A stretch of 51,041 bases of DNA from a virus, in IMG/VR virus record IMGVR_UViG_3300044675_005446, positions 1-51,041 of that record. One strand, given 5' to 3'. Positions 1 to 51,041 of this stretch are shown piece by piece (within the stretch, counting starts at the first letter, position 1; each line of letters begins with the position of its first letter). The translations under genes and the position numbers were made by a program. The notes beneath the pieces were generated by a model that searched no databases, had not been told where the DNA came from, and saw only the letters and a list, made by a program, of their open reading frames with translations.

Positions 1-305
1 AAAGGATTAAAAACTTTTTTGATAATTTCAAAGGAAACCAAAAAGAATCGTCATTTATTTTAAATGGTGGTGTTGAAATGAAAAATTGGGTAGATAATGA
101 ACTTAGAAAAATGAGGGATTATATTAAAAATACAAAAACCAATAAAATGAACGCAGGAATGATGAATCAATTTATTGACCCACATGAAAAAAAGGATTTT
201 ACAAATGTAAGAACATCTCAAGAACATTCAAAAACGATAGATAAATACAATCCATCGGTTAATGAGAGTGTTAAGAGAATAAACGAACTAATATCAAAAA
301 TATAA
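1..305 (+). CDS. 5'-truncated small hypothetical protein
   Basis: An open frame runs without a stop from base 3 to the TAA at 303-305, so the gene probably begins before the window. An ATG at 78 could be an internal start giving 75 residues, but the upstream 25 codons look equally coding (they read KNFFDNF and ILNGGVE). The protein is polar, lysine/asparagine-rich and has no membrane segment. I recognise no family. The next gene starts 4 nt after its stop, so it is probably co-transcribed with the structural-type genes that follow. Confidence 0.6.
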   Translation, partial: RIKNFFDNFKGNQKESSFILNGGVEMKNWVDNELRKMRDYIKNTKTNKMNAGMMNQFIDPHEKKDFTNVRTSQEHSKTIDKYNPSVNESVKRINELISKI

Positions 306-309
306 AATT

Positions 310-603
310 ATGTCAAGTCAAATTACTGTAGATTTAAGTCAAACAGAACCAAATGCACTTACTGCAATCGCTGACCAAGAAAGAGCAAAATTAATCCCTA
401 AAAACGATTTTAATGCTGTAGGTAATGAATATTCATCAGTTAACCGTGATGCAATTGCTGACGGTGACTCTATGGGTAGAGGTACTGGAGCGTTCTTGGA
501 TGTTTATAATGTAAACGCAGGAACTATTGATGATATCGTTGAAAGAAAAAATGATATCAAGATTAACAAATTCAATTCATCTAAAACTTATCCTAATTTT
601 TAA
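310..603 (+). CDS. Small hypothetical protein, possibly virion-associated
   Basis: 97 residues, soluble, with no signal peptide or membrane helix. The sequence is rich in Asp and Asn and ends KTYPNF. No family is recognised. Its stop overlaps the next start as TAATG (603), a junction used repeatedly in this genome and suggestive of translational coupling. Position among short tightly packed genes suggests a virion or assembly role, but this is inference from neighbours only. Confidence 0.6.
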   Translation: MSSQITVDLSQTEPNALTAIADQERAKLIPKNDFNAVGNEYSSVNRDAIADGDSMGRGTGAFLDVYNVNAGTIDDIVERKNDIKINKFNSSKTYPNF

Positions 604-1067
604 TGAAACTTCAAAACACACTTAAAGGTTTAATTTACGAAATCGCTTCTTTAGATAGTATTGTTGATGCTATCAAGAATCGACAAGTTGTGGTAATATA
701 CTACGATGGTGATGAGCCAGGTGGTAGAGGTCTACGTCAAATCGAACCTGTGTGTTTGGGCGTTAGTAAAGCGGGAAATAAAGTATTGAGAGCTTGGGAT
801 AGTGAAGGAGCATCACATACAGGGTATAAAGGTGAACAACCATTACCAGGCTGGAGATTATTTAGATTAGATAAAATACTGTCAAACAAACCGACTGGTG
901 AGGTTTACAATGAACCTAAACCTGGTTATAATTTTAATGGGGATAAAAGTATGGTCAGTGTTATCATAAACGCCAAGTTTGATAATACACCACCACCTCA
1001 ACCACAAACACCACCTCAACCACAACCCGAAACACCACAAACACCTGAAGAAGAAAACATAACATAA
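603..1067 (+). CDS. WYL-domain-like protein with proline-rich tail
   Basis: 154 residues. Residues about 20-95 resemble a compact WYL domain: a beta-rich core with VVVIYYDGD, then GLRQIEPVCLGVSKAGNKV, LRAWD and GWRLFRLDKI. WYL domains are ligand-binding modules usually attached to HTH regulators. Here no DNA-binding domain is present, as is common for stand-alone phage WYL proteins. The last 30 residues are a Pro/Gln repeat (PPPQPQTPPQPQP) ending in acidic residues, probably a disordered linker. Start overlaps the previous stop (TAATG). The ligand and role are unknown. Confidence 0.6.
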   Translation: MKLQNTLKGLIYEIASLDSIVDAIKNRQVVVIYYDGDEPGGRGLRQIEPVCLGVSKAGNKVLRAWDSEGASHTGYKGEQPLPGWRLFRLDKILSNKPTGEVYNEPKPGYNFNGDKSMVSVIINAKFDNTPPPQPQTPPQPQPETPQTPEEENIT

Positions 1068-1068
1068 T

Positions 1069-1701
1069 ATGGATAGATTAATGGAAAAATTGGCTTTATC
1101 TAAAGCCATTATGGATAAAGCAGATGGAATTAAAAGTTCTAATTCAATGAACGGTGGATTACCTCCAACGTCATTACAACAACTTAACTCACCTGAAACG
1201 TTTGATATACCAAACGCAAAATACAATATTCCTTCTGAATTTTTACAAGAAAATTCCGCACCTAAAGACCCTTACTTATCTAATGTGCCGAGAGAAAATA
1301 CTAAGCCAGTTGGAGTTCCGACTGTGGACGCAATCAAAAATTCTAAATTACCTGATGAAATTAAAAGGTTAATGATGGAACATCCGATTGCTCAACCTCA
1401 ACAACAAACCGCAACAATTTCTAACGAATTAGTTGAGAAAGCTGCTCGTCTAATGAAAAAGAATGACAGTAGTTATATTCCTGAATCTGCAAAACCAAAA
1501 CAAGTTCAACAAACTCAACAACCATCGGGTAACATTGATTACAAATTACTTCAAAAAATGATTAACGAAGCAGTAAACAATGCATTAAAAGAAAATGGTT
1601 TATTAGTTGAAAGTTCTGAAAAATCAAATGAGATGTTTAACTTTAAAGTTGGTAAACACATATTTGAAGGTAAGGTAACCAAAATCAAAAAATTGTCTTA
1701 A
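1069..1701 (+). CDS. Hypothetical protein, possibly structural
   Basis: 210 residues, soluble. The middle is rich in Gln/Pro/Ser (APQQQ-type linkers) and residues about 160-180 form a likely amphipathic helix (DYKLLQKMINEAVNNALKE). The C-terminal 25 residues (FNFKVGKHIFEGKVTKIKKL) look like a small beta motif. It follows the WYL gene with the TAA-T-ATG junction, implying coupled translation. It is the last gene before a 52-nt gap and the glycosylation island. No family recognised. Confidence 0.55.
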   Translation: MDRLMEKLALSKAIMDKADGIKSSNSMNGGLPPTSLQQLNSPETFDIPNAKYNIPSEFLQENSAPKDPYLSNVPRENTKPVGVPTVDAIKNSKLPDEIKRLMMEHPIAQPQQQTATISNELVEKAARLMKKNDSSYIPESAKPKQVQQTQQPSGNIDYKLLQKMINEAVNNALKENGLLVESSEKSNEMFNFKVGKHIFEGKVTKIKKLS

Positions 1702-1753
1702 CGTATTTCTTTATTCGACAACAATTACTATATTTTGAACAAATATATTAATA

Positions 1754-2968
1754 ATGTCAAAAATCAAAGTTTTAGTAGTCCCATCCGATAGAACAGGTGT
1801 GGGCAAATTCAGGTCAGTAGACCCTCACGTATTCTTACAAAATATTTATGGTGATGATTTCCATGTGGACATCGTCTATGAACCACCTTATGATGATATG
1901 TCCTTTTGGTCTGAATACCAAATTGTAGCATGTCATAGAAGTATTGGACCTGATTTTGAAAAGGCAAACGAATTAATCCAAAAATTAACCGAGTCAGGAA
2001 TTATTGTCATTGTAGATATTGACGACTATTGGATGCCAGGTAAAGAACACCCAATTCACGACATTATTCGTTTTAACAAAATTAATGAGAAAATTGTTGC
2101 CAACTTAAAAGTTGCATCATATGTGACGACTACAACAACCTTGTTCGCAGATGAAATCAAAAAGTTTAACAAAAACGTTGTTGTTTTCCCAAATGCAATT
2201 AATCCAAACGAACCCCAATTTAAAGAACCAACATTAGAGTCGGATAGACTTAGAATTGGTTGGTTAGGTGGTTCTTCACACTTACACGATTTGCAATTGT
2301 TGGATTCACCATTAGGTAAAATCACACATCTAAAAGACAAATTACAATTTGTTCTTTGTGGTTTTGATACACGAGGTACTGTAACTGAAATCAACCAACA
2401 AACAGGTGAACACAAAAAGAGAGACATCCTTCCACACGAAACTGTTTGGGCTCAGTACGAAAAAATATTTACCCAAAACCACTCTTTAATTTCCGAAGAC
2501 TATAAAAAATACTTATTGAAGTATTCACAAGAAAAATATCCAAACGAACTCAGTGAATCATATGTGAGAGTTTGGACACAACCAGTAACTTCATACGCTA
2601 AAAACTACTCAAAATTTGATGTGTCATTATCACCAATCAAAAACACAATGTTCAACCGTATGAAATCACAACTTAAGGTTATTGAAGCAGGTTTTTATAA
2701 AAAAGCAATAATCGCTTCCGATTTAGGACCATATACCATAGATTTGAAACATTGTTTGAATCAGGGTAATTTTGTTGATGGTAATGCGTTATTGGTTGAC
2801 GAAAACAGAAATCACTCTGATTGGGCAAAGTATATTAAAAAACTTGTTGAAAACCCTAACATGGTTAAAGACATGGGAGAAAGATTATATGAGACGGTTA
2901 AGGATACATATGACTTAAACGTGGTAACCAAAAATAGAGCAGAATTTTATAAATCTTTAATTAAATAA
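1754..2968 (+). CDS. GT-B glycosyltransferase (GT4-like), first gene of the glycosylation island
   Basis: 404 residues. Overall organisation fits a GT-B fold glycosyltransferase: an N-terminal Rossmann half with a glycine-rich loop (PSDRTGVGKFRS, about 8-19), a linker, then a C-terminal half beginning RIGWLGGSSHLHDL (about 167-180). The donor-site region has LSPIKN and LKVIEAGFYKKAIIASD (about 310-326), where the acidic residue of the EAG motif normally contacts the nucleotide-sugar. Preceded by a 52-nt intergenic gap, so this is the likely head of a long operon running to about 18.6 kb. Donor and acceptor cannot be read from sequence. Confidence 0.75.
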   Translation: MSKIKVLVVPSDRTGVGKFRSVDPHVFLQNIYGDDFHVDIVYEPPYDDMSFWSEYQIVACHRSIGPDFEKANELIQKLTESGIIVIVDIDDYWMPGKEHPIHDIIRFNKINEKIVANLKVASYVTTTTTLFADEIKKFNKNVVVFPNAINPNEPQFKEPTLESDRLRIGWLGGSSHLHDLQLLDSPLGKITHLKDKLQFVLCGFDTRGTVTEINQQTGEHKKRDILPHETVWAQYEKIFTQNHSLISEDYKKYLLKYSQEKYPNELSESYVRVWTQPVTSYAKNYSKFDVSLSPIKNTMFNRMKSQLKVIEAGFYKKAIIASDLGPYTIDLKHCLNQGNFVDGNALLVDENRNHSDWAKYIKKLVENPNMVKDMGERLYETVKDTYDLNVVTKNRAEFYKSLIK

Positions 2969-2969
2969 T

Positions 2970-3425
2970 ATGGATTCAAAAAAAGGTAGAATAGGATTCA
3001 CCGCAGGTAACTTCGATTTATTACATCCTGGTTATATATACACATTTGAAGCTGCTAAAGAAAATTGTGATTATTTTATAGTTTTCTTACAGAGAGACCC
3101 TTCACTAACAAGGTTTACTAAGTATAAACCTGTTGTTCCTCTATATGAACGATATAGAACATTAATGTCAATCAAATACATTGATGAGGTTGTTTGTTAT
3201 GATGATGAGGAAGATTTATTAAGAATGATTGAGTTTTATAAACCTGATGTAAGAATTCTTGGTGACGATTACATAGGAAAAAGATTTACTGGTGACCATT
3301 TACCTATTGAAGTTGTTTATACAACTCGTTCTCACGGATGGTCAACAACAAAAATTAAAGACTTAATTACAATACAGACTTTAAAACAAAACCCTGAAAT
3401 AACTAATTTAGTACAAAATGATTAA
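2970..3425 (+). CDS. Cytidylyltransferase-like protein (TagD/RfaE type) with altered HxGH motif
   Basis: 151 residues, the usual length of glycerol-3-phosphate or heptose-type cytidylyltransferases. The N-terminus GFTAGNFDLLHPGYIYTFE matches the nucleotide-binding loop of the family, and the C-terminal WSTTKIKD matches the family's S/T-T-K-I motif. The signature HxGH reads HPGY here, so the second catalytic histidine is a tyrosine. It may therefore have changed or lost activity. Expected role in the family is activating a sugar- or polyol-phosphate with CTP. It sits between glycosyltransferase and exonuclease genes and overlaps the latter by 8 nt. Confidence 0.7.
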   Translation: MDSKKGRIGFTAGNFDLLHPGYIYTFEAAKENCDYFIVFLQRDPSLTRFTKYKPVVPLYERYRTLMSIKYIDEVVCYDDEEDLLRMIEFYKPDVRILGDDYIGKRFTGDHLPIEVVYTTRSHGWSTTKIKDLITIQTLKQNPEITNLVQND

Positions 3426-4119
3426 TATACCATTACAAAAGATTTTATTTTTAGACATCGAAACCGTTGGTGTTTATCCTGATTGGGAAACTTTAGTTAA
3501 AGAAAACGAACCGTTATCTTTTCAATTTGAACACTATTTTGATTGGTTCCAAAAGAGATTCCCTGAAGATGCCGATAAAGGTGTTGGTCAGATGTTTGTT
3601 AATAGAGCTGCGTTGGTCCCTGAATTTGCTCGAATTGCTTGTGTAAGCGTCGCCTTTGTTACTGAACAAGGCGAAGTTAAAATGCAATCATTTAGTAATC
3701 CTGACGAAAAGAAAATGTTATTAGAGGTTCAAAAACTATTATATAGAGTTGGTGAATTAGGATTCTTCTTATGTGGACATAATGTCAAAGGTTTTGATAT
3801 CCCTATGTTGGCAAAACGTATGATTATGAATGGTATAATGCCTCCAAAAATTTTACCAGGTCACGACACAAAACCTTGGGAAATTAAGGCTTTGGACACT
3901 AAAGAAGTATGGCAATACGGTGGGTATGGCTCAATCGCTTCTTTAGAATTGATGTGTGTATGTTTGGGTGTTGAATCATCTAAAACAATGGAAGTTACGG
4001 GTAATAAAGTTCACGAAGCCTTTTGGGTTAAAAAAGATATTGAAGGGATTGTTAAATATTGTGAGAAAGATGTATCCGTATTAATTGATGTTATAAAAAA
4101 ATTAATAGATTTAAAATAA
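3418..4119 (+). CDS. 3'-5' exonuclease, DEDDy (PolB-exonuclease-like)
   Basis: 233 residues. ExoI motif LFLDIETVG (about 9-17) carries the Asp and Glu metal ligands. The ExoII region is GHNVKGFDIPML (about 120-131). ExoIII is YCEKDVSVLIDV (about 215-226), where the Tyr and Asp fit a DEDDy enzyme. No polymerase domain follows, so it is a stand-alone exonuclease of the group related to the PolB proofreading domain. Likely acts on DNA 3' ends in repair or nucleotide recycling; no partner is seen. Start overlaps the previous gene by 8 nt and its stop overlaps dut (TAATG). Confidence 0.82.
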   Translation: MINIPLQKILFLDIETVGVYPDWETLVKENEPLSFQFEHYFDWFQKRFPEDADKGVGQMFVNRAALVPEFARIACVSVAFVTEQGEVKMQSFSNPDEKKMLLEVQKLLYRVGELGFFLCGHNVKGFDIPMLAKRMIMNGIMPPKILPGHDTKPWEIKALDTKEVWQYGGYGSIASLELMCVCLGVESSKTMEVTGNKVHEAFWVKKDIEGIVKYCEKDVSVLIDVIKKLIDLK

Positions 4120-4739
4120 TGGAAAACTCAAATCAAATGGGTCTTGACCCAAACATGTATGAACAAATTTTAAAACAATTTGAAAAAATTAAAACCGAGG
4201 CAGGTATTGAACCTGATGAAAATTATGACCATGAACTAGAGGATTTATTAGGTATGGGATTTGACGATTTAGAAGAAGAAATTTACAAAAGTGCGATGAT
4301 GAGAACTATTGAGGTTGAGACTATTCATCCCGACGCAGTTTTTCCTAAATACGCATATCCGTCCGATTCAGGTTTTGATTTACACTCAACACAAGAGTTA
4401 ACAATTGGTCCATTTGGTAGAATATTAGTCCCAACAGGTTTAAAAGTTTCATTCCCTAAAGGATATGAAATACAGGTTAGACCAAAAAGTGGTTTAGCAA
4501 TTAAACAAGGACTTACCGTTCTTAACACACCAGGAACTGTTGACCAAGGATATACTGGAGAAATTCAAGTTATTGTTTTTAATACAAATAATTACACAGT
4601 GATGATACCTAAAGGTATGAAAGTAGGTCAAGCGGTTTTATGTCCTGTTGTGTGTGGAGACTACGTCAGATTTGAATCGGTAAATTCTATCGAAGATAAA
4701 GACCGAGGAGATAATGGTTTCGGAAGTACAGGAATTTAA
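4119..4739 (+). CDS. dut: dUTPase with N-terminal extension
   Basis: 206 residues; hydrolyses dUTP to dUMP and pyrophosphate, keeping uracil out of phage DNA and feeding dTMP synthesis. All five trimeric dUTPase motifs are visible: SDSGFDL (I, about 85), RPKSGLA (II), GTVDQGYTGE (III, with the catalytic Asp/Tyr), GQAVLCPV (IV) and RGDNGFGSTG (V, at the C-terminus). The first 65 residues are an acidic helical extension not needed for the fold, which makes it longer than the usual 140-150. Its position inside a glycosylation operon is odd but common for compact phage genomes. Confidence 0.95.
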   Translation: MENSNQMGLDPNMYEQILKQFEKIKTEAGIEPDENYDHELEDLLGMGFDDLEEEIYKSAMMRTIEVETIHPDAVFPKYAYPSDSGFDLHSTQELTIGPFGRILVPTGLKVSFPKGYEIQVRPKSGLAIKQGLTVLNTPGTVDQGYTGEIQVIVFNTNNYTVMIPKGMKVGQAVLCPVVCGDYVRFESVNSIEDKDRGDNGFGSTGI

Positions 4740-4749
4740 AATATAAAAA

Positions 4750-6378
4750 ATGATTACAGTAGGATATTCAACAAGAGAACATAACCCGCAATTCATTGAA
4801 TACTTGAAAAAAAGTTCAGGGTTCAAAAAGATTGAGGTTATTGAAAAAATAAATAATGGTGAAAAGTCACTTTCTGAGGTTTATAATGAAATCTTAAGAG
4901 AGTCTAAAACTGACATTGTAGTTTTATGTCACGATGACATTTATTTTGACAGTTCAAGTTGGTTCCATAAAATAAAGTCTCATTTTGAAAAAAGTGACTT
5001 TGGTATTTTAGGTGTTGCTGGTAGTACTAACATGCCTGAAACAGGTAGATGGTGGGATAACAGAAAAACCATGTTAGGTATTGTAAACCATGAAAGTGGT
5101 GGAAAAAAATGGACATCAAAATATTCTGAAGACCACGGAAAATCTATTAAACAAACCGTAATTGTTGACGGTCTTTTTATCGCACTTAGTAAATCAAGAA
5201 TTAAACACACCTTTGATGAAGACTTCAAGGGGTTTCACTTTTATGATTTGGCGTTTTGCTTTAAAAATCACATTGAGGGTGTAAAAGTTGGTGTAATCAG
5301 TAATATTAGAATTACTCACAAATCAATTGGTCAAACAAATCAACAATGGGAAGACAACAGACAATTCTTTGTTGAGAAGTATGGTAGTAATTTACCAAAC
5401 AAAATACCTTTCGACCCAAACAAGAGGTTAAAAGTAATGTTGTCTTGTTTATTCTTTAGAAATTTTACAGGTTCAGAACTTTATGTATTTGAACTTGCAA
5501 AAAGTTTGATGAAGTTAAACTGTAGTGTTACTGTAGTTTCACAAATTGGTGGTCCATTAACCGACATGGCAAAAAAACTTGGTATTAAGTGTTTATCATT
5601 TGAAGAATCACCAGGGTTTAAGATTGGTGATGGTAAATGGGGATTTGAAACACCTGAGGGTGTTAAACCATCAACACCTAATATGATGTATAGAGTTTCT
5701 GAGGTCGATTATGACATCATACATATTCAACATAAACCAGTCGCTGAAAGAATTTTGAATATGTACCCCGAACTTCCAAAAATATGTGCGGTACACTCTG
5801 AAGTTATTTCTTTAGAAGACCCTATTAAAGACCCAACAATTAAAAAGTACATTGCAATTAGACCTGAAATTAAAACACACATTGTAAATAAATTTGAGAT
5901 ATCCGAAGAAATGGTTGATGTGATTTACAATCCTGTGGATAATGAAAAATTCAACCCAAAAAATATTAAGGACGATAATTATGTTCTATTTGTGGGTACC
6001 ATAGATTACTTAAGAAAAGATACCATTCTTGATTTAATTGAATACACAAGAGAAAATGGTAAAGAACTTTGGTTGGTCGGTGAAGATAAAGATAATTACC
6101 TACAACAAGTTTTAAGTGAACCTCATGTTAAACATTTTCCTCCAACGTGGTCGGTTGAAAAGTTTATTTTAAATTCTTCAGAGACCGCAGGAATTCAATT
6201 AGGTAGAACAACAATTGAAAGTTGGATGTGTGGTAAACCGTCTTGGATTTATAAAGTGGATTCAAACGGTAATATATTGTCTAAAGAAAGACACGAACCA
6301 CCATCAGACATTGAGAAATATTACACAATGAATGTTGCACAACAAATAAAAGAAGAGTACATTAAAATCCTATCATAA
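4750..6378 (+). CDS. Two-domain glycosyltransferase (StrF-like GT-A plus GT4-like GT-B)
   Basis: 542 residues. Residues 1-215 resemble a GT2/StrF-type GT-A domain: VVLCHDDIYFDSSSW carries the Asp pair expected to bind the metal-nucleotide. Residues 230-540 form a GT-B module with an N-terminal start KVMLSCLFFRNFTGSELYVFELA, a mid-region YVLFVGTIDYLRKD and a C-terminal donor-site GRTTIESWMCGKPSW where the Glu is conserved. Two transferase folds in one polypeptide suggest addition of two successive sugars. Stop overlaps the next start (TAATG). Confidence 0.75.
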   Translation: MITVGYSTREHNPQFIEYLKKSSGFKKIEVIEKINNGEKSLSEVYNEILRESKTDIVVLCHDDIYFDSSSWFHKIKSHFEKSDFGILGVAGSTNMPETGRWWDNRKTMLGIVNHESGGKKWTSKYSEDHGKSIKQTVIVDGLFIALSKSRIKHTFDEDFKGFHFYDLAFCFKNHIEGVKVGVISNIRITHKSIGQTNQQWEDNRQFFVEKYGSNLPNKIPFDPNKRLKVMLSCLFFRNFTGSELYVFELAKSLMKLNCSVTVVSQIGGPLTDMAKKLGIKCLSFEESPGFKIGDGKWGFETPEGVKPSTPNMMYRVSEVDYDIIHIQHKPVAERILNMYPELPKICAVHSEVISLEDPIKDPTIKKYIAIRPEIKTHIVNKFEISEEMVDVIYNPVDNEKFNPKNIKDDNYVLFVGTIDYLRKDTILDLIEYTRENGKELWLVGEDKDNYLQQVLSEPHVKHFPPTWSVEKFILNSSETAGIQLGRTTIESWMCGKPSWIYKVDSNGNILSKERHEPPSDIEKYYTMNVAQQIKEEYIKILS

Positions 6379-7535
6379 TGAAAATTGGTATAGTCGATAC
6401 CAGTATCACGGGATTGTCATTTGGTTTATTGTGTGAAAAACATGGATATGATGTCATTTTTTCACACAATAATGATGACTTTATTTTTAACCTTAATAAC
6501 CGAGTTTGTATTACGGATGAACCCATGGTTCAGAGTTTGTTGTTAGATTCCCAAAAATTTAATACCACATCAAATGTTTTGGATGTGATTAAAGAATCTG
6601 ACATCATTTTTGTTTTTTCTGAAACACCAATTAATCTTGAGGGTAACTATGACACAACAAGTGTTTTTAACATTGTTAGTAGTTTTTATACATTATCTTC
6701 TCAGAATTTAGAATTATATAATAAGAAACTTGTTATTTGTTCTCCAACAAATCCTGGTGAAGTTGAACAAATTCAAACAAGATTGAATATGTTTAACGTA
6801 CAAGTTGCATATAATCCATTTTTTGTTGATGGTGGTGAAATAATTAAAAACATACAGGAATCCGAAATGGTTTTAATTGGAAGTGACCATCAAGAGTTAT
6901 CCAATGAATTAATTCATATTCACTCAAAAATTAAAACAGTTACGGTTAATGCTTATGTTATGTCATACAAAGCTGCCGAGATTGTTAAATTAGGTATCAA
7001 TACTTTTTTATCGTCAAAAATCAATCAATCAAATATGATTGGTCAGATTGCAATTAAGTCAGGTATTGAATCTGAAATGGGTATGGTTTTGTCCGCTATT
7101 GGAGGTTTTGATGGTATAGGTAAAAAATATATGTCTTACGGACTTGGGTATGGTGGTACGTCGATAAACAGTAATAACAAAGCAATTAGTCATTATTCCG
7201 AATCTTTGGGGTTAGGTACTAAAATGTTTTCATCCATAACCGAGTTTAATGAATCACATTTAAAATTCATAAAACAACACTACATTGAAAAAAATCCTAC
7301 AGGTGAATTGGCATTTGTATTTAACCATTTAACTTATAAGAAGGGGGTTAATGTTTTAGAGGAATCTCAATATTTCAAATTGTGTATTGAGTTGTTAGAC
7401 GATGGATATAGTGTCAATGTTATTGAAACCCCTAAAATTATTTCAGAGTTAAATCAACTATCAGAAAAATATGATGGTAGACTAAAATTTTATAAACCAG
7501 GGACATATCCTTCAGGAATACTAATTAATCTATAA
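6378..7535 (+). CDS. UDP-glucose/GDP-mannose dehydrogenase homologue lacking catalytic residues
   Basis: 385 residues with the UGDH-type order: N-terminal Rossmann strand (KIGIVDTSITGLSFGLL), the SETPIN-LEGNYDT region that matches the family's PTP-DGxxD motif, a central helix region AAEIVKLGINTF, and a C-terminal half. The family's active-site segment GxGFGGSCFPKD reads GLGYGGTSINSN (about 255-266), so the catalytic Cys is Ser262. The NPEFLREG segment reads NPFFVDGG (about 146-153), removing the Glu. Oxidation to a uronate is therefore unlikely. It may be a binding or regulatory paralogue, or catalyse another step. Confidence 0.65.
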   Translation: MKIGIVDTSITGLSFGLLCEKHGYDVIFSHNNDDFIFNLNNRVCITDEPMVQSLLLDSQKFNTTSNVLDVIKESDIIFVFSETPINLEGNYDTTSVFNIVSSFYTLSSQNLELYNKKLVICSPTNPGEVEQIQTRLNMFNVQVAYNPFFVDGGEIIKNIQESEMVLIGSDHQELSNELIHIHSKIKTVTVNAYVMSYKAAEIVKLGINTFLSSKINQSNMIGQIAIKSGIESEMGMVLSAIGGFDGIGKKYMSYGLGYGGTSINSNNKAISHYSESLGLGTKMFSSITEFNESHLKFIKQHYIEKNPTGELAFVFNHLTYKKGVNVLEESQYFKLCIELLDDGYSVNVIETPKIISELNQLSEKYDGRLKFYKPGTYPSGILINL

Positions 7536-8245
7536 TGATAATACTTACTACAACTTATAATTGTGAAAAATACGTTGAGAAATCTTTATTGTCTATTATG
7601 ACACAAAGATTTAGAGATTTTAAATGTTACATCACAGATGATTTATCTACCGATAATACCGTAGAAATAATTAAGAAAACAATTGAGGGTGATGATAGAT
7701 TCATCCTAATTGAGAATAAAACAAAAATGTATCAGCCAGGAAATTACGACCAAGTAATTAGAGGATTGGACATTCCTGATGAGGAAATATGTATTGAGGT
7801 TGATGGCGATGATTGGTTACCAAACTCAAATGTATTTGGATTAATTGACGAAACATATTCGGACCCTGATGTTTGGATGACAAGTGGTTCTTTCAAATAT
7901 AGTAGCGGTTCTCAAGGGTTTTCAAATCCACCAACAAGTTTTGATAATATAAGAAAACAAAGTTTTACATTATCACACATGAGAACTTGGAAGTCTTGGT
8001 TATGGAAAAAAATTAAAGAGGAAGACCTTAAAGACAACGATGGAAATTACTGGGGTGTTGCTGGAGACTTAGCGTTTATGTTCCCAATGTTTGAAATGTC
8101 AGGTAAAAAACACTATAGACATATACCAAGTATAACTTACATTTACAACGAAACTAATCCATTAAATGACCATAAAGTTAATATGTCTAAAGTAAATTCA
8201 ACTGTCAGTATAATTAGAAATAAACAACCTTATAATTTAATATAA
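7535..8245 (+). CDS. GT2-family glycosyltransferase
   Basis: 236 residues. Opens with the classic GT-A start IILTTTYNCEKYVEKSLLSI and a second nucleotide-contact segment YITDDLSTDNTVEII. The metal-binding DxD equivalent is EVDGDDWLPN (about 88-97). Short for GT2, with no membrane segment, so a soluble cytoplasmic transferase is expected. Both ends overlap neighbours by TAATG junctions, placing it in the middle of a coupled operon. Donor and acceptor are unknown. Confidence 0.8.
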   Translation: MIILTTTYNCEKYVEKSLLSIMTQRFRDFKCYITDDLSTDNTVEIIKKTIEGDDRFILIENKTKMYQPGNYDQVIRGLDIPDEEICIEVDGDDWLPNSNVFGLIDETYSDPDVWMTSGSFKYSSGSQGFSNPPTSFDNIRKQSFTLSHMRTWKSWLWKKIKEEDLKDNDGNYWGVAGDLAFMFPMFEMSGKKHYRHIPSITYIYNETNPLNDHKVNMSKVNSTVSIIRNKQPYNLI

Positions 8246-8895
8246 TGAGCTTTGATTCCAGTATTGAAAACAGAATTATACATTTTAATGAAACCACACC
8301 AATAAAAAACATATTACACATTGGAGCGTGTTTAGGAGAAGAGGTATCATTTTACGAACAATTTAACCCAAACGTAGTTTATTGGTTTGAACCAAACCCA
8401 AAATTACATGATAGATTAAATCAAAACTTACAAGGTAAGTCATTTACCAATATCGTATTTCCATATGCGGTAAGTAATAAAAAAGGTACCGCAAATTTTA
8501 ACATTATTGAAAATACTACTGGTACTAACCCAGGGTGTTCCTCATTACAAGAGTTAAAATTACATTCAGAATTATATCCTGATATTAAAAAAGTTGATAC
8601 TTGTGAAGTTCAAACAATCAACATCGACGAATTTTTAAATGAGAATAATTTAGAAACTAATTTTGAGTTGGTGAGTTTAGACACACAAGGTCATGATTTT
8701 GAAATTTTAACTTCAAGTGAGTTTATTTTAAACGCAAAGTTAATTGTCATTGAAACCGCGTCAATTGAACTTTACGAAGGTCAACAGACTGATACTAAAA
8801 TTGAAGAGTTTTTAATGACTAAAGGTTTCATTAAAGATTATTATCACGCATTCCATAGTGTTTGGGGTGATACATTATTTGTAAAACAAGATTAA
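8245..8895 (+). CDS. FkbM-family SAM methyltransferase
   Basis: 216 residues. NILHIGACLGEEVSFYE (about 18-34) is the SAM-binding loop, followed by VYWFEPNP (acidic residue for ribose contact) and the FkbM-like core with SLDTQGHDFEIL (about 145-156) and VIETASIELYEGQ. FkbM-family enzymes O-methylate sugars and other hydroxyl groups. Between a GT2 and a fucosyltransferase gene, methylation of a glycan made by this cluster is the natural reading, but the substrate is inferred only from context. Confidence 0.82.
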   Translation: MSFDSSIENRIIHFNETTPIKNILHIGACLGEEVSFYEQFNPNVVYWFEPNPKLHDRLNQNLQGKSFTNIVFPYAVSNKKGTANFNIIENTTGTNPGCSSLQELKLHSELYPDIKKVDTCEVQTINIDEFLNENNLETNFELVSLDTQGHDFEILTSSEFILNAKLIVIETASIELYEGQQTDTKIEEFLMTKGFIKDYYHAFHSVWGDTLFVKQD

Positions 8896-8896
8896 T

Positions 8897-9715
8897 ATGT
8901 CAAATACTATTTCAGCAAATTTAATGGGTGGATTGGGTAATCAATTATTTGAAGCCGCTCACGCATTGGCACAGGGATGGAAACATAATAGAGAAGTTAA
9001 ATTCTTTCCTGATTCATGGACACCAGGTCAAGGAAGAAACGCTCGAAACTATGTTGATAACGTATTTAGGAATTTAGATTTCTATGATAATTTAGAAGGG
9101 TTTACTCATGTTTATGAAGGGCCTTTTGAATATTCAGAAGTTAATCCATTAGATGGTAACACATCATTTCACGGATACTTCCAAAGTTCAAAAAATTGGT
9201 TTGGATTTGATGATAGAATTAGAGACACGTTTCAACCATCAATTGAGTTCTCTAAGCAAATGCACGAGAAATACCCACAACTATTACAACCAAACACATT
9301 ATCACTTCACGTAAGACGAAGTGAATATTTACAATTCCCCGAAATTCACCCAACAATTACTTTAGAATACATCCAAGAAGCGCTTAAACTTATTGGTGAT
9401 TATTCTACCGTGTTTGTATTCAGTGATGACCATGACTTTGTAAAAGAAAATTTAAATTTCCCTGATGTAGTTTATGTGAACGAATCTGAGGATTGGGAAG
9501 AATTATGGTTAATGGGACTTTGTAATAACCACATCATTTCAAATTCAACATTCTCTTGGTGGGGAGTGTTCTTAAATCAAGATAAAAATAAAAAGATAGT
9601 CGCACCTTCAACTTGGTTTGGACCTAAAGGACCTAATGCAAAAGATATTTACGAATCGTATTGGTCTGTAGTTCCAACTAAATGGGAAGAAGGGGGACTA
9701 ATAAAACCAATTTAA
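8897..9715 (+). CDS. Alpha-1,2-fucosyltransferase-like (GT11)
   Basis: 272 residues, typical GT11 length. Three hallmark segments are present: the N-terminal MGGLGNQLFEAAHALA, the donor-binding LSLHVRRSEYL (about 134-144; HxRRxD-like with Glu for Asp), and SNSTFSWWGVFLN near residue 215. The family transfers L-fucose from GDP-fucose in alpha-1,2 linkage. L-galactose from GDP-L-galactose is a plausible alternative donor, because a GDP-mannose 3,5-epimerase is encoded 3 kb downstream. Joined to the previous gene by TAA-T-ATG. Confidence 0.88.
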   Translation: MSNTISANLMGGLGNQLFEAAHALAQGWKHNREVKFFPDSWTPGQGRNARNYVDNVFRNLDFYDNLEGFTHVYEGPFEYSEVNPLDGNTSFHGYFQSSKNWFGFDDRIRDTFQPSIEFSKQMHEKYPQLLQPNTLSLHVRRSEYLQFPEIHPTITLEYIQEALKLIGDYSTVFVFSDDHDFVKENLNFPDVVYVNESEDWEELWLMGLCNNHIISNSTFSWWGVFLNQDKNKKIVAPSTWFGPKGPNAKDIYESYWSVVPTKWEEGGLIKPI

Positions 9716-9721
9716 TATATT

Positions 9722-10348
9722 ATGATAAACACAAGTCCAAACTTTAATAGATGTGAAACAAATATGGTTAAAAATGTGATTGAATCTTACGGATTTAATC
9801 TAATTGGCGATGTTGTTGAATTTGGTACTTTCACGGGAGGAAGTACAAAAACATTATCAAATTTATTCCCAAATAAAACTATTTTCACAATAGACCATTT
9901 TGAAGGATTAGAAAAAACCAATAAAAATGTACCTAATGATAGTGATTGGATTGAAAGAGCGTTCGCATTAAATAATCCATTATACGAACATAATAGTAAT
10001 GTCCCAAAATCAATTGACGAAGTTAGACGAAGATTTGAAGGTCACGATAATATCAAAATGATTATATCGGATATTCACGAATTAACTGAACCATCGGATT
10101 ATGGTATTTCTAAAATTGCGGTTTGTAATTTAGATGTTGATATCTACGAACCTGCTGTTTCATCATTAGAATTTTTAACCAAATGTGAATGGTCTGAAGT
10201 ATTCATTAGGTTTGATGATTGGCATGGTGGTGAATCAGAATACGACCAACACGAAAGATTGGCATTTACAGAATGGATTCAAAAATACAATTATGAATAT
10301 AATATAACACACGGTGGATACATCGGTGGAGTACACGTAAAACGATAA
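9722..10348 (+). CDS. TylF-like SAM methyltransferase
   Basis: 208 residues. GDVVEFGTFTGGSTKTLSN (about 24-42) is a SAM-binding glycine loop with the preceding acidic residue, and ITIDHFEGLE-like FTIDHFEGLE follows at the second strand. ISDIHEL, then VCNLDVDIYEPAV and FDDW-H (about 160) resemble the metal-assisted active site of TylF/MycF-type macrocin O-methyltransferases, which act on deoxysugars. Likely a second sugar O-methyltransferase in this island. The substrate is inferred from context. Confidence 0.75.
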   Translation: MINTSPNFNRCETNMVKNVIESYGFNLIGDVVEFGTFTGGSTKTLSNLFPNKTIFTIDHFEGLEKTNKNVPNDSDWIERAFALNNPLYEHNSNVPKSIDEVRRRFEGHDNIKMIISDIHELTEPSDYGISKIAVCNLDVDIYEPAVSSLEFLTKCEWSEVFIRFDDWHGGESEYDQHERLAFTEWIQKYNYEYNITHGGYIGGVHVKR

Positions 10349-10351
10349 ATT

Positions 10352-11185
10352 ATGGATAAAGTAAAAATTAGAAAAGTATCTGATTGGTGGGGTGAATACG
10401 ATTGTTCATCTAACCGTAACATGCCAAAGTACATTCATTGGCTATCAAGAGACACACAAGACCCACATACTGTGAGTGTCTATGTCGATAACTACATCAA
10501 AGACGTTGGATTTAATGACCCATCAAGAGAAAAAATTGGATGGTTATTAGAGTCACCTCAAATGAATGAAGGTACTATCAAATATCTTGTAGACAATTTG
10601 GAAATGACTCGTGAACACTACAAGTGTATTTTTACTTGTATGGATAGCTTAATTGAATTAGGTGCTCCGTTTACTTACACTATTTCAAATGCGGCTCCTT
10701 GGATTTGGGAAAAAAATAGAATGATTCACCCTAAAACTAAATTGGTTAGTATGATTGCATCTAATAAAGGTTGGTTGCGCGGACACCAAAACAGATTAGA
10801 GTGGGTTGAAAAACTTAAAGACAAAGTTGATTTATTTGGTACTGGTAGACCAAACCAATTAAATGATAAGGAAGATGGTTTGAGAGATTATATGTTCTCC
10901 GTATCTATTGAGAATGATAACTCAGACACTTATTTCACAGAAAAACTAACAGACAATTTTGTAATGGGAACTGTCCCTGTTTATTGGGGTTCAAGAAAAG
11001 TTGTTGAAAAATACTTTGACCCAACAGGTGTAATCTTCTTGGAAGATGACCCAGATTTATCAACATTAACTCCTGAAAAATATCAATCTATGATGCCAGC
11101 AATTGAAAGAAACTTTAAAATTGCAATGGAAATGGGCACATCAGAAGATTATATGTGGGAGAATTATTTGAAAAACTTATTCTAA
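10352..11185 (+). CDS. Alpha-1,3-fucosyltransferase-like (GT10)
   Basis: 277 residues. The C-terminal half carries the conserved GT10 segment YFTEKLTDNFVMGTVPVYWG (about 191-210), which binds the GDP-fucose, followed by the acidic VIFLEDDPDL. The N-terminal half (acceptor domain) is divergent, with VSMIASNKGWLRGHQNRLEWV. GT10 enzymes add L-fucose in alpha-1,3/1,4 linkage. No membrane anchor is present, as in bacterial members. With the GT11 gene upstream it suggests a multiply fucosylated, or L-galactosylated, glycan. Confidence 0.85.
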   Translation: MDKVKIRKVSDWWGEYDCSSNRNMPKYIHWLSRDTQDPHTVSVYVDNYIKDVGFNDPSREKIGWLLESPQMNEGTIKYLVDNLEMTREHYKCIFTCMDSLIELGAPFTYTISNAAPWIWEKNRMIHPKTKLVSMIASNKGWLRGHQNRLEWVEKLKDKVDLFGTGRPNQLNDKEDGLRDYMFSVSIENDNSDTYFTEKLTDNFVMGTVPVYWGSRKVVEKYFDPTGVIFLEDDPDLSTLTPEKYQSMMPAIERNFKIAMEMGTSEDYMWENYLKNLF

Positions 11186-11186
11186 T

Positions 11187-11996
11187 ATGAAGTATCTAGT
11201 GTTAGGTTCTGCAGGCCAAGTTGGAGCAGAACTTTGTAAATTTTTAAGAAACGAAAATCATGAAGTGGTTGAGTTTGATATTGCGTCAGACCAATCTCAA
11301 GATTTAAGAATACCTAACGTTATTGATAACTTAGTTGAGGAATCTGACTTTGTCATGTTCTTGGCGTTTGACGTTGGAGGTTCAAGATACTTGAAGAAGT
11401 ATCAACATACTTACGAGTTTATTGAGAACAATACCAAGTTAACTTTATACACATTTGAAAGTTTAAAGAAACACAACAAACCTTTCATCTTTGCATCTTC
11501 ACAAATGGCAAACATGTCGTATTCACCGTACGGTATTTGCAAGTCTTTGGGTGAGGTATACGCTAAGGTATTAAATGGTTTGACGGTTAAGTTTTGGAAC
11601 GTATACGGACCTGAACATGATTTAGAAAAATCTCATGTAATTACCGACTTTATCCTAAAGGCAAAAGAAGGTAAGATTGAAATGTTAACCGATGGAAAAG
11701 AAGAAAGACAATTTTTACATGCGGAAGATTGTTCAAGATGTTTAAGAATATTATCAGAAAAATATGATGATATTGATAGAGATGCAAATCTTCACATTAC
11801 AAACTTTGGGTGGAATACAATTTTAGAAGTTGCTGAAATTATCAATGAGAGTATCCCTTGTGAGATTATTCCATCAACAGAAATTGACACAGTTCAATTA
11901 AATAAAAGAAATGAACCAGACACTTATATTTTGAATTTTTGGAAACCTGAAATTTCATTGAGAGATGGGATTGAAAAAATTATCAAAGAAATTTAA
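11187..11996 (+). CDS. NAD-dependent epimerase/reductase (extended SDR, RmlD-like)
   Basis: 269 residues. Rossmann start YLVLGSAGQVGAELCKFL has the GxxGxxG fingerprint. The catalytic YxxxK is YGICK (about 114-118), preceded by the active-site serine in FASSQMA. FWNVYGPEHDL matches the nucleotide-sugar SDR substrate loop. The family interconverts nucleotide-linked sugars by epimerisation, reduction or dehydration. It precedes a fucosyltransferase-like gene and GDP-mannose 3,5-epimerase, so a role in making an unusual donor sugar is likely. The exact reaction cannot be told. Confidence 0.8.
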   Translation: MKYLVLGSAGQVGAELCKFLRNENHEVVEFDIASDQSQDLRIPNVIDNLVEESDFVMFLAFDVGGSRYLKKYQHTYEFIENNTKLTLYTFESLKKHNKPFIFASSQMANMSYSPYGICKSLGEVYAKVLNGLTVKFWNVYGPEHDLEKSHVITDFILKAKEGKIEMLTDGKEERQFLHAEDCSRCLRILSEKYDDIDRDANLHITNFGWNTILEVAEIINESIPCEIIPSTEIDTVQLNKRNEPDTYILNFWKPEISLRDGIEKIIKEI

Positions 11997-11999
11997 AAT

Positions 12000-12878
12000 A
12001 TGGATTTTTCGGATTTTCTGTTAATGTATTACGAATGGTATAATGTTGAAACAAAACATTATAAACAAAATCGTGGAGCTGGATTATATGCAGTTTTAAA
12101 TTGGGCTTTGAGGTCATTATCTCTTTTAGAATTAAAAGGAGATAAAGTTGAGTCAATTGAATTGTACCTAACAGAATATGCAAGAGAACTTGAGGTATTT
12201 AATTCATTGTTTGAAATAAAAAGTTTTGAAACTAATTTATCCAAACTTTCAGAATCAGAAAAAATTGAATTCATTAATAACACCGTTAGTTCAAACGTGG
12301 GACTATCAGAAAATCCGATGAATTTAAACTTGAATATTTTTAACAAAATAATTTCAAAGTATTTTAACCCTAAAAAAGAAGTCGTAGAATGGTACAATAA
12401 ATTTATTGAAGAATTGGGTTGTGACGTTAAAGATATTATTTTAGTATGGGCAAGGAGAACGGATAAAGTTTCAGAGTCAAGAATACCCACTGTAAGCGAT
12501 TACATAAGTAAATTATCAAAAATTGATAAGGCTAATAAAGTAATTTTGATTCAGACCGATGATAAAGAGGTCGTACATGAATTTAGGGATAAAAGGTTAG
12601 GGTTTAAAACATTATCTCAAATTCCTTTCCCCAATAATAAGACCAAACCATTTCATGTGAATTTATGGTCTATTTCAGACGAAGAATTTAAAGATATGTA
12701 TGGTATTACAAAGATTGACCATTTAAGACAAATGGTGGCTCTTGCGTTAATATCGAAGAACTGTTATAAAACAATACTTTATCCAGGTAATCCAACAACA
12801 TTTATGCCCTTATTTAAAGGTTCATTTGATGACTTTATTTTATATAAAGACGAAATAAATTTATTTAAAAAACAATAA
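12000..12878 (+). CDS. Putative GT23/NodZ-like fucosyltransferase
   Basis: 292 residues. The C-terminal half has ILVWARRTDKVSESRI (about 141-156), matching the arginine-rich HxRRTDK donor-binding loop of NodZ/FUT8-type transferases, then a KVILIQTDDKEVV strand like the family's 'ATDD' segment, and HLRQMVALALISKN (about 238-251). These enzymes use GDP-fucose. Identity is motif-based and the N-terminal half (about 1-135) is not recognised. If correct, it is the third fucosyltransferase-type gene within 4 kb. Alternative: another GT-B transferase with a converged arginine loop. Confidence 0.5.
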   Translation: MDFSDFLLMYYEWYNVETKHYKQNRGAGLYAVLNWALRSLSLLELKGDKVESIELYLTEYARELEVFNSLFEIKSFETNLSKLSESEKIEFINNTVSSNVGLSENPMNLNLNIFNKIISKYFNPKKEVVEWYNKFIEELGCDVKDIILVWARRTDKVSESRIPTVSDYISKLSKIDKANKVILIQTDDKEVVHEFRDKRLGFKTLSQIPFPNNKTKPFHVNLWSISDEEFKDMYGITKIDHLRQMVALALISKNCYKTILYPGNPTTFMPLFKGSFDDFILYKDEINLFKKQ

Positions 12879-12879
12879 T

Positions 12880-13959
12880 ATGAAACAAAAAAAAGCAGTG
12901 ATTCTTGGTGGTGGAGGATTCATCGGAGGTCACTTAGCAAAAAGATTAAAAGAAGAAGGTTGTCACGTTAGAATATGTGATATAAAAAAACACGAATATT
13001 TTTATCATAGTGAAATTTGTGATGAATTTATTTTGGGTGATTTAACTGACCCTAAAGTTGTTGACACTGTAATTGAAGAAGGTGTTGATGAGGTTTATCA
13101 ATTGGCTGCAGATATGGGTGGAGCATTATACATATTCACAGGTGAGAACGATGCTAACTTGATGCATAACTCGGCAATGATTAATTTGAATGTTTCAAGA
13201 GAATGCGTTAAGAAAAAAGTTGAGAAAGTATTCTACTCATCTTCGGCATGTATGTATCCTGAACATAATCAATTGGACCCTGAAAATCCAAATTGTGAAG
13301 AAAGTTCTGCATATCCCGCAAATCCTGATTCAGAGTACGGTTGGGAAAAGTTATTTTCTGAAAGAGTATTCTTAGCTTATAATAGAAACTACGGATTGAA
13401 TGTTAGAATTGCGAGATTCCATAACATCTTTGGACCACAAGGTACATGGACAGGTGGTAGAGAAAAATCACCAGCTGCGATGTGTAGAAAAGTTGCTGAA
13501 TCTAAAGACGGAGATGTAATTGAAGTTTGGGGCACAGGTCAACAGACTCGTTCATTCTTGTATGTTGATGAGTGTGTTGAAGCGGTTTTACGACTAATGA
13601 ATAGTGAATTTACTGGTCCTGTTAATATTGGTTCTGAGGAAATGGTAACCATAAACCAATTGGCAGAAATGGCGATTAAAATTTCGGGTAAAAATCTAAC
13701 CATTAAGAATATTGATGGTGAAGAATTTGTTGAAAAATACGGTTTTAAATGTCCGTTAGGTGTTAAAGGGAGAAATTCGGATAATAGATTATACAAAGAA
13801 AAAATTGGTTGGGAAGTTAACCAACCACTTTTAGTTGGACTAACCAAAACTTATAATTGGATTCAAACAAAAGTTGTTGAAAAAGAACAAAATACTACTT
13901 GGATTTATGAAAGTCCCGATGGTGGTAAGACCGTAAACCGTAGACCTATTAACATATGA
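12880..13959 (+). CDS. gme: GDP-mannose 3,5-epimerase-like
   Basis: 359 residues. Rossmann start VILGGGGFIGGHLAKRL. AADMGGALYIF, FYSSSACMYPE and the long stretch from YPANPDSEYGWEKL (YxxxK, about 145-158) to RFHNIFGPQGTW and GGREKSPAA are characteristic of GDP-mannose 3,5-epimerase. That enzyme converts GDP-D-mannose to GDP-L-galactose with GDP-L-gulose as by-product. The last 40 residues (after WIQTKVVEK) are an extra tail. L-galactose is the 6-hydroxy form of L-fucose, which links this gene to the fucosyltransferase-like genes upstream. Overlaps the next gene by ATGA. Confidence 0.85.
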   Translation: MKQKKAVILGGGGFIGGHLAKRLKEEGCHVRICDIKKHEYFYHSEICDEFILGDLTDPKVVDTVIEEGVDEVYQLAADMGGALYIFTGENDANLMHNSAMINLNVSRECVKKKVEKVFYSSSACMYPEHNQLDPENPNCEESSAYPANPDSEYGWEKLFSERVFLAYNRNYGLNVRIARFHNIFGPQGTWTGGREKSPAAMCRKVAESKDGDVIEVWGTGQQTRSFLYVDECVEAVLRLMNSEFTGPVNIGSEEMVTINQLAEMAIKISGKNLTIKNIDGEEFVEKYGFKCPLGVKGRNSDNRLYKEKIGWEVNQPLLVGLTKTYNWIQTKVVEKEQNTTWIYESPDGGKTVNRRPINI

Positions 13960-14339
13960 TATCAGTACCTGTAAGTGTTGGTGAATTAATAGACAAGTTA
14001 TCTATTCTTCACGTTAAACAAACTAAGATTTCTAATCAAGAAAAATTATCCTACATTAATAAAGAATTTGAATTACTTTATAATATGTCATCATATCATT
14101 TAAATGATTTGGAAATTTCTAAACTATATCACGAATTAGTTGAAGTTAATTCAAAATTATGGGAAATTGAAGATGAACTAAGAATTCTTGAATCTAAAAG
14201 TATTTTTAATGAAGTGTTTGTTCAATTGGCAAGGAAAGTATATTTTACTAATGACGAAAGATTTTCATTAAAAAATAAAATAAATGATTTAACTAATTCT
14301 GAAGTCAGAGAACAGAAAGAATATGTTGAGTATAAATAA
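13956..14339 (+). CDS. DUF6165-like protein
   Basis: 127 residues. The N-terminal ISVPVSVGELIDKLSILHVK strongly resembles the start of DUF6165 proteins, which occur in bacterial surface-polysaccharide gene clusters and have no known activity. The rest is predicted mainly helical (EVNSKLWEIEDELRILE). The 4-nt ATGA overlap with the epimerase gene implies coupled synthesis and a shared pathway. No catalytic motif is visible. The T4-type TATAAATA at 14331-14338 lies in its final codons. Confidence 0.6.
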   Translation: MISVPVSVGELIDKLSILHVKQTKISNQEKLSYINKEFELLYNMSSYHLNDLEISKLYHELVEVNSKLWEIEDELRILESKSIFNEVFVQLARKVYFTNDERFSLKNKINDLTNSEVREQKEYVEYK

Positions 14340-14355
14340 ACTTTAAAAAAAACTA

Positions 14356-15105
14356 ATGGCAAAACCAACTAAGAGAACTCCAACACCAACACCTTCTTTA
14401 CATGAAGAAAGACATGCAAAAACTAAAAAAGAAATAATCTGCTCAATAATTAAAAGGAAAACTAAAGAAAAATTCTTAACTCAAACTCAAAAAAATTATT
14501 ATGATGTTTTAACATCGAGTGAGGTTACAGTATGTTCAGGTCCAGCGGGTGTAGGTAAAAGTTATATCACCATGAAAGCAGCAATTGATTTATTGGCAGA
14601 CCCTAACACACCATATGAAAAAATTATAATCGTAAGACCAGCAGTTGAAGCTGAAGAAAAATTAGGTAGTTTACCAGGTAACGTAGAGGAAAAACTTGAC
14701 CCATATATCTTTCCATCGTATTATCTTTTAAATAAAATTATTGGTAAAGAAGCAAGAGAAAAATTAAAAGAGTTAGAAATTATTGAAGTGTTTGCATTGG
14801 CATTTATGAGAGGTATGAATATAGATAATTCAATCTTAATTTTTGAAGAAGGTCAAAATGCAACACCAAGTCAAATGAAACTTCTATTGACAAGAATTGG
14901 TTTTAATAGTAAATTTTTTATTTCGGGGGATGTTGAACAATCTGACAGATATAAAAACAAAACTCATAGTGGATTATGGGACGCAATTGAAAAATTTAGA
15001 GACTCAACTGTTATTTCAACATTTGAATTTAAAGACAAAAAAGATATTGTTAGGAATCCTTTAATTACTAAAATTTTACAAAAATACGATAACGAAACTG
15101 AATGA
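14356..15105 (+). CDS. phoH: PhoH-like P-loop ATPase
   Basis: 249 residues. Walker A is SGPAGVGKSY (about 60-69), then IIIVRPAVEAEEKLGSLPGN, the PhoH signature after strand 2. Walker B is SILIFEEGQNATPSQMK (about 157-173) and sensor ISGDVEQSD follows. PhoH-type ATPases are very common in phages of aquatic bacteria and resemble superfamily I helicase cores, possibly acting in RNA metabolism; the phage role is not established. The first 25 residues are a basic, Pro/Thr-rich tail. Overlaps the next gene by ATGA. Confidence 0.92.
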   Translation: MAKPTKRTPTPTPSLHEERHAKTKKEIICSIIKRKTKEKFLTQTQKNYYDVLTSSEVTVCSGPAGVGKSYITMKAAIDLLADPNTPYEKIIIVRPAVEAEEKLGSLPGNVEEKLDPYIFPSYYLLNKIIGKEAREKLKELEIIEVFALAFMRGMNIDNSILIFEEGQNATPSQMKLLLTRIGFNSKFFISGDVEQSDRYKNKTHSGLWDAIEKFRDSTVISTFEFKDKKDIVRNPLITKILQKYDNETE

Positions 15106-15698
15106 GAATTGCAATAGAATTGAACGGTGTGTTAAGGGACACGTTGAAAAAAATTCAACAGGAGTATGAAAAATGGTACTTAGAAAATCCCTTTAAAGAA
15201 GATGAAGAAAAATCAGAATACGAAGTTATGTCTGATTTAACAACTTTGGATATTATGTCGCACCTTAAATTCAAAGATGAAGATGAATTATACAATTTTT
15301 TATATAAAGAACATACCATGGAAATATTTGGTCACGCAGGTTCTGTAGAAAATTCAAGTATGATGGACTTCAATAATTTTTATTTGGATATGAGAGATAA
15401 TAACGACATATTAATAGTGTCGGATGAAATGGGTAAATCAAAACCCGCATCACTTTTCTTCATTTCTAAATTTGGTTGTTTGGTTGAAACTGTAAAATTT
15501 TATAGTGAATCGACAATTAATTCCCTTTGGGACTCAGTAGACGTTTTACTTACGGCGAATCCTAAACTATTATTGAATTATCCAAAAGATAAAATTGTTA
15601 TAAAATATGAAACCTCATATAATAAAGATATTGAAGTAGAACATTTTATTACAACATTTAAAGATTTAACAAAAAAAATAACAGAACTACATGATTAA
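15102..15698 (+). CDS. Degenerate HAD-like protein
   Basis: 198 residues. IELNGVLRDT at the N-terminus matches HAD motif I (DxDGTLxDT), but the nucleophilic Asp is Glu and the acid/base Asp is Asn. ILIVSDEMGKSKPA resembles motifs II/III, with a Lys retained, and SVDVLLTANPKLLL resembles motif IV. This pattern fits the fold of phage 5'(3')-deoxyribonucleotidase-like HADs, but phosphatase chemistry is doubtful. A structural or binding role is possible. Translationally coupled on both sides (ATGA and 8-nt overlap). Confidence 0.5.
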   Translation: MRIAIELNGVLRDTLKKIQQEYEKWYLENPFKEDEEKSEYEVMSDLTTLDIMSHLKFKDEDELYNFLYKEHTMEIFGHAGSVENSSMMDFNNFYLDMRDNNDILIVSDEMGKSKPASLFFISKFGCLVETVKFYSESTINSLWDSVDVLLTANPKLLLNYPKDKIVIKYETSYNKDIEVEHFITTFKDLTKKITELHD

Positions 15699-15981
15699 GG
15701 TATTAGGCGAAAATTATTACATCGATTTAGATAAAGTGGAAGAATATATCGATATGTCATCTCAAGTAGATGACGAAGATGATGAAACAATGTCGGGTTC
15801 AACCGAAATGAAAATTAACATCATTAAATTTGAAATGGTTAAAATGTTAATGGACACAGTATTAACCGAACATGAAGAAGTTGATGAAAAATTAGGATTA
15901 AAATCAAGCACGAACACCAGCATACCTTTTAGACTAGCATTCAATAGCTTATTAAATAAAAAACTTATAAATCATTATTAA
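15691..15981 (+). CDS. Small acidic hypothetical protein
   Basis: 96 residues; very acidic centre (DDEDDETMSG, about 27-36) followed by a helical region (KINIIKFEMVKMLMDTVL). No recognisable family or membrane segment. Begins inside the HAD-like gene (8-nt overlap) and is followed by the next gene through TAA-T-ATG, so it belongs to the same operon. Function unknown. Confidence 0.55.
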   Translation: MIKVLGENYYIDLDKVEEYIDMSSQVDDEDDETMSGSTEMKINIIKFEMVKMLMDTVLTEHEEVDEKLGLKSSTNTSIPFRLAFNSLLNKKLINHY

Positions 15982-15982
15982 T

Positions 15983-17035
15983 ATGGACGCATCGTTAAAC
16001 GAAAAAGTAAAAGTATCAATTCAAAACCTAAGAGATAAAAAATCAAGGATTTATTTCTTAGTACAAGACACTAAAGGAAATGCCAAAGCATCTGTAAGAT
16101 TAATTTATCAGACGGCAAAATCTCTTTTAGATTCGGGGTTTAACCCAATTATCCTTCACGAAAAAAATGACTACGCAGGAGTTGTAGCATGGATGGATGA
16201 AGAATATATGTTAATTCCTCACCAATCAATCGAAGGTCAAAATTTGGAAATATCTCCTGAAGATTTTATTGTAATTCCTGAAGTGTTTGGATTTATTATG
16301 GAACAAATTAAAAATCTTCCGTGTGGTAAAATTATTTTAACTCAAAATTATTCTCATATTGTTGAAACTTTACAGCCAGGACAAAATTGGGCACAATACG
16401 GTTTCTTTAAGTGTATTACAACAACAAAGAAACAACAAGAGTATATTGAAAATGTTATGAGACAAAGTAGTTTTGATATATTAAAACCTTTAATTACTGA
16501 AACGTTTTATCCAAAAGAATTACCTCCAATGCCAATCATTGGTGTTCATACTAAAGAACAATCAGATACAATTAATATTATTAAAACTTTTTATTTGAAA
16601 TTTCCACAATACAGATGGTTCACTTTTAGAGATTTAAGAGGTTTATCTGAAAAAGAATTTGCAAACTCTTTACGTGATTGTTTTGTTAGTGTTTGGATGG
16701 ACGAACAAAGTGGTTTTGGTACCTTCCCATTAGAGTCTATGGCATCAGGAGTTCCTGTAATTGGTAAAGTTCCATATATGCAACCTGAATGGATGAATGA
16801 AGATAACGGGATTTGGTTGACAGACCCAAATATGATGTCGGACTTTATTGCCGATTTTATCCAAAATTGGTTAGAAGATAATATCAAACCTGAATTATAT
16901 GAAAATATGAAAAAGACAGCGGAGCATTACACGAATAAACAAGAATTTGACTCAACAGTAACTTCTTTATTTGAAGGATATTTAACTACTCGAGCAAACT
17001 CATTTGAAGAACAAATTTCTAAAACCGAAGAATAA
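15983..17035 (+). CDS. GT4-like glycosyltransferase
   Basis: 350 residues. The N-terminal GT-B half contains KASVRLIYQTAKSLLDSGF, a typical first helix of GT4 enzymes. The C-terminal half shows the donor-site motif SGFGTFPLESMASGVPVIG (about 244-262), with the conserved Glu that contacts the nucleotide-sugar ribose, then an ENGIWL-like NEDNGIWLTD. Ends with a short helical tail. Soluble; donor and acceptor unknown. Linked to the next glycosyltransferase gene by TAA-T-ATG. Confidence 0.85.
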   Translation: MDASLNEKVKVSIQNLRDKKSRIYFLVQDTKGNAKASVRLIYQTAKSLLDSGFNPIILHEKNDYAGVVAWMDEEYMLIPHQSIEGQNLEISPEDFIVIPEVFGFIMEQIKNLPCGKIILTQNYSHIVETLQPGQNWAQYGFFKCITTTKKQQEYIENVMRQSSFDILKPLITETFYPKELPPMPIIGVHTKEQSDTINIIKTFYLKFPQYRWFTFRDLRGLSEKEFANSLRDCFVSVWMDEQSGFGTFPLESMASGVPVIGKVPYMQPEWMNEDNGIWLTDPNMMSDFIADFIQNWLEDNIKPELYENMKKTAEHYTNKQEFDSTVTSLFEGYLTTRANSFEEQISKTEE

Positions 17036-17036
17036 T

Positions 17037-17843
17037 ATGAATACTAATTTATCACTATCAGTTATATTACCAATTAAATCGTCCAAAGCAAGAAACTTTG
17101 ACGAGTATTTTGAAAAAGCAATTACATCAATTAAAACACAAACTGTGGGTATTGAAGAACTTGTTATTGTACACAGTTCGGAAGAAACCTTGGTAGAATT
17201 TTTAAACTCGTATGATTTTGGAAACTTAAATGTTACAAAATTATTATGGGATAAAGAACCTAGTTATTGTGACCAAGTAAATCATGGTATCAGTCAATCA
17301 AAAGGTTCTTGGATTTCACTATTCGAATTTGATGATGAATACTCTTCAATTTGGTTTAAGAACGTAAAAAAATATATTGACTCATATCCAAACGTACAAG
17401 CGTTTTTACCTGTTGTGGTTGAAACCGATGAAAAAGGTATGTTCGCAGGTTTTACTAATGAGGCAACTTTTGCAGCTAACTTTACACAAGAAATGGGATT
17501 CTTAACAAATGAAACTTTACAAGACTACCAAAATTTCCAAACCGCAGGTTGTGTGATTAAAAAATCGGTTATTGAAGATTTTGGTGGATTCAAATCATCA
17601 ATTAAATTAACTTTTGTTTACGAGTTCTTACTTAGATTAACTTACAACTCAGTTTCAATTATGACAATCCCAAAACTTGGATACAAACATACTAACATGA
17701 GAGAAGGTTCTATTTTTTGGAATTACAAATTTGGTGAAAATAAAATGTTAGAAGATGAAGTTAAATTTTGGGTTCAAACAGCAAAGAAAGAATATTTCTT
17801 TGTAAACGATAGAAACATAAAATACCAATCAGAAAATGTATAA
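17037..17843 (+). CDS. GT2-family glycosyltransferase
   Basis: 268 residues from the ATG at 17037. An in-frame ATG at 17004 lies inside the previous gene, and the TAA-T-ATG junction favours 17037. LSVILPIKSSKARN is the usual GT2 opening, LVIVHSSEE the second strand, and FEFDDEYSS (about 98-106) the DxD-like metal site following WISLFEFDD. Lacks a long C-terminal extension. Last glycosyltransferase of the island; its stop overlaps the sigma-factor start (TAATG), so sugar genes and late regulator may be co-expressed. Confidence 0.8.
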   Translation: MNTNLSLSVILPIKSSKARNFDEYFEKAITSIKTQTVGIEELVIVHSSEETLVEFLNSYDFGNLNVTKLLWDKEPSYCDQVNHGISQSKGSWISLFEFDDEYSSIWFKNVKKYIDSYPNVQAFLPVVVETDEKGMFAGFTNEATFAANFTQEMGFLTNETLQDYQNFQTAGCVIKKSVIEDFGGFKSSIKLTFVYEFLLRLTYNSVSIMTIPKLGYKHTNMREGSIFWNYKFGENKMLEDEVKFWVQTAKKEYFFVNDRNIKYQSENV

Positions 17844-18592
17844 TGTCAGAAACTCTATCTGCACAAACAGAAGATGTTTCATCCAAAAAAAGAGGTAGGA
17901 AAACGGTAAATGTAAATTATTTTGATGTTAGAGAAGAGGACGCGGTTAGAAGTTTTTTATTAGCCGAAACTGCTGAAGAAAAGAACAAAATATATAATGA
18001 ATACTTACGAGGACCTCTCGATAAGATGATTTCATCAATAATACGAAGGTATAAACTATATCGAAAAGATATGGATTTTACCGAAATACATTGTGACACC
18101 CATTCTTTTTTAATGACAAAGGTTGATAAATTCAAACCTTCTAAAGAAAAGAAAGCATACTCCTATTTTGGTACAATATGTAAAAACTATTTGATGGGTC
18201 AAATAATTAAAGACCAAAAAGAAACCAATAGAAAAGTATCTTATGAAGACATGTCTGCCAGTATCGAAGAGAGACCTGATATGATGTATCGTATTGATGA
18301 AGAAATTGTTGATACCTCTGCAATTATTGCACAATATTTAAAAGAATTAAGAGACTTCGTTGAAACTGAAAATTTAAATGAAAATGAGGTTAAATTAGGT
18401 TACGCATTAGTCGATTTATTTGAAAACTACGAATCAATATTTTCAAGTGCAGACAATAACAAATTTAATAAAAATGTTATTCTCTTGTCTCTAAGAGAAA
18501 TGACTAATTTAAGTACTAAAGAAATACGTAGCTCTATTAAAAGATTCAAAAAGTTATATATTTTGATTCAATCAAAAATGAAAACAGATTAA
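17843..18592 (+). CDS. 55: Late sigma factor, T4 gp55-like
   Basis: 249 residues. The centre matches the sigma region-2-like core of T4 gp55 and relatives: YLRGPLDKMISSIIRRYKLY (about 53-72), SFLMTKVDKFKPS, then AYSYFGTICKNYLMGQIIKD (about 106-125), which corresponds to the promoter-melting and -10-recognition helix. In T4, gp55 directs RNA polymerase to late promoters TATAAATA. The N-terminus (SSKKRGRKT) is basic; the C-terminus is helical. It is the likely reader of the TATTTATA/T elements mapped in this window. Confidence 0.75.
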   Translation: MSETLSAQTEDVSSKKRGRKTVNVNYFDVREEDAVRSFLLAETAEEKNKIYNEYLRGPLDKMISSIIRRYKLYRKDMDFTEIHCDTHSFLMTKVDKFKPSKEKKAYSYFGTICKNYLMGQIIKDQKETNRKVSYEDMSASIEERPDMMYRIDEEIVDTSAIIAQYLKELRDFVETENLNENEVKLGYALVDLFENYESIFSSADNNKFNKNVILLSLREMTNLSTKEIRSSIKRFKKLYILIQSKMKTD

Positions 18593-18596
18593 ACGC

Positions 18597-18604
18597 TATT
18601 TATA
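18597..18604 (+). promoter_or_regulatory. Late-promoter-like element TATTTATA
   Basis: TATTTATA lies 3 nt before the ATG at 18608, in the 15-nt gap after the sigma gene. The spacing would place the start of transcription at or next to the start codon. Confidence 0.45.
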
Positions 18605-18607
18605 GAT

Positions 18608-18973
18608 ATGCCGAGACCAACTAGAAAAGAGATAAATTTTACTAAAGATTCGATATTATCTTTAATGCAAGAAATCTACAATGAACTTGTAGAACAAAGA
18701 CAAACTGCAATTAGAATCCAAAACAAAATGTTATCCATGTTAAAAGACCCAGGAGACATGATGACAATTGGTCCTGTAATTGAAAAACAACAAAAGATTG
18801 TAAACGAATGTGTTGAAAAGAAAATCAGTTTATCAAAATTACAATCGAGTATTTGGGAAAAATCTAATAATAATACCGAATCATTTTCACTTGCCGATTT
18901 GGATGACGACTTAATTCAAAATCTAATTGACAAGGATGTTTCTAACGATGAGGAATCGTACAAAATGAAATAA
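18608..18973 (+). CDS. Hypothetical helical protein
   Basis: 121 residues, predicted almost fully helical with coiled-coil character (LMQEIYNELVEQRQTAIRI; EKQQKIVNECVEKKISL). Acidic C-terminus (LADLDDDLIQNLIDKD). No family recognised. First gene of the tail/baseplate-type group and preceded by a TATTTATA element 3 nt before its ATG, so probably expressed late. Could be a chaperone or minor structural protein; this is inference. Confidence 0.55.
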   Translation: MPRPTRKEINFTKDSILSLMQEIYNELVEQRQTAIRIQNKMLSMLKDPGDMMTIGPVIEKQQKIVNECVEKKISLSKLQSSIWEKSNNNTESFSLADLDDDLIQNLIDKDVSNDEESYKMK

Positions 18974-18976
18974 CAT

Positions 18977-21076
18977 ATGCCAGCAGATTTAAGTCAAGGA
19001 TTTGGTGACGCTAAGAGTCAAATTAGTTCAATTAAAACCTATATTGAGGTTTCAAAATCTGCAAAAAAATTAAAAAGTACTGCAGGTAATTCCGAATCTA
19101 AAGGAATTCCAGATGTTGCATCACAACTAAACAAAATATCGGAGCAACAAAAAAGGTATTTAAGACAACCTCCAAACTCATTCAATCAACTATTAGACAT
19201 GATTGGATTAGCAAATGGTAGTGGTTCTTCAACACTATCTTATCTTAAAAAAACCTTAATTCAAACCGCAACCAAAATTGAGCCTGATGTAAAAAAAATT
19301 ATAGGTCAAGCAGCAATTAGAGCAATTGGGTGTTCACAAGAACAAACATTTGAAGGTATAACTTCAGAACAATTAGAATTTACTCCATTAGATACGTTGC
19401 CCGTAGGTCAAGGAATTTATGTTCCTGTACAATCAATAGACATTGCAAGTATTTTAAAAGTTAATACAAAGTCAAAATTAGGTAAATTAATTTATGAAAA
19501 GCCAGAACCTAATGTGGTTCAGAATGATTTTAAACCTTACGGAGGACTAAGACCTTTCCCAATGAACAAAGAGTTCAACTTAAGATTAGAAGGTCCAAGT
19601 GCTACAAATTCTTTTAAAGGTGAATTTGGTAAATTTTATCAGGGACTTTCGGGTCAAGATTTATTTGATTTTCAATATAGTCCAACAAATCAATTTGGAG
19701 TAGACCAACCTTGTTATAGGGTTGCTCTTATTTCAAAAGTTGACCCGACAGGTTTAATAACTGGTGGTACTCAAAATAAAGTTGTAGACTTTTTAGAAGA
19801 CTATTACGGAACAATTAAGTTGTTTGATAGTGTTGATTTTGCTGCCAACTTAATCAACATACTTTCAGGTGCAATATCAATGAAAGCCAATTTAGGTGCG
19901 GATGAAATAACTGAACAATCTAAATTTCAATTATTTCTTCAAAGAATATTAGGATTGTGTTTTGATTCAAGAAGAGAAATTGACGTTAGTGGTGTATCTA
20001 AAATTGCGGAATTAGATGGCATTGACCAATCATTTTTTGAATTGACTGAAGTCGATTTAAGGAATATTGATTTAACCATTTCTAATATACAACTTGGGGT
20101 AACTGAATTTGAAGATTGTGAAAATGTTAAATTACCTGTAGATTTTGAAACACTCGTAGATGAGCTTATTGGGTTTAGAGAAAATGACAATTTAACTACT
20201 GAAGAGCAAGTACAAAGTATTATAAATGTAACTAATACTTTGTTTGAAAATCCTGATTGGAAGGTTTTCTTACCAACTAATTTTGATTTAGAAATTGCAG
20301 TAAATAAAGACGTAATTAAACAAATCCCACTTGCACTTGCAGGTTCAGTGTTAAGTCCAAAAGTGTTATTCCCAATATTTGTTTTATTAAGAGTTGTTCA
20401 GAATGACGCCACTGGTTTGTATAATCAGGCAGTAACTTCAGCCAACACATATATTCAAAGTGCTAGTACAGTAAATGGTCAAATTAATAACATAGTTAAT
20501 AACCAAGTAGACTTTTTAAAAGTTTTTGAATCTTTTAATATTGATGTAACTTCTAAAATTGGCGCAATTTTTATTAAAGAACTTTTTGAAATACTTAAAA
20601 AAGATATAATAATTTTATTAAAGTCGGTTATAGATGATATTGCGAGAGGTAAAGTTAACAAAAAATTATTGATGATACAAAGGTTGACTGATATTGCACT
20701 TATAGTACAACAATTAATTCAAGGAGTTCAAGACTATAGAAAGTGTAAATCGTTGGTTGATGAAATATTAACAATATTAAATCTGCTTAGTGGGTTGGCA
20801 GGTCCTGGTTCAAAATTACCCGCACCATTATTATTATTAACTGAATTTTTACCAGGTACATCATCAGAAAGGTCAACAATTAACGTAATAAAAGAACTTC
20901 AAGGTTTAGGTATACCTACAGGAACCTTACCTGATGGGTCTCCTAACTTAATGGCATTATTTAATTTAGCCTCAAATAAAGGTGCTGAAAAAGAAGAGGC
21001 TCAAAATGGTACTATAGACGGGATTGCAATACCAACTCCTGATGGATTAATTAAAGTTTTTGCAAAAAGTAGATAA
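18977..21076 (+). CDS. Large hypothetical virion/baseplate-type protein
   Basis: 699 residues, the longest gene of the plus-strand structural group. The N-terminal 60 residues are helical and basic, the middle has mixed beta segments (PVGQGIYVPVQSID; NKEFNLRLEGPS), and about 520-620 is strongly hydrophobic-helical (ILKKDIIILLKSVIDDIARG; LLSGLAGPG), reminiscent of membrane-active or lumen-lining regions. No family recognised. It directly precedes the baseplate OB-fold gene, so a baseplate or tail-lumen component is likely. Confidence 0.5.
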   Translation: MPADLSQGFGDAKSQISSIKTYIEVSKSAKKLKSTAGNSESKGIPDVASQLNKISEQQKRYLRQPPNSFNQLLDMIGLANGSGSSTLSYLKKTLIQTATKIEPDVKKIIGQAAIRAIGCSQEQTFEGITSEQLEFTPLDTLPVGQGIYVPVQSIDIASILKVNTKSKLGKLIYEKPEPNVVQNDFKPYGGLRPFPMNKEFNLRLEGPSATNSFKGEFGKFYQGLSGQDLFDFQYSPTNQFGVDQPCYRVALISKVDPTGLITGGTQNKVVDFLEDYYGTIKLFDSVDFAANLINILSGAISMKANLGADEITEQSKFQLFLQRILGLCFDSRREIDVSGVSKIAELDGIDQSFFELTEVDLRNIDLTISNIQLGVTEFEDCENVKLPVDFETLVDELIGFRENDNLTTEEQVQSIINVTNTLFENPDWKVFLPTNFDLEIAVNKDVIKQIPLALAGSVLSPKVLFPIFVLLRVVQNDATGLYNQAVTSANTYIQSASTVNGQINNIVNNQVDFLKVFESFNIDVTSKIGAIFIKELFEILKKDIIILLKSVIDDIARGKVNKKLLMIQRLTDIALIVQQLIQGVQDYRKCKSLVDEILTILNLLSGLAGPGSKLPAPLLLLTEFLPGTSSERSTINVIKELQGLGIPTGTLPDGSPNLMALFNLASNKGAEKEEAQNGTIDGIAIPTPDGLIKVFAKSR

Positions 21077-21077
21077 A

Positions 21078-21281
21078 ATGAATAAAGAAGAATTTGAAAA
21101 TATTATTGAATTACAAAAAGAACTGAAGAACCAGCCAAATTCAAAGTTAATTGAGGTTATGGAAAAATTAACGTCTGAGTTTGACTTTACAAAGGAAAAC
21201 ATTATTAATTCAACAATCTATTTAGATAAGGTAGAAGAACTTTATAATAATATTCTTAAAGAATACGAATCAAGGAAATAA
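21078..21281 (+). CDS. Small helical hypothetical protein
   Basis: 67 residues from the ATG at 21078. An alternative ATG at 21060 would lie inside the previous gene and is less likely. Two charged helices, no Cys, no membrane segment. Its stop overlaps the start of the OB-fold baseplate gene (TAATG), so it may be an assembly partner of that protein. Unrecognised. Confidence 0.55.
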   Translation: MNKEEFENIIELQKELKNQPNSKLIEVMEKLTSEFDFTKENIINSTIYLDKVEELYNNILKEYESRK

Positions 21282-22822
21282 TGAACGACAACACACTATT
21301 TTTTCAAGTAACAGTAATGGATAATCAAGACCCAATGATGTTGGGTCGAATTCGTGCTAAATTGTTAATTGATAACTATAACGATATTGTAAGTTCTATT
21401 ACAGACCCGCCATGGAATGAACAGAAAGACGCTTGGACAATTAGAGACCCATTTGTCTTTAGTCCTCTTATGCCATATTTTATGTATCAAGTTCCAAAGG
21501 TCAGTGAGATGGCTCAGGTACTGTATACAAATAAAGATTTTAAGTATCAAAACCAATACTACGTTCAAAATACGTTTTCAAGTCCAACAACTACAGGGTA
21601 CGAATACTATCAAGGAGGTAATAAATTCACGGCGACTGGATTTCAATTAAAAAATCCAAAACCATTAAAGAACCAAGATGGTACGTATACTGACCAAGCA
21701 GTTCATAAAGGTGTTTTCCCCGAACCAGGTGACAATGCTTTATTAGGTAGAGGTAGTGCGGACGTTGTTGTAAAACAAGATGAAGTTTTAATAAGGGCGG
21801 GAAAGTTTAAAGGTAGTCAATTACAACCTAATGTAGTTCCTGTTGGTAATCAACTTAGAGGGTTTTTACAACTATCAAGATTTAATCAAACTAAGGTATC
21901 TTTACCACCTAAAATAGTCGCACGTACCAATGAGGTTGTTGTACAGGTAAAATATTTGGTAGAATGGACAATAACAAATCCTGAAAACACTCAAGATAAA
22001 TTTGCTGGTTCAGTTTATCTATATCAGTTAAAACCAGATTTATCAACCAACTCTAAAAATTTGACTGTTGGTACACCCGTTAAAGAAAATCTTAAAATTT
22101 TAGTTGCGTCCGAATCTTTCACATTATTGTCGATGGTTCAAACTGTTGAGTTTATTAACGGATTTATTAAACAATGTAATACATCAACATTTACATTATC
22201 AGGAACACAATTATTTACAAGTGAGTTAAATAAATTCCCTATATTTTATAGACCCAATAATTTAACTTATTCGGTAATTGACCCATCTTCATTATCTGGT
22301 TCTACATCGGGCGCTACTTCAACGGCTTCATATGATAATGTTAGACAAATATATAATCAGATTAAACTTTTTTCCGCACTTAAACAAGGGGGATATGGAT
22401 TAATATACGCAAAAAACAAAGTGGGTAAACCTGTTGAGATAAAAAGAACTTTGGTTCCTCAACAATCCTACTTTCCAAATCCAACAACCTATGGTGCATT
22501 AGCCAGTGATACTTTGTTTTTATTATCAAACACATCATCAGTACCTGGTAAAGGTAAGATTAATTTTGATAATACTTTATATGGTATTTCATTAGAACAA
22601 TTTGTTGACGAATTCATACCAAAGACATCAAGTTTAGTTAGAGGTGAAGAACTTTTAGAGTTGTTAAATCTTATCGTTAGATTCCTTACCACACATACCC
22701 ACGCTTATCCTGGTTTACCTCCTGTACCTGTAACTCAAGACGGTACAAGTGTTCCAAACATACTTACTGAGATGCAAAACGCATATACAAAAATTCTTAA
22801 TGGAAATATTCGACTTAATTGA
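21281..22822 (+). CDS. Baseplate hub/spike OB-fold protein (gp5-like)
   Basis: 513 residues. The N-terminus (LFFQVTVMDNQDPMMLGRIR, 5-24) matches the start of gp5/VgrG-type OB domains, where a short barrel begins with 'GRVKV'. EPGDNALLGRGSADVVVKQD (about 147-166) followed by EVLIRAGKF completes a spike-like beta pattern. The C-terminal part (LVRGEELLELLNLIVRFLTT, then THTHAYPGLPPVPV) resembles the C-terminal tail of phage baseplate puncturing proteins. No lysozyme domain is visible, unlike T4 gp5. Likely central spike/hub that contacts the host envelope. Confidence 0.65.
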   Translation: MNDNTLFFQVTVMDNQDPMMLGRIRAKLLIDNYNDIVSSITDPPWNEQKDAWTIRDPFVFSPLMPYFMYQVPKVSEMAQVLYTNKDFKYQNQYYVQNTFSSPTTTGYEYYQGGNKFTATGFQLKNPKPLKNQDGTYTDQAVHKGVFPEPGDNALLGRGSADVVVKQDEVLIRAGKFKGSQLQPNVVPVGNQLRGFLQLSRFNQTKVSLPPKIVARTNEVVVQVKYLVEWTITNPENTQDKFAGSVYLYQLKPDLSTNSKNLTVGTPVKENLKILVASESFTLLSMVQTVEFINGFIKQCNTSTFTLSGTQLFTSELNKFPIFYRPNNLTYSVIDPSSLSGSTSGATSTASYDNVRQIYNQIKLFSALKQGGYGLIYAKNKVGKPVEIKRTLVPQQSYFPNPTTYGALASDTLFLLSNTSSVPGKGKINFDNTLYGISLEQFVDEFIPKTSSLVRGEELLELLNLIVRFLTTHTHAYPGLPPVPVTQDGTSVPNILTEMQNAYTKILNGNIRLN

Positions 22823-22830
22823 TATTTATA
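22823..22830 (+). promoter_or_regulatory. Late-promoter-like element TATTTATA
   Basis: TATTTATA lies directly after the stop of the OB-fold gene and 12 nt before the ATG at 22843. Confidence 0.4.
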
Positions 22831-22842
22831 TTAAAAAGATTA

Positions 22843-24366
22843 ATGTCAATTTTAAGGTCATACGTAAACAAGAACAATACTATAATTTCCGATTCATATG
22901 TAAACACGGGTAGAAACCCTGTTATTGAATTGAATTTTGGTGCATCCGATTACATAGTTCCAGACTATGGTTATAGTCGTTTATTATTTGACTTAGATTT
23001 AGAACTATTACGTGAAGGTATTGCCGACGGTACAATTTCTACAGGATGTACTACAGGTATGACCCACGTTCTTCAAATGACAAATACTTCGTCATTTGAT
23101 AATGAACTATTAAATACGGTAATGTCTAACTCTAGAAGAAGAGCAACATCATTTGATTTAATATTATTTAGAATTCCAAAAACTTCAGGTAGTACAGGTG
23201 ACGCACAATTTTGGGATGAGGGTGTGGGATATGACTACAATGACTTTAACCTATCTAAAAACAGTGCAAATGGTGGTTCTACACCCCTTACTTATGTAGA
23301 CAGTAGAGCTTATTCAACAAGACCTTCTAACTGGTATCAAACAACCACATTAAACAGATGGTCTCAGGCTGGTGTTTATAATAACAAAAACGAAGGTTCT
23401 GTTAATTTTTCAGGTTTAACAATTGTTGCAAGACAACATTTTGAATTTGGAAATGAAGACATTCTAATGGACATGTCCAATGAAATTAATGGTATTTTAA
23501 ATGGTACAATAACTGGTGTTACTGGTTGGGGCGTTGCATATTTACCACAAATTGAAAACATTACAGGTTTAACCGACAGTTATAGTGTGGCGTTTTTTTC
23601 AAGACACACTCAAACATTTTATCAACCATTCCTTCAAACAACTTATGATGATATCATTAAAGATGATAGAAACATTTTCTTAAAAAACCAAACAAATAGA
23701 TTGTATCTATACATCTATCAGAATGGTGATTTTGTAAATTTAGATTCTAACCCTGTTGTTAGAATTGAAGACCGAAATGGTGATGCCGTGCCAGGTATGG
23801 CAACATTATCTACTTGTTTAAGAACAAGAGGTGTATACGAAGTAATTGTACCAAATGGATTCACAGGGGCGACCCCATGTCAATACTATGATGTTTGGTC
23901 AGGTTTAACAATAAACGGACAAGCATTACCTAATGTCACTAATCAGTTTGTATTACAACAAGTTACCGCAGGAATTCAAATTGGTTCAACATCTAAAGAA
24001 CCAAGTAAATATGGATTTGAATTTTATGGTATATTACAAAACGAACAAATCCTTAATACGGATATTAGAAAGGTTGGGGTCACAATTAAAAAGGCATACA
24101 CCGCTCAAGCCCCATTACAAGATGTATCAGCATTCTACAGAGTTTATGTTAAAGAAGGAACTACAGAAGTATTAGTACAAGACTGGACTCCTGTAAACAG
24201 AACTCCAAATGAATATTACTTTATGTTTGACACAAGAGACAAAATACCTAATGACTATTATGTTGACATCCAAGTGAATACTTCAGGTGAAAAAGATACT
24301 TATAAAAAAGAATTAGCATTTAGTATTGTTAATTACAAATCAAATAACACATCATTTAGACAATAA
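22843..24366 (+). CDS. Hypothetical tail/baseplate structural protein
   Basis: 507 residues from ATG 22843. The longer frame would start with TTG at 22819 inside the previous gene, whereas the ATG lies 12 nt after a TATTTATA element. The protein is rich in Asn, Thr, Tyr and Gly with many beta segments (ARQHFEFGNEDILMDM; RLYLYIYQNGDFVNLDSN), typical of receptor-side or baseplate proteins. The C-terminal 130 residues look like an Ig-like or appendage domain (YRVYVKEGTTEVLVQDW). No family recognised. Joined to the next gene by TAA-T-ATG. Confidence 0.6.
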   Translation: MSILRSYVNKNNTIISDSYVNTGRNPVIELNFGASDYIVPDYGYSRLLFDLDLELLREGIADGTISTGCTTGMTHVLQMTNTSSFDNELLNTVMSNSRRRATSFDLILFRIPKTSGSTGDAQFWDEGVGYDYNDFNLSKNSANGGSTPLTYVDSRAYSTRPSNWYQTTTLNRWSQAGVYNNKNEGSVNFSGLTIVARQHFEFGNEDILMDMSNEINGILNGTITGVTGWGVAYLPQIENITGLTDSYSVAFFSRHTQTFYQPFLQTTYDDIIKDDRNIFLKNQTNRLYLYIYQNGDFVNLDSNPVVRIEDRNGDAVPGMATLSTCLRTRGVYEVIVPNGFTGATPCQYYDVWSGLTINGQALPNVTNQFVLQQVTAGIQIGSTSKEPSKYGFEFYGILQNEQILNTDIRKVGVTIKKAYTAQAPLQDVSAFYRVYVKEGTTEVLVQDWTPVNRTPNEYYFMFDTRDKIPNDYYVDIQVNTSGEKDTYKKELAFSIVNYKSNNTSFRQ

Positions 24367-24367
24367 T

Positions 24368-24829
24368 ATGAAAACAGTAAAATTAACCGAATCAGATTTA
24401 AACAGAATTGTTAAAAAAGTTCTATCTGAACAAGAAGAAGCCAATTACATGTTCTTTTCTAATTTAAAACAAATGAAAAGACAACTTGAGATGATGTTGG
24501 AAATGGACCCATTAACTCTCGATAACATTATTCAAAACGGTCATGATTGGGCTGATGACCATATTTCAGAAGCAAAAACAAATATTGACCAAGTATTCGA
24601 TTTTTTCAAAAATGAAATGGAAAAAGAATCCCAATACGTAGATTATGAAGAAATGAATGAGGGTAGAAAAAAAACAGGTACAAAACTTTGTGCAAGAGGT
24701 AAGGCGGCAGCTAAGGCTAAATTTGATGTTTATCCTTCAGCATATGCCAACGGATATGCGGTTCAAGTATGTAAAGGTAAGATGCCAGGAACTGACGGAA
24801 AGAAACATTGTTCAGGTGCTTATTGTTAA
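24368..24829 (+). CDS. KLTES-motif protein with lysine/cysteine-rich C-terminal module
   Basis: 153 residues from ATG 24368 (TAA-T-ATG junction; an upstream in-frame ATG at 24326 is inside the previous gene). The N-terminus is an amphipathic helix, VKLTESDLNRIVKKVLSE, then an acidic helical middle. The last 45 residues are basic and cysteine-containing: KLCARGKAAAKAKF, YPSAYANGYAVQVCKGK, and a final GKKHCSGAYC. The same helix type and basic Cys module recur at 25556-26269, 38981-39754 and (in part) 47547-47816. The N-terminal helix ending in Glu resembles a T4-style capsid-targeting sequence, which is only a hypothesis. Confidence 0.6.
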   Translation: MKTVKLTESDLNRIVKKVLSEQEEANYMFFSNLKQMKRQLEMMLEMDPLTLDNIIQNGHDWADDHISEAKTNIDQVFDFFKNEMEKESQYVDYEEMNEGRKKTGTKLCARGKAAAKAKFDVYPSAYANGYAVQVCKGKMPGTDGKKHCSGAYC

Positions 24830-24844
24830 TTTTTTTTTTAAAAA

Positions 24845-24876
24845 TTGTTTTTATTCAAAAAATAGGTTTATCTTTG
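24845..24876 (+). promoter_or_regulatory. Bacteroidota-type promoter
   Basis: TTG at 24845-24847, 21-nt spacer, TATCTTTG at 24869-24876; matches TTG / TAnnTTTG. It lies in the 69-nt gap before the gene at 24899. The preceding poly-T tract (24831-24839) may help stop upstream transcription, but no strong hairpin is seen. Confidence 0.6.
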
Positions 24877-24898
24877 TCGTAAATATTGACATAAGATT

Positions 24899-25300
24899 AT
24901 GAAAAACCTTTCCCACAAGTTTAGAAGAGCAATCCAAAAAGGATTTATCTCTATTAAAAGATTATCAACCCCTCCTACTGAAAAATCGGAATACGAAAAA
25001 GATTGTATTGCAATCTGTAAGAAACTAATCAATTTAGACGAGACAGTGCTTCTTCTTACACCATTATCCGACAAAAGATATATCCGTAACGAAGAACATG
25101 ATATATTCGTAATTTTAGAAAATCACAATGTTAAGGTGATTAATCACGTATATTCTTATACGGTATATTTGGAAGTTGATTCTTGGCGTAAAATAATTTC
25201 ATTATTTGATAACGAAGTTGAGAAAAGAAGAATTGAGTTTGAAAAAGAAATTACTTCAAATATTAAACATTCCCTTCAAAACATTTTACACAAAATATAA
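24899..25300 (+). CDS. Hypothetical protein
   Basis: 133 residues. Basic N-terminus (NLSHKFRRAIQKGFISIKRL), then a mixed alpha/beta centre (VFVILENHNVKVI-like IFVILENHNVKVINHV) and a helical, charged C-terminus. No family or membrane segment recognised. Driven by its own host-type promoter at 24845-24876, so it is probably an early or host-polymerase-read gene. It is coupled to the following membrane protein by TAATG. Confidence 0.6.
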   Translation: MKNLSHKFRRAIQKGFISIKRLSTPPTEKSEYEKDCIAICKKLINLDETVLLLTPLSDKRYIRNEEHDIFVILENHNVKVINHVYSYTVYLEVDSWRKIISLFDNEVEKRRIEFEKEITSNIKHSLQNILHKI

Positions 25301-25572
25301 TGAAAAATAGTCCTTTTAAACTTACCTATTATTTTGGGTTGTTAACCTTCTCAATTCCAGTTTTTTTATTTTTATTGGCAAGTATCTTTACCATTACCCA
25401 TAAACGTAAAGATGAGTCATATGAAACCCCTAAAAAAATAATAGAAACTAAAATCGTAACTAAGATTGTGTACGATACAGTAAGGGTTGAAAAACCAAAA
25501 CAAAAATTAAGTCCTAAGATTGTTGTTGAACCTAAGAAAGTAGATACTAATATCGTTAGGGATTCTTTATAA
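25300..25572 (+). CDS. Small single-pass membrane protein
   Basis: 90 residues. One clear membrane segment at about 10-31 (YYFGLLTFSIPVFLFLLASI), preceded by a short Lys-containing N-terminus. The rest is a charged, repetitive tail (KKIIETKIVTKIVYDTVRVE, then Pro/Lys-rich). This shape fits an inner-membrane anchored protein with an extended tail; a spanin or envelope-interaction role is possible but no lysis partner is visible. Its 3' end overlaps the convergent gene at 25556 by 17 nt. Confidence 0.65.
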   Translation: MKNSPFKLTYYFGLLTFSIPVFLFLLASIFTITHKRKDESYETPKKIIETKIVTKIVYDTVRVEKPKQKLSPKIVVEPKKVDTNIVRDSL

Positions 25573-26269
25573 GATTTCTTATAATTTCAATTAGTTGACT
25601 TTCTGAAATCCTAATTTTATTATCTTTTGATTCGTTTTTTGGTTTGTACGAAACCATTGTAGGTTTATTTCCTTTACCTACTTTAGGGTCTTTTTTCTCA
25701 GCTCTTCTTTTTTGTGAACAAGCGGATTTCTTTTGAGCATCTGTCATTTTAGATGCAACACCCGCAGCCCTACATTTTGGATAACCTTTTGGGTCTGCAT
25801 CAGGTCTACCACATGGAGGATGTCCACCACCTTCTTTTTTTCTACAGATATTAACCCAAGGACCTTTTGGTTGACTACTTCCTTTTGGTTTCTTCTTTGT
25901 TCCAAACCAAACTGCCAAATCTTCTTTTAATGGTCCTACGGCTTGTTGTATTATTTTTTCAGGGTTTTCAACATCACCAAGGTTACTCCCGTCTTCATCA
26001 TTCTGTCCTGTATAAAAACTTTTTAGATATGCATCAACTTGAGAAATTTTATCCGTTCTGCTTTCAATTCTAGCTCTTTCTTCAGGAGTTTCTTTAAAAT
26101 CTCCATCAGCTTCTTCATATGCCAACTCTGCATTATCATAACTATAAACAGAATCTGTAAATGGTGCAAGTTGGTTTTCTTTCCATGGTTGTGGAGATAA
26201 AACTATTGGTACTTTAAAATTACCAGCGTTTCCTGAACCTGTTGCTTCACTAATTCTATTTCTTTTCAT
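25556..26269 (-). CDS. DUF5872-like basic Cys protein with C-terminal KLTES-like helix
   Basis: 237 residues. Residues about 135-205 contain PWVNICRK, GGGHPPCGRPDADPKGYPKC, MTDAQKKSACSQKRRAEKKD, a pattern I associate with DUF5872. The chain ends with KIRISESQLIEIIRNLIKNP, the same KLTES-type helix that starts the protein at 24368 but at the opposite end. The N-terminal half is acidic and disordered. Very basic, Cys-containing modules suggest nucleic-acid binding or packaging, but no function is known. Preceded by an AATAAATA/TATTTATT element 8 nt before its ATG. Confidence 0.6.
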   Translation of the reverse strand: MKRNRISEATGSGNAGNFKVPIVLSPQPWKENQLAPFTDSVYSYDNAELAYEEADGDFKETPEERARIESRTDKISQVDAYLKSFYTGQNDEDGSNLGDVENPEKIIQQAVGPLKEDLAVWFGTKKKPKGSSQPKGPWVNICRKKEGGGHPPCGRPDADPKGYPKCRAAGVASKMTDAQKKSACSQKRRAEKKDPKVGKGNKPTMVSYKPKNESKDNKIRISESQLIEIIRNLIKNP

Positions 26270-26277
26270 ATACTTAT

Positions 26278-26285
26278 AATAAATA
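26278..26285 (-). promoter_or_regulatory. Late-promoter-like element TATTTATT
   Basis: Minus strand reads TATTTATT, 8 nt before the ATG of the gene ending at 26269. It lies in the short gap between divergent genes. Confidence 0.35.
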
Positions 26286-26300
26286 TATCAATCACACGTT

Positions 26301-26507
26301 ATGGAACAACAAACACAACCAATTGCATATCTTTTTGAAGAGGTCGCAATTTACAAACCCGAAGATATTGAAAATCTTATTGATGGATTAACTGAAGAAC
26401 AAGCCAAGTATATGTTAGTGCAAGCAGTTCAAATGGGTTATAGGAATGGTTTGTATTCTTTAACAGAATCCGAACTAATTTCTAAATCACTCAGAATGTT
26501 AAAATAA
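26301..26507 (+). CDS. Small hypothetical protein
   Basis: 68 residues, acidic, helical (EDIENLIDGLTEEQAKYMLV). It is a single-gene plus-strand unit between a divergent gene and a bidirectional terminator. No family recognised. The own unit and strong terminator support a real gene. Confidence 0.6.
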   Translation: MEQQTQPIAYLFEEVAIYKPEDIENLIDGLTEEQAKYMLVQAVQMGYRNGLYSLTESELISKSLRMLK

Positions 26508-26536
26508 AAAAGGGGTCTCACGGAACCCCTTTTTTT
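26506..26536. terminator. Bidirectional intrinsic terminator
   Basis: Stem AGGGGT (26511-26516) / ACCCCT (26525-26530) with an 8-nt loop. It is flanked by an A-run on the left and a T-run on the right, so it works on both strands and separates the convergent genes ending at 26507 and 26542. Confidence 0.85.
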
Positions 26537-26541
26537 ATATC

Positions 26542-27307
26542 TTACAATTTGTTACCACAAGACGGACAAAACTTATATTTTGATTTTGTCTTGGTACCAC
26601 ATTCGGTACAATAATGTTTAATATCTTCAGTAGTATTAATTTTATTACTTAATGGTAATATTTTTAAATTTATTTGATGTAAAATAGTTAAATTCTTCGT
26701 ATGAATTAGTAAATTTTTGATTGGATTTTTCACCTTTTTCAACTCTACCAGTTTCAATCGATTTTTTAGATTTAACACTTCTAATGTTTGGACCTTCAAA
26801 TGTATTAGTTCCACTATTTAGAGATGTGGTAGAAAGATATGTTGTTGATGAGTTATTGGTAAAAGTTATATCGCCATAATACGGAGAACCTATATTAATG
26901 TGTGACCAGCCAGTATTCCAATTACCACCTGAAAGATGAGGATAATTAACTATTTGAGATTCATCATAGAATTCAATTCTAACATCCCCATTTAGGTCAA
27001 TTGCATCACGATTCTCGGACGTATCTTTAACTTCATAGGTACTGAACTCAAACTTGTTATTTGAGTCAATGAAACGTTCTAAAAAGACCCTTTGACCTGG
27101 TCGAATAACAATCCCACTTGTCGAGATGTACTTACCATTAAGTTTGATTTTACAAAGTACTGATTTTTGTGTTGGATTATGAATTTCGAATTCGAAATTA
27201 TCTTTGTCGTTAAGGAATACGACATTACCATTGTAGATTTTTAAACGCGACTTTTTCTTTGTGATGTGAGCAGTCGGTTTGCTCACCTTAGTTGTTGTGT
27301 AATACAT
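26542..27307 (-). CDS. Probable +1-frameshifted protein with C-terminal zinc ribbon
   Basis: The ATG frame runs 27307 to 26645 (220 residues): a beta-rich domain (about 20-110: LKIYNGNVVFLNDKD, IVIRPGQRVFLERF), a Thr/Ser-rich linker, then IETGRVEKGEKSNQKF and a stop just after FKNITIK. In the +1 frame the sequence continues without stop to 26542 and encodes INTTEDIKHYCTECG plus KFCPSCGNKL, a four-Cys zinc ribbon. The ribbon has no plausible start of its own. The shift could be programmed near the slippery TTTAAAAAT before 26645, a real mutation, or a sequencing error in the A-run. Function unknown. Confidence 0.6.
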
Positions 27308-27371
27308 TTTTTTTAATTTTAAAATAGTTAATGACTATGTTACCAATACCTTCGTGTCCGTGAATACTCTA

Positions 27372-27386
27372 CAGCCTTTAGGGCTG
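27372..27386. other. Short stable hairpin in the leader of the zinc-ribbon gene
   Basis: CAGCC (27372-27376), TTTAG loop, GGCTG (27382-27386). On the minus strand it sits about 65-80 nt before the ATG at 27307, so it is in the 5' leader of that gene. There is no adjoining T-run, so it is not an intrinsic terminator. The rest of 27308-27440 shows nothing else I recognise. Confidence 0.45.
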
Positions 27387-27440
27387 GGGACTGATAAACT
27401 AAAATCTTAAAATAAATATAGTAGATTTGAAAAAAAGTTG

Positions 27441-27448
27441 TATATTTG
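27441..27448 (+). promoter_or_regulatory. -7 box of the small-RNA promoter
   Basis: TATATTTG exactly matches TAnnTTTG. A TTG at the usual upstream distance is absent (the nearest TTG is only 11 nt away), so the upstream element is weak. It points at the three-hairpin RNA that begins a few bases downstream. Confidence 0.45.
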
Positions 27449-27451
27449 TAC

Positions 27452-27560
27452 TGTAATTAAAGGAAACGATTTAGATACAAAGTATTTAATTACATGGATA
27501 AGTCTAAACCGACTTATTTAAACAGGGTAGGAACGATTCAGATACAACACCCTGTTTTTT
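27452..27560 (+). ncRNA. Putative small RNA: three hairpins with two near-identical loops
   Basis: Hairpin 1: perfect 10-bp stem 27452-27461 / 27485-27494. Hairpin 2: ATAAGTC 27498-27504 / GACTTAT 27511-27517. Hairpin 3: AACAGGGT 27521-27528 / ACCCTGTT 27549-27556, followed by a T-run, so it is also an intrinsic terminator. The large loops of hairpins 1 and 3 share almost the same 18-20 nt, from AGGAA through CGATT to AGATACAA, although their stems are unrelated. No open reading frame of note. The transcript would start near 27453 from the TATATTTG box. No known RNA family is recognised. Confidence 0.65.
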
Positions 27561-27562
27561 AT

Positions 27563-27979
27563 TTAATCAACCCAAATAACTATTTGATTTTCACCGACTC
27601 TAAATGGGTTGTCATAAGATTCTCTGAATACAGTTGATATTACCAATTTCCAAAAATTATCCTCAACATGTTTTGGTATTATTGCTATTGCAATTTCTTT
27701 TTCAGCCGATTTAACAACAAACGCATCATTATGAGTAATATTGTGCTGTGCGATTTTTTCGGCAATTTCTTTCAAAGATAAACTGACTATGTATTTTACT
27801 TCTGAGTTTGAAATTTCTTTTTCATTATAATTTTCAATATCGTTCCTTGTTTTTCTATCATACGCGTGAATACTTCTATCAACGTCAAAAGAATACTGAA
27901 CTTCAAAAGAAGACATTAATTGAGCAATTCTTTTTTCTAATAATAGATGTTCCTTAATTAATTTTCGTAAATTACTCAT
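27563..27979 (-). CDS. Hypothetical protein, possibly a BECR-fold nuclease-like domain
   Basis: 138 residues. N-terminal amphipathic helix SNLRKLIKEHLLLEKRI, then residues about 30-60 with DRSIHAYDRKTR (His and Arg spaced as in phage proteins of the barnase/EndoU/RelE-like fold), a helical central part, and C-terminal beta strands IAIAIIPKHVEDNFWKLVIS and ENQIVIWVD. The fold guess rests on motif memory, so nuclease activity is uncertain. It lies downstream of the major capsid gene and its terminator, and starts 4 nt after a TATTTATA element. Its 3' end abuts the small RNA, convergently. Confidence 0.5.
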   Translation of the reverse strand: MSNLRKLIKEHLLLEKRIAQLMSSFEVQYSFDVDRSIHAYDRKTRNDIENYNEKEISNSEVKYIVSLSLKEIAEKIAQHNITHNDAFVVKSAEKEIAIAIIPKHVEDNFWKLVISTVFRESYDNPFRVGENQIVIWVD

Positions 27980-27983
27980 ATGT

Positions 27984-27991
27984 TATAAATA
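27984..27991 (-). promoter_or_regulatory. Late-promoter-like element TATTTATA
   Basis: Minus strand reads TATTTATA 4 nt before the ATG at 27979. It follows the capsid-gene terminator at 28006-28031, so the downstream gene needs its own promoter here. Confidence 0.55.
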
Positions 27992-28005
27992 CCTTAAAAA
28001 CAAAA

Positions 28006-28031
28006 AAAGGAGACAATTTCTTGTCTCCTTT
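28006..28031 (-). terminator. Intrinsic terminator after the major capsid gene
   Basis: AAAGGAGACAA (28006-28016), 4-nt loop (GAAA on the minus strand), TTGTCTCCTTT (28021-28031), with a T-rich tail on the minus strand. It lies 20 nt after the capsid stop. Confidence 0.85.
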
Positions 28032-28051
28032 CTTATAGGGTAAGATATTGA

Positions 28052-29854
28052 TTATCTCAATTCTCTTAAGTCGAATGTTCTAACTCCATCAACTGTGATA
28101 CGTCCGTAGAAACGGTTGTTAACCATTTTCTTAGCGTAACGTGTCATAATACCTTTGATAGGTGTGAAGTTGAATGGATTGTACATTGTAGGTGTTAATT
28201 GTAGAGGTACATACGGTGCGTAGATGTAACCTGTGTCAAGTAAAGATGTACCTTTGTGACCCAACAACACTTGGTTTGGTGGGAAGTAAGGGTCTCTATA
28301 CACTTGGTAACGACCTGCTAATGTACCAACTCTTTCAATACCCATGTTGTATTGGTCTTGCTCAGGAGCCGCGTTTGATACGTGGAAGTATTCCAAGTCA
28401 TCAAAGATAGCACTGATTTCAGAAGATACAACAATCCAGTTAGCTCCACCTCTTAAGGTAGATTTGTGGATTTGTGCAGAAATTTGGTTGATAGCCGTAA
28501 TCAATGTTTGATTCCAGTCTTTTTGAGTGTAAGGAACAGCACTTGAACCAAGACGCTTCCATCCGTTGTAATCCCAACGTAAGTTCCAAGCCGCACCTTT
28601 ACGTAAATCTCTTAAGATTTCACGGTCGATTTCAGCCGCAACTTGCTCAGATAATAAAGCTGTTAATTCAGCTTCAGCATCGATGTTGTGGAACGCCGCA
28701 ACGTCTTGAGCCATTTCAGGAGACCATTGTGCTCTTAATTTTCTTTCTGTTACAGAAACAGTTACTGACATAAGGTCAAAAGAAACTTCACCCATTCTGT
28801 CTTCGAATTCCAAGTTTTTGTAAATTCTGTAAGTAGCTGTAAACGCGTTGTTATAAGCTGTTGAAGATGAGAATGTTGAACCTGTGTAACCGTCCATAGA
28901 ACCACCACAAGTGATACATACAGGAACCTGTAAGTCAACTTCTAAGTAGATTTTACCTTCAGCATCACACAAGTTGTCATATTGACCACCATCAGTTTTA
29001 CTGTTAGGGAATACTAACGTAGCGTTGTTGTTTCCGTATTGTACGATACCTTTACCATATCTTTGAGTTACAACTCTGAATAAGTAAGGGTTAGTTGCGT
29101 TAGCCGCAGTAGTTGTGTTACCAGTAACACCGTAAACAGTCAAATCAGATAAGAAAGCTTCGTTATCCATAGGTTGACCATCAGGACCAATCAATTTACC
29201 TGCTCCGTCAGATGCGAAACCTGTCAATACGATTAATACTTTTCTGTAATCACTTAAAGCGTAAGCAGACTCTACTAATGAATCACCAGACCACGCAACA
29301 GTTTGTGCTTGTGCGGTGATTGCAGAGTATTGACCTTTAGAGTAATCGAACAATCCTGGAGGGTCCAAAGCTGGTTCGTTACCTTCGTAGAATCTATCGT
29401 AAAGGTCTTTAGTGTTGTTGTAGTCGTAACCACTGTTTGGTGTTTGAGTATCCGACGCATTTGGCGAACCATAAGGTGCGTAGTGAATACCAGTACCATT
29501 AAGTCCTCCGTTTTCGTAAGACTGAATGTTAGGTACAAAGTAGAACAATTTACCGATAGGTAAGTTCATAGCTTGTACAGAAACGATGTCGTTTGCTAAT
29601 AATTTAGAGAAAACACGTCTAACGATTGGGAAAACCACTGTTTCAAATGCACCTGTGTCAGATGTAGATGATGCTTCGTTGATTAAATACGATGCTTGGT
29701 TTTCGTACAATTGTGCTACGTTTTCCTTCATGTGACCTTTAAGACCCTCTAAGAATCCTAATTTGTCCCATTTGTTGATTGTATCTTCTTTGATAACTTT
29801 AAGGTGCTTAAGACCGATGTTACCAACAAGACCTGATTCTAATAATGCTCCCAT
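28052..29854 (-). CDS. 23: Major capsid protein, T4 gp23-like
   Basis: 600 residues. FPIVRRVFSKLLANDIVSVQ (about 76-95), AMNLPIGKLFYF and the C-terminal half with AAEIDREILRDLRKGA and FTPIKGIMTRYAKKMVNNRF (about 563-582) are characteristic of the gp23 HK97-type shell protein. The N-terminal 60 residues are helical and end LINE before ASSTSD, matching the gp21 protease consensus (I/L)xE, so maturation probably removes residues 1-60. It is downstream of scaffold and protease genes as in T4, with a strong terminator after it. No TATTTATA is seen directly upstream, so transcription may read through from the scaffold gene. Confidence 0.96.
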   Translation of the reverse strand: MGALLESGLVGNIGLKHLKVIKEDTINKWDKLGFLEGLKGHMKENVAQLYENQASYLINEASSTSDTGAFETVVFPIVRRVFSKLLANDIVSVQAMNLPIGKLFYFVPNIQSYENGGLNGTGIHYAPYGSPNASDTQTPNSGYDYNNTKDLYDRFYEGNEPALDPPGLFDYSKGQYSAITAQAQTVAWSGDSLVESAYALSDYRKVLIVLTGFASDGAGKLIGPDGQPMDNEAFLSDLTVYGVTGNTTTAANATNPYLFRVVTQRYGKGIVQYGNNNATLVFPNSKTDGGQYDNLCDAEGKIYLEVDLQVPVCITCGGSMDGYTGSTFSSSTAYNNAFTATYRIYKNLEFEDRMGEVSFDLMSVTVSVTERKLRAQWSPEMAQDVAAFHNIDAEAELTALLSEQVAAEIDREILRDLRKGAAWNLRWDYNGWKRLGSSAVPYTQKDWNQTLITAINQISAQIHKSTLRGGANWIVVSSEISAIFDDLEYFHVSNAAPEQDQYNMGIERVGTLAGRYQVYRDPYFPPNQVLLGHKGTSLLDTGYIYAPYVPLQLTPTMYNPFNFTPIKGIMTRYAKKMVNNRFYGRITVDGVRTFDLRELR

Positions 29855-29900
29855 TTTAGTATTTGTTTTGTTTTTAGTTTATTTTTTATTTATTTTATTT

Positions 29901-31454
29901 TTAACCAATTTTACCCATTAAATCCTTCATTCTTAAGAATTGTGGATTCTCATAAGTTTTTGATTCAATCAATGTTGTTGATGAACCTGTAGTGACAGTC
30001 TTGTTTAATTTTTGACCTACTGATTCATTAATTGATTTTGTATCTACCTGAGATAATTCGTCTTTGATTGACTTATAAAGATTTTTAGATTCTTTTAAAG
30101 TTTCAACATCGTCAAATCTTCTTAGGATATTCAATTTTTCTTTTTTAGTAGTTGAGTGTTCTGTGAACAATCTTGTAGCGTATGCCAAGTTTGAATTAAA
30201 GATTGCAACTTCGTTAAGTTTTTCTCTAAATACATTCAAAGCCTTTCTGTACTCTTCATTCTTTTCTCTCAACGTTCTAACTTCTTCTTGAGTAGATTCT
30301 ACTTTAAGACCATTACCACTATAGTTATAGTTTCTATTGTTTGTAATACCCTTTCTTAAACCTCTACCTTCTTTGGAACCCATTCCGTATGTTCTAGCAG
30401 CTTCTTTAGTTTCTTCTTTTTCAAAAGCTTTTCTTTTCAAAGTGTCACCTTTTTTAGTAGTGTAATCTTCTTTACCTTTCATGGTCTTAGATTTATCACC
30501 CTTGTTCATTCCGTAATCACCTTCTTTAGTTTCTGCTTTAACAACTTTGGATTTACCTTCCATATTTTCACCTTTCTTGTAATCGAATTTTGCTTTACCA
30601 GTACCTACTGATTTAGGACCTTGTTTTTTCTTTTCATTGAATCCACCTTTAGCTTTATCTTTGTAAGAAAATTTAGGACCTGAGCCAATTCCAACACCTT
30701 TAGGTTTATAAGTTTCATTTGTTAAATCGTCCTCGTATTCTTCCATCATTTCAGAATCATCTTCCATCATTTCAGAATCATCTTCCATCATTTCAAAATC
30801 GTCTTCCATCATTTCAGAATCGTCTTCCATCATTTCGTCTTCTTCGTCTAATGTAATTTCATAAACAACCTCATCTTCCATATCAATGTCAGATGAATCA
30901 ACATCTTCCATATCACCTGAGAAAATTGCGTTAATTACATCATCGACAGACTCGTCTGTTTCTTCGTAACTCATTCCTTTGTCTTGCATTAATTCGTCTT
31001 CTTCAGACTCACCAAGCTTAACAAGATATTCTACGTCAGCGTCTTCATCACTTAAGTGAACATTTTCGCCATCTTTCTTTACAATGATACCGTCATCTTC
31101 ACCCATAGCTTTGAACACCTTAAGAATTTCTTCGTCAGAAGCTCCAGTTAAATCTATTGGACTTTCTTCTGAATCCATGTCCATATCCATGTCCATTTCC
31201 ATATCGTCATCATCTGAACCCATTTCCATATCCATGTCCATTTCCATTTCATCGTTATCAACATCCGCATCAACGTCTGTATCTAATTCAATCTCATCCT
31301 CAGCTTCTTGCTCAGATAAAGATTCCTTTACTAATTGATTGATTTCCTCCTTCATTGTAGAAGCAAGTATTCCTTTTGCATTTTCGGCTATGACATCTTC
31401 AACTTGTTTCATTTGAATAAGAGCCTCTTGAACTAAAGTTTTATTTTCTTTCAT
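29901..31454 (-). CDS. 22: Prohead core scaffold protein, gp22-like
   Basis: 517 residues. The C-terminal 130 (EEVRTLREKNEEYRKALNVF; LKESKNLYKSIKDELSQ; YENPQFLRMKDLMGKIG) match the helical scaffold of T4-type phages. The N-terminal 50 residues are helical (QEALIQMKQVEDVIAENAKG). In between lies an unusual acidic Met/Asp/Glu block (about 50-110) and a repeated MEDDSEM unit (five copies, about 208-245), then a lysine-rich 'KGKxK' zone. Long acidic and basic low-complexity regions suggest a flexible core and are longer than in T4 gp22. Placed between protease and capsid genes, as expected. Confidence 0.8.
   Translation of the reverse strand: MKENKTLVQEALIQMKQVEDVIAENAKGILASTMKEEINQLVKESLSEQEAEDEIELDTDVDADVDNDEMEMDMDMEMGSDDDDMEMDMDMDMDSEESPIDLTGASDEEILKVFKAMGEDDGIIVKKDGENVHLSDEDADVEYLVKLGESEEDELMQDKGMSYEETDESVDDVINAIFSGDMEDVDSSDIDMEDEVVYEITLDEEDEMMEDDSEMMEDDFEMMEDDSEMMEDDSEMMEEYEDDLTNETYKPKGVGIGSGPKFSYKDKAKGGFNEKKKQGPKSVGTGKAKFDYKKGENMEGKSKVVKAETKEGDYGMNKGDKSKTMKGKEDYTTKKGDTLKRKAFEKEETKEAARTYGMGSKEGRGLRKGITNNRNYNYSGNGLKVESTQEEVRTLREKNEEYRKALNVFREKLNEVAIFNSNLAYATRLFTEHSTTKKEKLNILRRFDDVETLKESKNLYKSIKDELSQVDTKSINESVGQKLNKTVTTGSSTTLIESKTYENPQFLRMKDLMGKIG
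30743..30836. repeat. In-gene tandem repeat (21-bp unit)
   Basis: About five copies of a 21-bp unit containing TCTTCCATCATTTC, with small variations. It encodes the MEDDSEM repeats of the scaffold protein on the minus strand. Confidence 0.8.
31178..31252. repeat. In-gene Met/Asp repeat
   Basis: Short repeated units of TCCATATCCATGTCCATT type, encoding alternating Met-Asp/Glu residues of the scaffold protein. Low-complexity, in frame. Confidence 0.75.
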
Positions 31455-31475
31455 GAAAATCTATTATTTTTACAA

Positions 31476-31483
31476 TATAAATA
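31476..31483 (-). promoter_or_regulatory. Late-promoter-like element TATTTATA
   Basis: Minus strand reads TATTTATA followed by TTG, 21 nt before the scaffold ATG at 31454. A second TATTTATT lies at 31542-31549. Both come just after the terminator at 31564-31589, in the order terminator, promoter, gene. Confidence 0.55.
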
Positions 31484-31563
31484 TTACCAAAAGACAAAAA
31501 ATATCGTTTTCGGTAGTTTTATTATTTTTTTATTTATAACTAATAAATATTTCAGAGCATAAA

Positions 31564-31589
31564 AAAAGTGGTCTTAACGGACCACTTTT
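31564..31589 (-). terminator. Intrinsic terminator
   Basis: AAAAGTGGTC / GACCACTTTT stem (31564-31573 / 31580-31589) with a 6-nt loop and a T-run on the minus strand. It ends transcription of the gene at 31610-31819 and the protease gene before it. Confidence 0.85.
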
Positions 31590-31609
31590 ATTTAATTTGT
31601 TGAATTAGG

Positions 31610-31819
31610 TTATTCGATTACCTCATCAATCTTACTTTCAGATACTGCTGTAATTCTCCAATCATTAGTAAAACCTTGATATTTTTCCGTAACTTTAGCT
31701 TCCACATCTGTCACTGAAAAACCTTTAACTAATTTTTCTTCTCTGATTTTCTTAATCTTACCTGTATTCTCATCTGGTAAGTCATACTGAATTTTTGCTA
31801 CAAAATATTTTTCGTCCAT
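31610..31819 (-). CDS. Small protein, possibly DUF4494-like
   Basis: 69 residues. A short beta-alpha-beta pattern: YFVAKIQYDL, then EEKLVKGFSVTDVEAKVTEK and ending in WRITAVSESKIDEVIE. This resembles small DUF4494 proteins of Bacteroidota and their phages (the tDxEA step before a helix), but the match is from memory. It lies 6 nt after the prohead protease stop and before a terminator. Role unknown. Confidence 0.5.
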   Translation of the reverse strand: MDEKYFVAKIQYDLPDENTGKIKKIREEKLVKGFSVTDVEAKVTEKYQGFTNDWRITAVSESKIDEVIE

Positions 31820-31825
31820 AATTTA

Positions 31826-32548
31826 TTATTTTCCCAAATAATCGGTTAATTTTCTCATTAAGTCAACACCTTTAGCTTGAAATTCAGAATTTTCAGGAGA
31901 TTTGTATTTCTTTTCTTCCTCTAAGTTCTCCTCATACTTTTCTCTGTCATTTGGATTAGTGAACAAGTAAGCTCCTGGTGTTGATGGAGACGATACTAAG
32001 TCAAAACAGATTAATTCGAAATCATCCTGTACTTCATTTCTTTCGCCAACTTTCTTTAAGGACCCTACCCCTCTTGAAGAAACTCCCATAGTAACACCTT
32101 GTCTCATTAAGTTAGCTGCTTGGTCTCCTTTAGTAGAAACAATACCTCTTTCATGAAATCCTGGTGATGTTAACAATTTAAGTTTACCCATCAAAATATT
32201 TTTATCCCACCATATGTCTGTGATAATATGAGATACTCTATCCAAGTCAATTAAAGATGATTCAGGGTGATTGAGTTCTGAAGTAGACAAACCTTTAGCA
32301 ATTGCCTTTTTATAGTTATCAGCTTCTCTCTTTAATATTCTCTCAGGATAAAATCTTCCATTTCTATTTGGTGTATCGTATTTCTGTAATACCGCATAAA
32401 ATTCAAAAGGATTTCTATAATCTAATTCTTTCGCTTCTCTTAACATCTCGGCATTACGAACATCTTTTGGTGATATCCAACCTGCATCGGTTTCAACCAA
32501 TATTCCATGACCTACTTCACTTGCTTCTAAAATTCTTAATTGTTTCAT
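31826..32548 (-). CDS. 21: Prohead maturation protease, T4 gp21-like
   Basis: 240 residues, typical of gp21 serine proteases. ELNHPESS (His94) and GVTMGVSSRGVGS (Ser157/158) are the recognisable catalytic segments, and FELICFDLVSSPSTPGAYL is the conserved stretch that follows, with the third catalytic residue nearby. The N-terminus MKQLRILEASE includes an (I/L)xE site that may allow self-processing. The enzyme trims scaffold and capsid N-termini after prohead assembly; the likely capsid site is after residue 60 of the gp23 homologue. Confidence 0.93.
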   Translation of the reverse strand: MKQLRILEASEVGHGILVETDAGWISPKDVRNAEMLREAKELDYRNPFEFYAVLQKYDTPNRNGRFYPERILKREADNYKKAIAKGLSTSELNHPESSLIDLDRVSHIITDIWWDKNILMGKLKLLTSPGFHERGIVSTKGDQAANLMRQGVTMGVSSRGVGSLKKVGERNEVQDDFELICFDLVSSPSTPGAYLFTNPNDREKYEENLEEEKKYKSPENSEFQAKGVDLMRKLTDYLGK

Positions 32549-32561
32549 GAATTCTTTTTAA

Positions 32562-32569
32562 GATAAATA
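32562..32569 (-). promoter_or_regulatory. Variant late-promoter-like element TATTTATC
   Basis: Minus strand reads TATTTATC, 13 nt before the protease ATG at 32548. Confidence 0.35.
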
Positions 32570-32593
32570 TACAGTATAAGTATCTTTTTGATA

Positions 32594-33025
32594 TTAATCG
32601 TTTTTAGATGGTGAAAATTCGAAGTATTTGTTCTGAATTACGTTTTCCTTGAATATGTTTTTAATGATTTGTTTGACTGAGTTTTTTATTTCTATGGACT
32701 TGAAATCCATCTCTTGATTTGTGTATAAGTTAACCTCTAAATTTAAGAATGACTTTTTTCCGTGTGAGATACCACTTGTCCTGAGGTCCAAATCAACTAT
32801 ACTTTGTTCTTTGAATAATTCTGTGTTTATGGAGTTGTATACCGAATGTTTGATATCTCTACTTAAATTACAAACAACTCTATTCCAATTATCGTGTTCA
32901 AATTTTGGTGTTACCCATGATTGTATGTTTATGTATAGTGATTTCAAATTTTTTGAATCTACGGTTCCGTATACAGATTTAATTGGATTGTATAGATTTA
33001 ACTTTACACTTTTTCCCTTTTTCAT
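32594..33025 (-). CDS. Hypothetical protein at the T4 gp67/gp68 position
   Basis: 143 residues, basic N-terminus (MKKGKSVKLNLYN), mixed alpha/beta (SLYINIQSWVTPKF; KSFLNLEVNLYTNQEMD) with a helical end. No family recognised. In T4 the small prohead-core genes 67 and 68 lie between portal and protease, and this gene sits in that place. Divergent from the bS21 gene across a 98-nt gap. Confidence 0.6.
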   Translation of the reverse strand: MKKGKSVKLNLYNPIKSVYGTVDSKNLKSLYINIQSWVTPKFEHDNWNRVVCNLSRDIKHSVYNSINTELFKEQSIVDLDLRTSGISHGKKSFLNLEVNLYTNQEMDFKSIEIKNSVKQIIKNIFKENVIQNKYFEFSPSKND

Positions 33026-33123
33026 TAAGTTTCATATTGTCAATGTTTATTTGTTTGTTAAAAAATAACAAATTTTATGGGAATTGTCAAAAACTTTCAG
33101 AAATATTAAGATATTTGTATTAT

Positions 33124-33312
33124 ATGTTAAAAGTAGATGTAAAAAAAGAAGGAATTGAAAAAGCGTTGAAAACGTTAAAGTCAAAAGTGATTAAAACTAA
33201 GCAAAATCAAATGTTGTTTGGTAAAAAAGAATTTGTAAAACCGTCGGTGGTTAAGAGACAACAGAAGTTAAAAGCTTCTTATGTTCAGAAAATGAAATCT
33301 AAATTAGATTGA
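33124..33312 (+). CDS. rpsU: Phage-encoded ribosomal protein bS21 homologue
   Basis: 62 residues from ATG 33124; in-frame codons upstream are hydrophobic and run through the promoter region, so a longer start (32983) is rejected. Basic and helical. The order VDVKKEGIEKALKTLK, then FVKPSVVKRQQKLKASYVQ matches bS21, closest in character to the flavobacterial form (FIKPSVVKR, xxAxY). Tyr53 aligns with the conserved tyrosine near the 16S 3' end. In Bacteroidota bS21 helps hide the anti-Shine-Dalgarno sequence. This phage copy has no Shine-Dalgarno upstream. It is on the opposite strand to the head genes around it, and overlaps the next gene by 9 nt. Confidence 0.85.
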   Translation: MLKVDVKKEGIEKALKTLKSKVIKTKQNQMLFGKKEFVKPSVVKRQQKLKASYVQKMKSKLD

Positions 33313-34005
33313 TTCTTCTAAATTCTTTAACTTAAGGAAATTTAACTGGTCAAACTTCTCAACCTTTAAACGGTCGATTGTTTCGGACAATTTTGTTTTA
33401 ACCTCAAATTCTTGCTCACTTTCTAAAAGTGTTGAAAGTTTTTCGATTGCACTTGAACGCAAATCTTCAAACTTAGTTTTAAGTGAAGATGTGTCTTCAG
33501 ACATTAACTGAATAAATTCTTTTTTAGCCCCTTCATCAAGATTGTCAAGATAACTATTCAAAGTTTGGTTTGCAATTGAAACCATAGATTTTAAAGGAAT
33601 ATTAATTGTTTCTTTAACTGTTTCTTTTTTACTTGAGGTTAGAACTTGAATCAAATTTTTTCTTGATTTTAATCTTTCCATTAAATCCAATTTATTACTA
33701 TAAACAAGTGAATCAACATCAGAGTAGTTGTTCTCCACATTCTCACTCATAGTTTTTGGAGTTTTAATAGTTGGTAATAATTTTTGAATTAAATTAATAC
33801 CTTCATCAAGAAAGTCCTTGGCGTCGTTTTCTGTTAGTCCTTGCGGAGAACTTAGTTGGTCGTATAAAGAATAAAGTTTTGACATATTTTTATTACTCAA
33901 AACATTATGTTTGAATTCTTTTAACGATTTTTTAAACTCCTGTTCATTTCTGTAGGACTCTAATAAATTATTTTCAATTATGGATTTGATTTGTCCGAAA
34001 GTCAT
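33304..34005 (-). CDS. Hypothetical head-region protein
   Basis: 233 residues from ATG 34005. An in-frame TTG at 34020 directly abuts a TATTTATA element and is less likely. N-terminal helix MTFGQIKSIIENNLLESYRN resembles the short helices of neighbouring head proteins and ends in LLE. The rest is helical (LDLMERLKSRKNLIQVL; KTKLSETIDRLKVEKFDQL). It stands directly after the portal gene, so a prohead-core role like T4 gp67/gp68 is a fair guess. Confidence 0.6.
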   Translation of the reverse strand: MTFGQIKSIIENNLLESYRNEQEFKKSLKEFKHNVLSNKNMSKLYSLYDQLSSPQGLTENDAKDFLDEGINLIQKLLPTIKTPKTMSENVENNYSDVDSLVYSNKLDLMERLKSRKNLIQVLTSSKKETVKETINIPLKSMVSIANQTLNSYLDNLDEGAKKEFIQLMSEDTSSLKTKFEDLRSSAIEKLSTLLESEQEFEVKTKLSETIDRLKVEKFDQLNFLKLKNLEESI

Positions 34006-34020
34006 TTTGTTTGTTTTCAA

Positions 34021-34028
34021 TATAAATA
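34021..34028 (-). promoter_or_regulatory. Late-promoter-like element TATTTATA
   Basis: Minus strand reads TATTTATA followed by TTG, between the portal stop (34029) and the ATG at 34005; spacing 15 nt. It shares a 14-nt context (TAATATTTATATTG) with the element before the scaffold gene. Confidence 0.55.
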
Positions 34029-35876
34029 TTACGAATTTAACAACTTATCTAATTCTTTTGAAATTTCTCCTAAAGAATCTTGACCTTGGTCTAAATTAAA
34101 AAATCTACTTTGTTCTGCAAAACCACTTTCTAATAAGATATTCATTTTCTCTTTTTTAGATTCAGGAGTTACTTCAGCCTCACCCCCTGCTGGTGGAGCT
34201 TCTGCTGGTGGTGCTTCTACCCCTGCAGGTTCTGCAGTTTCAAAACCTCCACCTCCAAATGATGGTGTTGCTCCCGCATCTTCACCTCCAGTTGTTGCTG
34301 CGGCAGTCGCAGTACCTCCTGTAGCACTACCGTATAACTTGTCAATATTATCAAACAAACCTGTCTTGGTAATAACTGTAGGTGTTGCTTTAAGTTCTTC
34401 ACCGACAGCTCTTTCAATTCTTTGTTGTTGTAAATCCAATCTGATTTCTTCATCAGACCAACCAAAGATATGTTTCTTAGCCCATGTAGATGATGTAGGT
34501 TGAATACCGTTTCCTGGGTCCGCCACTAAATCTTTATACAATAATACCTTTTCTTTCCATACGTCGATTTTTAATAAATCTGCTTGTGTGGAAGGGTTAG
34601 TAAGACCTAATGTAAAGTTTTGTAATTCGTCTTCAAATCCTAATAGGAATAAGTGAACGATTGCTATTTTGTTTAACTCAGCAATCATACTTTTTTGAAT
34701 TCTGTTGATTGTACGAGCAAAACGGATATCTTGTAATGATAAGTTTTTACCATCACCAACAACTTCTTCAAATCCTAAGAATGCTTTAGGAACACGAAGT
34801 GCTGTTAATAATTTCTTTTGGATATATTCAATATCAGCAATCTCTGATAAGTTTGTTGCTCCAGGTAATGTTGTAATTGGGTCTGGAGCTGCAGGGTCAC
34901 GAACAGGGATAAAGTAATCTTGGTCAACCGCCATTTGGTTGAATCTCATATCCACGTTTCCTGTTTTTGAATCCACAACTTGTTCTCGTTTGAACTTGTT
35001 GGCAACACGGTTTACGTACGCTTCAACGTCATCATCATTCATGTTACCCACGAATACTTTAAACATTCTTCTTTCAGGCGCTCTTGATGTACGATAAATT
35101 AACATCGCATCTTCTGATAACAATAACTGTTTCCAAATACGTCTTGCTTTTTCCAACATAGATGTACCATAAGGAAGTTTTCTGTCATCACCTAATAATC
35201 TAAAGTGAGCAATTTCCCATGATTGGAATTCCATGTTTCTGTTCTTCCAAGTAAAGTGAAGGGCTTTTTTGTTCTCGTCTTTTTCCTGTGTAATATCAAC
35301 AGTAATTTTTGCGGTTACACCAACCTCATGACGTTCAATTTCAATTGTAGGTAATTGTTGGCAACCAATAATCCCTTTTTCAGGGTCCAATTTTAAGTAG
35401 ACAAAGTTATCACCATACTTACAAGTGTTTCTTGTCCACATAGGTAAGTTGGTGTTAATGTCTAAGTTATTGTTAAATAAATCGGCTAATACAGATTTAA
35501 TTCTTTTTGATTCAGAATAGATTTGTAAGATAAAACCATCTTCATTTGTTGTTGTAGATTCTTCAGAATAGATATCCAGCGCGGCTGAAATCTCAGGTGT
35601 ATACTCCATTGACTCGTAGTCATATTGTGCAGACAATCTTGATGGTTCATAATAAATTGCTTGGGAGTATAAGTTGTTTTCAACTTTAGCCCATTGATTC
35701 GTTAAATAATAAGTTTGTTGAGCTTGAAGTTTTTCCCTTTCATAATCATCACGATTTGGGGTACGTAGAAGTTCTTTTTTATCAAACTTAAAAGTCGGAT
35801 AATCCTGCTTCAATAATGAATTTGGCCCGAATGTTTGGGATAACCTCTGCCATACCGTTAGATTTTGTTCGCTCAT
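34029..35876 (-). CDS. 20: Portal protein, T4 gp20-like
   Basis: 615 residues. TPEISAALDIYSEESTT (about 72-88), WEIAHFRLLGDDRKLPYGTS (about 218-237), RAPERRMFKVFVGNM, and LSLQDIRFARTINRIQKSMI (about 382-401) are typical gp20 portal segments. The portal dodecamer forms the packaging vertex, starts prohead assembly and binds terminase. The C-terminal 100 residues include an Ala/Gly/Pro-rich linker (EPAGVEAPPAEAPPAGGEAE), absent from T4 gp20, followed by a short helix. Terminase gene lies immediately upstream. Confidence 0.95.
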   Translation of the reverse strand: MSEQNLTVWQRLSQTFGPNSLLKQDYPTFKFDKKELLRTPNRDDYEREKLQAQQTYYLTNQWAKVENNLYSQAIYYEPSRLSAQYDYESMEYTPEISAALDIYSEESTTTNEDGFILQIYSESKRIKSVLADLFNNNLDINTNLPMWTRNTCKYGDNFVYLKLDPEKGIIGCQQLPTIEIERHEVGVTAKITVDITQEKDENKKALHFTWKNRNMEFQSWEIAHFRLLGDDRKLPYGTSMLEKARRIWKQLLLSEDAMLIYRTSRAPERRMFKVFVGNMNDDDVEAYVNRVANKFKREQVVDSKTGNVDMRFNQMAVDQDYFIPVRDPAAPDPITTLPGATNLSEIADIEYIQKKLLTALRVPKAFLGFEEVVGDGKNLSLQDIRFARTINRIQKSMIAELNKIAIVHLFLLGFEDELQNFTLGLTNPSTQADLLKIDVWKEKVLLYKDLVADPGNGIQPTSSTWAKKHIFGWSDEEIRLDLQQQRIERAVGEELKATPTVITKTGLFDNIDKLYGSATGGTATAAATTGGEDAGATPSFGGGGFETAEPAGVEAPPAEAPPAGGEAEVTPESKKEKMNILLESGFAEQSRFFNLDQGQDSLGEISKELDKLLNS

Positions 35877-35904
35877 ATTACAATCTTACTAATTACTTTG
35901 ATAA

Positions 35905-35912
35905 TATAAATA
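35905..35912 (-). promoter_or_regulatory. Late-promoter-like element TATTTATA
   Basis: Minus strand reads TATTTATA, 28 nt before the portal ATG at 35876, in the gap after terminase. Confidence 0.4.
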
Positions 35913-35913
35913 C

Positions 35914-37677
35914 TTATCTGGCACCAAATAACCACCCATATTTTTGATAATCAGCTTTAGTTGCCTCACCATGATTACCCAAACCATTACCTCTACCCAT
36001 CTGTGGAACCATAGGGTTAAAGAATTCAGATGCGTTTTTATTTTCATTAACGGTTGTGGCCCATGAATTAATCATTGCCTTGGTATGATTGGTGACTTTT
36101 TCTAAAGATTGAAATGATTTTTCCGCAACATATAGTGCCATGGAAACTCCCATAATACAGTCATCGTGATGACCTTTTTGGTGGTCAGGTCTTCCATTAA
36201 TATAAATGAAAGTATTCATTTCATTATATAATCTACTCGAATATACTTTAAATCCATGTCTAACATTTTCTTCAAACGCAGCAATAATCTGAACTCTTTT
36301 TGAGTTAAAGTTAATACCTGGTATCTTATCGTTAATTTTTGGGTCCCATTTCCACTTATTACTTGTATCGACATTATCAACATATAACCCACCTTGATAA
36401 CTCAACTCTTGTAATTTTCTTGCAGTAGAAATACCCATACCTCCCGTGATATCAATTACACAGTAAGCGTTATACATAGTTCCCCATTTATATGCGATTT
36501 CCGCCAATACATCAGGTGGAACTTTGGCAACATATTCCAATACTTGCTCTCTTGTATCAAAATCAATGATTTGGATACTTGAGAAGTCTTCAGAGTCTCC
36601 TCTTGATACATCGACACCCATTACGTACTTATGTCCGTTTACAGGTTCTTTAAATATCCATAGTGAACCTCCCATCAACTTAGCTTGGGGCTCACGTAAC
36701 ATATTTTTGGATATTTCTTGCATCAATTCAGATTCGAATACGTTATCACCCGAACCTAAAAAGTCACATTCTAACTCCTGAGCCACCTTACGTCTATCAA
36801 ACTTCAACTTCTTAACCATACTCTCAAACCAAGCAGAACATGGTTTGTATCCTTGTTCGATATAGTCAGTTACTATTGAATGGTCTCTTTCGTATGGATT
36901 TTCCATCGATAAGTCGATAACGTCTTTGTCCGAATATTCTTCTCGGTTTAATAAGAAATGAACCAAGTCAGGAGTTTTAACCATATACAAATCTTTTGTA
37001 TATCTTGGGTCACGATACCAAAACATCTCAGATATTTTGAAATCGTTCATGTTTCTTAATGACTGGTCGTAGATTTCATAATAGATGGGGTCATATCCGT
37101 TTGGCGTGGATACAACGATTACCTTACCACCCGTAGATAGTGATGCCATACAGGCTGACCAGAAGTCTGAGTCTGCCTCGATAAACGCCGCCTCGTCAAA
37201 TACAAGGATGGTAGGTGTATAACCTCTCAAGGCATCTCGTGATGTCGCAACGGCTTTAACTTCACAGTTATTGGTTAATTTGAAATGTCGTTGTGAATTT
37301 TTTTCTTTCGAGAATCCAACACCAATCCATTCAGGCCATTGTTCTGTGAACCCCCTAACCTTATTGGCCATCTCCATAGATGTATCCAATTTGTTGGCGA
37401 TAATAAGAATTTTTTCTGGTTTGTTTTTCTTGGCAAAAACCAATCTTTTTGATATCCAAGCGGCAGTTACTGTAGATACACCCGCCTGACGATACTTTAA
37501 CGCAATGTTTTCGTTGTATGTGTCATAGTCTTCTATCAGACTAACTTGGTCGGGGAATAAATCTAATGGGACGTATTTTGATACGGTATTATCGTATGTC
37601 TGTAAATAAGTACGAAGTGCATAAGGTGTGTTCCTCATACACTTCGTTACCTCTATAATCAGTTGTTCTTTATTCAC
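35914..37677 (-). CDS. 17: Terminase large subunit, T4 gp17-like
   Basis: 587 residues; starts with GTG at 37677. The ATPase domain has Walker A-like KYRQAGVSTVTA (about 61-72) and Walker B ILVFDEAAFIEAD (about 160-172), then motif III VVSTPNG. The nuclease domain has VMGVDVSRGDSEDF (metal-binding Asp), CVIDITGGMG and HHDDCIMG (about 523-530). The enzyme packages and cuts phage DNA at the portal. A distinct small terminase is not recognised in the window. The upstream gene ends 5 nt before it. Confidence 0.96.
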   Translation of the reverse strand: MNKEQLIIEVTKCMRNTPYALRTYLQTYDNTVSKYVPLDLFPDQVSLIEDYDTYNENIALKYRQAGVSTVTAAWISKRLVFAKKNKPEKILIIANKLDTSMEMANKVRGFTEQWPEWIGVGFSKEKNSQRHFKLTNNCEVKAVATSRDALRGYTPTILVFDEAAFIEADSDFWSACMASLSTGGKVIVVSTPNGYDPIYYEIYDQSLRNMNDFKISEMFWYRDPRYTKDLYMVKTPDLVHFLLNREEYSDKDVIDLSMENPYERDHSIVTDYIEQGYKPCSAWFESMVKKLKFDRRKVAQELECDFLGSGDNVFESELMQEISKNMLREPQAKLMGGSLWIFKEPVNGHKYVMGVDVSRGDSEDFSSIQIIDFDTREQVLEYVAKVPPDVLAEIAYKWGTMYNAYCVIDITGGMGISTARKLQELSYQGGLYVDNVDTSNKWKWDPKINDKIPGINFNSKRVQIIAAFEENVRHGFKVYSSRLYNEMNTFIYINGRPDHQKGHHDDCIMGVSMALYVAEKSFQSLEKVTNHTKAMINSWATTVNENKNASEFFNPMVPQMGRGNGLGNHGEATKADYQKYGWLFGAR

Positions 37678-37682
37678 ACATG

Positions 37683-38978
37683 TTAGTTAGGTCTTGTTAT
37701 GCCTAAACCACTTAAGAAATCATCTAATCCATCATCATCATCAGGGTCGATATCCTCTTCCTCTTTGTAATCGTCATACTCATCTTTCATTTGCTTAGCT
37801 TCTCTAACAATTTCTTCAAATCGTTTTTTTGCTCTTGCCAATTTAGTTGAGTCTTCTGATATAGCGTTTCCGATAATTTCCAAGAATTCTTTGGCCTCAA
37901 TTTGATATAATAAGATATGGAACCAATTAATCAATCCTTTGTATTCAGGGTCAAAAATATCATCAGGTAATGCAAAACGTATTTTCTCTACGATTTCAGG
38001 ACCAATACGTAATTGCATTGGTTCATTTGCCAATGTGTCAACTTGACCCATAACTTTTTCTCTCATACCAGGGTCAGATGGTAATCCATGTCTACCTTTG
38101 GCTTCTTCTAAACCTTTAATAATTTCATGACAAAGGATTGGGAAAATTAAACCTGTTGCAACAATTCTAGTATCAGGTCTTTCTTCACCTTCTTCTCCTT
38201 CACCACCACCATCTTCATCGTCAGTATCTTCTAATTCAACTTTACCCGCAACTCCTTGACCTGTTTGACTCATTTGTTCAATCATCTGTTCCATACTAAA
38301 GTATAAGAAATCGTTGATTGCCATAATACCTAAATAGTCACGATATAATGACGGGTCAATTGCATCTAATCTTGATTTAACATCAGGTTTTTGGAAAAGG
38401 TAATGACCTTTTTTTGCCGCCCCTTGAATAAGAGCGTTAATAATATTTCTTTTGTGTTTTTCTAACTCTAATATCTCTTCGTCAGTCAAATCTTCAATAT
38501 CAAAAGAAGGGAATTGTAATTTTTCTTTTTTCTCTTCATCTTCTTCGTCATCATCTTCAGGTTCAGGTTGCATTCTGAAATTGTCTGTAGATGGCATCCC
38601 TAAAGACGCTTCAATTTCATACCAATCTGCAGGAACCTCAGCATCTTCCAATGACGCTTCTTTTGCCAACTCAATTAATTCATCTCTGTGGGCCGCTTCG
38701 ATTCTCATAATGTTAGGTAGTTTTCTCATCATCTCTTGATAAATCATACCTTGTACTTGTTGAGAACTTAAGTCTTCAATACCTGTAACTTGACTTAACT
38801 TATCCGCAACTTTTTGGAATCGTTTACTAACCAATCTTTGTACGTCTTCAGCACCTTTTTTCATTGCAGGATTCGTAGCATATAATCCTTCAGGACTAGC
38901 CAACTTCCTTTCAAGGTTGGGGTCCATTCTTTCGGGTCTGTTCCCGTAATCGATTTGTTCTTTAATTTTTCTTGCCAT
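37683..38978 (-). CDS. Hypothetical acidic structural-type protein
   Basis: 431 residues. N-terminus basic and helical (SKRFQKVADKLSQVTGIEDL), then acidic low-complexity (PEPEDDDEEDEEKKEKL; DDEDGGGEGEEGEERPD) and helical segments (KFAL-like EIVEKIRFALPDDIFDP; LINWFHILLYQIEAKEFLEI). C-terminus very acidic (EEEDIDPDDDDGLDDFLSG). Directly upstream of terminase and downstream of other virion-type genes. Too large for T4 gp16; an assembly or head-tail role is inferred from position only. Confidence 0.55.
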   Translation of the reverse strand: MARKIKEQIDYGNRPERMDPNLERKLASPEGLYATNPAMKKGAEDVQRLVSKRFQKVADKLSQVTGIEDLSSQQVQGMIYQEMMRKLPNIMRIEAAHRDELIELAKEASLEDAEVPADWYEIEASLGMPSTDNFRMQPEPEDDDEEDEEKKEKLQFPSFDIEDLTDEEILELEKHKRNIINALIQGAAKKGHYLFQKPDVKSRLDAIDPSLYRDYLGIMAINDFLYFSMEQMIEQMSQTGQGVAGKVELEDTDDEDGGGEGEEGEERPDTRIVATGLIFPILCHEIIKGLEEAKGRHGLPSDPGMREKVMGQVDTLANEPMQLRIGPEIVEKIRFALPDDIFDPEYKGLINWFHILLYQIEAKEFLEIIGNAISEDSTKLARAKKRFEEIVREAKQMKDEYDDYKEEEDIDPDDDDGLDDFLSGLGITRPN

Positions 38979-38980
38979 GA

Positions 38981-39754
38981 TTATTTTTGTAGTATTTGCA
39001 TTATAACGTCAATCACTTTTTCTTTTGCATCTTCAGGTGAAACTTTTTTTGCCTTTGGAGCAGGGTTCTCACCAGGGTTTGGATTCTTACCTGGGTGTGC
39101 AGGTCTTGGTCTTTTACCAGGAGATACACCAGGTTTTGTTGGTGCTGGTTTTGTTGTTGGTGATGGTGCAGTACCTTGTTCTGAAATGTACTTTACTAAG
39201 TCACCTTTTGTAATTTTTGGAGGCATGTGTTTTTCCACGATTTTTTGTATTTGAGATTCTAAAAACAAAGATACGGGATTTTTTCCTTCTCCCAACTGTT
39301 TTTTTACTTCTTTAACACATCTTTCCCATTTTCTTGATTTTTTAGGTCCAACTTGTGTATGACAAATAGCCCAAGCGTTTGGTCTATCTTTATCTTCAGA
39401 CATACCAATCATTTTACTATCGTGATTTTCTGGTGATGTATCATCATCCATACCATCATCGGCCGCTTGATATTCATCATGAGAACCTTGTTGTCCTGTA
39501 TAGGCTTGGTCGGCATCCAAATCAAAATCATCATCTTCTTCCAAACCAAGTTTTTTCATTTTGGATTCAACGTCGGTTAACTTTTGATTTAAAATGTCAA
39601 TATTTTTTACTTTTTCAGCTACTTTTGGATTTGTTGCTTGTTCAGTAAACATTTTTTTGTGTAATACATTAATTTGAGATTCAGTTAATTTACTAACAGT
39701 GTTAGATGATAAACCTTTTTCAATTAGTTGAAGTGCTTTTATATTAGTTTTCAT
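38981..39754 (-). CDS. KLTES-motif protein with basic Cys module
   Basis: 257 residues. Residues about 18-37 contain SKLTESQINVLHKKMFTEQ, matching VKLTESDLNRIVKKVLSE at 24368. The middle is acidic; residues about 125-150 read AICHTQVGPKKSRKWERCVK, a lysine/Cys module like those in the other KLTES proteins. The C-terminus is a Pro/Lys-rich linker (TKPAPTKPGVSPGKRPRPAH) plus a basic helix (EDAKEKVIDVIMQILQ). Probably a virion or head-internal protein, by analogy. It overlaps the upstream gene by 11 nt. Confidence 0.55.
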   Translation of the reverse strand: MKTNIKALQLIEKGLSSNTVSKLTESQINVLHKKMFTEQATNPKVAEKVKNIDILNQKLTDVESKMKKLGLEEDDDFDLDADQAYTGQQGSHDEYQAADDGMDDDTSPENHDSKMIGMSEDKDRPNAWAICHTQVGPKKSRKWERCVKEVKKQLGEGKNPVSLFLESQIQKIVEKHMPPKITKGDLVKYISEQGTAPSPTTKPAPTKPGVSPGKRPRPAHPGKNPNPGENPAPKAKKVSPEDAKEKVIDVIMQILQK

Positions 39755-40139
39755 AGACTACTTTTTGTTCAAATTCTAAAACCAAATCTCTTTCATAGAG
39801 TTTGTCTTTTATTTCTTTTTCAGGAGTTCCAAATCTAAAGACCAATCTTTTTTGTCCTTCAGATTCTTCATCTTCCCAGGCTAATGCAACAACATCATCC
39901 ATTGCATCTATCATACAAAAAAAATCGGAGTTCTGAATCAATTCCAATTTTAAATCAGTATTTCTCAGAACTCCTACTTTCTTAATATATTTTAATTCAG
40001 GTGGTGATGGGTATCCGTTAGAAGGTTTACTTTCCCAAGATTCTCCCCATACATCCAAACTATCTGAAAAAATGAACTCATATAAATTATCTCCCTTATA
40101 GTTAGGACCAAGTCCGTTAATATAAGTTAAATAACTCAT
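39744..40139 (-). CDS. Hypothetical protein
   Basis: 131 residues with a mixed alpha/beta sequence: YEFIFSDSLDVWGESW, then LIQNSDFFCMIDAMDDVVAL and LVFRFGTPEKEIKDKLYERD. No family is recognised. It is tightly coupled to its neighbours: ATGA overlap with the gene at 40136 and 11-nt overlap with the gene downstream, so it belongs to the same virion-gene transcript. Possibly a small assembly protein. Confidence 0.55.
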   Translation of the reverse strand: MSYLTYINGLGPNYKGDNLYEFIFSDSLDVWGESWESKPSNGYPSPPELKYIKKVGVLRNTDLKLELIQNSDFFCMIDAMDDVVALAWEDEESEGQKRLVFRFGTPEKEIKDKLYERDLVLEFEQKVVYEN

Positions 40140-41452
40140 AGTATTTCTCCGTTTGGTGTAATTTTAACTTGACCTGATTTAGTTTCAAAAACCAAATTCT
40201 TTTTATTAGTAACACCAATAAATTTAGAATTTATGTTCTCTTTTACAAATTTTTCTGCTGCTAATTCTTGTTCGATAGTTTCAGTCATTTTTGTAACTGA
40301 CTCCATAATATTCTTAACAACTGATTTCTTTTGTAATTGTAATTTAACTTGTTTTTCTTTTTGTTCTCTAATTTCTTTTTTAGACATTTCAAAATATTTT
40401 GAAATTACTTTGTCAACTTTTGATTCACCAAAGATACTGTCAAAGATTGCTCCGTTACCGTGACTTTCATCTTCATATTCACCTTTATAATTAGGGTCGT
40501 AATCCTCATCATAATCTTCAGAATAACGACTATCCTCATAATCTTCACCTAATTCAACACCTTCAATTGCAACGTCCATATCTGCTTGAATATCCTCAAC
40601 TTCACTATCGTCAGTCATATCTTCACCATCCATATCGTCTTCTTGACCAAATTCTTCAGTTTCATCTTCTTCAAATTTTGTCATGATATCTTCTTTATCT
40701 TCTTCACTTAACGAAGTTAAATCAAGTGATGATAATACCATATTGATAACGTATTTAACATCTTCAGATGTCATACCATCCTCATTATCAAGAGTTCTGA
40801 TTTTTTGAGTTAATTTACCTGTTAACTTTTGAATTGTTTTGAAAGTTATTTTTTCTTCCATACCTTCTCCGCCTTCTTCAGCGTCAACATCTACATCAAC
40901 ATCAAGTTCTTCACCACCCATGTCATCCATTGGCATAGCCTCACCACCCATGTCATCCATTGGCATTCCTTCACCACCCATATCTGTCGGTGATGGTGGT
41001 AATTCAGGTGATGGTACCGCAGGTGGTTCAGCAGGTGCTGCAGGAGCCATGTCCATTGGAGCTGGTGCTGGTTTAGGAGTTTTTAAAGTGAATTTTTTTT
41101 GTTCACCGTATAACGATACACCTTCTTCATTTTCGTTAAGTCTGTTTAACTCACCAGCAACAAGGTTTAACCTTTTTAATGCCTGAGAATAAGATGAATA
41201 ATATTTTCTATTTTTCATCGGTTCGATGTAGTCAGTTTCTGACTCAGAAATAGTTTTCTTAATGATATAACCTTGTCTTTCTCTAACAATTTGGTAATTG
41301 TTTCCATCTGCAAGAGAAATTGAATACTCCGAAGTAGCGTTTTCATTTATAGTTTTAGTGGTTGCCTCTTTAAATCTGGCAATCTCCATAATTCTATTTA
41401 ATTTGTCTTGGCCTGTAAGTTTTTCACTTCCAATTGGTTTTAAGTCTGCCAT
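40136..41452 (-). CDS. Acidic, low-complexity structural-type protein
   Basis: 438 residues. N-terminal helix (GQDKLNRIMEIARFKEATTK), then a short SPEG-like beta region (YSISLADGNNYQIVRERQGY), a Pro/Ala linker (PAPAPMDMAPAAPAEPP), repeated MDDMGGE units, a very acidic centre and a helical C-terminus (KKEIREQKEKQVKLQLQKKS; GQVKITPNGEIL). The acidic/basic layout resembles the scaffold protein and may mark another head-core component. No family recognised. Confidence 0.55.
   Translation of the reverse strand: MADLKPIGSEKLTGQDKLNRIMEIARFKEATTKTINENATSEYSISLADGNNYQIVRERQGYIIKKTISESETDYIEPMKNRKYYSSYSQALKRLNLVAGELNRLNENEEGVSLYGEQKKFTLKTPKPAPAPMDMAPAAPAEPPAVPSPELPPSPTDMGGEGMPMDDMGGEAMPMDDMGGEELDVDVDVDAEEGGEGMEEKITFKTIQKLTGKLTQKIRTLDNEDGMTSEDVKYVINMVLSSLDLTSLSEEDKEDIMTKFEEDETEEFGQEDDMDGEDMTDDSEVEDIQADMDVAIEGVELGEDYEDSRYSEDYDEDYDPNYKGEYEDESHGNGAIFDSIFGESKVDKVISKYFEMSKKEIREQKEKQVKLQLQKKSVVKNIMESVTKMTETIEQELAAEKFVKENINSKFIGVTNKKNLVFETKSGQVKITPNGEIL
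40886..40981. repeat. In-gene tandem repeat (33-bp unit)
   Basis: Nearly identical units containing CACCCATGTCATCCATTGGC, encoding MDDMGGE(A/G)MP repeats of the acidic protein on the minus strand. Two full copies and a partial third. Confidence 0.75.
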
Positions 41453-41471
41453 ATTTGTTGTTCTTTAGTTT

Positions 41472-43505
41472 TTAGTTATTTAGTCCGTCAAATCCACCTA
41501 AGGTGATTCCGTTTAATTGTGATATAGGTGCGCCGTACTCATCAGTAAACACTGGGTGAGGTGCGATTGCTCCCGCAGGTGCCGTACCACCACTAAATCC
41601 ACCTAAGATATCAATAGTGTATGCGTATTGTTCATCAGCTGAGAACCCTGTCCAATTCGGTGTGAATGAAGGTGTCGGAGTGATGTTTGGTGTACCTGTT
41701 TGAGTTTGTGTTGGAGTTTGTGTTGTTGTTTTTGTAGGTGTTACCGCTGGTGTACCTGTTTGAGTTTGTGTTGGAGTATTTGATGCGGTTATACTTGGAG
41801 TTACTGTATTAGTTGGAGTAACTGTTGGTGTTTTAGTTGTTGTTGCCGAAGGTGTAACTGCCGCAGTACCTGTTTGAGTAGGTGTTGACGTTTGAGTTGT
41901 TGTTGGTGTTACAGTTGGAGTTTTAGTTAAAGTTGGTGTATTTGTTGCAGTAACACTTGGTGTAACGCTTGGTGTTGCAGTATTTGAAGGTGTGATTGTT
42001 GCGGTCACGCTTGGTGTTGGAGTTGGTAATGGACAAGTACCAATTGCGGTAAATGTACCATTCCCTGAAACAACCACGATTCTTTTTGCACAAGTCCTTA
42101 AAATATTAAAGGCCTGAACTTGAACCGTATTAGTAAATCCATTACAATCTATAATAAAGAAAGTAGTATCTGTCGTTCCACCATTTAAATCATAAGTCTT
42201 ACATACATTTGGTGTTTCACTTGGTGTTGGTGTAACGGATGCAGTATTAGTAGGTGTTGCAGTATTTGTTGCGGTCACAGTAGGAGTAGGTGTTGTGGTT
42301 GGAGTAGGTGTTGGAGTATCCGTAACATTATCCGTTGGTGTTTGAGTTACAGTTGGTGTCGGACTTATTGATACAGTACCTGTTGGAGTTTGAGTTAACG
42401 TTGCGGTCTGAGTTGTTGTTGGAGACGCAGTCAACGTAGTCGTAGTAGTTGGTGTTTGAGTATTTGTCGCAGTTGTTGTTGGTGTTTGAGTATTTGTTGC
42501 CGTTGTTGTTGGTGTTTGAGTATTTGTTGCCGTTGTTGTTGGTGTTTGAGTATTTGTCGCAGTTGTTGTTGGTGTTGTTGTTGGTGTTGTTGTTGGTGTT
42601 GCGGTTGGGGTTGGAGTTGGTAATGGTCCAATTTGAAGTACTATTGACCCTGCAGTAGAACCTGAACCATAAGTCCAAGTATATGTTCCAGGTGTAACCC
42701 CTAAAGTTGAAAAACTTTTATTTGTAAATGTTGCGTTTGAATTAATTTGTGTTTCCGATACGTATGGGTCGGGTAAAATAATATTATTACTATACCCTCC
42801 TACACCTACCGTATCACCTCCTTGACTATTTGGTGTTGAGCTTACGGAACTACCAAAATTAACAGGACCTGAAAGATATCCATTGTATCTAAGACCGTTA
42901 CTTGGAGCACTAATTAATTCTGCTAAATCACCATTTAATGATGAACCTAACGAATATGATGTTGGAGAACTAAAAGATGTTGTATTAACTGTTCCTGTTC
43001 CCGAAAAAACAACATCAGAACCAACTTCATCCAAGTATAAATTCAATACTGCTGGTGGAGGACCAACTTGCATTACTATTGAATCGGCATTCGCACCTGA
43101 ACCCCAACTCCAAGTATAGATTCCTCGCGTAAGTCCCATACCCGACAATGTTTTTGAATTAAATGTTGTTGTTGTTAAAATTGGGTCACCTGATACGTAA
43201 TTTTGTGGGACATATAAATATGCAGTAAATAATCCCCCATTAATAACACCAAAAATACTCCCAGAACCTGAATTACCAAATGAAAATCCTCCAGAACCAA
43301 GTGATGTTGGTCCTGTAACACCTATTGAATATTCCCAAGTAGGTGTACCAACTGTGGGCCCAACTTGCCAAAAAGGACCTGATGGATTTATTCTACCGTT
43401 AGCAGTGGTATTAGCAGGTGACCCCAATGATGAAGTATTTACAGAGCCACTACCCGACATTACTACGTTAGACCCAACTTCAAGTATAGTGATTAATATT
43501 GACAT
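41472..43505 (-). CDS. Mucin-like Thr/Pro-rich fibre-type protein
   Basis: 677 residues. Two copies of a beta domain begin EVGSNVVMSGSGSVNTSS (about 7) and EVGSDVVFSGTGTVNTTS (about 160), each ending near LQIGP. Then a long Thr/Pro/Ala tract (about 300-430 and 500-620) of TPTTTATNTQ and TPTVTxT units, with a Cys-containing beta insert between (VCKTYDLNGGTTDTTFFIID; NILRTCAKRIVVV). The C-terminus (DEQYAYTIDILGGFSGGT) is globular. Such tracts are extended and, in other organisms, O-glycosylated. A decorated fibre or head-surface protein is likely; glycosylation is a hypothesis suggested by the island at 1.7-17.8 kb. Confidence 0.65.
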   Translation of the reverse strand: MSILITILEVGSNVVMSGSGSVNTSSLGSPANTTANGRINPSGPFWQVGPTVGTPTWEYSIGVTGPTSLGSGGFSFGNSGSGSIFGVINGGLFTAYLYVPQNYVSGDPILTTTTFNSKTLSGMGLTRGIYTWSWGSGANADSIVMQVGPPPAVLNLYLDEVGSDVVFSGTGTVNTTSFSSPTSYSLGSSLNGDLAELISAPSNGLRYNGYLSGPVNFGSSVSSTPNSQGGDTVGVGGYSNNIILPDPYVSETQINSNATFTNKSFSTLGVTPGTYTWTYGSGSTAGSIVLQIGPLPTPTPTATPTTTPTTTPTTTATNTQTPTTTATNTQTPTTTATNTQTPTTTATNTQTPTTTTTLTASPTTTQTATLTQTPTGTVSISPTPTVTQTPTDNVTDTPTPTPTTTPTPTVTATNTATPTNTASVTPTPSETPNVCKTYDLNGGTTDTTFFIIDCNGFTNTVQVQAFNILRTCAKRIVVVSGNGTFTAIGTCPLPTPTPSVTATITPSNTATPSVTPSVTATNTPTLTKTPTVTPTTTQTSTPTQTGTAAVTPSATTTKTPTVTPTNTVTPSITASNTPTQTQTGTPAVTPTKTTTQTPTQTQTGTPNITPTPSFTPNWTGFSADEQYAYTIDILGGFSGGTAPAGAIAPHPVFTDEYGAPISQLNGITLGGFDGLNN
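42451..42570. repeat. Four exact-period 30-bp tandem repeats
   Basis: Copies at 42451-42480, 42481-42510, 42511-42540 and 42541-42570, each starting GGTGTTTGAGTATTTGT; two sequence versions alternate as A-B-B-A. They encode TPTTTATNTQ units. Shorter 12-bp units follow to about 42600. Likely to expand or contract by slippage. Confidence 0.9.
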
Positions 43506-43517
43506 TTAATTTTTCTT

Positions 43518-43525
43518 AATAAATA
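43518..43525 (-). promoter_or_regulatory. Late-promoter-like element TATTTATT
   Basis: Minus strand reads TATTTATT, 12 nt before the ATG of the mucin-like gene at 43505. Confidence 0.4.
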
Positions 43526-43530
43526 TACGA

Positions 43531-44274
43531 TTAATGTGAATTATTTGAATATTCTTGAATTGTTCTTTCAACAGACAATTCTTTATCAGTTTCCTTGTTT
43601 GCGGTATCAAATAACTTTTCAATATGACCCGACCTTCTTAAGAATTTAAAAACCAAATTTTCGTAAGATAATTCACCATCTTTTTCAAGTCCTGACTTTC
43701 TATATTCTTTTAATTTTTCTTTGATTTTTTCTAAGTCTTTACCCTCATCAATTGCAGTGTCAATCTTTTCAACCCAACATTTAATCTTATTTGTTAAGAC
43801 CTCTTTATCAACGCTATTTTTAAACTCTTTAGGTTCTGTAACCCATTCATTATTCATGATAGAATATACACCCGAGCTTGTGTGTATTTCTTCAACATCT
43901 TGAGCATATAACTCAACATCATATCCAAAAATTTTGATATTGTGTTTGTCATTGAAAACTTGTTTTTTCAAGTTAAACAATTCTTTATATAATTCGGATT
44001 GGTTTTCATATTGTTGTAAATCAACAATGATGTGTAAGTCAAAGTCTGAAAACTCCGACCAATTGTAATTTGCTAATGAACCTGTAAGATGAATATCATC
44101 AACAAAAATCTCATCGCCCAAATAATCAATAAACTTTTCAGCGATAAGCATAAGAGCTTTTCTGACCTTTGGTTTCATAACCGACTTGTCAGGATTGTTT
44201 GGGTTATCCCAAATTTTCGGATTCAAACTATCTTTGACCGAAAAACTATTAAGGATTTTTTGGAAATTACTCAT
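43531..44274 (-). CDS. Nucleotidyltransferase-fold protein (Pol-beta-like)
   Basis: 247 residues. HLTGSLANYNWSEFSDFDLH (about 63-82) is the signature of the Pol-beta nucleotidyltransferase fold: GSxxx then SDxDL, with two metal-binding Asp residues. A third acid (DVELYAQD) may complete the site. Family members transfer a nucleotide to proteins, antibiotics or RNA. The helical C-terminus is not a known partner domain. Preceded by a TATTTATT element only 4 nt before the ATG, so late expression is likely. The substrate is unknown. Confidence 0.7.
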   Translation of the reverse strand: MSNFQKILNSFSVKDSLNPKIWDNPNNPDKSVMKPKVRKALMLIAEKFIDYLGDEIFVDDIHLTGSLANYNWSEFSDFDLHIIVDLQQYENQSELYKELFNLKKQVFNDKHNIKIFGYDVELYAQDVEEIHTSSGVYSIMNNEWVTEPKEFKNSVDKEVLTNKIKCWVEKIDTAIDEGKDLEKIKEKLKEYRKSGLEKDGELSYENLVFKFLRRSGHIEKLFDTANKETDKELSVERTIQEYSNNSH

Positions 44275-44278
44275 CCTT

Positions 44279-44286
44279 AATAAATA
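44279..44286 (-). promoter_or_regulatory. Late-promoter-like element TATTTATT
   Basis: Minus strand reads TATTTATT, 4 nt before the ATG at 44274. Consistent with a leaderless transcript. Confidence 0.5.
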
Positions 44287-44295
44287 GTGTGATAA

Positions 44296-44544
44296 TTAAA
44301 CTTTTTTATATGAATATTGTTTAGCAATGTCAGTTGTAAAAAATTTACCCTGAGATTCTGCTAATCGGAACTTCGTATATACTTGGTGAGGTACGTTATC
44401 GTACTTGTATTTTGCTCCGTTATTGAATTCTACGACCAACTCTTTTGTTTCGGTGTCGTATTCTGATGCTTTAATGTTTGAAGATTTAATTACGTTTTTA
44501 ATCTTCGTCCCATCGATTTCTTCTTTGATTATGGCCATTTTCAC
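44296..44544 (-). CDS. KTSC-domain protein
   Basis: 82 residues. VIKSSNIKASEYDTETKELV, FNNGAKYKYDNVPHQVY and AESQGKFFTTDI match the small KTSC domain (Lys-Thr-Ser-Cys region), found alone or fused to lysyl-tRNA-synthetase-like or RNase-related proteins; its activity is unknown. The KTSC-named residues are not all conserved here. It begins inside the upstream gene (47-nt overlap), so the two are translated from one message. Confidence 0.7.
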   Translation of the reverse strand: MKMAIIKEEIDGTKIKNVIKSSNIKASEYDTETKELVVEFNNGAKYKYDNVPHQVYTKFRLAESQGKFFTTDIAKQYSYKKV

Positions 44545-44830
44545 TTAGTGGTGTTAGTTCGTTTATTTTTGACATTAATGGTTGGATGTAATTTGACAAC
44601 TCATTAAATGACATATCTAAACCATAAGAATTAACATCTTTAAGTAAAGTGTCTCTTAAATCACCAAATTTGTGAAATAAGTTCATCATTTTTGTTGTGT
44701 ATGACGGAGGGCTTTCCAAATCATTTTCACTAAACCCCAACTCTTGGAAATGTTGTCGCAATTCAAGATACGTGTCAAGTAATTCTCTCAACGTAAGTGA
44801 CTCTTCCAAAAATCTTTCATATGGTCTCAT
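44498..44830 (-). CDS. Small helical hypothetical protein
   Basis: 110 residues, helical N-terminus (MRPYERFLEESLTLRELLDT), helical body (KMMNLFHKFGDLRDTLLKDV), charged tail. The N-terminal helix ending in Glu-Glu-Ser resembles the short N-terminal helices of other virion-region proteins. No family recognised. The ATG lies 3 nt after a TATTTATA element and 14 nt after the terminator of the upstream gene, and its 3' end overlaps the KTSC gene by 47 nt. Confidence 0.55.
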   Translation of the reverse strand: MRPYERFLEESLTLRELLDTYLELRQHFQELGFSENDLESPPSYTTKMMNLFHKFGDLRDTLLKDVNSYGLDMSFNELSNYIQPLMSKINELTPLSENGHNQRRNRWDED

Positions 44831-44833
44831 GGT

Positions 44834-44841
44834 TATAAATA
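44834..44841 (-). promoter_or_regulatory. Late-promoter-like element TATTTATA
   Basis: Minus strand reads TATTTATA 3 nt before the ATG at 44830 and directly after the terminator at 44844-44870. This leaves no room for another promoter. Confidence 0.6.
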
Positions 44842-44843
44842 TA

Positions 44844-44870
44844 AAACCCCCACCGTTTTGGTGAGGGTTT
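44844..44870 (-). terminator. Intrinsic terminator after the UVR-motif gene
   Basis: AAACCCTCACC / GGTGGGGGTTT stem on the minus strand (one G-U pair), 5-nt loop, followed by a T-run. It ends 4 nt after the stop at 44874. Confidence 0.85.
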
Positions 44871-44873
44871 CTT

Positions 44874-45296
44874 TTAAGACTTTAAATTTTTAAGTTTGTC
44901 TCTGAGTTCAATTGATAGTTCAAAGTTTTGGTCTTCGATAGATTTCTTTAGTTCTGTTTCGAGTTTTTCAATTTTCTCTTTATTAGTCCCCAAATTTTTG
45001 ATTTGGTCTCTCAACCTGACCGCAGATTCAAAATCTTCATTCTCAATTGCACGTTCAAGTTTAATTTTAAGGTATTCTTCCTTACTCATTTCTTTTGAGT
45101 TGGGAGCGTCAAAGTCAGACAAGTCAAATACCTTAACATAACTAGTGTAACGATAATTTCCATCAGGAGATTCATAAGATTCTTTTTTCCAATCGTCTTT
45201 ATTAAAAGAACTCGTGTTTTTATCAAAGTCCTCCATCATTTTGTTGTAACGAGCCATAATCTCGTCAATGTTCAAATTAAATCTTCTACCAAACAT
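44874..45296 (-). CDS. Tandem UVR-motif protein, possible Clp adaptor
   Basis: 140 residues. Two UVR-type helical hairpins: LERAIENEDFESAVRLRDQI (about 82-101) and LKKSIEDQNFELSIELRDKL (about 117-136). UVR motifs mediate UvrB-UvrC contact and also occur in Clp partners such as McsA. The N-terminal 70 residues are charged with KYNKMMEDFDKN, then a beta stretch (GNYRYTSYVKVFDLSD). It lies back to back with a ClpC-type unfoldase gene that itself has a UVR motif, so a Clp adaptor role is plausible but unproven. A weak TTG-N20-TAAATTTA promoter-like element lies upstream. Confidence 0.6.
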   Translation of the reverse strand: MFGRRFNLNIDEIMARYNKMMEDFDKNTSSFNKDDWKKESYESPDGNYRYTSYVKVFDLSDFDAPNSKEMSKEEYLKIKLERAIENEDFESAVRLRDQIKNLGTNKEKIEKLETELKKSIEDQNFELSIELRDKLKNLKS

Positions 45297-45390
45297 ATTT
45301 TTTCTTTGTTTTATTTAAATTTATTAATTACTTTTGTACTTGTCAAGTTTCATACCATCATAAATATATAAGACAAAAATTAATAGTATA

Positions 45391-45434
45391 TGACAAAATG
45401 TCAGTATATAAAAAATTTTACTGACAATTTGACA
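45391..45434. promoter_or_regulatory. TGTCA/TGACA repeat cluster, possible operator before the Clp gene
   Basis: TGACAAAATGTCA (45391-45403) is a perfect 5-3-5 inverted repeat. TGTCAGTA (45399-45406) and TACTGACA (45419-45426) form a perfect 8-bp inverted repeat with a 12-bp spacer. TGACAATTTGACA (45422-45434) adds direct copies. The cluster lies just upstream of the promoter at 45441-45471 and looks like a binding site for a dimeric regulator. No specific regulator is identified. Confidence 0.5.
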
Positions 45435-45440
45435 AACTAC

Positions 45441-45471
45441 TTGGATATGTACGAAATTTGACTGACCTTTG
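45441..45471 (+). promoter_or_regulatory. Bacteroidota-type promoter of the Clp gene
   Basis: TTG 45441-45443, 20-nt spacer, GACCTTTG 45464-45471 (one mismatch to TAnnTTTG). It is 17 nt upstream of the ATG at 45489. Confidence 0.5.
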
Positions 45472-45488
45472 TAAAACAAATTTAAACT

Positions 45489-47504
45489 ATGAACGATTTA
45501 ATGGACGACGACGACAAAACAATGAACAAAAAATCTAAATCATCTGAAAACTCTAACACACCTGTATTGGATAACTTCAGTAGAGATTTGATTAAACTGG
45601 CCGAAGCTGGTAAACTTGACCCTGTAATTGGTCGTGACCGAGAAATCTTAAGGATTGCTCAGATTCTTTCTCGTAGAAAGAAAAACAACCCAATCATTCT
45701 TGGAGAACCTGGATGTGGTAAAACTGCACTTGTTGAAGGTTTGGCAATTAAGATTGTAAATGGAGATTGTCCTCGTAATTTGGTGGACAAACGTATTGTC
45801 AATCTTGACCTAACTTCAGTTGTTGCTGGTACAAAATACCGTGGTCAGTTCGAAGAACGTATGAAGGTGATTATCGAAGAACTTCAAGCAAACCCGAACA
45901 TCATTGTATTCATCGATGAGATTCACACTTTGGTTGGTTCAGGTAACTCTTCAGGTTCTATGGACGGTTCAAACATCTTTAAACCCGCATTGGCACGTGG
46001 GGAAGTTCAATGTATCGGAGCAACCACTTTGGATGAGTTCCGTAAAAACATTGAAAAAGATGGAGCGTTGGAACGTCGTTTTCAAAAGGTAGTTGTTGAA
46101 CCTTCATCAATTGAAGAAACAATCCAAATCCTTAAGAACGTACGTGACAAGTATGAATCATTCCACAAGGTGAACTACAGTGATGAGGTTATTGAGACCT
46201 GTGTGAAATTGGCAGACCGTTACATCACAGACCGTGAGTTTCCTGACAAAGCGTTTGATATCTTGGATGAGGTTGGTGCAAGAATGCAAACTGACCTAAA
46301 GGTTCCTGAAGCAATTGAGGAATTGAAGAAAAAGGCGGCAGACATCAAGAAAGAAAAGATGGAGGTAGTTAAAAAACAAAACTACGAACAAGCTGCAGAA
46401 CTCCGAGACAAAGAACGTAAGTTGTTGTCAAAACTCGAACAAGAAAAAATCAAGTTTGAGGAGCAATTGGAAAAAGAAAAACAAATCATTTTGTTGGAAC
46501 ATGTTTATGATGTTGTGTCAAACATGACTAAAATCCCTGTAAGTAAAATGAGTGTTGACGATACCAAAGCTCTAATTGATTTGGACAAGAGTTTAATTGA
46601 CAAGGTTATCGGTCAGAATGATGCGGTTGTCAAGATTGCAAAATCAATCAAACGTAATCGTTTGGGTATTAAAGACCCTAATCGCCCAATCGGTTCATTC
46701 GTCTTTTTGGGTTCAACTGGTGTTGGTAAGACGTATTTGGCAAAACAACTTGCAAAAGAAATGTTTGGTTCCGAAGATGCTCTCATTCGTGTCGATATGT
46801 CTGAGTACCAAGAAAAACACACAGTATCCAAATTGGTCGGAGCCCCTCCAGGATACGTAGGTTATGAAGAAGGTGGATTGTTGACTGAGAAAGTCAAAAA
46901 CAAACCATACTCGGTAATCCTATTTGACGAGGTAGAAAAGGCACACAGAGATGTGTTCACTATTCTACTTCAAATCTTGGACGATGGTCACGTAACCGAC
47001 AGTCTTGGTCGTAAGATTAACTTCAAGAACACCTTGATTATCTTGACCTCAAACTTGGGGGTTAAGAAACTTCAAGACTTTGGAACAGGGATTGGTTTCT
47101 CAAGTAATTCATATGGTAATGAAGAAGCTAAGAAACAAATGTTGATGAAGGAAATGAAAAACTTCTTCTCACCTGAGTTCATCAACCGTATCGATGATAC
47201 AATTGTATTCAACTCTTTGGGTCAAGAAGACATAAAGAAGATTACAGACATCGAATTGAAGAAATTGATGTCTCGTCTTGTAGACTTGAACTACAAAATC
47301 ACATACGACGAATCTTTGGTTGATTATATATCAAAGATTGGATATGATGAATTGTACGGAGCTCGTCCTATGAAACGAGCAATTCAGGACAAGGTGGAAG
47401 ATTTAATCTCCGAAGAAGTTCTGACGGGAAAAATGGTTGAAGGTAAATCATATCTCATCAAAGTTGTCGATGAGAATGTGGTTATCCAAAAGAAAGGTCG
47501 TTAA
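45489..47504 (+). CDS. clpC: ClpC/ClpA-type AAA+ unfoldase without N-terminal domain
   Basis: 671 residues, shorter than host ClpC (about 810-850) because the Clp_N repeats are missing. D1: Walker A LGEPGCGKTA (71-80), Walker B IIVFIDEIHTLVG, arginine finger region ALERRFQKV. The middle has a UVR motif (KKQNYEQAAELRDKERKL). D2: Walker A LGSTGVGKTYLAK, EKHTVSKLVGAPPGYVGYEE, Walker B VILFDEVEKAH, sensor and FINRIDDTIVF. GTGIGFSSNSYGNE at the D2 loop position resembles the ClpP-docking tripeptide (IGF/IGL), so it may feed host ClpP. CGT arginine codons seem more frequent than in the AGA-using sugar genes, which may reflect host origin or high expression. Confidence 0.92.
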   Translation: MNDLMDDDDKTMNKKSKSSENSNTPVLDNFSRDLIKLAEAGKLDPVIGRDREILRIAQILSRRKKNNPIILGEPGCGKTALVEGLAIKIVNGDCPRNLVDKRIVNLDLTSVVAGTKYRGQFEERMKVIIEELQANPNIIVFIDEIHTLVGSGNSSGSMDGSNIFKPALARGEVQCIGATTLDEFRKNIEKDGALERRFQKVVVEPSSIEETIQILKNVRDKYESFHKVNYSDEVIETCVKLADRYITDREFPDKAFDILDEVGARMQTDLKVPEAIEELKKKAADIKKEKMEVVKKQNYEQAAELRDKERKLLSKLEQEKIKFEEQLEKEKQIILLEHVYDVVSNMTKIPVSKMSVDDTKALIDLDKSLIDKVIGQNDAVVKIAKSIKRNRLGIKDPNRPIGSFVFLGSTGVGKTYLAKQLAKEMFGSEDALIRVDMSEYQEKHTVSKLVGAPPGYVGYEEGGLLTEKVKNKPYSVILFDEVEKAHRDVFTILLQILDDGHVTDSLGRKINFKNTLIILTSNLGVKKLQDFGTGIGFSSNSYGNEEAKKQMLMKEMKNFFSPEFINRIDDTIVFNSLGQEDIKKITDIELKKLMSRLVDLNYKITYDESLVDYISKIGYDELYGARPMKRAIQDKVEDLISEEVLTGKMVEGKSYLIKVVDENVVIQKKGR

Positions 47505-47512
47505 TAAAGAAA

Positions 47513-47536
47513 GGGAGATTTATTCTCCCTTTTTTT
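47513..47536 (+). terminator. Intrinsic terminator after the Clp gene
   Basis: GGGAGA (47513-47518), loop TTTAT, TCTCCC (47524-47529), then seven T. It starts 9 nt after the Clp stop. Confidence 0.85.
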
Positions 47537-47537
47537 A

Positions 47538-47545
47538 TATTTATA
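47538..47545 (+). promoter_or_regulatory. Late-promoter-like element TATTTATA
   Basis: TATTTATA lies 1 nt before the ATG at 47547 and 4 nt before the second ATG at 47550, directly after the Clp terminator. It is the only candidate promoter for the next gene. Confidence 0.6.
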
Positions 47546-47546
47546 A

Positions 47547-47816
47547 ATGATGAAAGATTTAATCAGAAAAGTCCTGAGGGAAATGGTCACCAAAACAGAA
47601 GTCATTTGCGACAAATGTGGATGGTCTTGGGATATCGCCGATGGTGGTGATGACTTATATATCTGTCATGAATGTGGTCATGACAATGAACCTGTAGAAA
47701 AGGGTGAACACAAAGAAAGTGAACTTACTGAAAGATGTTGGAAGGGTTATACCCAAAAAGGTATGAAGACCATGTTTGGTAAAAGATACCCTAACTGTGT
47801 CAAAATAAAGAAATAA
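47547..47816 (+). CDS. Zinc-ribbon protein with basic Cys tail
   Basis: 89 residues; translation may begin at either of the two adjacent ATGs (47547 or 47550). N-terminal amphipathic helix KDLIRKVLREMVTKTE, then a zinc ribbon CDKCGWSW-16-CHECG (four Cys), and C-terminal ERCWKGYTQKGMKTMFGKRY ending PNCVKIKK, a basic Cys module like those in the KLTES proteins. Possible DNA or RNA binding. Stands alone between the Clp terminator and a shared terminator. The helix ending in Glu could target it into the head, which is a hypothesis. Confidence 0.65.
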   Translation: MMKDLIRKVLREMVTKTEVICDKCGWSWDIADGGDDLYICHECGHDNEPVEKGEHKESELTERCWKGYTQKGMKTMFGKRYPNCVKIKK

Positions 47817-47820
47817 AAAA

Positions 47821-47844
47821 AATCGGATGATTTCTCACCCGATT
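47821..47844. terminator. Bidirectional intrinsic terminator
   Basis: Ten-base-pair stem 47821-47830 / 47835-47844 (one G-U), GAAA tetraloop on the minus strand, A-run on the left giving a T-run on the minus strand. It separates the convergent genes ending at 47816 and 47849. Confidence 0.85.
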
Positions 47845-47848
47845 TAAA

Positions 47849-48688
47849 TTAGAAAACCGATTGTCTTCTCCAACCATGTTCAACCAACTGTTTGTAATGC
47901 AATTTGTGACCAAGTTTTTCAATCATCTTTCTTCCCATTTCAATACCGTTAATTACATCCTCAACAACGACGTATTCGTGTTTGGTGTGATACTGGTAAT
48001 ATCCAATTGAGAAGTTAATACAAGAGAAATCAAACTTACCTCGTAGAGCATATACGTCAGTGTAAGGGTGAACCATGTATCTCATTCTGTCTCCCATACC
48101 TTCAGTCAATACCTCATCACAAGCGTCAAAGAATTCTGTTTTACGGTCAAACAAGACCTGACCAAAACATTTTTCTGTAATCATCCAGTTCTCAGGCGCA
48201 TCAAACTGAATACCATATCCCACATTTGTAAAAAATGATGGGTCGGCTTTCATGGAACCATGACATCCTGTTTCTTCAGACACAAAGAATGCTGCCTTAA
48301 CGTAAGGTAATTCTTTTAACAATGTCAGACATGCAAAAACACCACATTTGTCATCACCACCAATACCTGTAGGTAAACCTTCATTATCATAAGCCTTGTA
48401 AGATAATTTGATTTCCTCCTGAGCATTTGGTAACATTTCTTCACGAACATTAATATCATTAAGTCCGTGTACGGTATCCGTATGTGAAATCACACATGGG
48501 AAATAAAAATCTTCAGGAAGGTCTTTGGATTCTTGTTTTGTTGCGTAGACGTTATTATATTGGTCTACATAGTGTTCAATATTATTTTCAGTTAACCAAT
48601 TAACCAAAAATGCAACCATTTTGTCTTCGTGATACGTTGCGGTAGGCACACTCAAAACGGCTTTAAGTAATTCTAAATTTTGTTCCAT
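47849..48688 (-). CDS. M20-type metallopeptidase
   Basis: 279 residues. Zinc-site motifs of the M20 family are all visible: VISHTDTVHG (His-x-Asp), GIGGDDKCGVFA (bridging Asp), FVSEETGCHGS (catalytic Glu pair), and a C-terminal His in YHTKHEYVV. The family includes PepT-type tripeptidases and aminoacylases. Here the chain is shorter than PepT (about 400), so the dimerisation lid is reduced. No signal peptide, so cytoplasmic. Unusual cargo for a phage; a role in peptide recycling or defence is possible. It has a host-type promoter 4 nt before its ATG. Confidence 0.85.
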   Translation of the reverse strand: MEQNLELLKAVLSVPTATYHEDKMVAFLVNWLTENNIEHYVDQYNNVYATKQESKDLPEDFYFPCVISHTDTVHGLNDINVREEMLPNAQEEIKLSYKAYDNEGLPTGIGGDDKCGVFACLTLLKELPYVKAAFFVSEETGCHGSMKADPSFFTNVGYGIQFDAPENWMITEKCFGQVLFDRKTEFFDACDEVLTEGMGDRMRYMVHPYTDVYALRGKFDFSCINFSIGYYQYHTKHEYVVVEDVINGIEMGRKMIEKLGHKLHYKQLVEHGWRRQSVF

Positions 48689-48692
48689 AGTG

Positions 48693-48723
48693 CAAATATA
48701 GAACTTTAATTAGAACTAACCAA
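48693..48723 (-). promoter_or_regulatory. Bacteroidota-type promoter of the peptidase gene
   Basis: On the minus strand TTG (48721-48723), 20-nt spacer, TATATTTG (48693-48700), then CACT and the ATG at 48688. An exact match to TTG / TAnnTTTG; the transcript would be nearly leaderless. Confidence 0.75.
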
Positions 48724-48724
48724 A

Positions 48725-50518
48725 TTAAAATAACTCTGGTTGGTGTAATAAATTATAAAAATTTTCTTCGGGATATTTTTTAGTTTCAAATCTTCCTTCA
48801 GGTGTTCTCATTTCAACTGATACTGTCATATCATCTCTATCAAACCCTTTTATTTTAAAACTCTTTTTAATGTCTTTTGGTAATTCATACCATACATCTA
48901 TTTTATATTTAGATAATATTTTTTTTCTAAATTCCAAAAACTCCGTAACATTTACATCCTCCTCCAATTTTTCAATTATTGAGTCTAATTGTCTTTCAAC
49001 ATAGTTATTGAATGATGTATCATCAAAATTATCATAATCTTGATATTCATATTGGTCTTCAGCCCAATTACCTATATTTACTCCGTGGTCTTCAAGAAGT
49101 TTTTGAATTAATGACATGGCATCAATCTTAGTTATTCCATATCTTGCGGTCCACATTAATAAGTTTGCTGCGGTTGTATAAATCTCATCATGTTTTCTTT
49201 TAAATGCAAACCCAATAGATTCTAATGCATTGTCAAGTTCTTTATTCATACTCTCCCTTGCAGTGATTGTCATTTCCCTATTTTTTTCCGCAAAATAGTC
49301 GCTAAGGATATTATCGGTTTCTCTCTCAAATAAATCGGATAATACTGAAGATAACTCTTGCCTATATTCGTCACTATTTAAATTAAATTCTTTTGATGGT
49401 AATATAACTTCCGAAATTTCTTTTAATTTTTCTTTATTTTCATCATTTAAGTCACCATAAACAATATACCCTTCTTTCCAATCTTCATCAATACTATACG
49501 AATCTATAAATTCATAATCACTGTAATGACTATTCATTACATTAAAGAACCAAATATCATCATCATTTAAATCCAAAAATTTAAGGAAGTTATCGTCGTC
49601 ACCAAAATCAAAAACAATTTTACTTTGCCCCAATGGGTCACTAGGAATAATCTCAAGAATTGACCCGTCTGAATTCTCAAGGTCTCTAACACTTGTTTGA
49701 TTTCGAACAAACTCACGTAGTTTTTTGACAAATTCACCCATCCCAAGTAATTCATCAATTAAATCATTTTGATTTGGGAATTCTTCTCTTAGTTCCTCTA
49801 AATCTACGTTTCTATCTTCGGCATTATATACATCCGTTATTCTTTCTTTTTCATTTCTGAATAACGCCATTTTTAACCCTGTTTTTTTATTTAAAAAATA
49901 ATATAAATTACCATCTCTAAAATATTTCTCAAAATAACCAGGATTACCTTTTTGTGTGGTACACCATTTTGTATTGGCACCATAATAACAAGATGCTGCA
50001 TGTGATTTAGGTCTAACGACTAACACATCACTATCTTCATAAATCTTATCGGCTTGGGTTTTGATTTCTCTTTCAATTTCCCTTTGTGTTTTTTTCGCAT
50101 CAATCGTATTCATCAGTTTTTTAATAAACTGTGGGTTTTCATATTGATTAATATCTTTTGGTGAACGAGCAATCCCTTCAATGTTTGGTACAACATATTC
50201 ACTATTCATGTCATTCCTGAATGCAGTTTCAGCGTTCCATATATCCTCTTCTTTAATTCTATTTACGTTTGCATGGAACCAAGGTATGATTGTCCCAAAT
50301 AAATCTTGTAGAGCCTCTCCCTGTTGTACATTAAGACCACCATTAGGTCCTGCCAGTTCAGGGATAATCTTTTCTAATTTTTTGGCAATGTAATCTACGT
50401 ATTTGTATCGTGTAGGGTCAACATTTAATATCCTGTCGATAAATGGACCATCATATTGAAATTTTTGTTTCAATCTTTTAGATGCGTCTTCTGTTTTACC
50501 TTCAATAATAATCTTCAC
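48725..50518 (-). CDS. Large hypothetical phage protein with 'TKWCT' motif
   Basis: 597 residues; starts GTG at 50518. Residues about 165-225 contain SHAASCYYGANTKWCTTQKG and YFRDGNLYYFLNKKTGLKMA, a conserved block I have seen in large phage proteins without known function. The rest is charged and helical with repeated acidic stretches (NFDDTSFNNYVERQLDSIIE). No membrane or catalytic motif recognised. It is preceded by a TATTTATA element (15 nt) and followed by the peptidase gene on the same strand, with the peptidase promoter in its last bases. Confidence 0.55.
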   Translation of the reverse strand: MKIIIEGKTEDASKRLKQKFQYDGPFIDRILNVDPTRYKYVDYIAKKLEKIIPELAGPNGGLNVQQGEALQDLFGTIIPWFHANVNRIKEEDIWNAETAFRNDMNSEYVVPNIEGIARSPKDINQYENPQFIKKLMNTIDAKKTQREIEREIKTQADKIYEDSDVLVVRPKSHAASCYYGANTKWCTTQKGNPGYFEKYFRDGNLYYFLNKKTGLKMALFRNEKERITDVYNAEDRNVDLEELREEFPNQNDLIDELLGMGEFVKKLREFVRNQTSVRDLENSDGSILEIIPSDPLGQSKIVFDFGDDDNFLKFLDLNDDDIWFFNVMNSHYSDYEFIDSYSIDEDWKEGYIVYGDLNDENKEKLKEISEVILPSKEFNLNSDEYRQELSSVLSDLFERETDNILSDYFAEKNREMTITARESMNKELDNALESIGFAFKRKHDEIYTTAANLLMWTARYGITKIDAMSLIQKLLEDHGVNIGNWAEDQYEYQDYDNFDDTSFNNYVERQLDSIIEKLEEDVNVTEFLEFRKKILSKYKIDVWYELPKDIKKSFKIKGFDRDDMTVSVEMRTPEGRFETKKYPEENFYNLLHQPELF

Positions 50519-50533
50519 AGGATATTTTTTTAC

Positions 50534-50541
50534 TATAAATA
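50534..50541 (-). promoter_or_regulatory. Late-promoter-like element TATTTATA
   Basis: Minus strand reads TATTTATA, 15 nt before the GTG start at 50518. Confidence 0.4.
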
Positions 50542-50551
50542 CAAGTTTCGT

Positions 50552-50581
50552 TTGGAATATTCATATTTATACTTACCTTTG
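50552..50581 (+). promoter_or_regulatory. Bacteroidota-type promoter of the tmRNA
   Basis: TTG 50552-50554, exactly 19 nt, TACCTTTG 50574-50581: a perfect match to TTG-N19-TAnnTTTG. It points at the tmRNA that starts about 105 nt downstream. The leader 50588-50685 contains a small hairpin CCTTAA-TAG-TTAAGG (50604-50618) and would have to be processed away. Confidence 0.75.
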
Positions 50582-50685
50582 TATAACAAATCACGGGTGG
50601 CTCCCTTAATAGTTAAGGCTGACCTTAAGCATCCAACGAAAGTTATACAGGGGGCGAAAGTGATTTTAATGTTCTTTGAAAATAT

Positions 50686-51041
50686 GGGGGTACACTGGTA
50701 TCGATTGACATAGTTGGGGATACGTGGCACGCAGTGAGAAGTTTCCTATCACTTAAATCTACGGATACAAAAGTTAAACGGCAACGTTTTAAACAAAATG
50801 GCAGCTATCGGATTAGTCCGTGAAGATGCTACGGTTGCAGCCTAATCAGATTAGGAAGAACCATCGGGTCGGGAGGACATTAACCCAGGAACAGAAGTCC
50901 TTGTAAGGTGTGGTTTCTATCTTAAAAGAAACAAGTGGAGGATTAGTTCTCAGTAAACCGAACCACTTTAAAATAAGGGAATTGTGAAATTTCGGAACAT
51001 TAGCTAAATGTTGTCCTAAGCGTGTAGTCATTTATTGTCGA
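50686..51041 (+). ncRNA. ssrA: tmRNA (partial, 3' end outside window)
   Basis: The 5' end GGGGGTACACTGGTATCGAT is the typical tmRNA acceptor/D-arm start. ACTTAAATCT and the following CGGATACAAAAG closely match the region before the tag in Bacteroidota tmRNAs. The resume codon is GGC at 50780 (as in Bacteroidota), giving a tag of 21 codons to the TAA at 50843, beginning Gly-Asn-Val and ending DATVAA. The stop lies in a hairpin CCTAA-TCAGA-TTAGG. Downstream pseudoknot-like pairing regions are present. The 3' acceptor strand and T-arm lie beyond 51041, so alanine identity cannot be checked. tmRNA rescues stalled ribosomes and tags the product for proteolysis. Confidence 0.85.

Follow-up and report, generated by a model that had tools for sequence, protein, structure and literature searches.

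The window analysed here, a whole stretch of 51,041 nucleotides, carries a gene for a non-coding RNA of about 105 nt; a promoter, a terminator and covariation in the stems together show this, and we infer that the small RNA (sRNA) is transcribed. On comparison of related sequences, the sRNA and the gene that converges on it, which encodes a protein of 138 amino acids, are shown to be linked as a mobile two-gene module, and this module is found in phages of Bacteroidetes-type bacteria. The loop sequence that the sRNA carries twice also stands in leader hairpins of GOLLD RNAs and tRNA arrays. The chances are slightly short of even that the 138-aa protein recognises this loop and that the sRNA is a free RNA partner with two sites for it, acting as a decoy or in an antitoxin-like manner.

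The sRNA region lies on the plus strand and begins with the promoter box TATATTTG (27441-27448), a -7 box of the Bacteroidetes TAnnTTTG type, with at most 4 nt between the box and the first hairpin. Hairpin 1 (27452-27494) consists of the stem TGTAATTAAA/TTTAATTACA, with arms at 27452-27461 and 27485-27494, and the loop GGAAACGATTTAGATACAAAGTA. It is followed by hairpin 2, ATAAGTC/GACTTAT (27498-27517; arms 27498-27504 and 27511-27517), and by hairpin 3 (27520-27560; arms 27520-27528 and 27549-27557), an intrinsic terminator with a U-run. The loop of the latter, AGGAACGATTCAGATACAAC, is the second conserved loop of the sRNA, which thus lies inside the terminator hairpin. A preliminary description of this DNA had proposed a promoter box running straight into three consecutive hairpins, the last one a terminator, and these parts were found as described at 27441-27560. 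All three hairpins are present in the window; the middle one, however, is dispensable and is missing in several relatives (L001, L010, L156, L181, L183 and L191).

The minimum free energy of the region is -26.7 kcal/mol, compared with -18.7 +/- 3.1 kcal/mol for shuffled sequences (z -2.6; 0 of 200 shuffles). Within the 51-kb window, exact copies of CGATTYAGATACAA are limited to the two loops of the sRNA. The statement that no known family matches was borne out in Rfam, where no family matched the sRNA even at E values up to 10; the GOLLD model RF02032 had no match within the window, and boxA is absent from the window sRNA. Translation of the sRNA was rejected, since the ATG open reading frame at 27494 is not kept in relatives.

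The preliminary description had reported near-identical loops on differing stems and had taken this as a sign that the loops, and not the stems, are under selection. In the family of related hairpins, the loop is indeed fixed, with a consensus of about 20 nt (RGRNAACGAUUYAGAUACAA), while the stems covary. The exact 20-nt loop 3 is present in 26 IMG/VR contigs and both sRNA loops occur together in 31, and a total of 60 distinct loop hairpins were collected. In a set of 21 gap-free hairpins of fixed length, 94% of the stem cells are paired, and the set contains 59 double changes as well as 24 further pair types. On none of the measures used (percentage of cells paired, number of double-change cells, further pair types and covariation score) was any of 500 shuffles as high, and none of the slid versions of the alignment came close. 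The set was picked partly for possessing stems, and re-dealing of the flanks is the fairer control: stems accompany 36 of 37 promoter-proximal loops, against 38% after re-dealing, and 22 of 23 second loops, against 58%.

The fairest test of conservation is provided by loci that were selected through the 138-aa protein, because the loop had no role in selecting them. Of the 16 core positions, 11 to 12 never vary across 42 distinct contexts of this kind and the rest do; the flanks are variable, and a TAnnTTTG box precedes the first loop in 36 of the contexts. Loops that vary freely at homologous sites were sought in these loci as evidence against the idea of loop selection, and they were not seen. 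The covariation of the stems and the conservation of the loop in the 42 contexts uphold selection on the loops, and covariation, with the promoter and the terminator, likewise upholds the earlier suggestion of a short non-coding RNA.

Promoter boxes are associated with the stemmed form of the loop. A box occurs at most 50 nt upstream on the same strand in 39 of 80 stemmed loop copies and on the opposite strand in 1, and near 1 of 56 stemless copies; the same-strand bias of the stemmed loops implies a strand-specific feature at the RNA level. The box takes the forms TATATTTG, TATCTTTG, TACCTTTG and TACATTTG among the relatives, and the changes among the first three fall only at its two free positions. 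In the Bacteroidetes -7 element, variation is expected at just two free positions.

These observations bear on the simplest alternative, in which the element would be an ordinary bidirectional terminator region of two convergent genes, with loops kept by recent common descent. The element does end an RNA beside a convergent gene, as that explanation would predict. It is nevertheless already contradicted by the many compensatory stem changes around an unchanged loop, by the recurrence of the loop in unrelated loci with promoters of their own, and by the invariance of most core positions in the protein-selected loci, and we regard it as highly improbable.

The loops had also been described as twin binding sites, a reading that their conservation supports. 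The GGA trinucleotide, which had been said to recall decoy RNAs for RNA-binding regulators, is not supported as a key feature, and neither is a CsrA-type decoy, for GGA is variable in the loop family, in which AGACAACG, AGATAACG, GAGCACGATT, TGTCAACG and GACGATT loops occur. The variable loop positions show mostly transitions. Such a pattern, in loops that are long, conserved and single-stranded, would suit a base-pairing regulator whose loops anneal to complementary host or phage RNA, with variable R and Y both pairing with an invariant partner. This explanation seems unlikely on several grounds. At one loop position A is found as well (AAGATAC), contrary to the transition rule. In the 195-kb contig G001, every exact complement is itself one of the loop sites, leaving no antisense target beyond the loops, and matches with two mismatches are near the control level. 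A conserved host complement was not found, and complementarity to 16S and 23S rRNA was no better than that of shuffled loops. Mimicry of rRNA was rejected on the same result, and the resemblance to the 16S 790 loop (GATTAGATACCC) is therefore a lead at the level of coincidence only.

The link between the loop and the 138-aa protein supports the preferred reading. In the window, the 138-aa gene (27563-27979, minus strand) ends just past the U-run of the sRNA. A search made with the protein alone returned 80 loci with 45 distinct downstream sequences, and in 43 of these 45 the loop lies just past the stop of the gene, mostly in two or more copies; the gene stands without an adjoining loop in L395 and L398. 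The loop is present in all 20 protein-bearing records of at least 27 kb, and the only protein-bearing records without it are two fragments of about 7 kb. Two-loop sRNAs accompanied by homologues with 37-51% identity to the window protein were found at other genomic sites (L132, L156, L176, L181, L183), and the module also occurs at loci that are not near the capsid gene, with methyltransferase-like genes as neighbours. The partners also occur singly. The sRNA is found without the protein in L001/L010, L006/L026, L030 and L178 and in the sRNA-bearing fragments G003, G006 and G007; the protein is found without an adjoining sRNA in W01 and G497, where the loop belongs to a GOLLD or tRNA leader, and these two long records are the most telling ones for the association of protein and loop.

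The promoter, the sRNA and the 138-aa gene make up an accessory cassette in the window (27421-27997), inserted after the terminator of the capsid gene and before the gene that comes next. The site measures 577 bp in the window versus 8-19 bp in close relatives that have it empty (L045, L047, L049, L055, L061, L066, L068), with capsid identity of up to 94% among the empty-site relatives, and the loop was found at this site in 0 of 62 relatives having enough sequence there. In relatives (L043, L095, L003, L018), the place that corresponds to the 27998 region of the window, downstream of the major capsid gene, is a hot spot for insertions and is often occupied by an HNH-type gene. An 'IscB-like' identity of the HNH gene beside some sRNAs was rejected; it is an ordinary 227-aa homing-type gene that also occurs without the sRNA. 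Elsewhere in the window of this T4-like phage, at 1754-13959, inspection showed glycosyltransferase, sugar-nucleotide and methyltransferase-like genes clustered together.

The gene downstream of the sRNA converges on it in nearly all module loci, and its end lies 6-16 nt past the loop. This orientation weighs against a role in cis only, in which the sRNA would be an attenuated leader and a factor on hairpin 1 or on the terminator loop would control downstream read-through. Genes on the same strand do follow the sRNA in L001/L010, and leader copies of the loop precede terminators and tRNAs, which would suit such a role. With a convergent gene downstream, in the window as in nearly all module loci, read-through would make antisense RNA only, and a role restricted to cis is improbable.

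Leader hairpins with the same loop connect the module to other phage RNAs. Two further exact copies of the loop in the 195-kb G001 head a 200-nt RNA and a GOLLD RNA, the latter scoring 327.7 bits (RF02032). A wider scan with Rfam and tRNA searches located more promoter-loop hairpin units: ten further loci have one ahead of GOLLD, and in L129, L162, L167, L225 and others they stand ahead of tRNA arrays or inside them. In these units the loop hairpin comes directly behind the promoter, usually with a second promoter at once after it, and before GOLLD it lies outside the Rfam GOLLD model. The 635-kb phage LR745206.1 contains three units, located before an array of 15 tRNAs, before a tRNA and GOLLD, and before a protein gene that follows such a hairpin in L220, too. 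GOLLD is present in 9 of 19 loop-bearing records versus 1 of 15 others, 8 of those 15 not having been scanned whole for the loop. A record fetched by the protein only (G497) has the loop hairpin directly upstream of a GOLLD of 318.7 bits, and the sRNA, the 138-aa protein and the GOLLD leader hairpin are all present in G001, G134, G135 and G147.

Several other features were observed around these RNA genes. A second unannotated non-coding RNA, of about 200 nt, lies upstream of GOLLD in G001 (L122:~3050-3180, minus strand), and cultured F. psychrophilum phages have a stretch that is 78% identical to it (Flavobacterium phage FpV4, KT876724.1:82777-82882). Phage tmRNA genes occur about 1 kb or less from GOLLD on the opposite strand (L164, L169, L171, L196, L212), with a boxA-like AAGTTCTTTAACATATGG right before the tmRNA in L171. 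Ahead of the tRNA arrays of L129, L162, L167, L225 and L242 come a promoter, a short leader ORF and an intrinsic terminator, arranged in the manner of an attenuator. A gene starting MANLF.KAKK follows the promoter-loop-promoter unit in two unrelated large phages (L243:875-1492; L220, ~11550), and a T4 RNA ligase 1-like gene is found near GOLLD in G001 (L122:5046-5906, minus strand), with relatives in W01 and G136.

The GOLLD leader of G001 has the loop hairpin directly before the boxA-like sequence AAGTTCTTTGACTTATTG. Host rRNA boxA, AAGTTCATTGACATATTG, is likewise preceded by a hairpin, and the loop hairpin of G001 occupies the equivalent position. This match supports a possible antitermination flavour for at least that leader; in many leaders boxA is absent after the loop. 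As a separate observation, boxA-like AAGTTCTTTGACATATTA and similar sequences, like the host AAGTTCATTGACATATTG, were noted in the GOLLD leaders L171:5812 (minus strand), L122 ~2925 (minus strand) and L239:1910 (plus strand), which suggests that GOLLD may be transcribed under rRNA-type antitermination.

The main rival to recognition by the 138-aa protein is a host-encoded loop-binding factor. A host transcription-antitermination or RNA-processing protein would recognise the leader loops, the sRNA would titrate it, and the 138-aa gene would be linked cargo; we consider this possible but rather unlikely. Apart from the boxA context in G001, the rival draws on the occurrence of the loop in unrelated phages, the 31-kb L001 contig sharing no detectable protein with G001, G136 or W01, and on long leader-hairpin records in which the 138-aa protein does not occur (G133, 385 kb; G136, 176 kb). 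These two facts keep it alive. It leaves the protein linkage in 43 of 45 sequences unexplained, and the many leaders without boxA after the loop do not fit it. Moreover, the loop occurs no more often than expected by chance in 121 Flavobacteriaceae genomes, and a set of 346 Bacteroidota genomes contains it only as one coding chance match; the sampled hosts therefore appear not to use it, and host-encoded copies or targets of the loop were rejected at this chance level. A factor gene common to all motif phages was also rejected, as G007 shares nothing with G001, G136 or W01. The seven proteins common to G001, W01 and G136 appear, on sequence inspection, to be of housekeeping types (exonuclease, Clp-type ATPase, RNA ligase, Hsp70 and others).

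The 138-aa protein matches no Pfam, NCBIfam or PADLOC family, and its one PHROG match is marginal (E 0.0015) and of unknown function. Its LLLEK motif (residues 12-16, nearly invariant), H38, E60 and R119 are invariant or nearly so. Two AlphaFold models, both moderately confident (pLDDT 77.5 and 74.1), in which the region holding H38 is poorly modelled, predict the topology a-b-a-a-b-b-b-b. The RelE fold, with the extra first helix of T4 RegB, has the same order of elements (PMC3014915). A Foldseek search against viral models (BFVD) gave 11 matches at E <= 0.001, one of them carrying the RegB name 'site-specific RNA endonuclease' (E 8e-5, probability 0.98) with a TM-score of only 0.29. Solved structures in the PDB gave no significant match, the best of RelE type being HigB2 at E 0.34. 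From its RelE/RegB-like predicted topology, the protein may plausibly, if weakly, be proposed as a small endoribonuclease. The LLLEK motif is similar to the L-x-E sites at which prohead proteases of the T4 type cut, and such a protease is encoded in the window (PF03420); packaging and injection of the 138-aa protein would be a speculative extension of this likeness. At 24326-31454 of the window and in relatives, many proteins open with a leader of about 25 aa ending in L-x-E-Q (e.g. ESEREKILNLH...LSEQ), and such leaders are compatible with T4-like capsid targeting sequences cut by prohead protease.

According to the preferred reading, the 138-aa protein would be the factor that recognises the 20-nt loop, as its linkage suggests. 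The sRNA would bind this protein and hold it inactive, like a type III or AbiF RNA antitoxin, or would titrate it in a sponge-like way; a model based on a sponge only was demoted after the protein-linkage result. The sRNA would act in trans, because it carries two, sometimes three or four, copies of the site and nothing else, and its tandem duplication in L156 and L176, with up to four loops, fits a site-dosage role. The loop on GOLLD and tRNA-array transcripts would be the working target, at which binding or cutting by the protein may set processing, stability or read-through of these RNAs. Leader-only records and sRNA fragments without the 138-aa protein imply that another loop binder may exist.

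A wider proposal is a phage-wide RNA code, in which the loop marks GOLLD, tRNA-array and some protein-gene transcripts, the reader is a small packaged protein that may be a RegB-like nuclease, and the free twin-loop RNA controls that protein. We offer it tentatively, as a possibility with the balance somewhat against it. GOLLD, a giant phage RNA of unknown function, assembles into nanocages (PMC12286853), and no precedent for a link of the loop or the module to GOLLD was found in the literature searched. The identical loop ties GOLLD to a co-occurring sRNA and small protein, a testable candidate for the control of GOLLD and tRNA arrays. If the code proposal were true, GOLLD would for the first time have a known regulatory partner, and the protein and RNA would form a new type of module in which the two genes converge.

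The sRNA and the 138-aa protein appear to represent a new RNA family and a new protein family, arranged in a way reminiscent of RNA-protein modules already known. AbiF-RCd22 and the type III toxin-antitoxin systems (ToxIN, AbiQ, CptIN) also link a small protein gene to a non-coding RNA of repeated motifs, with its own promoter and terminator and a location in phages or prophages. The RNA RCd22 comes from a prophage, has two motifs and neutralises its neighbour protein AbiF in trans (PMC12373285), and AbiF-RCd22 may be taken by analogy as the nearest functional counterpart of the module. In type III systems, however, the RNA gene lies upstream of a co-transcribed toxin with a terminator between them, whereas the genes here are convergent, and the 138-aa protein is unrelated by sequence to proteins of the ToxN/CptN/TenpN/AbiQ type in Pfam, NCBIfam and PADLOC. 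The module is not filed as a type III toxin-antitoxin system because gene order and protein family both fail. Its motif differs from those of AbiF-RCd22 and type III RNAs in being a 20-nt hairpin loop that is also present in the leaders of other RNAs.

Sponge RNAs of the CsrB/RsmZ-CsrA kind similarly carry several identical loops on variable stems, tandem copies and a site in the terminator hairpin. The loop core of the sRNA is ACGAUUYAGAUAC, not a GGA site, and as GGA is not conserved the sRNA is not a CsrA decoy. T4 RegB, of the RelE/YoeB fold, is comparable in its T4-like phage context, small size, extra N-terminal helix and predicted helices with a four-strand sheet; two catalytic His residues are reported for RegB, whereas the 138-aa protein has one invariant His and no sequence family match. 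We know of no RNA partner for RegB. An anti-RegB partner has been raised only as a possibility (PMC3014915), and a nuclease identity of the 138-aa protein, with an RNA partner, would bear on that question in T4-like phages. Leaders of the boxB-boxA/nut type share the 5' hairpin, which in G001 stands directly before the boxA-like sequence, but the sRNA is without boxA and its loop is much larger than lambda boxB. GOLLD RNA (RF02032) has the same loop hairpin immediately upstream in these phages, and the sRNA itself is not GOLLD.
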